Made by a program: the position numbers and the translations under genes | NCBI GenBank assembly: GCA_944548615.1 | Contig: OX155979.1 | Span: forward strand, 14,537,597-14,601,596 | DNA: 64,000 bases | Source: Micropterix aruncella | Taxonomy: Eukaryota > Arthropoda > Insecta > Lepidoptera > Micropterigidae | Direction of reading: 5' to 3' | Shown here: piece by piece, positions 1-64,000 of the stretch | Numbering within the stretch: the first letter of the stretch is position 1 | Layout: each line of letters begins with the position of its first letter | Notes under the pieces: generated by a model | The model's database searches: none | The model's input: only the letters and a program-made list of their open reading frames with translations | Told to the model about the DNA's origin: nothing

Positions 1-2357
<2,357 letters not shown>

Positions 2358-2381
2358 TCGCATCTCATCATCTTTATATCG

Positions 2382-2402
2382 CATCTCTATGACATTTCTC
2401 AG

Positions 2403-2418
<16 letters not shown>
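2382..2418. repeat. Perfect 18-bp palindrome
   Basis: CATCTCTATGACATTTCT at 2382-2399 is followed after one base by its exact reverse complement at 2401-2418. The right arm begins the dispersed repeat at 2403-2700, so the palindrome lies at its left edge. Confidence 0.95.
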
Positions 2419-5918
<3,500 letters not shown>

Positions 5919-8900
5919 ATGCCGGCTTGGTGAGAACACATGCTATCCCTAATGCTACAGTGCTACGCAGGGCGCTACGCCGCCCTCGATCATACATCAC
6001 GATGCCTAGTAAGAAGCTAACACGTTTTACTAATTTAATAGGTTTGAGAAATATGATAATGAATGGGTTATTGTATTCCGGTAAGTTTGGTTGTCACTAA
6101 CAAATGTGGCGGCTGGTACGGATGCGACTTACAAAATTAATAAAGTGAAGACGTAGGCGCCGACGGTTGCGAAGTTGCGCGGAGGTGAAGAGCTGCGGTG
6201 AAGCGTTGGCCGAGGTCCATCAGCTGGGATGTTCAGTCTTGTAACATGATAACAAAAAAAAAGTCTGATATTAGTGGGATGTCCGACTGGAACGTGCGGA
6301 ATCCTGCAATTGATTAAGCCTGCTATTGCGGCTTGTAGATCCTTGTATGGAATTTGTAAAATGAACTTCTAATTTGACTGGAATTAATGTACAATTCCTC
6401 GTACACTAGTGTTTCTGGAAAAATGCACTTTACACAAAGTTATTGTCTTTCTTGACACTCAAAACAAAATATAGTTGTAGTCCATTGCTAGTATACTATA
6501 CATATGAAGGTGCGATACTCGTATTCTATGATGTCGTGTCCGTGTGTGGACGCGAGACGCTGCAGTAACCGTGTAGGTGTAGACACCTGGCTACGCCGGC
6601 CCTGTGCGTAGACTGCTACGAGCGCGCGTTCTGGCCTTGGTGGCGAACTGCGCGATCGCCAGCGCGTAGCTGTCCTCAGCCTGCGCGGTCTCTCGCCGAA
6701 ATAGCTGACGGAGAGTCGTGCCCCTGCGCGAATGCGAACGCTACAGCGACCGGGCGGGTGTAGTCGCCCAACTGTGCCGGTCCTGTGCGTAGGCTGCAAC
6801 GATCGCGCGATCCAGCCCTTTCGGACGATCTGCGCGACCGCCCCGCGCGGCTGCCTTCGGCCTGCGCGGGTTCTTCCGTACAGCTGACGGAGTCCGTGGG
6901 ATGCTCCGCAGTGGTTGTGGTGAAGTGTGTTCAAATGTCGACTGGAAGCTGCTCGAAAACTGGACCTCGGGACGCTTCTCCTCCTCTTCTTTCTTCTTTC
7001 TTCTTCCGCCGGGGACTGGTTTTTGGGGTTTGGTAATTACTATTGCTAGGTGTGCTCATTTACTTACTAAGAATATCTTTTTTTTTTTTTTTACGTCTTT
7101 GCTGACTGATCTATAGCTTATAAATCCCGATTATTACTATTTCCTAAACTACGTACGTAGCGCGATCGCAATCTGGTTGGGTATTCACGGCTTATGGGCC
7201 GGTTTATTTTTTCTTCAAACAGGGACAAATATAAATAAATGAATCAAAATGAAAATATGTCGAATAAATTCCTGGTATTTGAATTTTAAAAATAGTTGTT
7301 TTGGGTTCGGAGTCTCTGAATGGTGCGTGACCACCTTTGTTCGTTACAAGCAGATAAATGGAGTTAAAAATTTATATGGGGAGATATTATAAGGACTTGA
7401 GATTTGTCACTATCCTTGAGTGTACAGAATCTGTTTTGTTTGATCTTCATTTTGGTTTAGCCGAGCTTTTAGTGTCATGGCCACCGTTTAAAGTCAATGT
7501 GTACCATTGTATAATCATTACTTGCTTGTACCCCAGTAAGGTGAAACGATTCACATCGGTGTCGAGATACTAGCATGTAATTTTGGATTTAAATCCTGTG
7601 TGAACGAGTCAATACGATATAAACATAGTCGCTTTATTACGCGATTAATCAAACTAAAATAAATGATCTATTTGTTTATAACAAACATAGAAAATAGTGT
7701 AGGTGTAATATTTCCATTTTCCATCAAACGGGTTTTCCTAACGCCGTGTTTCCATACTCCTTTCGTTCATCTCATACAACACGTTCCTTCCATTTCTCCT
7801 TTCATGCTTCACCTGATTGTGTCAAACTTATTTTTTACCCTATTTTTAGTTTGAGTTTTAATTATGATTTTAGAGTTGGACTTGGTTTCCAATGTATGTT
7901 TATATTGTGGTGAGTCGAGGTGATTAATACCGTGGTACTGGGATTTGTTGAATATATATATATAAGTTTGTGATATGTACGTATGTTTTAATAGATTTTC
8001 TCACGACCAATATTTGTGGAATTATATAGAAAGAATAATAATGGCAAGTATATAATTAGACTACGTCGTGATCATTTTGCGTTTCGCTAGGCGCGTCCTG
8101 ACACGTTCGTCTGGAGGAAGCACTCTTTGAGTGGCATTCCATATTTGTAAGTAAATAATAATAAAATAAGAAAACTCCTTCTTCCTCTTGTCCCCTCCGG
8201 TTTTAACCTCGGATTGTGGAGCAAGATTGCACATCGTGCACTCAAAATACTTTATATTAAAAAATTGTTCGTTCATGAACGTAAAAAAATAGTAAAATTA
8301 AAAATTGCATTGTTTACCCAAATTGATTGTACCTAGCCTGGTTTTAACCTCAGGAGTCGGCGTTTTATCTTATAAGGGATTCCATATGCTTTGTAAAAAT
8401 AATAAATGTTGCACTTTTTTAGTCACCGTTTAGGGTGGTTGTATGGTGTTGCTAACCCGTAATTTTAATACATTAAAGAACAAAAGTCATATTTTGGTCG
8501 TGAGTATAATATTGTTATTTTATTTTTTTGAGAAAATATATTTGTTAATTTGTTATGTTCTCTGCTTGACGAAACACAATCATTCTTCAGAATGTTCTCG
8601 CCAAAGCTGGTTATTTTTGCCGGCTTTGGTGAGAAAAAAAAAATTTAAAAAAAAAGTTTTGTGCTTGTATTTTGAGTTTTAAAATATTTATATATGTCTT
8701 ATTTTTTATGTGGCGTGTATGTGTTTGTGTAAGTGTGTTGCTGTGTTAATAAAGTGTTTAATCATTTATTATATATTGTCAAACATGTTTTTCCTTTCTT
8801 TTACCGGTCCACGGAGCTCAGATCGAGACCCACCCCAAGAGTATTTTAGTACTTAGCGACTTTCGGAATAAAAGGTATTATTTTCCCTTGCGTAACTGTT

Positions 8901-8941
8901 TTCCTAGGAGATAGTATGAATTTCGTTTTTAGACCTTGTCA
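5919..8941 (-). other. 3' non-coding interior of the LTR element
   Basis: About 3.0 kb between the pol stop and the 3' LTR with no frame resembling env or another retroviral gene. It includes a G+C-rich directly duplicated block (6594-6900) and a purine-rich minus-strand run around 6970-7010. GCCGGCTTGGTGAGAA at about 5921 recurs as GCCGGCTTTGGTGAGAA near 8621. Otherwise it is AT-rich with nothing recognised. Confidence 0.7.
6594..6900. repeat. G+C-rich tandem duplication inside the LTR element
   Basis: Two diverged copies, about 6594-6723 and 6775-6900. Shared landmarks are GCCGG(C/T)CCTGTGCGTAG, CTGCGCGA, CCTGCGCGG and AGCTGACGGAGTC. Base composition differs sharply from the AT-rich surroundings. 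The 148-aa minus-strand frame across it (6934-6488) is Arg-rich and low in complexity, matches no family I know, and is probably a by-product of the G+C content. Confidence 0.75.
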
Positions 8942-11900
8942 TTAGCCTTTAAATAAATGTCTGACATGAAAAATTCCTTTGTTTTTACCTGTTTCGTCCT
9001 CTAGTTCGTACGCGGTTCGCGATTTGCGCGCTACAACCTTGCATTTTATGTATCTAGGTGCAAGTTTGCTTGAAAAGAAATCTATTTTCCTAGATAGAGT
9101 GTGATTTTTTGCCCACACGGTATCTCCAGGAGCTAGACGCAGATCTTTCCTCCTTAAATTGTACCTGTTCGCGTTGTTTTTAAATGACTCAAGTAATTTT
9201 TCTTGGACAATATCATAAGTGTCAGCCAGGCTTTTTAGACCTTCGGCGAATTTTTCCCTGCCTTCTATGTCTAATTCATTTTCATTTTCCGGAATGAAGC
9301 TTTTTATGTTATGGTACCGGCCATCAATAATCATCTCTCTCCCAAACATGAGATAAGATGGAGAAAAACCTGTAGTTAGATTAACGTGCGAATTAATGGC
9401 GTTTTGGATTTTCCCCAGAAATTCTACCCATTTTCTCTGGTCTTTTCCTACCAAAATTGCGAGAGACGTCTCTATGGTCTGGTTATACCTTTCTACAACA
9501 TTCGATTGGGGAGCATAATTGCATCCGAAAAACAAACGAGGGATTTTGTACTTTTCGGCGAACGATTTGAATTTGCGCGACTTGAAGTAGCTGGCGTTGT
9601 CTAATATGATAACGGCCGGTGTGCCGAATTGTAGGAAAATGCTGTTTTCGAGGTGTTTCGTTATACTTTCTGATGTTGCTTTTTTTAGAGGGAATAACCA
9701 ACAATACTTGGAGAATATGTCTACCACGGATAGAATATATGTATTTCCTCCAGTAGAACGAGGCAACGGTCCCACAAGGTCAATGCTGATAGTGTGCATT
9801 GGTCTGCTCACCGCCTTGGGTGTTATCATAAGTCCATGGGGTGGCGTGGTTTTGATCTTATGTGCCATACATATATCACAGTTTTTGATATAGGATTTCA
9901 CCTGACGAGACATTCTTGGCCAAAAGTATTGCGATTGTAATTTTTTTAGCGTTTTAAAAGTACCGAAATGCGATGCAAATTCGCCGCCGTGAGTTTCTTT
10001 TATGGCGGTTTCCTGCTCATTTTCTTTTAATACTAGTTTCCACGGGCTTAGCAAGTCCTCTCCTTTTTTAGTCGGTACGTATTTGTATAATTTCCCATTT
10101 TCCAACCTGTAGTCGGGAATTGACGTCGGATTTTCTTCAAGATTTTTTATTATTTTGTCATACCAATTTTCTTCTTCCTGAGTGGATATCACATCACATG
10201 GGATCCTGGATAACGCGTCTGCCACCACGTTTAGTGTTCCCTTTCGATGAATAATCTCCATGTCATATTGAGATAAAATGGTAGACCATCTTGCTAAACG
10301 CCCAGAGGGATTGTCTATACGCGTGAGCCATCTTAAGGATGAATGGTCGCTTATCACTTTGAAGTGAGCCCCATCTATGTATTCTTTATAGTGCTGAACA
10401 GCCTTCAAAACTGCCATAAGCTCTTTTTCTGTAACACTGTAGTTGCGTTCTGTTGCAGATAGAGTTTTTGAAAAATACGAGATTGGATGGTCAAATTGGT
10501 CTTCCTCGGAAAATTGTGTTAAAGCCGCGCCAATTGCCTTGTCGCTAGCGTCGCATGCAATGGTGAACTCTTTGGAAAAATCTGGGCATACGAGAACTGG
10601 TGCTGTTGTCAGTGCGTTTTTAAGCTCGACGAAAGCAGCCTCAGCTTCCTCGTTCCATTCGAATTTTATTTTTGAGTCGCGTTTCCCACCTGTTAATTTG
10701 CATAGCGGTTCGGCTATTTTCGCGTAGTTTTTTACGAATTTTCTATAATAACCGGATAGACCGAGGAAACTTCTTACCTCTTTGATTTTTGTTGGACGTG
10801 GAAAATTGTTGACACAACTGATTTTTTCCGGATCTGTTCTTAACCCTTGGCGGTCTACTACGTAACCTAAATATTTGAGTTCCGAACGACCGAACTCGCA
10901 TTTTTTTAAATTTATTGTAAGTCCTGCTTCTTTTAAACTTAGTCTGACGCGTTTTAAAGTTTCTATATGTTCCCTGAAATTAGGTGATGCTACAATTAAA
11001 TCATCTGCATAGGCGAATACGTGATTATCGTATTCGGGCCCAAAGATTAGATCCATTAAAGCTTGTAAGTCTGCAGCTGCGTTGCACAAGCCGAAAGCTA
11101 AGCGTTTATAGGCGTATAACCCTTTGCCCGGCACCGCGAAAGCTGTTTTGCAGATGGATGATTTTTCCATAGGAATTTGCCAATATGCTTTTGATAAATC
11201 TATGGACGATAAGTACTTAGCATTCCCTAGTCTGTCTAGGATTGTCTTCGAGGATACCATGGGATACCTATTTTTCCGAGTGACGGAATTTAATTTCCTC
11301 GAATCGAGGCAAACGCGTGGCGTCCCGTCTTTTTTTGTGACTACCACTACAGGTGAGCACCACGGAGATCTTATGGGTGTTATTACTCCCATTTTTAGCA
11401 TCTCGTCAATTTCCTCCTTGACTAATTTTTCCTTAGCGTGAGAAAGTGGATACGGACGCTGGCGAATTGGATCCCCTGACGTTATTATTTTGTGCTCGAT
11501 TAGATGAGTTTTTCCTAGACCGTTTTTTTCGAATGAAATGTCCTCAAATGAACAGATAACTTTTTGTAACTCGTCCCGTTGTTCGGGAAGTAAATTTTGC
11601 CAGTCTATTATGTGTTTTACGCGGCTTTCATTTATTTGAGACAGTTGGATATTGTATTTATAATCGACAGAAATTTTCACATCGAAAGTTTGCAGAAAAT
11701 CTATACCTAAAATGAACTCTTTTGTTATTGTAGGACATACTAGAAAGTTGACATTTTTTGTTATGGATTTGTATCGAACAGGAAGTGTTACAATACCTAA
11801 TACCTGTTGATCTTTTCCGTCCGCCGTAGATAACTGAGTTTCTGTTTTTCTTAATTTTGTGTCATTTTTGCATATTTTTTTATGGGTATTTAAACCTATT

Positions 11901-12178
11901 ATGCAAATTGAACATCCTGTATCGACTAAACCCTGGTATTCCGCGTCCCAAATTTTGAATTTTGCATAAGGCCTTGTATCTAGGTGGTCGCTTAGGGCGG
12001 TGACTATGTGTTTCTCCACTTTACCAGTTACACCCCTGAACTGTGAAAGTGGTTCGAAGCGTTTTTTGGCTGATTTGTATTCTGCCGGTTTTGTGAACGA
12101 TTGCAATTGTTGCAATTTGAGGTTGAGACGTTTTGTGTTTTGCACTTGAAACATATTAGCATAGGATAAGTCCTGCAT
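8942..12178 (-). CDS. pol: LTR-retrotransposon Pol polyprotein (PR-RT-RH-IN)
   Basis: This 1,078-aa frame encodes the replication enzymes. The aspartic protease has DTG at residues 86-88 followed by hydrophobic residues. Reverse transcriptase (about 225-400) has LDSRKLN and the YADD active site at 390-393. RNase H has ACDAS with Asp543 and a VISDH motif near 611. Integrase has His730, His737, Cys767 and Cys770 of the HHCC finger, then Asp800, Asp860 and Glu896, a D,D35E triad. The C-terminal tail (about 1035-1078), with YELED and FHVRHLF, resembles the GPY/F module. All catalytic residues I looked for are present and there are no internal stops. The annotated ATG is only the first Met in frame; expression is expected by -1 frameshift from gag at 12061-12067. 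Confidence 0.95.
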   Translation of the reverse strand: MQDLSYANMFQVQNTKRLNLKLQQLQSFTKPAEYKSAKKRFEPLSQFRGVTGKVEKHIVTALSDHLDTRPYAKFKIWDAEYQGLVDTGCSICIIGLNTHKKICKNDTKLRKTETQLSTADGKDQQVLGIVTLPVRYKSITKNVNFLVCPTITKEFILGIDFLQTFDVKISVDYKYNIQLSQINESRVKHIIDWQNLLPEQRDELQKVICSFEDISFEKNGLGKTHLIEHKIITSGDPIRQRPYPLSHAKEKLVKEEIDEMLKMGVITPIRSPWCSPVVVVTKKDGTPRVCLDSRKLNSVTRKNRYPMVSSKTILDRLGNAKYLSSIDLSKAYWQIPMEKSSICKTAFAVPGKGLYAYKRLAFGLCNAAADLQALMDLIFGPEYDNHVFAYADDLIVASPNFREHIETLKRVRLSLKEAGLTINLKKCEFGRSELKYLGYVVDRQGLRTDPEKISCVNNFPRPTKIKEVRSFLGLSGYYRKFVKNYAKIAEPLCKLTGGKRDSKIKFEWNEEAEAAFVELKNALTTAPVLVCPDFSKEFTIACDASDKAIGAALTQFSEEDQFDHPISYFSKTLSATERNYSVTEKELMAVLKAVQHYKEYIDGAHFKVISDHSSLRWLTRIDNPSGRLARWSTILSQYDMEIIHRKGTLNVVADALSRIPCDVISTQEEENWYDKIIKNLEENPTSIPDYRLENGKLYKYVPTKKGEDLLSPWKLVLKENEQETAIKETHGGEFASHFGTFKTLKKLQSQYFWPRMSRQVKSYIKNCDICMAHKIKTTPPHGLMITPKAVSRPMHTISIDLVGPLPRSTGGNTYILSVVDIFSKYCWLFPLKKATSESITKHLENSIFLQFGTPAVIILDNASYFKSRKFKSFAEKYKIPRLFFGCNYAPQSNVVERYNQTIETSLAILVGKDQRKWVEFLGKIQNAINSHVNLTTGFSPSYLMFGREMIIDGRYHNIKSFIPENENELDIEGREKFAEGLKSLADTYDIVQEKLLESFKNNANRYNLRRKDLRLAPGDTVWAKNHTLSRKIDFFSSKLAPRYIKCKVVARKSRTAYELEDETGKNKGIFHVRHLFKG
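12016..12067 (-). promoter_or_regulatory. Programmed -1 ribosomal frameshift signal, gag to pol
   Basis: The minus strand reads A AAA AAC in the gag frame (12067-12061), a canonical X XXY YYZ slippery heptamer. After an 8-nt spacer (12060-12053), CCACTTT at 12052-12046 can pair with AAAGTGG at 12022-12016. Inside that, CAGTT at 12043-12039 can pair with AACTG at 12029-12025 around a 9-nt loop, with a 2x2 mismatch between the two stems. The gag stop lies within the structure. Pol is in exactly the -1 frame relative to gag, so slippage here would join the two. Confidence 0.85.
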
Positions 12179-13338
12179 TGCCTAAAGTTGTGGCCAATTT
12201 TGTCGCATTTTAGACATGACTGATTTGCCCACGGGTTTCTTTGACGAAAATTTTCGTCGGTTTTCCCGTACTGTCTGTTTGTTTGAAAGTGCGGACGCGC
12301 GTGTTGAGCTCTATTGGTTGACGATATGTTCGCGCTTTGATGGTGTTCCTGCTCCATCGCATTTTCACCGTAGAAATTTCCTTCGGCGATATGGTGTCCC
12401 GGATATGCATTTTCCAGAGCTGCAACCTGTGGAACCTTCGTTGGCCTTGAATGTGAGCTGTTTCGCTGCGAAGTCGCGCTTGTAGTCTGCGATGACGCTG
12501 GCAGCATGTATTGCTCAAAGTTTTTCGCGACATCAAGTAAGTGCCCAATATCCGTTAGCCTTACTGTACCTAGCAACGTATGATAAATGGGTAAAACGTT
12601 CATTTTTGCTACTTCTAAGATGACTCTGTCTGGTAATCTTGACGTTAGCCTGGAGTTTAGGCAGTCTAATCTCGTAATGAAGTCGTCCATGTTCTCGTTA
12701 GAAGCCTGTTTGGTACTTCTGATCTCGTTCTCAAGTTTTGTCTCGTAGTTTAATTGCTCGTATTTGTTTATTAAAGCGGCCTTGAGTAGTTTCCAGCTGG
12801 TCGTGTAAGTCCTCACGTTTCTAAACCATCTCAGGGCTGAACCCTCCAGAAGGTCTGAAAATCCTTGAAGTAGTTCCTTTTCAGTGGTGCCCCTCGATTG
12901 AACCTTGTCCTCGACGTTTTCAATAAATTCCAAAACTTTTCCTGTGCCGTCAAAAGATATTTTCCACTTGAACAGAGTTGGTTGAGTATTACTCCTTCCG
13001 CTCGACTGGAAAATGTCGCTTGAGAAAGCTCTTTGTCGTGATATTTGCATTATTGCTGATTCGTTTAGGTTTTCCTCCATATTTTCCGAAGTTGGTGGCT
13101 GAAACCTTGATTTTGACGTTGCCGGTGCTGTTTCATTTTTTTCGGAGTTTTTCCTCGCCAAGTTGCTGTTTCCAGGATCTATGTGTCTAGACGTGCTCTC
13201 ATGAGCGTCCTGTTCTATGTTTTCCCGATTTGGAGAAGGTTGCCGATGTGATTTGTTGTTCCCGTTGAGATATTCGTCGTCGAAATCGTAATTAGAGTTG
13301 TTTTTCTTTTTCGAATTTTTTGTTTTTCTTGGTGCCAT
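12028..13338 (-). CDS. gag: LTR-retrotransposon Gag
   Basis: A 436-aa frame beginning ATG at 13338, with a Lys/Asn-rich N-terminus (MAPRKTKNSKKK). It would form the particle and bind element RNA. The central region (about 120-260) has the helical, Trp-containing character of Ty3/gypsy capsids (LEGSALRWFRN, then repeated charged helices). A canonical CX2CX4HX4C zinc knuckle lies at residues 375-388, followed by a degenerate Cys cluster (CFKC...CNNC, about 396-412). Gag ends TAA at 12028 and overlaps pol in the -1 frame. The start is supported by the absence of an upstream in-frame alternative before the 5' LTR and by the typical basic N-terminus. Confidence 0.93.
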   Translation of the reverse strand: MAPRKTKNSKKKNNSNYDFDDEYLNGNNKSHRQPSPNRENIEQDAHESTSRHIDPGNSNLARKNSEKNETAPATSKSRFQPPTSENMEENLNESAIMQISRQRAFSSDIFQSSGRSNTQPTLFKWKISFDGTGKVLEFIENVEDKVQSRGTTEKELLQGFSDLLEGSALRWFRNVRTYTTSWKLLKAALINKYEQLNYETKLENEIRSTKQASNENMDDFITRLDCLNSRLTSRLPDRVILEVAKMNVLPIYHTLLGTVRLTDIGHLLDVAKNFEQYMLPASSQTTSATSQRNSSHSRPTKVPQVAALENAYPGHHIAEGNFYGENAMEQEHHQSANISSTNRAQHARPHFQTNRQYGKTDENFRQRNPWANQSCLKCDKIGHNFRQCRTYPMLICFKCKTQNVSTSNCNNCNRSQNRQNTNQPKNASNHFHSSGV

Positions 13339-13958
13339 TTTTTTTTGTAGTGACCCGGAAATGTGTGTTTTTTATTTTTTTCTACCTACTAAGTGACGAT
13401 ACCTTTAGTTGCTAAGCCTGTTTGGCGCGTCGGAATCGATCTGTCTCCGCGGATAAATAATGACCAGTTTGTATTATGTGGAAACAATGTTTGGAAATGT
13501 ACAAAATATGCGTAAACTTAAGGAAAATTATTGCTATAAAAGAAAATTGTTGTGTCTTGTGTGTGTGGTTCGGTAGGTTGGTTGACGGTGCGATGCGATA
13601 AATATAAAATATTTATTTTTTTAAAAATGTGTTATACACAGTAAAATAGGGTGGGTGGGTGGGTTGTTGTACTTGTATTTTATTGTTATATTTTTTGAAA
13701 AAATTTTTGGGGTTGCCCCTGTGACAAAAATAATTAAACAAGTAATGACGTGAAGACTAGATAAGATAAATAATGATAATAGGCCCCACGGTTGGGCCCA
13801 AAACTGCAACGCCCAAGCGGGAATTATATTTAAAAAACGAAGAATGAAATGTATATTTTTGAAAAGACCCACGTTGTGGCGCCAAAACTGCGCCCAAGTT
13901 AGGCTATATAAGGTAAATAATACTAATAATAATGAGCCCCACGATTGGGAGCCAAAAC
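13339..13958 (-). other. 5' leader of the LTR element
   Basis: A non-coding leader of about 620 bp between the 5' LTR and gag. It holds three primer-binding-site-like motifs in its LTR-proximal part. The remainder is T-rich on the plus strand with no other recognised element. Confidence 0.8.
13936..13954 (-). promoter_or_regulatory. Primer-binding site, lysine-tRNA-like
   Basis: Four bases past the 5' LTR the minus strand reads TGGCTCCCAATCGTGGGGC. This resembles the TGGCGCCCAACGTGGGGC type of site used with tRNA-Lys, with one substitution and one inserted base. Position and orientation fit minus-strand DNA priming. Similar motifs lie at 13867-13883 and 13782-13800. Which one is used cannot be told from sequence. 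Confidence 0.7.
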
Positions 13959-18333
<4,375 letters not shown>

Positions 18334-18411
18334 TGTTATAAATATTATTAGCGCAGTTTGTATATGAGATATTCCAACCATAATTACATAATGTGAACAC
18401 AGATGCATAAC

Positions 18412-18795
18412 AAGGCATATGTCACCTCAGGAAGTTTTAACGAAATTTATCGTTCTGTCTCCCGTGATGTGAGCGCAGAAGACAGAAGAGAAGGAAAAAA
18501 AAGTCCACCGTCCAGCTTCGCCACCTGCCCGTCAGAGGTCAACGCCTTACAGCGAGGAACCGGGAAAGGTAGCCAGCGGGCAGCCTCGCCCCCTGACTAC
18601 CGGTTTTAAAAGGATATCTCCGTCTGGAATTAAGCTTCAGGATACCTCCTACCTCCTGACTGGTTACAGGATCGAGGTCGCTTGCGCGGTCCTCTCCCTT
18701 ACGTAGCGGTTTAACGGTGTCAACCGAATCTATCGCGGACCACGGCATCCTTTGTCTGGCTCTTGACTTGGAATCTTGGTGAGAATACCATATGG
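18412..18795 (-). mobile_element. R1-like LINE 3' fragment
   Basis: Reads on the minus strand with the family's ordered landmarks: GGTCCGCGATAGATTCGG, GGGAGAGGACCGCGCAAGCG, CAGACGGAGATATCC, then a GAGGTGACA end. The family recurs about a dozen times in the window. The copy at 28434-28796 links it to an R1-type reverse transcriptase. No coding part remains here. Confidence 0.75.
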
Positions 18796-19212
18796 TGTCG
18801 ACTCGTAAATTTGCACAAAAAGTAAAAAACACACCCGACGTAAGAGCGGACACAAACTGCGCCCACAGCGTTCACAGCCCACAGCGCCGTAACTATGACT
18901 TACTCCTCGGCCGCGACATGACTTACCCCTGGCCCCACTTCCATCGCACCCTCTTCCCGCATTGCCTTGTAGCTCTTGTGTGAACTTACTGAGTGTTATT
19001 ATACTGTGCGGATACACAGACTCACAGACATACTTCAGTCTGGAAATGGTCCTTATCGTCTCGTGGGGGGGGGGGTGTTTATATCCGTTTTCATCTAGAA
19101 AAAACATTGCGTTTTCACAATACTTTTGCTACCGGGAGTAAAAAAATCGAAACAAATAATGGCTCCTACCAGCCCTGGCCTTCCCTATTGCCTTCATCAT
19201 CGCCAATAATAT
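18796..19212. other. Unassigned segment
   Basis: No repeat shared within the window and no convincing coding region. A G run (10 G) lies near 19065. A 125-aa minus-strand frame (19107-18730) runs into the R1-like fragment and matches nothing recognised. Confidence 0.4.
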
Positions 19213-19696
19213 TTAAGAGCCCTATCACATATTTTTTCCAGAAAGGCAAGAAAAGTGGATTTTTGGCGTTCTAATTCCAAGAAATGAAGAGATTTCTACA
19301 AACTTTAATTACTGAATTACCTGGACCATTTCTTGATGTTGACCATAGCGGCCTTTAATTTTAGATATAACGAATATTATTTACTTATTCAGCCCATTTT
19401 CCGAAAGTCGTTATTCGTAAAACGCTCGGAAGGCAAACTTTGAGCTCCTTAATACAGTAATATCACTACAACGAAAACCGTATACTATTTTTTTTTATGT
19501 CCGTCATGTATTCTTGATGTACACTACGGCTTTATTTTTTCGTTTTTTGACCACATATCCAAGGTATACATTACTTACAATTACACAAAATTAAAAAAAA
19601 AAATACGTGTGGCACTCGGGGACTGCCACGGTAAAGCTATTGCATAGCATTTTTTTAACAACTTATGCAATTATAATTATTTATTTATTTTATTTT

Positions 19697-20196
19697 TTCT
19701 GATATCAGATAACTGCGCTCTATCGGAAAACGTGGAAATTATTCCGAATCATTTGCGGCTGCGGAAGCAAATGATTCGGAATAATTTAAACGTCTTTCGA
19801 TAGAGCGCCGCGCACGAATTTTTTATTCAATAAAGCAAAAAAAACCGAATTATTCGAAAAAAATCGTAGATAAAAAGATAGATAATTAAATTATCTTTTA
19901 AATGGTGCAGGTTTCATAATAATACGCCAGATAATATTTGCGTAGTAGTCGTTTTTGTGTTCGGTTAGACCTAATTTCACAAATTAATTACACTATGTAA
20001 TGTAAACAAAATCTAAAATATTCAAAGCTAAGAATATTAGGAAAATGTTCTTGTTTAACATATATTTTTTTCGAATCGTAAGCAGTACTCGTTTAGACGT
20101 AATTATCAGTTTAAAATCATTAATTTTCGTTAAGAAATTTCTTCATTCGGTCGCCGCGCTGGCCTAGGCCCGCGATAAAAGCTATGCAATAGCTTA
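19697..20196 (+). repeat. ~500-bp flanking repeat, left copy, with long hairpin
   Basis: Begins TTCTGATATCAGATAACTGC and ends GCTATGCAATAGCTTA. Its first 110 bp form a long inverted repeat: TGCGCTCTATCG and AAATTATTCCGAATCATTTG face their complements around GGCTGCGGA. Nearly identical to 22446-22952. Confidence 0.9.
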
Positions 20197-20364
20197 AAAA
20201 ACTATAATTAAGATGACCTGCAGTATTGTTTTCAAAATACTTTCATGTTTACTGGTCGACATTTTCAAGTTTCTTTTCCACCAGTCTGTCGCAAATAATA
20301 CAAGAATGACCAAATGAATTACTCGTAAAGTCTTTATAAAAAATCAATATGACTTGTACTGTGT

Positions 20365-21134
20365 TTATGATAATTTGTGTGAACTGGAATAGTTACCATC
20401 AACAATAAAATCCATAATTTTTTCACCAATTCGATTTTCTCTATCAATCTCAATTTCATTTTCATGATTGTTATGGTTATCTTCGGTAGGATCTTCATTA
20501 TCATTGTCACGCAATAGTTGAATATTGGCATCAACATGGGCTTTATTTTGGGTAGCGTCTTGTATTGTCTCCAATAAATCTGATACTTCATAAAAAGGTG
20601 TGAAATGTTGGTCACGAAGATGAAGATGAATCCAGTTTTGTGTATCATTCGCTTTAAAATGACAAAAGATAGTGTCTTGATTAGTTGTAGTTAAGTTGTA
20701 AAAACAATAATGTACACAAACATTTTGATTGTACATTTTTGAAAATAAGTAGGTACAAACAATCCAAATCTCCATAATCATTAGTGCTTGATAGAATGTT
20801 ATATGCTTCTTGCGGATTGTGGCAGGAGTTTAAATAGGGTGAATCGCGTAACTGATTTCTCAAGTCACAAGTCTCAATTTGAAGTTGCAAAAACACTTAT
20901 GAGCGAGTGGAATAGACAATTACCATCGCCAGGAATTCCTGTGTTCCTGTATAGAATAACTTCGGGAGTAATGCATTCATTACGCTGTTCATAAATTTGA
21001 AGTTGTTGGCTGTGAAATTGATTTTCTTGTAGCGTTACATTTTCTATATTTTCAACAGCTCTACATTGCACGACATTCTCTTCATTACTGTCCAATTTTT
21101 GTCTTTTTCCTGTGAAAAAGAAGTAGAATGTCAA
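20365..21134 (-). pseudogene. OTU-family cysteine protease fragment, frameshifted
   Basis: OTU proteases cleave ubiquitin-type linkages with a Cys-His pair. The first minus-strand frame (21134-20874) contains GDGNCLFHSLIS, with the catalytic-type Cys at residue 73, and stops soon after. The domain then seems to continue in a second frame (20896-20681: LRDSPYLNSC...QEAYNIL). It ends in a third frame (20781-20365) with WIHLHLRDQHFTPFYEV, which supplies the His region. Two shifts therefore break the domain, the first at a T run near 20895. The start codon lies in the adjacent minisatellite. Introns cannot be excluded but no good splice sites are seen. It lies between the two 500-bp repeats, so it is element cargo or a captured gene. 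Confidence 0.65.
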
Positions 21135-21730
21135 GTTCGAAATTCAAAGCACAATACAAAATTTCGAAATTTTAATTCAAATTCCGATATTATCGAAATT
21201 TAATCGAAATTCCGAATTTCAAATGTCAAAATGTCAAGTTCGAAATTTGAAGTAGAATGAATATTAAGTTCGAAATTTGAAGTTGAATGTCAAGTTCGAA
21301 ATTCGAAGTAAAATGTCAAGTTCGAAATTCGACGTAGAATTGCAAGTTCGAAATTTGAAGTAAAATATCAAGTTCGAAATTCGAAGTAAAATGTCAAGTT
21401 CGAAATTCGACGTAGAATTTCAAGTTCGAAATTCGAAGTAAATATCAAGTTCGAAATTCGATGTAAAATGTCAAGTTCAAATTTCAACGTAGAATTTCAA
21501 GTTCGAAATTCGAAGTAGAATATCAAGTTCGAAATTCGAAGTAAAATGTCAAGTTCAAAATTCAACGTAGCATTCCAAGTTCGAAATTCGAAGTAAAATA
21601 TCAAGTTCGAAATTCGAAGTAGAATGTCAAGTTCAAAATTCGAAGCACAATTTCAAGTTTGAAATTCGAAGTACAATTTCAAGTTCGAAATTCGAAATAG
21701 CATTCCAAGTTCGAAATTAGAAGTAGTAGA
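21126..21730. repeat. Minisatellite, ~25-27-bp unit with TTCGAA
   Basis: About 22 imperfect copies of a unit like TCAAGTTCGAAATTCGAAGT plus a short AGAATG tail. Each unit holds one or two TTCGAA palindromes, so the array can form many small hairpins. Units vary mainly in the spacer (AGAATG, AAAATG, AATATC). Confidence 0.92.
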
Positions 21731-22445
21731 AATTAGAAAAGAAAAGAAGGTTTAAAAACTGACAAATTAAAAAAAAAGACTGTCTACCTACAGCGTTAGA
21801 GTCAGTCAGTGAGTCAGATATGCGCCTAACTATGTTATAAGTAGAATTATTATGATTACTACTAGATTTTTGGCTAAAAACCACAAAATGATCTTATTGC
21901 CACAAATAGGTACAACCCCCCTCCAACCAAAGTATAATTTACGTCATACTACGAAAATCACGAATGAAATTTTGTCGCTTTATGAATGAATTTAGCAAAT
22001 CGACGGTTCAACTTATACTTATGTGTAGGTACTTTTACCCGCAGGTTTCATATTGAAATCGACCCTAAATCGATTTTCAAAATCAATATTCAAGTTTGAT
22101 CTAACAGTAATCACATCAGTTTATGAAATAAATGACGTATTTTATTTTATAAGTGTTTATTAGTTAACTTGTTGCACGAAGCCTATTCGTCTAGTCACCC
22201 CAATGTGACGTCAGGCAAGGAACGTCAGAGCAAAGAAATGGTAATAATATACACGTAATAATACACGTTACTTACCTTAATAATCTATTTTTCTCCAGTA
22301 TACGGCGTTTATGTTGGAAACATTTTGATTTCCCCTGGCCATTTTGTTTTTTTAATAACGTAATTTATTTCGTCTTCTTTCGGAACACACTGTCAAAATC
22401 CTACCGTAACAGTGGCCGCGGTCATACTGTATTAATTCAATTTAT
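21731..22445. other. AT-rich interior of the 19605-22952 insertion
   Basis: No coding frame or further repeat recognised between the minisatellite and the second 500-bp repeat. Confidence 0.5.
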
Positions 22446-22952
22446 TTCTGATATCAGATAACTGCGCTCTATCGGCAAACGTTGAAATTATTCCGAATCA
22501 TATGGGGCTGGGGAATCAAATGATTCGGAATAATTCCGATAGAGCGCCGCGCACGAATGTTATTCAATAAAGCAACAAAACCGGATATTATTCTTTTATT
22601 CTTTGTATATTCGAAAAAAATCGTAGATAAAAAGATAGATAATTAAATTATCTTTAAAATGGTGCAGGTTTCATAATAATACGCCAGATAGTATTTGCGT
22701 AGTAGTCGTTTTTGTGTTCGGTTAGACTAATTTCACAAATTAATTACACTATGTAATATAAACAAAATATAAAATATTCAAGGCTAAGAATATTAGGAAA
22801 ATGTTCTTGTTTAACATATATTTTTTTCGAATCGTAAGCAGTACTCGTTTAGACGTAATTATCAGTTTAAAATCATTAATTTTCGTTAAGTAATTTCTTC
22901 ATTCGGTCGCCGCGCTGGGCTAGGCCCGCGATAAAAGCTATGCAATAGCTTA
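22446..22952 (+). repeat. ~500-bp flanking repeat, right copy
   Basis: Direct copy of 19697-20196 with small differences (for example an added TATTCTTTTATTCTT near 22590). It ends at the right boundary of the insertion. Confidence 0.9.
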
Positions 22953-23283
22953 AAATCTTCCTGTATCATTCTAATTTTCTCAGAAATAAAATAAGATTCT
23001 TATATAATACTTATACTATATTAAAGTTCACTCTTTTAGCAATACGACATAATATAAATTATTGTCATTAGAAAGGAGAAAACACTGCAAAAAACAATTA
23101 GAAATTGTGTATATATTTGCTTGCGCAAGAGAAGAGCGCTCAGTGCCGCGGTTTTCTCCCAGGGTTGAATAGTTATTTATTTATTTATTTATTTATTTAT
23201 CCTATCTTTTATAGTTACATCCAAAAAAAAATGCGTTCATTTTTTCAACTCATTTTAAAAGAATACCTACGCTATTTTGTAAT

Positions 23284-23578
23284 AAGGCTCTTAAGAAGTG
23301 TCGTAAAAGGAGATCCTCGAGAGTCATTCTGTAATGACTCTCAAGAATCCTCGTTAATGTAACGAGCTGCAGTATATCACTTAGTGAGCCATGTTCGAAC
23401 CCATATTTGGTTCATTCATTTATAAATCGTGCCTAATTCACTTTCTAAACACCTTCCATCGCTAATAGACCAAAAGCCAACGACCAAAAAGTGCAAAAGT
23501 TTTGGCAAAGCTGATACTTTTAGATCAGACAGTATTTTGGCCATAGAATTCCGGTGTACAGTCAGCATCCCAGACTCC
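23284..23578 (+). repeat. ~290-bp repeat, left of the gap
   Basis: Starts TTAAGAAGTGTCGTAAAAGG and runs into the N block. It repeats nearly exactly at 23785-24075 and as an inverted partial at 25743-25830. It contains a hairpin, GAGAGTCATT-CTGT-AATGACTCTC. Confidence 0.9.
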
Positions 23579-23778
23579 NNNNNNNNNNNNNNNNNNNNNN
23601 NNNNNNNNNNNNNNNNNNNNNNNNNNNNNNNNNNNNNNNNNNNNNNNNNNNNNNNNNNNNNNNNNNNNNNNNNNNNNNNNNNNNNNNNNNNNNNNNNNNN
23701 NNNNNNNNNNNNNNNNNNNNNNNNNNNNNNNNNNNNNNNNNNNNNNNNNNNNNNNNNNNNNNNNNNNNNNNNNNNNNN
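23579..23778. other. Assembly gap of exactly 200 N
   Basis: A round-number gap sitting between two near-identical repeat copies. The true length is unknown and units may have been collapsed. Confidence 0.99.
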
Positions 23779-24075
23779 CAAGAATATTTAAGAAGTGTCG
23801 TAAAAGGAGATCCTCGAGAGTCATTCTGTAATGACTCTCAAGAATCCTCGTTAATGTAACGAGCTGCAGTATATTACTTAGTGAGCCATGTTCGAACCCA
23901 TATTTGGCTCATTCATTTATAAATCGTGCCTAATTCACTTTCTAAACACCTTCCATCGCTAATAGACCAAAAGCCAACGACCAAAAAGTGCAAAAGTTTT
24001 GGAAAAGCTGATACTTTTAGATCAGACAGTATTTTGGCCATAGAATTCCGGTGTACAGTCAGCATCTCAGACTCC
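23779..24075 (+). repeat. ~290-bp repeat, right of the gap
   Basis: Second copy of 23284-23578. It continues past the point where the first copy is lost in the gap, into GGGACACCCCGCG and then AT-rich DNA and a TA tract. Confidence 0.9.
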
Positions 24076-24167
24076 GGGACACCCCGCGCTGGCGTACTAG
24101 GAAAGGTGTAATTTTTATTAGTACCCCCAAATTGATTTGGAAAAGCTTAAAATTCATCAGTAACAGT

Positions 24168-24730
<563 letters not shown>

Positions 24731-25742
24731 TTTATATTTGATAAGGTTTTGTAAATAATCCGTTCATAGGATGATGATTCGCAGTAAAATAAAATTAGTA
24801 AATGCTACTTGAATAGCAGCGAAGGAAATCCCAGCTTGGATTGGGAAACGCTTATGTTTGAATGAGATATACTTACGGATGTGCACGACTTTCGACTGTG
24901 CATGTTAGTTTATGGGTCCCTTTACCGTCGACGAACGATCACTCATCATCCATATATCTCAAAAATCGAGCTTTTCCTTTTTGCAACACAAAATGCCTCC
25001 AATTGAGGCGAATTAAAGCGAAAAAACTAAAATAAAACACTTTGATCACATCGGCAAAGGCCGTTTCATAAATGGAGGATGACGTTTCGAAATAATTCAA
25101 AATTTCGTACGTTTCCAACATTTAAAATATGACATTATTAGGCTGCGTTAGTTATCAACGAGCCATTAAATCGAAATAAAATAAAAAACCTCCAATGCAC
25201 AATGAAATGAAAGAAGATACTTCAATCTTAATTTCTGGCAGAGAAGTTTATACTAAAGACTATATAATAATATCAAAATAAGGTAAACTTGTATAAAATT
25301 GTATAACATTAGCAAATGTATAAAGAAACATGGTAAAAAAACTGTATAATATTTTTATATTTGATAAGGTTTTGTAAATAATCCGTTCATAGGATGATGA
25401 TTCGCAGTAAAATAAAATTAGTAAATGCTACTTGAATAGCAGCGAAGGAAATCCCAGCTTGGATTGGGAAACGCTTATGTTTGAATGAGATATACTTACG
25501 GATGTGCACGACTTTAGACTGTGCATGTTAGTTTATGGGTCCCTTTACCGTCGACGAACGATCACTCATCATCCATATATCTCAAAAATCGAGCTTTTCC
25601 TTTTTGCAAACAACAAACGTACGAAATTTTGAATTATTTCGAAACGTCATCCTCCATTTATGAAACGGCCTTTGCCGATGTGATCAAAGTGTTTTATTTT
25701 AGTTTTTTCGCTTTAATTCGCCTCAATTGGAGGCATTTTGTG
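24731..25742. repeat. Composite repeat: ~250-bp direct pair and ~130-bp inverted pair
   Basis: 24731-24978 recurs directly at 25351-25607, starting TTTATATTTGATAAGG. 24984-25114 recurs inverted at 25612-25742. The direct unit is a diverged relative of the 557-bp repeat, sharing GGGAA(A/T)GCTT and ATATCTCAAAAAT in the same order. Frames of 60-117 aa merely cross these joins and are not supported as genes. Confidence 0.85.
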
Positions 25743-25830
25743 ACACGTCGGTCTTGGAAACCGTTGACTCTACCCCGGAATTCTATGGCCGAAATGCTGT
25801 CTGATCTGAAAGTATCAGCTTTTCCAAAAC
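25743..25830 (-). repeat. Inverted partial copy of the 23284-23578 repeat
   Basis: The reverse complement carries the CATAGAATTCCGG and CTGATACTTTTAGATCAGAC-type landmarks with moderate divergence. Confidence 0.7.
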
Positions 25831-26012
25831 TTGTCGCTGGCTCCCTAACTATAAGTTACCTCTCAGTTACATAATGAAAAGACGATTCTATTACGCTTTC
25901 TATGTCATCTTCCGACATATATTAATCGCTCTTTTCGATTAAAGAATTGCATGCGTCATTTCCGTTTGACTTGCTATTGTAGGGTATAATGGTTTTGATC
26001 CCAGGATGGAGG
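25831..26012. other. Unassigned AT-rich spacer
   Basis: Nothing recognised. Confidence 0.4.
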
Positions 26013-26715
26013 TGTCGACTACAACGGGCGAACCCATCACCCGAGGCTGGTATAACGATATAGATCATTCTTTTAGCCGTGGGATGAGCGTAGAAGACTT
26101 AAGGACAAGACAATCTACTGTCTAGTTCACCAGCAACCTGTAAAAGTCTAACGCCTCACGGCGAGGCACCGGGAAAGGTACAAAAGCGGGAAGCCTCACC
26201 CCCTAACTACCAGTTTTGGCAGGATATCTCCGTCTGGAAATAACCTTCAGGATACCTCCGTCCTCCCGACTGGTTACAGATCCGAAGTCGCTTACGCAAC
26301 CTCTACCTGTTGTATTACAGCGGTAATACAATTTTAATTTATCGCGGACCTGGGCGTTCTTTGCCCGTAGTGCCACACGGGGTCGAGTGGCCCAAGGTCA
26401 TTTCAATAGTGGCATGACAACAGGTCAACATACACCCCCGCTGCTTAGGAAATAGTGTATTTCCATAGTCTCCAGACTCCTTCAGCAATTAGTCAGAATG
26501 CACAACCGATTGGCTTCGCCGACCGGTGCGCAAACCGTCCAGTGGGCGCCGGGATGCAATCCCGCCGGGAGAAACCGGTCCACCAGCTCTGAGGCCTGAG
26601 ACACGGGAGTCTTACCCTGGGTAGCCTTCCACAAGAGGAGGCTTCTGAATAGGAGCTGAATCGTGAGTTGAGCCGATCCGAGAACAAAATGGATCTTTTG
26701 GCCCAAGCTGCACGA
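26013..26715 (-). mobile_element. R1-like LINE 3' fragment, long copy
   Basis: On the minus strand, runs from CGGATCGGCTCAACTCACG through the family's landmarks to GTTGTAGTCGAC at 26013. It belongs to the subfamily with CAACAGGTAGAG and TGTTGTCATGCCAC, like 29180-29493 and 48186-48627. Non-coding. Confidence 0.75.
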
Positions 26716-26957
26716 AACCGTTCACTACCCAGGTTTTGATCACAGTCGAGGCTGTATCATTTACTTTAATTTAGGATCAACATTTTAATAAATTATTTAT
26801 TATTTTGAATTTTTGCTTTCTTCTCCCATTCACCGACCAGGAGAGAAAGTTTTGCGAGAGCGCTATAAAAAATCGAGATATCCATTTTGAGCCCTCCGAG
26901 ACGATTAAGCCATTACCAGATTGAAGTCTGTCTGTTTGTCTGTCGGTTAGGGAGTTA
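26716..26957. other. Unassigned spacer
   Basis: No gene or shared repeat recognised. A short (TGTC)n-like stretch lies near 26927. Confidence 0.4.
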
Positions 26958-27220
26958 ATGGGCCCTTGCTGAGTTGGCCACGAAGACCCATTCTGTTCAG
27001 GGTTGGTCACACTCGCGGGTCAACACCTATCCGACGGCCTCCACGCATGAGGTGCGAGCCTGGGTAGGACTCTGGCCTTATGGTCAGTTTCCCCTAGGAA
27101 TCAATCTTCTGGCGCTCCTGGACGGTCTGCGCACCGTGCGGCGTAAGCCAATCGACTGTACACTCTGACTAACAACTTGAGTTGTCGACTACAACGGGCG
27201 AGCCCGTCACCACAGGGATT
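26958..27220 (+). mobile_element. R1-like LINE fragments, head-to-head join
   Basis: A plus-strand piece (26958-27180) begins GGGCCCTTGCTGAGTTGGCC and ends at CTGACTAACA. It abuts a minus-strand terminal piece (27183-27220) that starts GTCGACTACAACGGGCGAG. Confidence 0.7.
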
Positions 27221-27430
27221 TTTGCTGTGCGACACCGAACGGTGTAGTACAGCACTAATAAAATGCGTCTGTTAATTGGGTTGATTACAGTTGCATTTAT
27301 TATTCGAATTTACAATGCTCAACAGCGGCATTCGCCAAAAACGGTTCGCCTTTTGTGTAATTTTATGAATATCTTAAGATGTTAGGAATTCTCTGTTGCA
27401 TGTGGATTTTTACTTATTAGATATCTTGCG
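27221..27430. other. Unassigned spacer
   Basis: Nothing recognised between two R1-like fragments. Confidence 0.4.
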
Positions 27431-28433
27431 GTGTCGAGTACAACGGGCGAGCCCGTCACCACAGGACGTTTTAACGATTAGTCGTTCTGTCGCCCTGCAG
27501 TGAACGTAGATGACTTTGGACAGTACAATTCTACGTCACAACCCGTGAGAGTCCAACGCCTTACCGCGAGTTAGCCAGGAATAAACCCGGCGGGCTCGAG
27601 ATACTCGCGCCCTCACTTCCAATTGTGACCAGATTTCTCCGGTCTCTCGATTGGTTCCGAGTTCGAGCTCGCTTGCCCAATCCTCTCCCTTACGAAGCGG
27701 TGAAACGGTGTATACCGAATCTATCGCGGACCATGGCGTCCTTTGCCCGCCTCTTACCCGGGATCGGATGGCCAATGGACATTTCAAGAGCAGTCGCCGT
27801 AAGGTAGACAACTACCCCCGCTCTATAGGAAACAATCCACTGGCAAAACGGCGAGAAATCGGTGACCTCACTTTTTTGCAAAAAATTGCCCAAGGTTCTT
27901 TAGATTGTACCGAACTTTTATCATACCTATCTTTTAATGCCCCGGTTAAATCCATGAGACACACCATCCCAATTCGGCTACCTGTTGTTACATCTAATTA
28001 CATGCAAAACACCTATATGTGGCGTGCGAGTAACAACCTCAATAAACTGATTTGCGGCGACGTTGATATCGATCTATTTAGCACTAGTGTTGTATCAGCG
28101 AGACGTATCCTCAGCAACAATTTCTTTTAGTACCTACTCTTCTGCTTTTCTTTATTGTTATTATTGTTTTGTATTCGATTTCTCGATATTGTTTTTTTGC
28201 CTTCTTGTCCCTTTTGTTTAATTTTTATTTGCGTTTTGTAAATTTATAGTACCGGATTCCATATTCTCTAAACTGTTTCTATATGTGAGAACCTGTTATT
28301 GGCTATCATTTATTATTTAAGTTGTTATTTAATAATTTATATGGCTGTTGGTTTTCCTTAAAATAAATAAATAAATAAATAAATAATACAGCTTCCAGAC
28401 TCCACCGACTGTTAGTCAGAGAGCGTCTTCGTC
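27431..28433 (-). mobile_element. R1-like LINE 3' fragment split by a nested LINE
   Basis: The minus-strand fragment runs from 28433 to the GTCGA end at 27431. It is interrupted at the GGAAACAAT / ACAGCTTCCAGACTCC junction by the insertion at 27837-28387. Outside the insertion the order of landmarks is as in the uninterrupted copy at 42550-43175. Confidence 0.75.
27837..28387 (+). mobile_element. 5'-truncated Jockey/CR1-type LINE, nested
   Basis: Ends in an (AAAT)n tail at 28361-28385. The coding part ends at 28130 and encodes the C-terminal tail of a LINE reverse transcriptase: GDLTFLQKIAQGSLDC, then TELLSYLSFNAPVKSMRHT and later SNNLNKLICGDVDIDLFSTS. This order (DLxFLxKxxxGxxDC, ELLSxxxF, a basic run, LN, D-DLF) is typical of the Jockey/CR1 group. 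The remainder to the tail is 3' UTR. It sits inside the R1-like fragment on the opposite strand. Confidence 0.8.
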
Positions 28434-28796
28434 CCGCGTGCGACTTATGCCGCACGCGCTTGGACGGAGTCTGCTGTTCCTGAGGCGACGCGTGTCGCGC
28501 TGCTGCGCGGACAGCGCATCCCTCTCGTGGCCCTGACCGGGGCGTACAGAACGACGTCCACTCTTGCGTTACCCGTCATCGCTGGCGTTCTGCCGATTGA
28601 CCTGGAGATTCTGGAGCGTGCAGCGTTGTCGCGGTACCGTCGGGGCGAGCCGGTAGTCCTTCATGGCCTGTCGATCGACCCGGTGGCGCACCGAGCTGGG
28701 GAGTTTGCCCACCTGAGTCGGGGGAGTCTGGAAGCAGTACTGTTTCTTATAGAGCGGGGGTGGTTGCGGACCTTACGGCGACTACTCTTGAAATGA
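28434..28796 (+). pseudogene. R1-like LINE ORF2, C-terminal fragment
   Basis: G+C-rich coding sequence whose translation includes GAYRTTSTLALPVIAGVLP followed by IDLEILERAALSRYRRG. This is the motif block after the RT domain in R1-clade non-LTR retrotransposons (AYRTTST..AL..L.G..PLDLE). The frame stops at 28796 where the family 3' region begins. RT, endonuclease and the C-terminal zinc finger of a full R1 ORF2 are missing. This copy names the family for all the non-coding fragments in the window. Confidence 0.72.
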
Positions 28797-29172
28797 TCAT
28801 CGGCCATCCGATTCTGGGTGAACAGCCGGGCAAAGGACGCTGTGGTCCGCGATAGATTCGGTATACACCGTTTCACCGCTTCGTAAGGGAGAGGACCGCG
28901 CAAGCGACCTCGTACTCGTAACCAATCGAGAGACCGGAGTAATCTGGTCACAATTGGAAGTAAGGGCGTGAGTGTAGGCCCGCTGGGTAACATTCCTGGC
29001 TATCTCGCGGTTAAGGCGTTGGCCTCTTACGGGCTTGTGGCGTAGCTAGACGGTGGACTGTTTTGTGCTTTGAGCGCAGTTTTGTCTTCTGCGCTCACTC
29101 CAGGGGGATAGAACGACTAATCGTTAAAACTTCCTGAGGTGACAGCCTCGCCCGCTGTAGTCGACAACCCAA
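28797..29172 (+). mobile_element. R1-like LINE 3' region
   Basis: Continues from the ORF2 fragment with GGTCCGCGATAGATTCGG, GGGAGAGGACCGCG and the GTAGTCGACAAC terminus. No poly(A) or microsatellite tail follows. Confidence 0.75.
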
Positions 29173-29179
29173 GTTGTCT

Positions 29180-29493
29180 ACCGGCGCTACTGGACGGTTT
29201 TCGCATCGTTCGGCGACGCCAAGCGGTTGTGCACTCTGAAATTGCTAAAGGAGTCTGAAGACTATGGAAATATACTGTCTCCTACGCAGCGAAGGTGGAT
29301 AGTGAGCTGTTGTCATGCCGTTCTTGAAACGACCAATTGGCCACCCGATCCCGAGTGGTATGACGGGCATAGGACTCCCAGATCAGCCATAAATTCTTAT
29401 TAAATTACCGCTGAAATACAACAGGTAGAGACCGCGTAAGCGACTTCGGTCCCGTAACTAGTCGGTAGGAGGGAGGTATCCTAAAGGTTAATC
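29180..29493 (+). mobile_element. R1-like LINE fragment, 3'-truncated
   Basis: Begins near CTACTGGACGG and shows AGTCTG...ACTATGGAAATA and ACAACAGGTAGAG. It breaks off at GGAGGTATCC...TTAATCC. It lies directly behind the previous copy in the same orientation. Confidence 0.65.
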
Positions 29494-29719
29494 CTTCGGC
29501 TACGTAACGACCAAATTTGGTTGCACACCAGAACACCGTTGACTACGTCCAATATTGGCGGCTTGCTCCCGGAGCGCACAATAATATTATTCATTGGAAC
29601 GCATCCTAAAATGCATACCAAATATCTCATTATTTCCATAGATACATAGACGGTCGCTAAAATAATTTCGCGCGTCATTTCGCGGATATTTCTGGTAGAA
29701 TTCCATTGTCAAACATCAT
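29494..29719. other. Unassigned spacer
   Basis: Nothing recognised. Confidence 0.4.
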
Positions 29720-30010
29720 TTTTTTTTTTTTCGAGAAATATCAAAATTTTTATTGGTTTTTATGAGCTAATATCTAAATATTTTTATATGTAAATAAGCA
29801 AAACAAAATATTACCTTTGATAGAGAATCTAATAAAGATCACGATAGTATTTACAATTTCTAAATAGGGTTTCGTATTTTTCCGTAAGACAAGTACAAAT
29901 TAGAAATGCCGAGTTTTTTTTCACTTTTTCGACTTTCTCATATTTATTCATAATTATCTAATTATTTTACAAAATGAGATTTCAATATTCTATTTACGAT
30001 ATTTCAATGC
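29720..30010. repeat. Dispersed repeat, intact copy
   Basis: The reverse complement matches 36955-37022 joined to 40669-40885, which is the same repeat interrupted by about 3.65 kb. Landmarks are CTCGGCATTTCTAA, TTACGGAAAAATACGGA and AAATATGAGAAAG. Confidence 0.85.
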
Positions 30011-30640
30011 GATCATTGCGCAGTTTTCACGTCCGTTAGCGGGAACCAGACGCATACTAAACGGTCAATCGCAGCGCTAGCACAGAATAACTACCTTTAC
30101 GAAGTGGCGGTATAAGGGTGTTAATGGCAAAGCCTATTAAGCTTAACTCTCAGAGTGCTCTCACGTTTTAATTAATTGTAATTAATTTAGGGCCTAAATA
30201 AAATATGTGGCTAAGTGCTGCCCTAGAAAATTAACCAGTCAATATAATGAAATTATAATAAAACACACTCACCGCTTACATTTACATTTAAATTTACATT
30301 TTCGTCGTGTCCAATTGACGGCTAAAGACCGCTCTTGGACGTGTCAAAATAATGGGGTTAGGTAGTAAGTCTCGTTATTACTCTTTACTGAACATACATA
30401 GGTAGTCAAGAATTAACTACTAGATTGTCAAACTATAAATATAAATAATCAAAATAGAAGCCTAATATTTGAAGTAGTTAGTAATTTGAAAAGATACGTA
30501 GTAACATTATTCATCGTAATATTCAAATTGTCAGTAAAATGTTAAAGCAAATTAAAACTACGTTATGCATTTTAAACTAAAAGTACAGATATAAGACCAT
30601 ATGAAATAATCAGACAATAAAGCTCTACTTTTTAAGTAAT
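30011..30640. other. Unassigned AT-rich DNA
   Basis: No gene recognised. The right part probably includes 3' UTR of the LINE at 30641-30910. Confidence 0.4.
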
Positions 30641-30910
30641 TTAAATGGGCATAATATTTAAAAAATCATGGCCCTCAAATTCGGCCAGATTATAGAAAGG
30701 GTGGCCTATCAGCATCTCCTTGGTGTTTTTTTTTAATGTTATGTCCTCCAGCTGTTTAAATTTTGTAGGGAGTAGATTATAGAATTTAATGCTAAGGTAC
30801 AAGTAGCTTTTCTGTACTTTTACCATTGTAGGAGTAATCGCAACTGAAAGTTTTTGAAGTCCATTTAAAGACTTCATGTCCAATGCAATGAGCAACTTTT
30901 TTGAGTCCAA
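30641..30910 (-). pseudogene. Jockey/CR1-type LINE RT C-terminal fragment
   Basis: The 89-aa frame ends with the usual tail: KSYLYLSIKFYNLLPTKFK, then an alternating charged helix and GHPFYNLAEF. The pattern YxxxKxYNxLPxxxK...FxxxL is the conserved C-terminus of these LINE proteins. 5'-truncated; no RT catalytic core. Confidence 0.65.
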
Positions 30911-31290
30911 ATTTTAAATTAGTTTGTTATCGAGGAATTCACTTAGAAACTTTTATAAATTAATGCTTATACTTTTCAAAAAACTCATATAACTAAAATT
31001 CCTCAGATATTTTATTTTATTTATTTTATTTTATTTTCTTAAGGATAACTTACAGCCAATAATTTTGTAGTGAACCAAAATAGGAAGCTTAGAGTCATTT
31101 ACAAGTTACCACTGATAATGACACTAATAATAACGTGAATTTAGAACTGATATTAAGCATAAAGAAGATATTAAACAAGAAGATACTAAATTGTACGGTA
31201 GAAAACATGTTGACATAAACGAGATTAATAAAAGAAGAAAATGCTAAGCCTGGTCAACACAAAATCGCCCTACAACCTGCTTCCTTACAG

Positions 31291-31889
<599 letters not shown>

Positions 31890-32060
31890 TCACTTTTAAT
31901 AAAATATCATCTCATATCGGAGCACGGTTGCTACAGTCAACGGAGGAAGATGGGGGGTTGCTATGGACTTTGAGAGCCTATTTTCGGAACAATATTTCAT
32001 ACATACTAATGGATATTATCCTATTCTCCTTAGGGAAAATTTGCTGTTTATTTACTCTGG
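31890..32060 (+). repeat. Dispersed repeat also at 36540-36790 and 51230-51420
   Basis: Landmarks are CTCATATCGGAGCACGGTTG, GGAGGAAGATGGGG and a purine-rich AGGGAAAA. The other two copies are on the opposite strand and about 20-30 percent diverged. Class unknown. Confidence 0.65.
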
Positions 32061-32154
32061 ATATACATTTAATACATCTATGTTAATATATAAGATTAAT
32101 TCAAAGTGAATATCACAAACATCGAATCAGGTATACAATTATATATTTCAATTA

Positions 32155-32503
32155 TATTCATATTCATATTCATATTCATTTTATTAGTATACTGGTATAC
32201 AAGTCAGATACAGATTAGCAAACATTCATACATATTAGCAAACAAACATTTTTTTTATCGTAAAGAAAAGATAAAATAAACAAAACAAAACGAAGAAAAA
32301 ACACAGAATAATGTAAAAAGAAGAAATACAAGACAACATGCAAAGAGATCATTAAATACTTAAGCCACCAAAGCATTTTAGACTTCACTCGAGTATAATA
32401 TTCCTCCAGTGAGTAAAACGCCTTATCTGTAAGGTACCTATTAAGGCGTCTCTTAAACGCGTCAAGAGATTGCGATTTCCTAATGTGCTCGCTGAGTTAC
32501 AAT
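32155..32503 (-). mobile_element. 5'-truncated LINE, same family as 52565-53275
   Basis: An (ATTCAT)n-type tail on the left, then 3' UTR, and a coding end equivalent to ..LTDKAFYSLEEYYT in the fuller copy. It diverges from that copy at 32503. Confidence 0.75.
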
Positions 32504-32593
32504 ACAATCTCCATCCCAAACAAAACCGGACTGATTTGTTTATGTATTTATTTTTATTTATTTTATTTATCCCTAGTATACGTAGACATGGAC

Positions 32594-33228
32594 AGTTGGA
32601 CGTTAGACAGATTTATGCAAAAGTAACCCTACTTTATTATCTCAACAATCCGCACACACACAACATCACTGACCACAAGATTCTAACTAGAGGTTGCGCG
32701 TCAGAAAAACATCTAATTAAAAAAACCAAAACTAAATTTGCGCAAAGGCACTTTAGTTGTGTAGCTCCTAAACTCCACAATTACTTTCAGGATAAGTTAA
32801 AACAATGCAAAAGCTTACATATGAAAAAGGGAAAACTTACTTTGTGGCTGTTTGAGACCGGCAGGGAAAAGGTAGCTGAAATTATTACACATATCCTCGT
32901 TTAAAACGACGTTATCAATTTAATTTAATATTACAATTATATATTACTAATAAATACGTGTATGTAAATGCAAATGTATGTAAATAATAATAGTATGTAA
33001 ATAATACAAATAGGTAAATGTATATATTTATAATGTTTAATATTATATAAACATGTAAAATATCACCATAGTTCTATAATTGCAGTATACAATTACGTGC
33101 GCATCTTAGTTTAAAAGAAAAGAATCTACCCTAGTACGGGCATTAACCTAGTTGGGTAGTTTTTAAGACATAATTTTTGTACTACTTTCTCTTAAATAAA
33201 GCATTATTATTATTATTATTATTATTAG
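32594..33228 (+). mobile_element. 5'-truncated LINE, twin of the copy at 47243-47872
   Basis: The coding part (to 32904) contains DVRQIYAKVTLLYYLNNP, KFAQRHFSCVAPKLHNYFQD and a WLFETGREK end, the C-terminal tail of a Jockey/CR1-type RT protein. It is followed by about 290 bp of AT-rich 3' UTR and an (ATT)n tail at 33206-33228. Both copies share the same 5' truncation point at GGACGTTAGACAGAT. Confidence 0.85.
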
Positions 33229-33469
33229 TATTACATGATTAAATTTCCTATAGTATATTTTACATGATTTAGTTGTACATACAAAATGTAGAACCCGGAA
33301 AATTTACTAAAAGTGCGGCTTCGGCGTGATTTTATCACCTCACTAGGCAGAGCCTGTATTGAGGTGATATTTAGTACTGCGTTCATCTGTCGGGTGTATA
33401 CGTAATTTCTGTAATCTTAGGAAATCCTACAAGTGAATTTTAACTACTTTGTCAAATCAGTTACATTGA

Positions 33470-33832
33470 TCAACATTTTTACTCGGAATATTTTGGATTG
33501 CGCCATTTTTCGGCCTTTATAAGGCGGCGAAAATAGCACCAGGGTATCATTTCTCGAATGATCATTCCCCCCAAGACAGCGGCGGAATCACCCGGCACTA
33601 CTCTCAAGAGTTAGGTCAACGGGTCCGACCATTTTGGGTACCTGTTCCTTCCTCATAGCGAGACGAGCAAGCATCAGTCTGAACTCCTACAGACTCGAGC
33701 CGTGTCGAGTACGAGATACTCTGAGCACAAACTATAATCCTTATCCATGCACCCTCGTAACTTCATGCAGATAGCTACTCCATTCGCGTCAACCCCTGAC
33801 ATATTCGGGAAGCGTTAACAAACTGGCAATAT
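33470..33832 (+). repeat. Dispersed ~360-bp repeat, twin of 43372-43715
   Basis: Starts TTTACTCGGAATATTTTGGA and ends GGGAAGCGTTA...CTGGCAATATAA. It contains a TATA-like CTTTATAAGGCGGCGAAAA (CTATATAAACCGGCGAAAA in the twin) and short TGATCA-type inverted motifs. This could be a solo LTR or other promoter-bearing repeat; I cannot decide. Confidence 0.7.
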
Positions 33833-33844
33833 AAATCTATAAAT

Positions 33845-34072
33845 TAACGATAAATTCGGTAGAACACCGCACACGCGGCCTCGAACAGGTAATCAGTCGG
33901 GAGGCCGGTGAAATCCTGCCATAACCGGTAGCGAGGGCGCGTGGAAGCCCGCCGGGATGTTTATACGCGGCACCACGCGGTTTGGTGTTGGATTCAATCC
34001 AGGCTGAAAGAATGATCACATATCGTTATACCAGCCTGAGGTGACGGGTTCGCCCGTTGAAGTCAACACCTT
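33845..34072 (+). mobile_element. R1-like LINE 3' terminus
   Basis: Short, diverged: GATAAATTCGGT, AATCAGTCGGGAGG, and the end GAGGTGACGGGTTCGCCCGTTG with GAAGTCAAC in place of GTAGTCGAC. Confidence 0.65.
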
Positions 34073-34094
34073 CCAATATCCTACTTACTAATAA

Positions 34095-34376
34095 TTACTT
34101 CAGTACGTAACGATATGGTAATATTAAATCGAGACTATCGCGGTTATTTGACATTATAAATAAGATAAAAACTAATTTACCGCGTGAAGTTTGTAACACC
34201 CGATGTTTCGGCGATGTTGCAACCGCCGTTGTCCAGGGTATACTAAAGTGCTGCCAATCGTCGTCAGCGGGTAGGCAACAAACTGCTGCTGTTATTTCGT
34301 ATATTATAACGCAAGGGGCGCGACGGGTTAAGCGCGCGGGACTTTTGAAAATCCGTCGTGCACACAACACTCACTG
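34095..34376 (-). mobile_element. Penelope-like element terminal repeat, diverged
   Basis: Matches the terminal sequence of the better copy at 61605-62663: GACTATCGCGGTT, TTGACATTATAAATA, TTACCGCGTGAA, GATGTTTCGGCGATGTTGCA, GCCGTTGTCCAGGGTA. No nuclease domain left. Confidence 0.75.
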
Positions 34377-34382
34377 TATCTT

Positions 34383-35085
34383 GCGTTATTTATTTTATTT
34401 ATTTATTTATTTATTTATTTCAAACCAGTTGATAGGAGTTCCTACACTTGGTTAAGTCAAAAGTAATGAAAATAACAAGTATAATATTTAAATAAATACC
34501 TATTAAGGTATAACATATGAACGTCAGTATTGCAAGGTATGAACGTTGAACATCCAAGCGCAGATTTTCTATGTAGAGGAAACAACATTTTCCAATATTT
34601 TCAATCAAAATTCTTAAGTAATTTCGTAAAATTTTCTATCTAATTTTCTATATAATCCTAGGTACTAAATAATCAAATAAATATTGGATAATTTCCCAAA
34701 TTATCATACGGGAAGATATTTTAAAGAAAAAACACAAATACAAACAAATCAGTAATAATAATTATTGTCAATAGCCAATAGTTTGAAGAAGAAAAAAAAA
34801 ACGCAATTGTAAAATAGTCAATAATAGAAAGAATAAGGAATAATAATAGTCAAGTAGGTCAATAGAGCTGCGAAAAATTGATGTTGTCGAAATCCTCAAT
34901 GCTATAAATGGGGTTTTTAGTCAAAATACCCTGTACCTTTTTCTTAAAGTGAACCTCCCCAAGGCCCCTGATGTGTAATGGAAGTTTGTTGTAGAATAAG
35001 TAAGATTGGCAGAGAAAACTATTCCGAACCTTACTCAGACGCACCTTAAAATGACGCGAAATGAAAAAGTGAAGTCCTCTTTATT
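34383..35085 (-). mobile_element. 5'-truncated LINE with (TAAA)n tail
   Basis: A TTTA-type tail at 34385-34420, then UTR, and a C-terminal coding fragment (35044-34859) with SFLCQSYLFYNKLPLHIRG and a FKKKVQGIL helix, typical of Jockey/CR1-type proteins. Confidence 0.65.
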
Positions 35086-35222
35086 TCGCGTATTACGTCC
35101 TTTCGTTCGACGATGGGCATTGAGAATATTTTAAAAATTAAACGGAAACGAATGAAGTTGAAACTTCAATAGAGACGACAAGTTACAAGCTCTCTTCTAC
35201 GTGAACCCTCTTCTTAAAATGT

Positions 35223-35885
35223 ATTTTGAAAATCATGCATCGCAAACCATATCAATATTCTTCTAATGAACTCTTTAAAGAGGCTCAAGTTTTGGATGCT
35301 AGGTTATTATTTATTAAAACTGCACTACGTTGGGTTTTCGTGGCCAAACAAAATAAATCTTTTATTATTACGCACACGAAACCTACTAGACAACTCCTGA
35401 GTGATAATTTGAATGTACCTAGGATGAAGACGACTTTCGGACAGCGACACTACTCTTTCATAGCTACAAGACTTTACAATAAATTAAGCAGTGACATAAA
35501 CACCAGCCCCAATTGTCATTTGTTTAAAAACAAAATAAATAAATGGCTGTTGCAAGAAGAGCGTTTATCTATCCATGCCATGATCGATGTAGTAGAATAA
35601 GTTGAAGTTGACTTAACATATATTGTGTTTATATGTATGTATGTGTGTATATGTGTATTCTAATGTATTTAGTATTTCTATTTCCTATATAATATTGTAT
35701 TTTTTTTTAATTATTATATATATTTTTTAATTATCATTATTATTATTTCGTTTCGTTGGTTCATCGACCCTCGTTTTAAATGTAAAAATATAAATTGCTT
35801 GCCCTGGAACGGGTATATCCCCAGTTGGGCAGCACTAGCCAGTGAATGAAAGAGGAAAAATAATGTATACCTCAAAAAATAAAAA
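35223..35885 (+). mobile_element. 5'-truncated LINE nested in the Penelope-like copy
   Basis: Inserted at AAAATGT, which reappears as AAAATGTT at the right edge. The coding part (35226-35600) reads VAKQNKSFIITHTKPTRQ..., then TTFGQRHYSFIATRLYNKLS and NKINKWLL, a Jockey/CR1-type C-terminus. The rest is 3' UTR with GTATGTATGTGTGTATATG. Confidence 0.75.
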
Positions 35886-35922
35886 ATGTTCTCAATGCCT
35901 ATCGCTGAGCGAAAGGACGTAA

Positions 35923-36342
35923 AGGTGGGTATCCATTAGTTTATCAGTTCTGCTCCGCGCATCTGCGACTGTAAATGGAGACGGTGCGCGCATCAACTGA
36001 AGAACAACGAATGCTCCGCAGGTTTCATTCGAACTTTGAGCGAATATATGTCGTCGCCAGAATTTCTTTAAAATTTATCATCCTGCGAATCCCACAGCAC
36101 TGTATAATTTCGGTACTCCTCGATTAGAGCTAGATATTTCTCTTCGGCCTACTCCATAGCGATGGATTTGCGTTTACTAAACGCCAAACGTGATGCGCGA
36201 GACATACTCACCAACGTCTCACTTTGCTCGCGTCCACGAACACGCTGCGCTGCTCTTTGTGTTCGCAGCATTTAAGGCCACCACGTGGATAGCTCGCCGC
36301 GGAGCGTGCTACGCTGCACGCTCCAGGAGCGCGAACCCACCT
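35923..36342. mobile_element. 420-bp MITE with TAA target duplication
   Basis: Termini AGGTGGGT and ACCCACCT, flanked by TAA at 35920-35922 and 36343-36345. Removing the element restores GACGTAA.CG.TAGATACAG as in the Penelope-like copy at 62375-62392. A 3-bp TAA duplication suggests a PIF/Harbinger-type mobiliser. No coding capacity. Confidence 0.72.
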
Positions 36343-36450
36343 TAACGCTAGATACAGTGAGTGTTGTACGCACGTCGGATTTCTTGGTAGTCATTCTTAA
36401 ATTTAATTGTGTAATTCATCGTTAATTGTTAGTTATATAATCTGCCCTCG

Positions 36451-36954
36451 CCTCTCTAGACCACCTTAATGCCCCCTAGATTTCTCGAGCCTTTTCCCGC
36501 CCCCTGAAAGCCTCGAGCACCCAAAAGGGGGCGTTATCACCCACTTTGAGATAGACTGATATATAGGAATCCATCGGCGCATGTTTCAAAACTGGCGTAT
36601 ACAATATTATGTTAACACGAGCTAATAAGTGGCCACTTTTCCCTACGGAGATTAATATAATACCCATTAGAGCGTATGAAGTACTGTTTCTCAAGTAAGC
36701 TCTGGGAGTCCTTAGTAACGCCCCATCTTCCTCCCTAGACTCTAGCAACCGTACTCCAATATGAGATTATATTATATTATAAGTAAAACTCGAGACCTTT
36801 ATTAACCCTTCGAGTAGCGGCGTAATTTCATGGCAGACCGCGGCAATTTATTGGAATTTCTTGCAATATCGCCGCGCTTGACAAAAAGTACTATAATTAT
36901 GGATCTCCTATAGCAATCATAAAAAGAATAACTGTACAATTATCGCATTGAAAT
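36451..36954. other. Dispersed repeat (36540-36790) and unassigned DNA
   Basis: Minus-strand copy of the 31890-32060 repeat. After it, TTAACCCTTCGAGTAGCGG at 36804 resembles a piggyBac-type end, but no partner end was found. Confidence 0.4.
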
Positions 36955-37022
36955 TTCGTATATAGTATATTGAAATCTCATTTTGTAAAGCAATTAGATA
37001 ATTATGAATAAATATGAGAAAG
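36955..37022. repeat. Left half of an interrupted dispersed repeat
   Basis: Matches the reverse complement of about 29935-30010 and continues at 40669 after a 3.65-kb interruption. Confidence 0.8.
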
Positions 37023-37062
37023 AGTGTGACGTTTATGAATAATAGTATTGCTTATTTATTGA

Positions 37063-37788
37063 CGTGACAACGTCTTATAAATCGATGGAGCCTGCTGCAC
37101 GCACGAAAAAACATGACTCATGCGGCGTTACCTCGCTCTGAGGCGTTCCATTTATTATATTTATTATTCAATATAAATGCTGCCATCTACCGGTTGCGAC
37201 AAGAATTATTTACTAACCTCAGTCTAAAATAGTACGAATGAAAATCACTAGATTGATTTAAATTCTTGACATAATTTTATATGTATTCTTGATAGACGGA
37301 ATGTTATTACTGAACGGACAATTTTCTTGTGGCTACAACGAAGTGCAACAAAGTAAGCAACTTTTATTAAAAAAAAAAAAAGGTATGAAAAGCTATCATT
37401 ACGATGCGCTATCTAGCGGTTGGTAAAATGTCGCTGATATTGTTTATTTACGACGTATTACCTACCGCTAGATGGCGCAGCGTGCTCAAACGCTTCTCAA
37501 ACCGTTATTTAACAGTTTGAGATTTCAAACTTTCAAATAAAAAAAAAGAATAAACTTTAAACAATAAACAATTATACAATTATACTGCTATACAATAATA
37601 CATGTACATGTTGTAGTCAAATCGGTGAGTATAAAAGCATATATTTTTGGGTGTTTGTAATAAACAATATCAGAATCATAAATGAAACTGCTTCAAATGC
37701 AACCATTCCATCAGTATTTTCTTATGACGTTGTCACGTTCAACTATCGTCAGTAAACCGACTTTACAGACAACCGATTTTTTTATGGT
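37063..37788. mobile_element. ~726-bp non-autonomous TIR element, uninterrupted copy
   Basis: The same sequence occurs split at 56353-58733, which fixes its extent. GACGTGACAACGTC at the left recurs inverted near the right (ATGACGTTGTCACG, 37728-37741), subterminal by about 45 bp. An internal hairpin pairs GCGCTATCTAGCGGT (about 37407) with ACCGCTAGATGGCGC (about 37464). No coding frame. Transposon superfamily not assigned. Confidence 0.7.
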
Positions 37789-38993
37789 TTTGGATTCTAT
37801 CGAAATTAATTTTAAAGTATAAAAACGTCAATTGCTAAATTTTAGTCAATTGCTAAACGGCGCGGCAACAGAACCACCGCGCCGCGTAACTATCGTACGT
37901 TCACGAAACATTAAAATTAACCAACTTAACGCTATTATAATGGAAAATAGAATAAAGTAAACGATGACCGGTAACTCTAAATTAAAGAAGAGCAGAGACC
38001 CGATCCCGAGGGTCGGCTCCGTAATTAGAAATCGGAAACAATCCGGAAGTTGGATTTAGTAATGCAGTTTTTCATGTCAATTAAGAAAGATAATTTTTAA
38101 AAAGATAAAATACAAAAACGTTTAAAAGATAAAACAAAAAAGTTGAAATAAAGAAACGTTGGCGATATAAAAGTATCAAAGTTAAAAATAAAAAACGTTG
38201 GCGATCCAGGGGGGAAAACGTGGGAACGAGCGGATAGCCCCGCGAGTACTCCCAGTCCGGGCACCGCGCCTGCGAGGCCTCCGTCGGCTTCAACTCCTCG
38301 GACGTCTGTAACGGAGGCTTCCTTGGTCTTCAGCCGCACCGCTTGAGCCCGGAAGATTCTTCTCGCCGGGGATCTGCAGAAGTTCCCGGAACCTGGGGGT
38401 AGCTGAGGTTCGACGCCCGCCAAATCACGCCGCAGTGCTCGCCCTATACCGCCACCCCTGAGGTCGCCTTCAGAGATGCAGACGCTGGAGGTGGGTCGTC
38501 TTCTAGGGATCCAGACGCCGGAGATTGGTCGCCTTTGAGATCCAGACGCCGGAGATGGTCGCCTTCAAGAGATCCCTGCACAGATCACAATATTCGGGTT
38601 AGGAAACACTCAGCGCGGCCAAGGGATAGGACAGATTGGACCAAGGAGGACTGAAGGCAGCGGCGCCCCCCGTCAGTGGTCCGATCTTCCCGGCTGGTAC
38701 TCTCCCTATCGCTAATCGGGAACCCATAGCGGGTTTACCCTAACCCTCAAGCATTAAACAGGACTCACCGAGTTATCCGGAACACCTTTTCGATGAATAT
38801 TCCCTCGGTATCTCTTGATTATTCGAAGAGGTTTGCCTGAAGGCCGGAAAACGAATGACCCTTTTACAATCTGCGAGGTAATCCGCGGGTCAACGAACTT
38901 CATTTTCCCGCCCGAAACGAGATACGCCGCGAACTAATAATTTCGTAATTATTCCCATTAAATTTCCTGAAATAATTTTTATTATATTGTATA
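37789..38993. other. Unassigned, with a G+C-rich core and short tandem repeats
   Basis: 38200-38760 is markedly G+C-rich against its neighbours. At 38461-38575 three imperfect ~40-bp units share GGTCGCCTT and CCAGACGCCGGAGA. Frames on the minus strand (38423-38097) are Gly/Ala-rich and unrecognised. This may be the remains of a retroelement. Confidence 0.4.
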
Positions 38994-40309
38994 CTTTCTG
39001 TCTAAAAAGTTCCGGGAATTTAGAATTTAAAAAGATTCTGTTAATGATTAAAAAAAAAAAAAAAACTTAAGTTGGTAGAACTGTCTTTATTTACTCTATG
39101 CCTAGAATGCGCGCGAACTGTCAGCCATTTAAATTAGAACAGCAATTGAATTGTACACCTTAGTAGTGCGTCACGATTTTCACAATGAACCAAAGTTTTG
39201 AACAAAGAGTTTGCCTTAAATTTTGTGTTGCGAACGGATTTTGTGCCAATTCCCTAAAAATGTTAGAAAAGGCTTATGGTGAATCAGTTCTATCCAAAAC
39301 ACGGATCTACGAGTGGTACAAAGCATTCAAGGAGGGCCGAGAGATCGTCGAAGACAGCCCTCGTTCCAGGCGACCTTTGACCTCTTCAAAAGACGAAAAT
39401 ATCGAAAAAGTCAAGGAAATTGTGCTCCGTAATCGCCATTCCAGCTTAAGAGAGATAGCACGTGACCTGAACCTGAAGTCTCATGAGTCTATTCGCTCGA
39501 TTTTGGTAGATAAATTGGGCATGAGATGCATCGCCGCTCGGCTCGTTCCAAAGAAGTTGAATTTTCTACAACAACAGTACCGCAAACAAACTTCTTTAGA
39601 CATGCTGGATCGCGTCGATTCTGATCCCACATTCATAGAACGCATTATAACTGGCGATGAGACATGGGTCTATGAATTTGATATGCAAACAAGTCAACAG
39701 GCATCAGAGTGGAGGACAAAAAACAAGCCAAAACCGAAAAAAACCACGACAAAGTCGTTCAAAAGTCAAAGTGATGCTCATTGTTTTCTTTGATATTCGC
39801 GGTTTAGTCCATCACGAATTCGTTCCAGAAGGACTAACGGTCAATAAGGAATATTATTTGGCCGTTTTGAAGCGTTTACGTGAGAAAATCCGTCAAAAAT
39901 GGCCTGAATTGTGGATCAACAATTCGTGGATTTTCCACGACGATAATGCACCGTCGCATAGAGCAGCAATTGTGACCGAATTTAAGGCCAAAAACGCGAC
40001 AAATACAATTGATCAACCACCGTATTCACCAGATTTGGCCCTGTCAGACTTCTTTCTGTTCCCAAAACTAAAATTGCCTCTTCGTGGTACCCGTTTTGAG
40101 TCCATAGAGTCCATTAAAGAAATTTCGTGGAAGGAATTGAAGGCTATACCGAAAAACGCCTACAAAAAGTGTTTTGAAGATTGGAAAAAACGCTGGCGAA
40201 TGTGTGTTGCATCAAATGGGGACTACTTTGAAGGTGATAAAATAAACATTGACGATTAAACGAAAATTGTGTGTTTTATTTAATAATTCCCGGTACTTTT
40301 TAGACAGAG
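38994..40309 (+). mobile_element. mariner transposon, 1.32 kb
   Basis: Flanked by TA at 38992-38993 and 40310-40311. Terminal inverted repeats: CTTTCTGTCTAAAAAGTTCC on the left matches the reverse complement of GGTACTTTTTAGACAGAG on the right. It encloses a transposase gene of normal length interrupted by one frameshift. Confidence 0.92.
39185..40259 (+). pseudogene. mariner transposase, single frameshift
   Basis: A DDD transposase that cuts and rejoins mariner ends at TA sites. The N-terminal part from ATG 39185 has the paired helix-turn-helix region (RIYEWYKAFKEGR, then SLREIARDLN). The first catalytic Asp is in TGDETW. The second half, in another frame, carries HDDNAPSH and YSPDLALSDFFLF, with the usual mariner spacing to the third Asp. 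Length across both frames fits the ~345-aa norm. The frame changes at a run of seven A (39737-39743). Frame 1 ends at 39793 and the second frame runs to TAA at 40259. Apart from this the gene is open, so the inactivation is recent or an assembly error. Confidence 0.92.
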
Positions 40310-40668
40310 TAGTATTTCAATTGTTTTTCCGAGCTAAGATATTTTAAAGTCTAAAATAATAAATTTTTAAACAACCGAATATTTCTTTTATTTATCAATA
40401 TTATATCTTGACATAATCCCGAATTTACTCGATATTATTTTATTTACGTAATATTCGTACCCAATCGGATCGTTAAATGATCGCACGATCGATAACGGGT
40501 CGATGCGTCGCTCAATCGGTGTCCAACACTACGCCGCCGCGCTGACTGAGCTGTCAAACAGATCGCGGATCAAAGGGCATGTTTGTGTTTTCGTGTCTAA
40601 TGTCGCGAGCGGGATTGGGTTTTCCGACTGTTTTCCTCACCGGAAAAGCCAATACCGCTATAAGAGAC
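40310..40668. other. Unassigned DNA right of mariner
   Basis: Nothing recognised. It is part of the 3.65 kb interrupting the dispersed repeat. Confidence 0.4.
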
Positions 40669-40885
40669 AATCGAAAGAGTGAAAAAAACTCGGCATTTCT
40701 AACTTGTACTTATCTTACGGAAAAATACGGAACCCTATTTTGAAATTGTAACTACTATAGTGATCTTTATTAGATTCTATATCAAAGGTAATATTTCGTT
40801 TTGTCTATTTACATACAAAAATATTTAGATAGTAGCTCATAAAAACCATTAAAAATTTTGATGATTTCTCGAAAAAAAAAAATAT
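40669..40885. repeat. Right half of the interrupted dispersed repeat
   Basis: Reverse complement of about 29725-29940. Confidence 0.82.
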
Positions 40886-40897
40886 GATTCCTTGGGA

Positions 40898-41345
40898 ATG
40901 GGCCCTTGCTGAGTTGGCCACGAAGACCCATTCTGTTCAGGGTTGGTCACACTCACGGGTCAATACCCATCCGGCGGCCTTTACGCATGAAGTGCGAGCT
41001 GGGGCAGGACTCTGGCCTTAGGGCTAGCTTTCCCTAGGAATCAACCTTCTGGCGCTCCTGGACGGTATGCACACCGTGCGGCTTAAGCCAATCGACTGTG
41101 CACTCCGACTAACAATCGGAGGAGTCTGGAAGTAATACTGTTTCCTATAGAGCGGGGGTGGTTGCGGTACCCGATACCGGGTGATGAGCCGGGCAAAGGA
41201 TGCCGTGATATATTCGGTAGACACCGTATCACCGCTACGTAAGGGAGAGGACCGCTCAAGCGACCTCGAACCTTAACCATTCGAGAGACCGGAGTAATCT
41301 GGTTGCAACTGGAAGTAAGGGCGCGAGTGTCGAGGACACTGCGCA
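40898..41345 (+). mobile_element. R1-like LINE 3' fragment, 3'-truncated
   Basis: Starts GGGCCCTTGCTGAGTTGGCC and ends in GGGCGCGAGTGTCGAGG. The terminal GTAGTCGAC part is missing. Confidence 0.75.
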
Positions 41346-41472
41346 CAAGTCTTCATAGCGCTGTAACTAAATATTCAGTTAAATTGTGAAACCTTTTTAT
41401 TACTCTTAGACTTGTATAATATGTGTTAGAGTTATGTATTAAACGCTGTAAGTTTTCTAAAAAATTAAAATA

Positions 41473-42202
41473 TCTATACTAATATTATAAAGAGGTTAAG
41501 TTTGTGACGTTGTAGGAAGTAATCTCTGGATCTACTAAACCGATTTTAAAAATCTTTTACAAATAGAAAGCCACGTTAATTGTGAGTGTCACAGGCTATA
41601 CATTAATCCGAAAAAGTGGTAGTCAGATTTGCAAAGTAAGTCGGAGAATAAGCGGTCGAACGAAAACGTTTCTAACTAACGCTGCCTTAACCATGAGATA
41701 TATATGATTAAGTTCTAGAGAAAAGTTGTAGAGCTTGATAATGCCTACAAAAAAGTCAGCGACAGCATATGTCTAACTTTTATATTTAAGTCACAAAAAG
41801 TAGTATTTTATATTTATAAAAATAATTTAAATCGTTTGGTCATGTTTATTGGTCATATTATCAACAATTATGATTTTTTATCAAAATAAGTAAATTTATC
41901 GTCTCCTGTGTTGAAAACCAAAGACTTTTACCTTTTACTGCATATAATTTCCCTTTTACTGCATAAATAGGTAAAGATATAATACGCTCACAAATAAGAC
42001 ACTCACAAGAAGATACTCACAAGTAACGGTATTATAGTCAAATTGGCATGCTAATACATGCATACATATGCAGTAAAAATATAACCCTTCTTTTGGCAGT
42101 CAGGAAATAAATCATAGCACTCAGTACTAACCGAACCACACTCATAATTTCATCACAGGTAAAAAGTTTTACCGACCAACGAAGTGGGCACGGGTCAGCT
42201 AG
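41473..42202 (+). mobile_element. Non-autonomous Helitron, uninterrupted copy
   Basis: Begins TCTATACTAATATTATAAAG after an A and ends GGGTCAGCTAG before a T, fitting Helitron insertion between A and T with a CTAG end. No target duplication. AGTGGGCACGGGTCAG precedes the end. About 730 bp, non-coding. It ends only 98 bp upstream of the exon at 42301. Confidence 0.82.
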
Positions 42203-42300
42203 TAATAGATGAAATAGAAATGAAATAGATAAAGAAATAATGCATAATTTACCTTACGACTTGAATTCCCGTGATATACATTACGATCTCTTTGTTTTAG

Positions 42301-42401
42301 GTCGTCAGAGGAGTACACATAGAAGCTCCTCATCTAGTCAGGCGGAGAAGTATAGACCAGCAATTGAGGATAGCTGTGTTCTACGATCACTCAGTGTATA
42401 G
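42301..42401 (+). CDS. Leishmanolysin-like peptidase (invadolysin) exon
   Basis: A 101-nt internal exon. Acceptor TCTCTTTGTTTTAG at 42300, donor GTACGT at 42402. Only one frame is open: VVRGVHIEAPHLVRRRSIDQ followed by QLRIAVFYDHSVY. It leaves two bases for a split Arg codon. Followed by the exon at 44801 it matches the region before the catalytic domain of M8 leishmanolysin-like metallopeptidases, where LRI..YYD.SVY..EKF is conserved. These are zinc proteases linked to cell migration and mitosis in Drosophila. The upstream exon with signal peptide was not found. I am confident in the exon. The family call is from memory of the pattern and strengthened by the three exons fitting in order. Confidence 0.85.
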
Positions 42402-42549
42402 GTACGTATCTAGACATACATGGTGTGTCCGTAAAGTAATGAAACTGACCGCGGCATAGCGCTCCAGTCGCCAGAAGCGCGCATAATGGCGGCGGGATTT
42501 GTAGTGGGGGGGAGGGGTCTAAGCTAAGCAATGCACTGGGCGGCAATAG

Positions 42550-43175
42550 GGGCTAACGGGCCCATGATGAGGTGGCCACGATGACCCATGTGTTCAGGGT
42601 CGGTCACACTCACGGGTCAACACCCATCCGACGGCCTCCCCGCATGGGGTGCGAATCCTGGGTAGGACACTGGGTCAACCAGTCCCCCCTGGGAATCAAA
42701 CCTCTGGCGCCCCTGGACGGTCTGCACACCGTGCGGCGCAAGCCAATCGATTGTGCTCTCCGACTAACAGTCGGGAGAGTCTGGGAACTGTATTGTTTCC
42801 TACAGAGCGGGGGTGGTTGTCTACCTTACGGCGACTGCTCTTGAAATGACCATTGGCCATCCGATAGAGATAGATTCGGTGCACACCGTTTCACCGCTTC
42901 GTAAGGGAGAGGACCGCGCAAGCGACCTCGAACTCGGAACCAATCGAGAGACCGGAGAAATCTGGTCACAATTGGAAGTGAGGGCGCGAGTATCTCGAGC
43001 CCGCCGGGTTTATTCCTGGCTAACTTGCGGTAAGGCGTTGGACTCTCACGGGTTGTGACGTAGCTGGACGTAGAATTGTACTGTCCAAAGTCTTCTACGT
43101 TCACTGCAGGGCGACTAATCGTTAAAACGTCCTGTGGTGACGGGCTCGCCCGTTGTAGTCGACACCGCAAGATGG
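42550..43175 (+). mobile_element. R1-like LINE 3' region, best-preserved copy
   Basis: Runs from GGGCCCATGATGAGGTGGCC to GTTGTAGTCGACACC with all family landmarks in order, so it can serve as reference for the other fragments. A GGTGCGAATCC stretch resembles a polymerase III B box but no A box at the right distance is convincing. Confidence 0.78.
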
Positions 43176-43371
43176 CGGCAATAGGGTCTGAGTTCTGACG
43201 CAACTAGAGTTGCGGCCGGGGACAGCAAAATCAGGCACGAACTTATGCAAACATATGTAACGGACCTTAAGTCCATTACATGCGATCAACAAATGCATCG
43301 ATTCCCAATGAAATACACTGACACAATTCAGCTATTATTTTAACCCGTGCAGCCATGAATCAGCACGATGA

Positions 43372-43715
43372 AACAATACTTTTACTCGGAATATTTTGGA
43401 TTGCGTCATTTATCGGCCTATATAAACCGGCGAAAAAGCAACCAAATTATCATTCCCCGAGTGATCACCTTCCCCCAAGGTTGCGACGGCATATTCGGTA
43501 CCCTTCTCACGAGGTGTGTCAACGAATCCTGCTCCTTGGTTTCCTTTCCTTATCTTTTCCAGTCACGAAGCATCAGTCTGTAACCCCACAGTGCCCAGTA
43601 CAAGATACTAGGAGCACACATACAATCCTCATCCATATATCCTCGTAACCGCGGTCGCGCATCTATACACTCGTGTCAACGTAAAGTGTTCGGGAAGCGT
43701 TATTACTGGCAATAT
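43372..43715 (+). repeat. Dispersed ~350-bp repeat, twin of 33470-33832
   Basis: Same ends and TATA-like centre as the twin. The LINE at 43716 is joined at its right edge in the AATATAATA sequence. Confidence 0.7.
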
Positions 43716-44640
43716 AATAATAATAATAAACTCTTTATTTGCACTTAAAAAGTATACAAAAAAGGCGAGCTTATTGCCACATGGCAATGTCTTACAGCTA
43801 ACCTAAACATAGTGGCACATGCGCGCATTGTGAAAATAAAGATTATTACATAGTGGAAGAATTTAAGACTAATAGTGCCCGAGGAGAGGAAATTGGGGGA
43901 GGAACAGGAGAGAAAGGGAAGAACTGGTTACTTCTTAGAAAGGTAGTAATCCTTAAGGTGAGTCTTAAACGATGGTAAAGAAGGCGAGTTTCGTATATTT
44001 GCTGGGAGATCGTTCCAGAGTCTTGCACCATGGACACAGAAAGAATAAGAATAGAAATCACTATTATGACTCGGAATTTTTAATAAACTGTCAGAGGCTG
44101 ACCGAAGTACGAGACCGTGGGAACTTAGTGGTTCAAAAAGCTCCTGGAGATAGGATGGTGTTAGTTGGGTGAGTACACGATATAGGAGAGCCAGTATACG
44201 AACATTTCTTCTTTGGCGTATTGGCAACCACTTTAACTGTGCCCTATAGTCGGACACGTGATCATACTTACGTAGACCGAAGATGAATCGTATGCATACA
44301 TTTTGCAAACGTTCAAGTTTGTTGAGCAGTTCCTCTGATAAATCGAGATAAGCCACATCTGCATAGTCAAGCAGAGGCAAGAGGAGAGACTGTGCAAGAG
44401 ATTTTTTTGTGTCCATAGGAAGAAATTTTCTGAGTGTTTGCAGAGGGTGAAAACTAGCAAATATTTTACGACTTACCTCGTCCACGTGTGGTTGCCAGGA
44501 TAAATGTTCATCGATAATTAGACCGAGATCTTTCACTTTTTGCGACAATGGTATGGTGATATCGTTCAATATCAAACCTTCGATCAATATATTCCTTCTA
44601 TTTAATTCAAAACCGCCTTTCAATGCTGAAATAACTCGTA
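43716..44640 (-). mobile_element. 5'-truncated Jockey/CR1-type LINE
   Basis: (ATA)n tail at 43717-43733 and about 190 bp of 3' UTR. A 231-aa open fragment (44623-43928) begins after the YADD region: KVKDLGLIIDEHLSWQPHVD, the LLLPLLDYADVAYLD block, LERLQNVCIRFIFGLRKYDH and SFCVHGARLWNDLPANIR. These are the thumb and C-terminal motifs of the Jockey/CR1 group. It is open throughout, so it is fairly young, but it lacks endonuclease and most of RT. Confidence 0.85.
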
Positions 44641-44800
44641 GGTTGATACCACCACCTCACACCGAACAATTTGGAGTCTAGTGAGGGGTGGTCCCTCACA
44701 CATCTTATAAATACCTGAAACATTAGATCTTGAATAATTGCATTCTTACCTCGGTTTTCTACCTCGGTTTCTCACCTCGGTTTTTGTTTCTATTTTTCAG

Positions 44801-44831
44801 GCTCGATCCAGAAAAGTTCGACCTCATCAAT
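44801..44831 (+). CDS. Leishmanolysin-like peptidase (invadolysin) micro-exon
   Basis: Only 31 nt, between acceptor TATTTTTCAG and donor GTAAGT (44832). With the two bases left by the previous exon it reads R-LDPEKFDLIN and ends on a codon boundary. The EKF.L.N motif is what follows SVY in leishmanolysin-like proteins. Both splice sites are strong. Length and phase (2 in, 0 out) fit both neighbours. Confidence 0.83.
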
Positions 44832-44889
44832 GTAAGTGTATTTTTTTTTAAATCTTGCGCTATGTATACTCAGATTCGTCCCATCTCCA

Positions 44890-45890
44890 TCATAAAACCA
44901 TTGATTATATAGTATGGTATTCGGTAAACGCAGAGGAAATATTCATAGTACAAAAACGATGCTTACGAATAATATGTGGAATTCCAAAGACTGACAGCTG
45001 CAAACCACTATTTAAAAAGGAGTTTGTGCTAACGTTTATATCGATATACATCTTGGAAACCTGCAAATTTATTAGGGACCACGATCAGTATTTCAAAACA
45101 AACAATGTTGAACACGGCTATAACACACGAAATAAACATGAGCTACAAGCACCCAAGCCAAATTTAACTCTATTTAAAAAAGGAATGTTATACAATGCAA
45201 TAAAAATCTATAACCACCTACCTGCAAATATCAAAGAAATAAAAGGAAAAGGGTTTACCGCAGCGTTGAAAAAATGGCTTATCGATAAAAGCTTTTACAC
45301 ATTAAACGAATATTTCTCATAATATTATATTGTAGGCATGCATTTTCATTTTCTTTTTAAATTAATTCAATTAGAAAGATTACAAATTTTCAATTATATA
45401 CATTTCGTATTTATAGGCGGATTTTTGATTATTCCTTGATTTTGATTTTTTTTTCATTATTTTTTATATTATTGATGAATTATTTTTTTTTTTTTTTTAT
45501 TAATTGTTTTCTACTGTTACATTTTAAATTATATACATTTCGTATTTATAGGCGGAATTTTGATTATTCCTTGATTTTTGATTTTTTCTTTATTTTTTAT
45601 ATTATTGGTGAATTATTTTTTCTAATTGTCTTCTATTGTTAGCTCTACTTATCCGGTCTGTTTAAATTGTTTAAATTTTTTTTCATGTTAAACCAGTGAA
45701 ATAATTGCATTTTTAATAAGATATTATAATTAGCAGATAAGTCAATTTAGCAGATAAGTAAATTTGTCAATCTGTTTTAATAACAGGTAATTGTGAGATA
45801 CATAGTTTTACGCATTATCACCATAAATGTACCACCACAATTTCGGACAATAAAAATATTTCTATTTCTATTTCTATTTCTATCAGATTG
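44890..45890 (+). mobile_element. 5'-truncated Jockey/CR1-type LINE with (TTTCTA)n tail
   Basis: Coding part to 45322 with FIVQKRCLRIICGIPKTDSC, a LFKKEFVLTFISIYILE block, HGYNTRNK and the IKIYNHLPANIKEI...LKKWLIDKSFYTLNEY end. About 540 bp of 3' UTR holds two copies of a ~115-bp T-rich unit (TATACATTTCGTATTTATAG at about 45395 and 45531). The tail lies at 45862-45889. Confidence 0.82.
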
Positions 45891-46234
45891 CACAACGTCA
45901 TAGTACGTTTCGGCAATCCTATGGCAACCGGCAAGTAAGAGCGAGAGAACACTGTTTTAGCTATACTATCTATAATATATTGTTAAAAGGTAAAGTTTGT
46001 GGGGTTGCAGGAAGTAATCTCTGGATCTACTTTACCGATTTTGAAAATTCTTTTACCAATAGAAAGCCACGTTATTTGTGAGTGTCATATGCTATATATT
46101 AATCCGAAAAATTAAAAGACTTATTCGTAGTATATAGTCGAATTTGCAAAGTAAATCGGAGAAAAAACTGTCCAGTGAAAAGGTTTCTTACGAACGCTGC
46201 CTTAACGATGAGAGAATGGCGATTAGCTCGGGTT

Positions 46235-46416
46235 TGCCTACGGCAAAATGTATATAAATTTATATTTACATTTACATTTACATTTACATAGAGCGGGGTT
46301 TACTATAGAGCTATAGCATTACTATAGAGCGGATTATTATAGAGCGGCGCACATTTACATTTATATTTACATTTATATAAATTTATATACATTTTGTATA
46401 CATTTTGCCATAGGCA
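46235..46416. mobile_element. 182-bp MITE or foldback
   Basis: TGCCTACGGCAAAATGTATA at the left is mirrored by CATTTTGCCATAGGCA at the right, and inverted (ATTTAC)n stretches follow inside. The centre repeats CTATAGAGCGG three times. Absent from the other Helitron copies at this position. Confidence 0.7.
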
Positions 46417-46515
46417 TCCATTATTGGACGTCTCACATGTGAGGGGGTTCTAGAGAAAAGTTGTAGAACTTGATAACGTTTACAAAAAAGTCAGCGACAG
46501 CATATGTCTATCTTT

Positions 46516-46668
46516 GAAATCGAAGACTATCGCGGTTGTTTGACATTATAAATAGGATAGAAAACGAAGCTCTTCAGTTTACCCTTGACAACGGCGGCTG
46601 CAACGTCACCGAAACGTCGGGTCCTACAAATTTCACGCGGTAAATTCGTTTTCTATCCTATTTATAAT
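46516..46668. mobile_element. Minimal Penelope-derived foldback insertion
   Basis: GTCTATCTTT occurs at 46506-46515 and again at 46669-46678, a likely 10-bp target duplication. The ~150 bp between are the Penelope-like terminal sequence folded on itself: left arm GACTATCGCGGTTGTTTGAC to GATAGAAAACGAA, right arm TTCGTTTTCTATCC to ATAATGTC, around a 70-bp centre. No coding capacity remains. Confidence 0.8.
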
Positions 46669-47242
46669 GTCTATCTTTTATATTTAAGTCACAAAAAGTA
46701 GTTTTTCATATTAAAAAAAATAATTTAAATCGTTAGATCATGTTTATTGGTCATATTATCAACAAATTATGAATTCTTATCAAACTAGGTAAATTTATCG
46801 TCTTAAGTATTTAAAACAAAAGACTTTTCCCTTTTACTGCATATGATTTTCCTTTTACTGCATAAATGGTTAAAGAGATAATACGACATAGGTATGAAAC
46901 CGCGACCGTATCTCGTGTGGGAACTCCTGAAAGAATGGTACCAAATAATAACATTACATCTAATATAGTATACAGAGAAGTTTTGAACAATTAAAATATT
47001 TATTCAATCATAATCATTTCATTCACTCATTTGAAACCCGGTAATATAGCCAAATCGGCATGCAAATACATACATACATACATACATACATATAAGCAGT
47101 AAAAATATAACCCTCCGTTTGGCAGTCAGGAAATGAATCATTGCACTCAGTACTATACGAGCCACACTCATAATTTCATCACAAGTAAAAATGTTTACCG
47201 CCCAACGAAGTGGGCACGGGTCAGATAGTTAGTAATAATGTT

Positions 47243-47872
47243 AAAAATAATAATAATAATAATAATAATGCTTTATTTAAGAGAAAGTAGTACAAAAATT
47301 ATGTCCTAAAAACTACCCAACTAGGTTAATGCCCGTTCTAGGGTAGATTCTTTTCTTTTAAATTAAGATGCGCACGTAATTTTATACTGCAATTATAGAA
47401 CTATGGTATTATTTTACTTGTTTATATCATATTTAACATTATACATATAATATTCTCATTTATATATAAATATATACATTTACCTACTTGTATTATTTAC
47501 ATACATTTGCATTTACGTACATGTATTTATAAGTAATATATAATTGAATAAATTGATAACGTCGTTTTAAACGAGGATATGTGTAATAATTTCAGCTACC
47601 TTTTCCCTGCCGGTCTCAAACAGCCACAAAGTAAGTTTTCCCTTTTTCATATGTAAGCTTTTGCATTTTTTTAACTTATCCTGAAAGTAATTGTGGAGTT
47701 TAGGAGCTACACAACTAAAGTGCCTTTGCGCAAATTTAGTTTTGGTTTTTTTAATTAGGTGTTTTTCTGACGCGCAACCTCTAGTTAGAATCTTGTGGTC
47801 AGTGATGTTGTGTGTGTGCGGATTGTTGAGATAATAAAGTAGGGTTACTTTTGCATAGATCTGTCTAACGTC
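47243..47872 (-). mobile_element. 5'-truncated LINE, twin of 32594-33228
   Basis: (AAT)n tail at 47245-47268, UTR, and the same C-terminal coding fragment (47875-47567), differing at about one residue (KK for KQ). The shared 5' end suggests either duplication or a preferred truncation point. Confidence 0.85.
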
Positions 47873-48185
47873 CAAAAGTCTCAGCTCTTTTAGTAGTTCG
47901 TTGGTTGGATATCGATGTGATAATCAATGTATTAGTGATAATCAATGTATTATTAGAGTATTGTTTGTGTGCTAATTATACTAAATATATAAATAAATAA
48001 ATAAATCAATGAGATATTATTTGTAAAAGAATCCTAATTGATAGTCATTAATTGATAATATGTAATGTCAAATTAAAAATGGTCATTTTATAGAATTATT
48101 TTTCTTTTTGATTTATTCCAAATTTGATAAATTAACAAAGCATTTAACCATCAACTCTTATTCTTTAAATGATCATAAATAAAAT
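47873..48185. other. Unassigned AT-rich DNA
   Basis: Contains a short direct repeat GTGATAATCAATGTATTA and an (AAAT)n run at 47986-48006. No gene seen. Confidence 0.4.
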
Positions 48186-48627
48186 GCCTAATACTGTTTC
48201 CTAAGCAGCGGGGGTGGATATTGACCTGTTGCCATGCCACTCTTGAAATGACCTTGGGCCACTCCACCCCGTATGGCACTACGTACAAAGAACGCCCAGG
48301 TCCGCGATAAATTCAAACTGAATTACCGCTGTAATACAACAGGTAAAGGTCGCGTAAGTGACTTTGCACCTGTAACCAGTCGGGAGGACGGAGGTATCCT
48401 GAAGGAGATATCCTGCTAAAACTGGTAGTTAGGGGGTGAGGATGCCCCCTGGTTACTTTTCACCGTGCCTCGCCGTAAGGCGTCGATCTCTAACGGGTTG
48501 CTGGTGGACTAGACAGTAGATTGTCTTGTCCCCAAGTCTTCTACGCTCATCCCACGGCTGAAAGGACGATCTATATCGTTATTCCAGCCTGGGGTGACGG
48601 GTTCGCTCGTTGTAGTCGACACCGCTC
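48186..48627 (+). mobile_element. R1-like LINE 3' region, second subfamily
   Basis: From ACTGTTTCCTAAGCAGCGGG to GTTGTAGTCGACACC. It shares ACAACAGGTAAAGG and GTTGCCATGCCACTC with 26013-26715. Confidence 0.75.
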
Positions 48628-48633
48628 TACTAT

Positions 48634-49050
48634 TTATTATTTATTTATTTGTTTATTTATTAGTTTCAAATAGTATTCAAGGGCATTACAGATGAATCCA
48701 ATTCGCCCTTGAATATTAAGCTGGAGTGTAAGTCTAAAAATAAATGACTACATAACTAAATTAATGCTAACATTGAACAAGAAAAAAAACATAAAAATAT
48801 AATACTAAATAAAAGACAGATTATGATAAACATGAGATAGCAGGGATGTACAAAAGATATCTATTTCAGTGAGTAAGGAATTAAGAAGAGCTATAACCCT
48901 TCCCACTGGCCTGTCTACAAAAATATTCGTACGGTGGTACGGCACATTAAACAATAGATGCGATCTCCTCGCTGTGTAATTTACCGGTACGTACAATTCA
49001 AACTTACATACTGCACTGGGCCCATTAGCTGCCAACGATTCCAACACTTC
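48634..49050 (-). mobile_element. 5'-truncated LINE
   Basis: An (AAAT)n-type tail at 48634-48662, then UTR, and an 80-aa coding fragment (49047-48805) with RRSHLLFNVPYHRTNIFVDR, then LLNSLLTEIDIF, a LINE C-terminal pattern. No catalytic residues. Confidence 0.6.
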
Positions 49051-49430
49051 TAAATCGGTTTAAGCATTTAGAAGTTATGTTGGAATAAAGAAACGATATA
49101 CACACAGACGTGAACCTAAAAAAAAATACGCCTTTTTTTGGCAGTCGTATAATAAGATTTTGTTGTTCTACGTGTAATACATGTATAATTAAAACATAAA
49201 ATGACATACCTGATTTGATTTGTTATTATTTTGTTTATATATTTATTTAAGAAATAATTACTATAAAACATCGATTAGCTTACAAAAATAACAGGAACCG
49301 AATGGCAAAACCTTAACCATTTGCTTATTTGTTTCTGTCACTCAACTGGGACTAGCCCGTTTTAGGGTGGACAGGACTCTAATATTACTTATTTATTTAT
49401 TTTATTTCTGGAAACATACAGCGCATACAA
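49051..49430. other. Unassigned AT-rich DNA
   Basis: No gene recognised. It probably contains a further LINE tail near 49375-49405 (ATTTATTT run). Confidence 0.35.
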
Positions 49431-49431
49431 T

Positions 49432-49463
49432 TGACGTACGTGTGCATAAACACGTACGTCAAC
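49432..49463. repeat. Perfect 13-bp hairpin
   Basis: TTGACGTACGTGT, loop GCATAA, then the exact complement ACACGTACGTCAA. It lies immediately left of the diverged 557-bp repeat. Confidence 0.93.
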
Positions 49464-50198
49464 GACTGCTTCCTTTCATTGATGTGAGGGCATGTCACGC
49501 ATTTAGTTTTAATTTTTCAGCTGAATATTATTGATCGCAGCTTCTTTATATCGCACCTTTAGAATATAAAAAAATAAAAAAACGAAATTCGAAATTTTAA
49601 ATTCTTCCATCTGTCAAGTAGCTCGTCTTGTCCGTTATTTCCCTTGAAATGATAAGTATTCGAGTGATTTTACGTGTAAATAAGGATGATTGCTTAATTT
49701 TTGAGATAATTGGATGAAGGGTGAGCGTTACTAGTTGTAAAATGGGCCCAACTAAACCTACTTCTCTTTCCGCAAGTGAGAGACATCTATCATTCCCGTT
49801 TGTTACACCAAAGCATTCCCGAATCCCACCAAGGGAGTCCTTCGTCACGATCTAAGTGGCTTTTATAATTATTTACTTTATAATCATCTATTTAATCAAT
49901 TTTAAAAAGAATATATACACAAAACTATAAAATATTTCAAAATATTGAATTTTTACATATTTTATGTTTCCTTCATTGTAAATAATCGACTTACGTTAAA
50001 GGTAAACTTTCCAACTAATAGGAAAGAGCTGACTGCTTCCTTTCATTGATGTGAGGGCATGTCACGCATTTAGTTTTATTTTTTCAGCTGAATATTATTG
50101 ATCGCAGCTTCTTTATATCGCACCTTTAGAAAATAAAAAAATAAAAAAACGAAATTCGAAATTTTAAATTCTTCCATCTGTCAACTAGCTCGCCTTGT
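49464..50198 (+). repeat. Diverged 557-bp repeat copy
   Basis: Partial unit, one full unit (49494 to 50060, period 567) and a partial unit ending at GTCAACTAGCTCGCCTTGTAC. About 10 percent different from the 1171-2357 array, so an older copy. It joins directly to a Helitron. Confidence 0.85.
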
Positions 50199-51174
50199 AC
50201 GTTATTTGTGAGTGTCATAGGCTATATATTAATCCGAAAAATGAAGAATTTTTCGTGGTAGTCGGATTTGCAAAGTAAGTCGGAGAAAAAACGGCCGAAC
50301 GAAAATGTTTCTAACTAACGCTGCCATAACGATGAGAGATATATGATTAAATTCTAGAGAAAAGTTGTAGAGCTTTATAATGCCTACAAAAAAGTCAACG
50401 ACAGCATTTGTCTAACTTTTATGTTTGTCACAAAAAGTAGTATTTTATATTAAAAAAAATATTTAAATCGTTAGGTCATGTTTATTGGTCATATTATAAA
50501 CAATTATGAATTCTTATCAAAATAAGTAAATGTATCGTCTCAAGTGTTTAAAACAAAAGACTTTTCCCTTTTACTGCATATAATTTCCCTTTTACTGCAG
50601 AAATGGGTAAAGAGATAAGACACATAAATAAGACACTCATAAGAAGACACTCCAACAAAGTAAAATGGACGAAGGACGTAATGGAATGGTATCCTAGAAA
50701 TGGGAAAAGACAAAAAGGACGTCAAATTAAAAGATGGGAAGATGACTTACCGAAAGGATGGAGAAGATTGGCTTGGGACAGAGATGAATGGAAGAAAATG
50801 GGGGAGGCCTATGTCGAAGGACAACCTGACCAAAACACTGGCTGCTGAAGAATAATATTATGATACCTTATTTAAAAATTAGATTTAAAAAAATATTAAA
50901 ATATATTGTTTTACCACATAAGGCAAAATTGTATAATACGGTCAGCGAATAAAGGCTTTTATTATTATTATTATTATTATAAGAAGACACTCACAAATAA
51001 CGGTAATATAGTCAAATTGACATTCAAATACATACATATATGCAGTAAAAATATAACCCTTCTTTTGGCAGTCAGGAAATAAATCATAGCACTCAGTACT
51101 AACCGAACCACACTCATAATTTCATCACAAGTAAAAAGTTTAACCGCTCAACGAAGTGGGCACGGGTCAGCTAG
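50199..51174 (+). mobile_element. Non-autonomous Helitron, 5'-truncated, with nested LINE tail
   Basis: Starts at GTTATTTGTGAGTGTCATAG, about 110 bp inside the family consensus, and ends GGGTCAGCTAG. It is interrupted by 50653-50978. Confidence 0.78.
50653..50978 (+). mobile_element. RTE-type LINE 3' tail with 14-bp target duplication
   Basis: Flanked by ATAAGAAGACACTC at 50639-50652 and 50979-50992. The coding remnant (to 50848) reads KGRQIKRWEDDLPKGWRRLA, then WKKMGEAYVEGQ, the R..RW.DD....W...GEAYV ending of RTE/BovB-type proteins. The tail is (ATT)n. Confidence 0.82.
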
Positions 51175-51511
51175 TTAAAACATAAAATTACATACCTGAT
51201 TTGATTTGTTATTATTTTAAGAGAACAAAATAAATGGCTTCTTTTCCCTAAGGAGAATAATATAATATCGATTAGTGCCCTCAAGATATTGTTCCAAAAA
51301 TAGGCACTGTAATCCTAGCAACCTCCTCCCCACCTTCCTCCGTCGACTGTAGCAACCGTACTCCATTATGAGATGACATTTTATAACGAGTGGAACGACT
51401 TTTATAAAATTGTATCAACCCTTAAAATGCTGAGTGGGGTCCTATAGGGACCCCAGAAAGCATTTTTCCTTAATAACTTTTTATGTCATTTTTGTAATCT
51501 TAATATATATA
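51175..51511. repeat. Dispersed repeat copy (51230-51420) and a palindrome
   Basis: Minus-strand relative of 31890-32060. GGGGTCC-TATAG-GGACCCC lies at 51436-51454, just after AACCCTTAAAATGC. Confidence 0.55.
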
Positions 51512-52330
51512 AATTACGTGTCACGTTGTTTGTCCGCGATGGACTCCTAAACTACTTAACCGATTTGAATCAAATTTGCACACAATGTGCAGTTTGATCC
51601 AACTTGAAAGATAGGATAGCTTACGTCTTAATTTATAGTCGCGATATTATTTTATTGCAATGTCTATTATTTGACATTCGCAATTATCTGTTAGTTCCAA
51701 ACGATTTTAACAGATGGCGTTATCTATTGAGTAATCCATAGATGGCGCTGCTATGTTAAACCTACAAACGTCATAGTCGGCCAAGCGTTATTCTAAATTC
51801 AAAATATTGTGAAGGTAATACAGTGGAATTATTCCTGCTTTTTAATTATTTGTGTTTCATTGTTCAAAACTCTTTAATTAAAATATATACATGTAAGTAT
51901 TATCACATAGTTATAAAAGTGGAATAACTGCAGTATAGGAACCTCTCTCCAATTTTTTTCATTTTAATGCTAAATCTGGAAGAAAATTGTGTCGGTCGCT
52001 ATAAATAAGCGAGATATAGGCATTCAAAGTTTAAATTTTAAAAACAGGCCAAAATAATATAATATAAAAATGGATGTTGGTATATCTGTATGCCCGTCTG
52101 TCCGAGTTTAATAGACTCCGAAACCGTTTGACCGATCACCATGAAAGTTGGCATATATATGTATTTTTTCATGGTTAAGGTTTTTATATATATCCGCTTT
52201 GTTGCAACTTTCAACTAGACGGCGCTGCAGCACACCAACTTCTATACTGCTCAACCGATCGCCAAGAAAATTGGTATACATTGGTATTTGAGAAAAGATA
52301 TAACACGGGCAACGCCGGGTAATACCACTC
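51512..52330 (+). mobile_element. Second Helitron-like family
   Basis: Begins TATATAAATTACGTGTCACG...GTCCGCGATGGACTCCTAAA and ends ACACGGGCAACGCCGGGTA. Both are ends I associate with short Lepidopteran Helitron-type repeats. There is an internal boundary near 52030, so two copies may be joined. Non-coding. Confidence 0.5.
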
Positions 52331-52564
52331 GTTTTTCATATTTAATTTGTTTTTCCTTTTTTCATCGTCAAATATTGTGGATGATTGGTCTATTCTAAAA
52401 ACAGTAACCAATATTTTGTTTTTAGCTATGAACATACTGTGGTCTCCAGAAGACCATACCGTAACTAGTGTGCACTCAATTCTCGCGCAATAAATCTGCA
52501 GATAACGCCGACCGAATCCTTTTATTTATCAGGATTTTAGCTACTCAAAATATGAAACTTCGTA

Positions 52565-53275
52565 TATTCATATTTATATTCATTTTATTAGTCAGTCAGA
52601 TACAGATTAGCAAACATGCATACAGATTAGAAAACAAACGAGAAATGTAAAAGGGGGAAATACAAGACAAAATGCACACTTTAGCCACCAAAGCATTTTA
52701 GACTTCACTCGTGTAATATTCCTCCAGTGAGTAAAACGCCTTATCTGTGAGGTACCTCTTGGCGTCTCTTAAACACGCCAAGAGATTGCGCCTGCCTAAT
52801 GTACTCGCTGAGTTTGTTATAAACATCAAGGCTAGCCTCTGCGACTTGGATAATGCATGACTTACCGAACGTAGCATGCTACGGGATCTTGTTGGATAGT
52901 GATGATGCATACCATTCACTTCAAAATCGGATAGATTTCTGCGAACGAACAGCGCTACTTCCATTATATAAATGGACGGCAGCGTCATGATGCAGAGATC
53001 TCTAAACAGAGGCCTAGCTGGCGTATCAAGCGCCACACGCGCTATTGTGCGGACTGCACGCTTCTGCATAACGATGTCCCTCTGCCTGTCGGCTGCTCGT
53101 CCCCATAATTCCGCGCCGTACGTTAGCAGTGAAGGAACATATGCAAAGTAACACATGCGCAGCGCGGATAAATCGAGAAATGAAGCGATGTGCATAGCAC
53201 GCTCTTCCCAATTTATCACATAAAGCATCAATATGTAGGTGCCATCGTAACATTATCGACTACGAATCCCAAGAA
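52565..53275 (-). mobile_element. 5'-truncated LINE with one frameshift
   Basis: An ATGAAT-rich tail on the left. The coding part starts in one frame (53253: WHLHIDALCDKLGRACYAHR) and continues in another (to 52698: MCYFAYVPSLLTYGAELWGR, MQKRAVRTIARVALDTPARP, and ending YLTDKAFYSLEEYY). The break is near 53165-53185. Jockey/CR1-type RT C-terminal half. Confidence 0.8.
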
Positions 53276-53928
53276 CTTTGTCGAGGATTTGAATTTAAAT
53301 TTGAAAAGTTATACCACTGATGATGCGGGTACCTAGAGGTCTGGTCTTGGTAATCAGAAGAGCACTCTAGGCGGGTTATAAATTTTGCGTGAGATCCGTG
53401 TGAGTTTGCTAGCTTGAAGGACCACCTGGTGTACCTTAGTACCCAGGAGCGGATATTTAAAGTGGAAAGACAGGATGTCGGTACTTACGGTTTTGTTTGT
53501 TCCGTCTGTGCTGCTGGACTGCACTGCTTCTGCTTCTCGTTTATCTGTCACTCACTGAGGTTTCACACGAATTGCGATGGGGGCTAATCAACACAAAGGT
53601 TTGTGTGATGCGATGCGGCGGTTTGCGACGAGAAAAAACGATAATCTCGTCTGTTGTTGCGGAGCGAATTGATTCGACGACGCGCCTCGCCAAGTCAACA
53701 AATATACTGTCCTACCCGTCGTTCCGACGGGGCGATCAGTAGCGCTGGGCGGCTCAGATCGGCGCGGGTCGCGACATGTTTAAATGGGTACCGACAATAT
53801 TGATTGGAGCGGAAGAATTTAAAAAAGGGATTGGATTAGACAAGTGATTAGGAGGCGGAAAATTACGCTAATTCTCACACAAACCTCACTGGCGTGAACA
53901 ACCACAAACGCCGCCTAATTGAACACTA
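53276..53928. other. Unassigned segment
   Basis: Mixed composition with no family recognised. Frames of 65-81 aa lack any known motif. Confidence 0.35.
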
Positions 53929-55957
53929 GCTGACCCGTGCCCACTTCGTTGGGCGGTAAACATTATTACTTGTGATAAAATTATGAGTGTGGTTAGGTTA
54001 GTACTGAGTGCTATGATTTATTTCCTCACTGCCAAAAGAAGGGTTATATTTTTACTGCATATATCTATGTATGTATTTGCATGCCAACTTGGCTATATTA
54101 CCGGGTTTCAGATGAGTGAATGAAATAATTATGATTGAATAAATTATGTTTATTTTAATTGATCAAAACTTCTCTGTATACTATATTAGATGTAATATAC
54201 CAAAATATATTGTCTTTCAGGAGTTCCGACCCGAGATCAGGTCGCGGTTCCATACCTATGTATGTCGTATTATCTCTAACCATTTATACAGTTAAAGGGA
54301 AATTATATGCAGTAAAAGGGAAAGTCTTTTGTTTTAAACACTTGAGACGATAAATTTACTTATTTTGATATGAATTCATAATTGTTGTTAATATGACCAA
54401 TAAACATGACCTAACGATTTCAATATTTTTTTAAATATAAAAAACTACTTTTTGTGATTTAAATATAAAAGTTACACATATGCTGTCACTGACTTTTTTG
54501 TAGGCATTACCAAGCTCTACAACTTTTCTCTAGAACTCAATCATATATCTCTAATTGTTAAAGCAGCGTTCGTAAGAAATGTTTTTATTCGACCGTTTTT
54601 TCTCCGACTTACTTTGCAAATCCGACTATCACGAAAAAGTCTTTTCATTTTTCGAATTAATATATAGCCTATGACATATTCTAGCTGGCTGCAAGGTGGC
54701 CTTGGATCAAGGACGGTTCACTTACCGCCATGACAAAGTCCTTGCTGTTATTCGCGAGGTAATTAGCCTCTCAGTGGCTCGTGCCAACAAGGGTTCCACA
54801 GTATCCTCCCAACCCCCAATACAGTTTGTGCGGGTTGGCTCTAAAGGCAAAAAACATCTCACTGCAAAACCTTTCTCAATAATCGAGAAAGCTTCAGATT
54901 GGATTATGGAGGTCGATTAGGTCTCTAAGCAGTATAAATTCCCTGAAAGTCTCGGATGCACAGCCCTGCGTCCAGATATAACTCTTTACTCTCTATCTCG
55001 GAAGATGGCCCTTTTTGTACAATTAACTGTTTATTTCATGGGAATCAAATATCCCTAAAGACCGCGAGTACAAATTAAACAAATACCATGATCTCGCAAA
55101 TCACCTTCACACGGTGGAAGTTGGCGCTCGTGGCCTGCAAGCTAAATCTTTGTTTCACCTTTTTAAAGATCTTGGTCTCTCCAGGAAAATAATCAACTCC
55201 TTTCTAGAAAAATTATCTAAAACCGCTATTTCCGCATCTCAAATTCAATGGCTTCGAAAGGGGAGTGAATGGGTGGTAAGGTGAACGCTCACATGTGGCA
55301 AGACATCTGTCCTAAACCTACCACAGCCGGTCGTTAGTCCGGAATCCATCCTTCACCTCCCAGAAGTGTAATAATTATATATGATGGGCCTGATTTCGGT
55401 CGGTGAATTCCATGGCAGCTCCGTTTGTATTTTTAACACGCTTTTATTAGGTCGACCTGTATGTAACTATGTAATGGAATCTAAGGTAACTAATTTAACC
55501 ATCTTCCAAGGATCGTAGCGTCATGAAAATTGGCAGCTGTATGTAGTTCTGATGACAATACAATAATATGGTACTGTCGAACTGATCTGATGATGGAGTC
55601 GGAAGATATGAACTGGAACTTCATGATGGAACATCGTATCATAGCTGTGTTTGGAGTTGTTAGAAAAGTCTTGGAATAAACTTTGACCACGATTAGGTTT
55701 CAAGGTCTGATGATGAAGCCGGAAGATAGGCACTGGCATTCCATGATGGAATATCGTATCATAACTGTGTGTATGTGAATATCGTACCATAGCGCAAAAG
55801 CGTGTTTTTAGTGTTTTTTTAAACTATTAATTTATATTTACTCACAACTAACGTGGCTTTCTATTGGTGAAAGATTTTTCAAAATCGGTTCAGTAGATCC
55901 AGAGATTACTCCCTACAACCTCACAAACTTTACCTCTTTATAATATTAGTATAGATA
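53929..55957 (-). mobile_element. Non-autonomous Helitron, inverted, with nested insertion
   Basis: On the minus strand it runs from TCTATACTAATATTATAAAG (55957) to CTAG (53934-53931 region). It is interrupted between TATGACA and CTCACAACTAACGTGG by 54678-55846. It ends about 210 bp upstream of the exon at 56170. Confidence 0.78.
54678..55846 (+). mobile_element. Decayed retroelement fragment nested in the Helitron
   Basis: The first frame (54696-54920) reads ALDQGRFTYRHDKVLAVIRE and, further on, PFSIIEKASDWIMEVD. Broken frames follow with RPDITLYSLSRKMALFVQLT and a VEVGARGLQ-like stretch. This order (R..WRHD.VL, W...D, RPD...L, ELTVP, EVGARG) is known to me from the C-terminus of some animal non-LTR elements with an RPD...E.T nuclease-like motif. 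The 3' part has a ~110-bp tandem duplication (about 55579 and 55688). Confidence 0.55.
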
Positions 55958-56169
55958 AGGGAAGATTATTTAGCGTTTGAAACTACAAGTGCCATCTACA
56001 CGTTGCGTTTTGTTGTAAAATCCTAGCTGCCTAAACGTACTATGGCATTGAGGAATCTAACACCCTATATATCAAATGCCTCGACTGACTGTGGATTCTT
56101 ATACCCCCCCTTTTGTTTACCCCCTTAGTTACCCTCATTTTGTTTACATGCATATGTTTTTCTATTTAG
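55958..56169. other. Intron sequence before the third exon
   Basis: No repeat recognised. It includes a CCCCCCTTTTG run near 56104 and the acceptor tract TGTTTTTCTATTTAG. Confidence 0.5.
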
Positions 56170-56252
56170 GAAACTATTTTACCTGAAGCCGTCAGGTACT
56201 GGGAGAGGACTCTATCAGTTCGACGGACAGCTGACGTCATCAGATTGAATAG
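56170..56252 (+). CDS. Leishmanolysin-like peptidase (invadolysin) exon
   Basis: 83 nt between acceptor TTTTTCTATTTAG and donor GTAGGA (56253). Phase 0 in and 2 out, matching the micro-exon before it. It reads ETILPEAVRYWERTLSVRRT followed by ADVIRLN and a split Arg codon. The block TVLPEA.RFWE.AL.VR...VIRLNR is among the best-conserved parts of leishmanolysin-like proteins before the first Cys. This exon makes the family assignment. The next exons (Cys-rich segment, HExxH) were not found in 56253-64000. Confidence 0.9.
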
Positions 56253-56661
56253 GTAGGATTTCCATATTATTTATTTTCTAGGATGTGAACCATTTATTTT
56301 TATTCTATTGCGATCGCCGTGACTGCGAACACGCTGGCTGCGATGCCATTTTGACGTGACAACGTCTTATAAATCGATGGGCCTGCTGCACGCACGAAAA
56401 AACATGACTCATGCGGCGTTACCTCGCTCTGAGGCTTTCCATTTATTATATTTATTATTCAATATAAATGTTGCCATCTACCGGTTGCGACAAGAATTAT
56501 TTACTAACCTCAGTCTAAAATAGTACGAATGAAAATCACTAGATTGATTTAAATTCTTGACATAATTTTATATGTATTCTTGATAGACGGAATGTTATTA
56601 CTGAACGGACAATTTTCTTGTGGGTACAACGAAGTGCAACGAAGTAAGCAACTTTTATTTT

Positions 56662-58325
56662 TTTTAAATATATCATTCTTCTTCTTCTTCTTCTTCATCA
56701 GCGCGTATTCGCCCACCGTTGGGCATACGCCTCTCCAATCACTCTCCACCCGGATCGGTTGTCCGTTTCCCTCATCCAGACTGGTCCAGCTATCTCCTTG
56801 ATGTCATCTGACCATCGGGCCGGTGGTCTGCCCACACTTCTTCTGCCTAGCCGGGGTCTCCACTCCAAAACGCGCTTGCTCCACCGTTCGTCGTGTTGTC
56901 GGGCCACATGGCCGGCCCAAGCCCACTTCAGCTTGGCCACTCTTTGACCCACGTCGACCACCTTCGTGCGCTGTCTGATGAGCTCGTTTCGGACTCGATC
57001 GCACAACGATATGCCAAGCATGACTCGCTCCATGTTACGCTGTACCACCTTAAGCTTGTAGATCATCCCAGCAGTCAGTGTCCATGTCTCACAAGCATAC
57101 GTCATAGCCGGTAACACACACTGATTATACACCTTTGTCTTGAGCGATTGGGGAATTCTGGACTTCAGCACGAAGCTCAGCTTCCCGAAGGCTGCCCATC
57201 CCAATTGTTTCCTTCGCTTTATCTCTGCCATCATCGAGTCCCGGCCGAGCTTTATCACCTGTCCTAGGTATGTGTACTCCTGCACCTGCTCCAGCGGTTG
57301 TCCATTCAATGAAATGGGATTCGGTGTGAGATCGGCTTTCGCCATAACCTTTGTCTTGTCCATGTTCATCTTAAGACCCGTTCGCAGGGACGCGTGATAT
57401 AGTTGCTCCAGCATGAGTTGTAGGTCTTCGGCACATTCAGCGATTATAACTATATCATCCGCGTAGCGCAGATGATTGAGATACACGCCGTCAACGTTGA
57501 TTCCCTTGCCACTCCAGTCCAATGTCTTGAATATATCCTCCATAGCGTTGGTGAACAGCTTAGGGGATATAACGTCACCTTGTCGGACTCCTCTTTGGAT
57601 TGGTATAGGGTCTGTTAGTTCTTTCAGCTGTGCGGTCATTGTTGCCGCTTTGTACAAGCTCTTCAGGATCTGTATATACCGGTAGTCTATATGACATCGA
57701 TGTAGCGATTCGGTGACTGCCCAGTGTTCTATGGAGTCGAATGCTTTTTCATAATCGACGAAGGCTAGATAAAGGGGCCTATTGTATTCTTCGGACTTTT
57801 GGATAACCTGCCGAAGTGTGAAGATGTGGTCGATCGTTCCAAAACCCTTCCGAAATCCTGCCTGTTCCCTGGGTTGATATTCATCCAGTCTTTGTGTCAA
57901 GCGTGTAGTCAGGATTTTGGAGAATACTTTGTACACCTGACTTAAAAGTGAAATAGGACGATAATTTTTCAGAAGGGTCTTATCGCCTTTCTTATGGAAG
58001 AGCACAACGATGCTGTTAGTCCAATCCTTGGGTACTTCACCAGTGAACAAGACCTCGTTGAACAGCAGACTTAGCTCCTTTACGATAGCTCTGCCTCCAG
58101 CTTTTAGTAATTCCACAGTAATACCGTCCTCACCCGGAGCTTGAACTTCTTAGTGCGCTTCAGTGCTTGCTTCACTTCATACGTACTAATTTCAGGAATA
58201 TCTTCCGTGTAGTGTCGCTTGATAGGCGCACGCCTGTCGCTTAAATCAAGGGCAGTGGGCTGTTGTGTGGTGGTTGAGTATAGATCACTGTAGAATTTCT
58301 CTGTGATTTTCCTGATCTCACAGAT
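56662..58325 (-). mobile_element. RTE-type LINE, 5'-truncated
   Basis: (GAA)n tail at 56678-56696. It carries the RT frame below plus about 200 bp of upstream coding sequence in a different frame. 5'-truncated at 58325. Confidence 0.85.
56698..58116 (-). pseudogene. RTE-type LINE reverse transcriptase, near-complete RT domain
   Basis: A 472-aa open frame. RT motifs in order: FHKKGDKTLLKNYRPISLLS, EQAGFRKGFGTIDHIF, AFVDYEKAFDSIEH (first Asp), GVRQGDVISPKLF, LRYADDIVIIAE (catalytic YADD) and YTYLGQVI. The C-terminus has GHVARQHDERWSKRVLEW and a RPPARWSDDI...GEAYAQRW ending typical of the RTE/BovB group. Upstream coding sequence (APGEDGITVE) continues to about 58145, where a single-base shift moves it out of frame (further upstream reads TYEVKQALKRTKKF). 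The apurinic-type endonuclease is missing, so the copy is dead on arrival. The minus strand runs opposite to the host exons. Confidence 0.88.
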
Positions 58326-58815
58326 GTTATGCGCTATCTAGCGGTTGGTAAAATGTCGATGCGCTATCTAGCGGTTGGTAAAATGTCGCTGATATTGTTT
58401 ATTGACGACGTATAACCTACCGCTAGATGGCGCAGCGTGCTCAAACGCTTCTCAAACCGTTATTTAACAGTTTGAGATTTCAAACTTTCAAATAAAATAA
58501 ACGATAAACTTTAAACAATAAACAATTATACAATTATACTGCTATACAATAATACATTTACATGTTGTAGTCAAATCGGTGAGTATAAAAGCATATATTT
58601 TTGGGTGTTTGTAATAAACAATATCAGAATCTTAAATGAAACTGCTTCAAATGCAACCATTCCATCAGTATTTTCTTATGACGTTGTCACGTTCAACTAT
58701 CGTCAGTAAACCGACTTTACAGACAACCGATTTTTTTTGATTGACATTCATCCCGTGCTTAAGAGGTATTTTCGGGCAACGTTGAACTTCTTTACAGTGC
58801 GTGTGAGACAGGAGC

Positions 58816-59190
58816 TAATGGGCCCTTGCTGAGTTGGCCACGAAGACCCATTCTGTTCAGGGTTGGTCACACTCACGGGTCATGGTCCGCGATAGATTCG
58901 GTATACACCGTTTCACCGCTTCGTAAGGGAGAGGACCGCGCAAGCGACCTCGAACTCGGAACCAATCGAGAGACCGGAGAAATCTGGTCACAATTGGAAG
59001 TAAGGGCGCGAGTGTCTCGAGCCGCCGGGTATTATTCCTGGCTATCTCGCGGTAAGGAGTTGGTCTCTTACGGGTTGTGGCGTAGCTAGACGTCGGATTG
59101 TTTTGTCCAAAGTCTTCTACGCTCACTGCAGGTCGATAGAACGACTAATCGTTAAAATGTCCTGTGGTGACGGGCTCGCCCGTTTTAGTT
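58816..59190 (+). mobile_element. R1-like LINE 3' fragment with internal deletion
   Basis: Starts GGGCCCTTGCTGAGTTGGCC, jumps at CACGGGTCA to GGTCCGCGATAGATTCGG, and ends CGCCCGTTTTAGTTGACAAC. About 330 bp is missing relative to 42550-43175. Confidence 0.75.
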
Positions 59191-59299
59191 GACAACTCAA
59201 TATATAGATGTAAAATGGTGGTGCATTTCGTCTTGACTTGACAGTTAGAGAGAAACAGGGGTATTCCATATTAGGGATACTATTCCATATTTGGTTACG

Positions 59300-59577
59300 T
59301 TCCTCTAACCAGTCGTAAGGACGAAGGTATGCTTATGGTTAATTCCAGACGGAGATATCCTGTCAAAACTGGTAGTTAGGGGGTGAGGCTGCCCGCTGTT
59401 TGCCTTTCCCAGTGCCTCACCGTAAGGCGTCGGTCTCTAACGGATTGCTGTTGAACTAGACAGTGGATTGTCTTGTCCCCAAGTTTTCTAAGTTCATCCC
59501 ACGGCTGAAAGAACGATCCATATCGTTATACTAACCTGGGGTGACGGGTTCGCCCGTTGTAGTCGACACCGCCCTAT
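59300..59577 (+). mobile_element. R1-like LINE 3' terminus, third subfamily
   Basis: CAGACGGAGATATCCTGTC to GTTGTAGTCGACACC. Closest to 18412-18795 and 26013-26715. Confidence 0.72.
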
Positions 59578-59722
59578 TGTGCGTTCACAATAATTTACCT
59601 CCTCGTCACATGGTAGATATACCTACGTAATATGATGAAATTTGCGATCAGCTCATTTAGAAAACAAAAGCAAAAAAGCAGAATAAAATCGAGTATTCAG
59701 TATTCAGAATATACAATAAAAG

Positions 59723-60451
59723 CATTTATTTATTTATTTATTTATTTATAACGTACAAGAACAAAAAAATACAAGGACATGCATACTGTTGTACATGAGG
59801 AATAATTAAGAACAAACATTTATAGCGAAAAACATAGCTCTATGCATATAAATATGCTAGCATATCCGAATGAGGCGAAATCGCACAACCAACTAGACCT
59901 AGAAGGTCTGTCTCTGGCTGTGCTGTGTTATACCAACTGTATTTTTGTAACTCGCGAACTGACGAAGGTGATCAATTTTAAATATTTCTAAATCTAACAA
60001 ATGTGTTGTTTACACAAATTAAAGTAAAATTTAAAGTAGAAAAAATAAATATATATATATATATGTATGCAATTAAGGGCTAAAAATAAAGTAAACTACA
60101 TAATATACAATAAATTTAAGTGGAAAATAAGTAATAATATATACAAATATATGAATAAACACTACATTCTAATATATATGTTTAAGAAAATGATATGTAA
60201 TATTGCACAATTTTACAAATACATATTTTTTTAAATATTCACCCTACAGTATTAATAAGGTCTTTAGTTTTTGAACGCCCAATATCTAGAAGCCAGTTTT
60301 TTACTTTACCATTAAAAGTTACATAATTTTTCACGTTTTTCGTGGTTTCACATAGTGAGTTATAAACTTTCGGGGCGATAAAAAAACATTGTCTTCGGGC
60401 AAATGTGCTTTTAACCTTTGGAATTGTGAAAAATTCCTTTCCAGCATTTCT
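59723..60451 (-). mobile_element. 5'-truncated Jockey/CR1-type LINE
   Basis: An (AAAT)n tail at 59726-59748, long AT-rich UTR, and a coding fragment to 60239 reading TFARRQCFFIAPKVYNSLCE then KVKNWLLDIGRSKTKD. It ends at the TTAAGAGCC junction with the duplicated segment. Confidence 0.72.
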
Positions 60452-61184
60452 CGTTAAGAGCCGTATCACATATTTTTTCCAGAAAGGCAAGAAAAGTGGA
60501 TTTTTGGCGTTCTAATTCCAAGAAATAAAGAGATTTCTACAAACTTTAATTACTGAATTACCTGGACCATTTCTTGATGTTGACCATAGCGGCCTTTAAT
60601 TTTAGATGTAACGAATATTATTTACTTATTCAGCCCATTTTCCGAAAGTCGTTATTCGTAAAACGCTCGGAAGGCAAACTTTGAGCTCCTTAATACAGTA
60701 ATATCACTACAACGAAAACCGTTTACTATTTTTTTTTATGTCCGTCATGTATTCTTGATGTACACTACGGCTTTATTTTTTCGTTTTTTGACCACATATC
60801 CAAGGTATACATTACTTACAATTACACAAAATTAAAAAAAAATCTTCCTGTATCATTCTAATTTTCTCAGAAATAAAATAAGATTCTTATATAATACTTA
60901 TACTCTATTAAAGTTCACTCTTTTAGCAATACGACATAATATAAATTATTGTCATTAGAAAGGAGAAAACACTGCAAAAAACAATTAGAAATTGTGTATA
61001 TATTTGCTTGCGCAAGAGAAGAGCGCTCAGTGCCGCGGTTTTTCTCCCAGGGTTGAATAGTTATTTATTTATTTATTTATTTATTTATCCTATCTTTTAT
61101 AGTTACATCCAAAAAAAATGCGTTCATTTTTTCAACTCATTTTAAAAGAATACCTACGCTATTTTGTAATACGGCTCTTAAGTA
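60452..61184 (+). repeat. Segmental duplicate of 19213-23283 without the insertion
   Basis: Continuous across the point (ATTAAAAAAAAATCTTCC near 60842) where the other copy holds 3.35 kb. Over 97 percent identical by eye. Confidence 0.92.
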
Positions 61185-61604
61185 CATTTGTTGACTTCTT
61201 GCTCTGTACTCTTTAGTTTTGTGAAAGCTTACAAGGCACTGCTTAATAAATAGCTGGCAGATATCCAAAACCTTAAACTCCGCAAAGAGCTGGTTTGAAC
61301 TGTACCGAGGAGGCTATTTGTTTATGACTCTTAGCATGAATTATCAATTAGAGCTAATTATCGCATATTAGAATTCGTCAGTTTCTAGTAATATATTAAT
61401 ATTAGTAGATATTTAACTATTAAAGCATAAATATTAAATCGACAATAGCGTTGACTAAAGTCGGCTTTACACGGCAGACTAATAAAATCAAAAAATGAGC
61501 TGAATGTACATGAGTTTACATATAAAATAGATAATTATTATAAGAATATTAATTGTCATCTTAGGCACTTTATACAAAAAATAATCACACAATAGGAATA
61601 TAAA
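61185..61604. other. Unassigned AT-rich DNA
   Basis: No gene or shared repeat recognised. Confidence 0.4.
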
Positions 61605-62663
61605 ATCGAAGACTATCGCGGTTGTTTGACATTATAAATAGGATAGAAAACGAATTTACCGCGTGAAATTTGTAGGACCCGACGTTTCGGTGACGTTTCA
61701 GCCGCCGTTGTCTAGGGTAGACTGAAGAGCTGTCAGTCCGTCGTTTTGCGGGTAGGCCGCAAACCGCTGCCGCCACTGCGTAGGTTATAACGGTGGTGGG
61801 GGGCCGGCCTTAGGAAGAATGGATACGGAAAATATCACGAGACACGCACACGATCTAATACGGACGAAACTCAAAAACCGAGCAGATCAAGAGCATTCTT
61901 ACCATACGTCAAGGGCGTGAATGATCGAATAAGTAAGATGCTAAACAGATTCGATATAAAAACGATCTTCAAACCGACCCAAAATATAGCTCGATTTTTG
62001 AGGCCTGTAAAGGATGTAATACCACTGCAAACCCCGAGTGTGTATAAAGTCGAATGCAGCTGCGGGCTAGCCTACGTTGGACAAACGAAACGGCCCATAG
62101 CCACGCGACTGACAGAACACATCAAAGCTGTTAAAAACGTTCAGCGAGAAAAATCGGCGATCTACGAACATATATTGGATAGCGGAAGTAACCACTGGAT
62201 GCAGTTTCAAAATCCCATTGTTCTATACAAGGAACAATTCTACTTTCCTCGCATGATCCGGGAAGCCATTGAAATAAGAAGAACTCCGAACTTCAATAGA
62301 GATGACGGCTACAAACTCTCTTCTACGTGGAACCCTCTTCTTAAAATGTTCCCGCCGCCGAACGCCGAACGCAAAGACGTAAAACAGGATACAGTGAGTG
62401 TTGTGTGCAAGACGGATTTTAAAAATTCCCGCGCTCCGAGCCCGGCCCCCCACCACCGTTATAACCTACGCAGTGGCGGCAGCGGTTTGCGGCGGCAGCG
62501 GTTTGCGGCCTACCCGCAAAACAACGGACTGACAGCTCTTCAGTCTACCCTAGACAACGGCGGCTGCAACGTCACCGAAACGTCGGGTCCTACAAATTTC
62601 ACGCGGTAAATTCGTTTTCTATCCTATTTATAATGTCAAACAACCGCGATAGTCTTCGATTTT
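61605..62663 (+). mobile_element. 5'-truncated Penelope-like element with inverted terminal copies
   Basis: 61605-61813 and 62441-62663 are reverse complements of about 210 bp (landmarks GACTATCGCGGTTGTTTGAC, CCGACGTTTCGG, GACAACGGCGG). They enclose the 3' end of a Penelope-type ORF. An inverted 5' copy of the terminal repeat in front of a truncated body is a known Penelope arrangement. The right copy has an extra GGCGGCAGCGGTTTGC unit. Confidence 0.85.
61881..62609 (+). pseudogene. Penelope-like GIY-YIG endonuclease fragment
   Basis: Penelope-like elements fuse RT to a C-terminal GIY-YIG nuclease. This fragment reads LPYVKGVNDRISKML, the post-RT linker. Counting from the Val at 61917 as residue 1, it then has the GIY-like SVYKVEC (41-47), YVG at 53-55, a catalytic-type Arg region RPIATRLTEH (59-68) and REAIEI (115-120) supplying the Glu. 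Cys-Ser-Cys at 47-49 fits the metal-binding Cys of animal Penelopes. There is no ATG at the front because the RT part is missing; the frame enters from upstream. The C-terminal ~80 residues run into the terminal repeat and are basic and low in complexity. Confidence 0.85.
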
Positions 62664-63250
62664 ATAAAACGTATGTATATGATCAGGTATGTTACGTTAA
62701 ACATTGGAATCTACATAATAAATATTAAATTCATAATATTATTATTAAACAATAAGAACTAAAATGAGGTACCCGAAGGTTACATATTAATGTTATTCCG
62801 ATTTGAAAGAATTGGCATGCTCAAAAAAATCACCCAGCTTATAGAAAGCATGTGTGGATTGCAGCTTTTGTTTCATAAATCTTTTAAACGCCTTTGTTTC
62901 CATCTTTCTTGTGGAGAGTGGTAGCTGGTTAAAGAGCTTATAGCTCAAATATCCAAAGGACTTTTGTGTCTGCGTAAGGCGTACTTTAGGCAGGATAACG
63001 TCATCACGTCTGCATGTATTGTGGGAGTGCATATTCCCGTTTACCCCTTGTTCGTTAATATTTGATTTAGCATATAGTAGACATTTTGAAATATTTTCAG
63101 ACGTAAAAGTCAGTATTTTGTACTTAAGAGTGCGTGTCACGGGATACTCCTGCAATTGCTCTTGTATTATTTTATATTTATTAAAAAACAGTTAAATTGC
63201 TGAAGATTACTTAAGGTTACTTAGGATTACTTTGTAAAAAACATATTTAT
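62664..63250 (-). mobile_element. 5'-truncated Jockey/CR1-type LINE
   Basis: A 120-aa coding fragment (63155-62793) with MHSHNTCRRDDVILPKVRLT, QKSFGYLSYKLFNQLPLSTR and a FKRFMKQKLQ...AFYKLGDFF end. UTR lies to the left. No catalytic core. Confidence 0.72.
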
Positions 63251-63587
63251 TTTATATGTTGGTTCCTTCTGTTCGATATGGCATTATGGGGGCTTCTTTA
63301 CCGATGAGGATACCGCAAGCGCTGCAGTAGTGATTTGCGTCCTTTACCTCTTTTAAACAGTACGGCACCCATACAAACGGAATACACCTGTTTCCAAAGA
63401 AAAAAAATGCGTTACATTTAAGTTTATATCCGGCTTATAGCCCAGCAAATGGGGAAGTTTAACCTGTCCGACGCCGACAGTGCCTATAAGTATTTTGCCT
63501 CGTTTGACAGATCCGCGCGTAACCGTTGCGGCCGGCCTCTATATATATTATATAAATATACGGGGTGTTATTACTGCACGGGCTTTT
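63251..63587. other. Unassigned segment
   Basis: A 72-aa frame from 63449 resembles nothing I know. No splice-bounded exon was recognised. Confidence 0.35.
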
Positions 63588-64000
63588 TAAGCTATTGCAT
63601 AGCTTTTATCGCGGGCCTAGTAGGCCAGCGCGGCAACCGAATGAAGAAATTTCTTAACGAAAATTAATGATTTTAAACTCATAATTACCTCTAAACGAGT
63701 ACTGCTTACGATTCGAAAAAAATATATGTTAAACAAGAACATTTTCCTAATATTCTTAGCTTTGAATATTTTAGATTTTGTTTATATTACATAGTGTAAT
63801 TAATTTGTGAAATTAGGTCTAACCGAACACAAAAACGACTACTACGCAAATACTCTCTGGCGTATTATTATGAAACCTGCACTATGTTAAAGATAATTTA
63901 ATTATCTATCTTTTTATCTACGATTTTTTTCGATTAATCCGGTTTTTTTGCTTTATCGAATAAAAAATTCGTGCGCGGCGCTCTATCGGAAGACGTTTAA
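63588..64000 (-). repeat. Inverted copy of the ~500-bp repeat, cut by the window end
   Basis: Starts TAAGCTATTGCATAGCTTTT at 63588 and reads as the reverse complement of 22446-22952, reaching GCGCTCTATCGGAAGACG at the edge. It may be the end of another copy of the OTU-bearing element. Confidence 0.9.

Follow-up and report, generated by a model that had tools for sequence, protein, structure and literature searches.

Three short exons among transposons

The 64,000-nucleotide stretch of Micropterix aruncella DNA that we analysed, hereafter the window, holds three short coding exons separated by repetitive introns, together with two forms of a LINE-like element. About 59% of the window is repeated within a 277-kb region, and it contains neither a tRNA nor an Rfam match at the gathering threshold. 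Its features are as follows.

37059-37783: LINE-like element, short form
42301..42401, + strand: coding exon 1 (of 17 found), VVRGVHIEAPHLVRRRSIDQQLRIAVFYDHSVY plus 2 nt; 101 nt
42402..44800, + strand: intron 1, 2,399 bp, 87% repeated elsewhere in the 277-kb region
44801..44831, + strand: coding exon 2, (R)LDPEKFDLIN; 31 nt
44832..56169, + strand: intron 2, 11,338 bp, 61% repeated elsewhere in the 277-kb region
56170..56252, + strand: coding exon 3, ETILPEAVRYWERTLSVRRTADVIRLN plus 2 nt; 83 nt
56253..64000, + strand: first 7,748 bp of intron 3; the whole intron ends at C46:14746633
56351..58737, - strand: LINE-like element, long form, inside intron 3, about 100 bp past exon 3

The exons had been proposed by a sequence-only reading, which placed them at 42301-42401, 44801-44831 and 56170-56252 with phases 2, 0 and 2 and a single open frame. 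These positions are exact, and the AG and GT edges can be read directly: TTTTAG/GTCGTC and GTATAG/GTACGT for exon 1, TTTTTCAG/GCTCG and ATCAAT/GTAAGT for exon 2, and CTATTTAG/GAAAC and AATAG/GTAGGA for exon 3. The phases are mutually compatible across the three exons, and in each of them the family-matching frame is open; the other two frames contain stops in exons 1 and 3, while all three are open in the 31-nt exon 2. The same reading had held that no exon stands out in a frame scan, and indeed invadolysin is not among the window's 26 stop-to-stop ORFs that reach 120 aa.

Joined, the window exons encode 72 residues, and a protein search with them bears out the proposed leishmanolysin-like (invadolysin) identity: aligned over 100% of the query, lepidopteran leishmanolysin-like peptidases share 53 of the 72 (74% identity; best E 5.3e-28). 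This query matched 55 of 81 candidates, 52 of them over its full length, and all 55 carry a precomputed PF01457 assignment. We also searched the 64-kb window with 54 relatives by tblastn. Exon 1 alone reaches E 9.8e-13 (63.2 bits), with 76% identity to residues 46-79 of P0003, and exon 3 alone E 1.05e-7 (46.6 bits), matched by 54 of 54 relatives; the best scores in each of 10 dinucleotide-shuffled windows searched in the same way were 25.4-32.7 bits. The tblastn match of exon 2 on its own is weak (E 0.19). Against the family profile this exon scores 34.9, the best of the 32 stretches of the form AG-31nt-GT that lie between exons 1 and 3; the runner-up has -10.7, and 200 shuffles reach no more than 7.7.

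We take exon 1 to cover the end of the pro-region and the start of the protease. By themselves, the 72 residues match no Pfam family (PF01457 included) and no PDB entry (1lml included), because the match of the Pfam model begins further C-terminal; the best PF01457 stretch begins at residue 215 of P0002. Leishmanolysin itself, the M8 prototype (PDB 1lml), is matched by the moth orthologue P0002 (E 4.2e-27) with the best stretch at residues 358-656, and the window's residues lie N-terminal to that stretch.

Seventeen collinear exons and their introns

The gene continues downstream of the window, on the + strand of the same scaffold (C46). Fourteen further exons bring the total to 17 collinear exons spanning 234,812 bp, so that the claim of a host gene stands, its remaining exons occurring in the same genome, strand and order. 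GT-AG edges with compatible phases were placed for 16 of 16 introns, the canonical form being partly by construction, since edges were selected to fit AG and GT. The resulting splice model has 2025 nt, or 675 codons including one terminal stop, in one uninterrupted frame of 674 residues. The edges are less certain at the joint between exons 5 and 6, which falls in a linker of low conservation. Of the 54 relatives, 31 match exon 17.

Queried with the full protein, the genome yields 20 matches at E <= 10, of which 15 are exons of this gene (all except exons 2 and 17); the others are the copy of exon 3 carried by haplotig C543 and, with weak scores, four places on C51 and C24 (E 1.3-3.1). The 72 residues alone find three places, namely exon 1, exon 3 and the C543 copy, which carries exon 3 plus flanks with 125 of 125 positions identical. 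PF01457 is found at three places forming one locus, all on the + strand of C46, 163-190 kb beyond the window end. The genome thus holds a single gene, with PF01457 at one locus and exons 1 and 3 unique besides the haplotig, as far as searches that score first-look candidates reach. The available text of PMC6899020 likewise states that invadolysin is a single gene in metazoa. The three exons are almost certainly coding exons near the 5' end of a single-locus, apparently functional M. aruncella invadolysin gene (LMLN, M8) on chromosome 30.

Introns range from 83 bp to 153 kb. Repeats overlap none of the 17 exons and make up 27-92% of 15 of the 16 introns, the 83-bp intron 14 having none; 6,073 bases of introns 12 and 13 together were left out of the sequence analysed. 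The proposal that the window is mostly introns of this gene holds for 42402-64000; positions 1-42300 may likewise be intronic, an upstream signal-peptide exon not having been located. Intron 3, which follows the third window exon, measures 152,785 bp in the assembly, its true length being uncertain owing to a 200-N scaffold gap at C46:14643686; we call it giant by absolute size. Sex linkage was rejected as a cause of its size: C46 matches autosome 30, and C51 matches Z. It is improbable that the assembly joined two unlinked pieces, making the 153-kb intron an artefact between real exons. The gap does lie within intron 3, and in the assembly, whose contig N50 is 0.5 Mb, 462 missing or mis-joins were corrected manually (PMC10288161), but both sides of the gap carry exons of one gene whose strand, order and phase fit across the joint, the genome searches showed no other locus with the missing exons, and even taken separately the two sides are long, with about 50 and 103 kb free of gaps.

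Intron 3 has 90 stop-to-stop ORFs that reach 120 aa; among the 40 longest, judged by the first 90 residues of each, no nested host gene is evident. The recognisable ones look like reverse-transcriptase, transposase and simple-repeat frames, some are presumably of the GIY-YIG type, and several are of no recognisable kind. The reverse-transcriptase ORF of the long LINE-like element (56698-58149) matches Pfam RVT_1 (E 2.4e-36); its best match is an unnamed protein (72%), and its best-scoring named relatives are lepidopteran reverse-transcriptase proteins (62-64%).

Protease hallmarks, relatives and the 5' end

The 674-residue model matches Pfam M8 (PF01457) with 222 bits against a cut-off of 21 (E 1.9e-65). 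HEMLH lies at residue 248, H355 in THWEKR and M384 in MEDTGW, encoded by exons 7, 10 and 11, all outside the window; we take H355 and M384 to be the third His and the Met-turn of the zinc site. All 28 Cys columns whose conservation in the insect set is 98% or higher are kept. HExxH, the third His and the Met-turn are the identifying features of the family in the accessible portion of PMC6899020, which also reports a GXSXG lipase motif for invadolysin. GXSXG is absent from the 674 residues and occurs nowhere in 52 of 54 insect relatives, and is therefore not defining for the insect family.

Insect LMLN proteins (P0002, Nymphalis io; P0005, Vanessa cardui; P0182, Arctopsyche grandis) are 61-62% alike over 93-99% of the query, V. 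cardui reaching 62% identity over 99%, and they share the zinc site and cysteines with the M. aruncella model. As far as a comparison with these proteins reaches, the M. aruncella gene differs in its genomic form alone (about 235 kb or more, with a 153-kb intron). In a 33-row tree, the window row falls between Trichoptera and the other Lepidoptera (support 99/96) and has the longest end branch (0.93). The window exons keep 25 of 27 columns that are at least 98% conserved, equal to the lowest of 53 relatives, with the near-invariant residues F54Y and A58T altered. Across the whole protein, 227 of 236 such columns are kept, a number that only 2 of 54 relatives fall below, and seven further near-invariant residues differ.

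The long branch, the conserved columns changed more than in most relatives, and the presence of only 72 of about 700 residues in the window could suggest a decayed or partial duplicate of an invadolysin gene located elsewhere. There is very little likelihood of such a pseudogene fragment, which is largely refuted by the genome search and the 17-exon splice model: the 72 residues find only exons 1 and 3 and the C543 haplotig copy among the first-look candidates scored, the other 14 exons come next in the right order and orientation, their phases agree and no stop interrupts the frame, and 227 of 236 conserved columns are kept. That short open stretches in transposon DNA resemble the family by chance, as the shortness of the exons and the E of 0.19 for exon 2 might suggest, is refuted by the shuffle controls, the joint E of 5.3e-28 and the 14 exons downstream.

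For the apparently functional invadolysin gene, a search of the 52 kb upstream (positions 1-42300 and the 10 kb before) with the motif C.HE.PK and a profile did not reveal the exon that encodes the signal peptide. The best profile scores there are -1.5 before a GT and 1.9 without a GT; the lowest among 51 relatives are 7.9 and 22.2. The -1.5 candidate, slightly above the best of 10 shuffles (-3.4), was rejected: it has a near-copy at 27051 and is therefore repeat DNA. Searched with the N-terminus of P0178, the genome gave six matches, none on C46 (best E 0.07). The exon may lie further upstream or in an assembly gap.

An invadolysin gene in expanded form

The locus represents a known kind of gene, an ordinary animal metalloprotease with wide conservation, in an expanded genomic form, and it holds no mechanistic surprise. 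One pre-mRNA of at least 235 kb would be transcribed, and its transposon-filled introns spliced out. The product is predicted to be a secreted or GPI-anchored zinc metalloprotease, by analogy with other invadolysins. Invadolysin is essential in Drosophila, according to the part of PMC4402531 available.

Our literature search found nothing on leishmanolysin-like peptidases in Lepidoptera, and among the matches listed for M. aruncella introns, no title or abstract opening mentions invadolysin. A gene with a 31-nt exon and a 153-kb intron is of the kind that automatic annotation splits or misses. Here, 72 residues suffice to recognise a conserved gene in a window that is about 59% repeated, and the result is an invadolysin exon map, minus the 5' end, for the sister lineage of all other Lepidoptera. 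That this conserved autosomal gene extends well over 250 kb, with its first exon more than 52 kb upstream and a single intron of about 153 kb, is a tentative and rather doubtful proposition. If true, the intron would be among the longest in non-sex-linked insect genes, and invadolysin expression could be held back by the time that transcription takes and by the fidelity of splicing through transposons.

Window exons and their protein matches

The sequence-only reading proposed three exons of an invadolysin (leishmanolysin-like, peptidase family M8) gene with AG/GT boundaries and fitting phases at window positions 42301-42401, 44801-44831, and 56170-56252. Direct reading of the sequence bears out this structure: an AG directly precedes and a GT directly follows each exon, and the lengths of 101, 31, and 83 nt with phases 2, 0, and 2 permit joining. 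The joined translation is VVRGVHIEAPHLVRRRSIDQQLRIAVFYDHSVY-R-LDPEKFDLIN-ETILPEAVRYWERTLSVRRTADVIRLN-R, or 72 residues. Searching 5.8 billion proteins with this query produced 81 candidates, 55 of which match at the counting threshold of E <= 10, supporting the M8 assignment; the best match (E 5.3e-28) has 74% identity and covers the full query. An M8 domain is precomputed in all 55 matched proteins. Those with an organism name are all from insects, the majority labeled leishmanolysin-like peptidase and the rest hypothetical, uncharacterized, or unnamed.

We then used 54 of the 55 proteins, each at least 550 residues long, as tblastn queries against the window. Exon 3 was recovered by all 54 relatives, exon 1 in the main bin by 51, and the 31-nt exon 2 in the main bin by 40. 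Exons 1 and 3 scored 63.2 and 46.6 bits, respectively, against a maximum of 32.7 bits in shuffled windows; exon 2 was unrivaled among 32 candidates of the same size, and no shuffle out of 200 came near it. Neither tblastn of the relatives nor the profile revealed another exon of the invadolysin/M8 family in the window. The earlier reading is correct, a rather impressive recognition of an already known gene.

The gene across contig OX155979.1

The window corresponds to C46:14537597-14601596. Across the genome (1,078,845,590 bases, 742 contigs), the Pfam M8 profile PF01457 matches three places only, all on OX155979.1 (C46) in the orientation of the window exons and 163-190 kb beyond the window. 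A full-length moth protein as query locates 15 of the 17 exons, reaching C46:14813571. Exon 2 was located by tblastn and the profile/shuffle comparison, without the full-length query, and exon 17 by tblastn of relatives. The splice sites of the 17-exon model were read by hand.

Exons of the invadolysin model on C46
14579897-14579997, +, exon 1, in window
14582397-14582427, +, exon 2, in window
14593766-14593848, +, exon 3, in window
14746634-14746745, +, exon 4, hand-read splice sites
14756813-14756968, +, exon 5, hand-read, edge among least certain
14763665-14763793, +, exon 6, hand-read, edge among least certain
14764869-14765050, +, exon 7, hand-read splice sites
14772886-14772951, +, exon 8, hand-read splice sites
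14775613-14775736, +, exon 9, hand-read splice sites
14781629-14781730, +, exon 10, hand-read splice sites
14790781-14790968, +, exon 11, hand-read splice sites
14799939-14800071, +, exon 12, hand-read splice sites
14806655-14806814, +, exon 13, hand-read splice sites
14812329-14812423, +, exon 14, hand-read splice sites
14812507-14812578, +, exon 15, hand-read splice sites
14813440-14813571, +, exon 16, hand-read splice sites
14814550-14814708, +, exon 17, found by tblastn (31 of 54 relatives)

All 16 introns accept GT-AG edges, and the joined coding frame of 2025 nt has a single, terminal stop. The least certain edges, those of exons 5 and 6, lie in an acidic linker poorly common to relatives. 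Intron 3 measures 152,785 bp in the assembly, one 200-N gap included. From exon 1 to exon 17 the gene covers 234,812 bp, with a coding share of 0.86%.

No signal-peptide exon turned up in the 42.3 kb of window ahead of exon 1 or in the preceding 10 kb, a stretch that contains 200 N of unfixed true length (window 23579-23778); the best profile score was 1.9, compared with at least 22 in 50 of 51 relatives (lowest, 7.9). A genome search with the first 63 residues of a relative yielded nothing convincing for this exon. The 200-N gap at 23579-23778 is flanked by 288-nt stretches (23291-23578 and 23788-24075) that are 98.6% identical, probably two unmerged contig ends and thus an assembly artifact.

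Conservation, placement, and copy number

The literature characterizes invadolysin as a zinc metalloprotease of family M8 in which HExxH, a third histidine, and a Met-turn occur together with a predicted signal peptide and GPI site, and also attributes a GXSXG "lipase motif" to it (PMC6899020). In Drosophila, invadolysin is an essential gene (PMC4402531). The lipase motif is absent from our 674-residue model, and just two of the 54 insect relatives have it. HEMLH, a histidine within THWEKR, and a methionine within MEDTGW are all present in the model, as are 28 of 28 conserved cysteines. The model scores 222 bits against PF01457 (cut-off, 21) and is 62% identical to the Vanessa cardui protein over 99%. 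Of 236 columns conserved at 98% or more among the 54 relatives, the model retains 227; the relatives themselves retain a median of 236, and two fall below the model (191 and 220). The window part retains 32 of 34 columns at the 95% level or above (31-34 in 53 relatives) and 25 of 27 at the 98% level or above, equal to the lowest of the 53. The gene has thus diverged a little further than the majority of the comparison set, yet it shows no break.

A 72-column tree places the window row as sister to 34 rows, the named ones being Lepidoptera (support for the whole group, 99/95); 20 of its 45 forks are unresolved because there are so few columns. In a second tree (714 columns, 33 rows selected by hand), the window row sits between the caddisfly Arctopsyche on one side and P0178, a relative, with the rest of the Lepidoptera on the other (support, 99/96 and 98/90). 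No row in this set is closer to it in identity than Arctopsyche, at 64% over 585 columns. This position is in line with the description of Micropterigidae as the sister group of all other Lepidoptera (PMC10288161).

A second copy of exon 3 lies on C543, a contig of 22,000 bp. The exon and its edges are identical to the window (125/125), but the intron is only 95.9% identical over ~2 kb, so the copy most likely represents the alternative haplotype. No second invadolysin gene was seen in the genome with PF01457 or the 72 residues as query.

Transposon-filled introns and proposed transcript

Just past exon 3, the window holds a LINE (56351-58737) with a reverse transcriptase ORF. This element is the long version of a repeat that also occurs, minus the reverse transcriptase segment, as a short form at 37059-37783. 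C543 appears to have the short form next to exon 3, so the haplotypes differ there. An inverted pair (1169-2357 and 17085-18334; about two tandem 558-nt units per arm, >99% identical) encloses an LTR retrotransposon with 99.9% identical repeats (2910-4152+ and 13959-15200+) and gag/pol-like ORFs on the minus strand; the arrangement resembles that of a DNA transposon with long inverted termini that harbors a young LTR element. A mariner-like transposase (39167-40259, +) in two overlapping frames exceeds the Pfam cut-off for Transposase_1, with HTH_48 of Mos1 and HTH_32 under theirs. A minisatellite of ~26-nt units occupies 21181-21803. A repeated ORF (window 61791-62609, +; C46:14679321-14680025; C46:14715780-14716268) holds what we take to be a GIY-YIG-like stretch and is perhaps of the Penelope type; its window copy has no Pfam match at 0.01.

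In the 277-kb region of C46 read for repeats around the gene, no exon (0/17) overlaps a repeat. Introns are 27-92% repetitive, the 83-bp intron excepted; the values for introns 12 and 13, which were read short of 6,073 bases in total, are underestimates. The window exons encode a stretch that leads up to the protease part and enters it; Pfam and the leishmanolysin structure match a portion farther C-terminal. This stretch presumably marks the junction of the pro-region and catalytic domain. The 31-nt exon 2 is not a multiple of three, and its skipping would therefore break the frame. Expression would involve one very long transcript from which the transposon-filled introns are removed. The sole unusual thing about the invadolysin gene here is its size.
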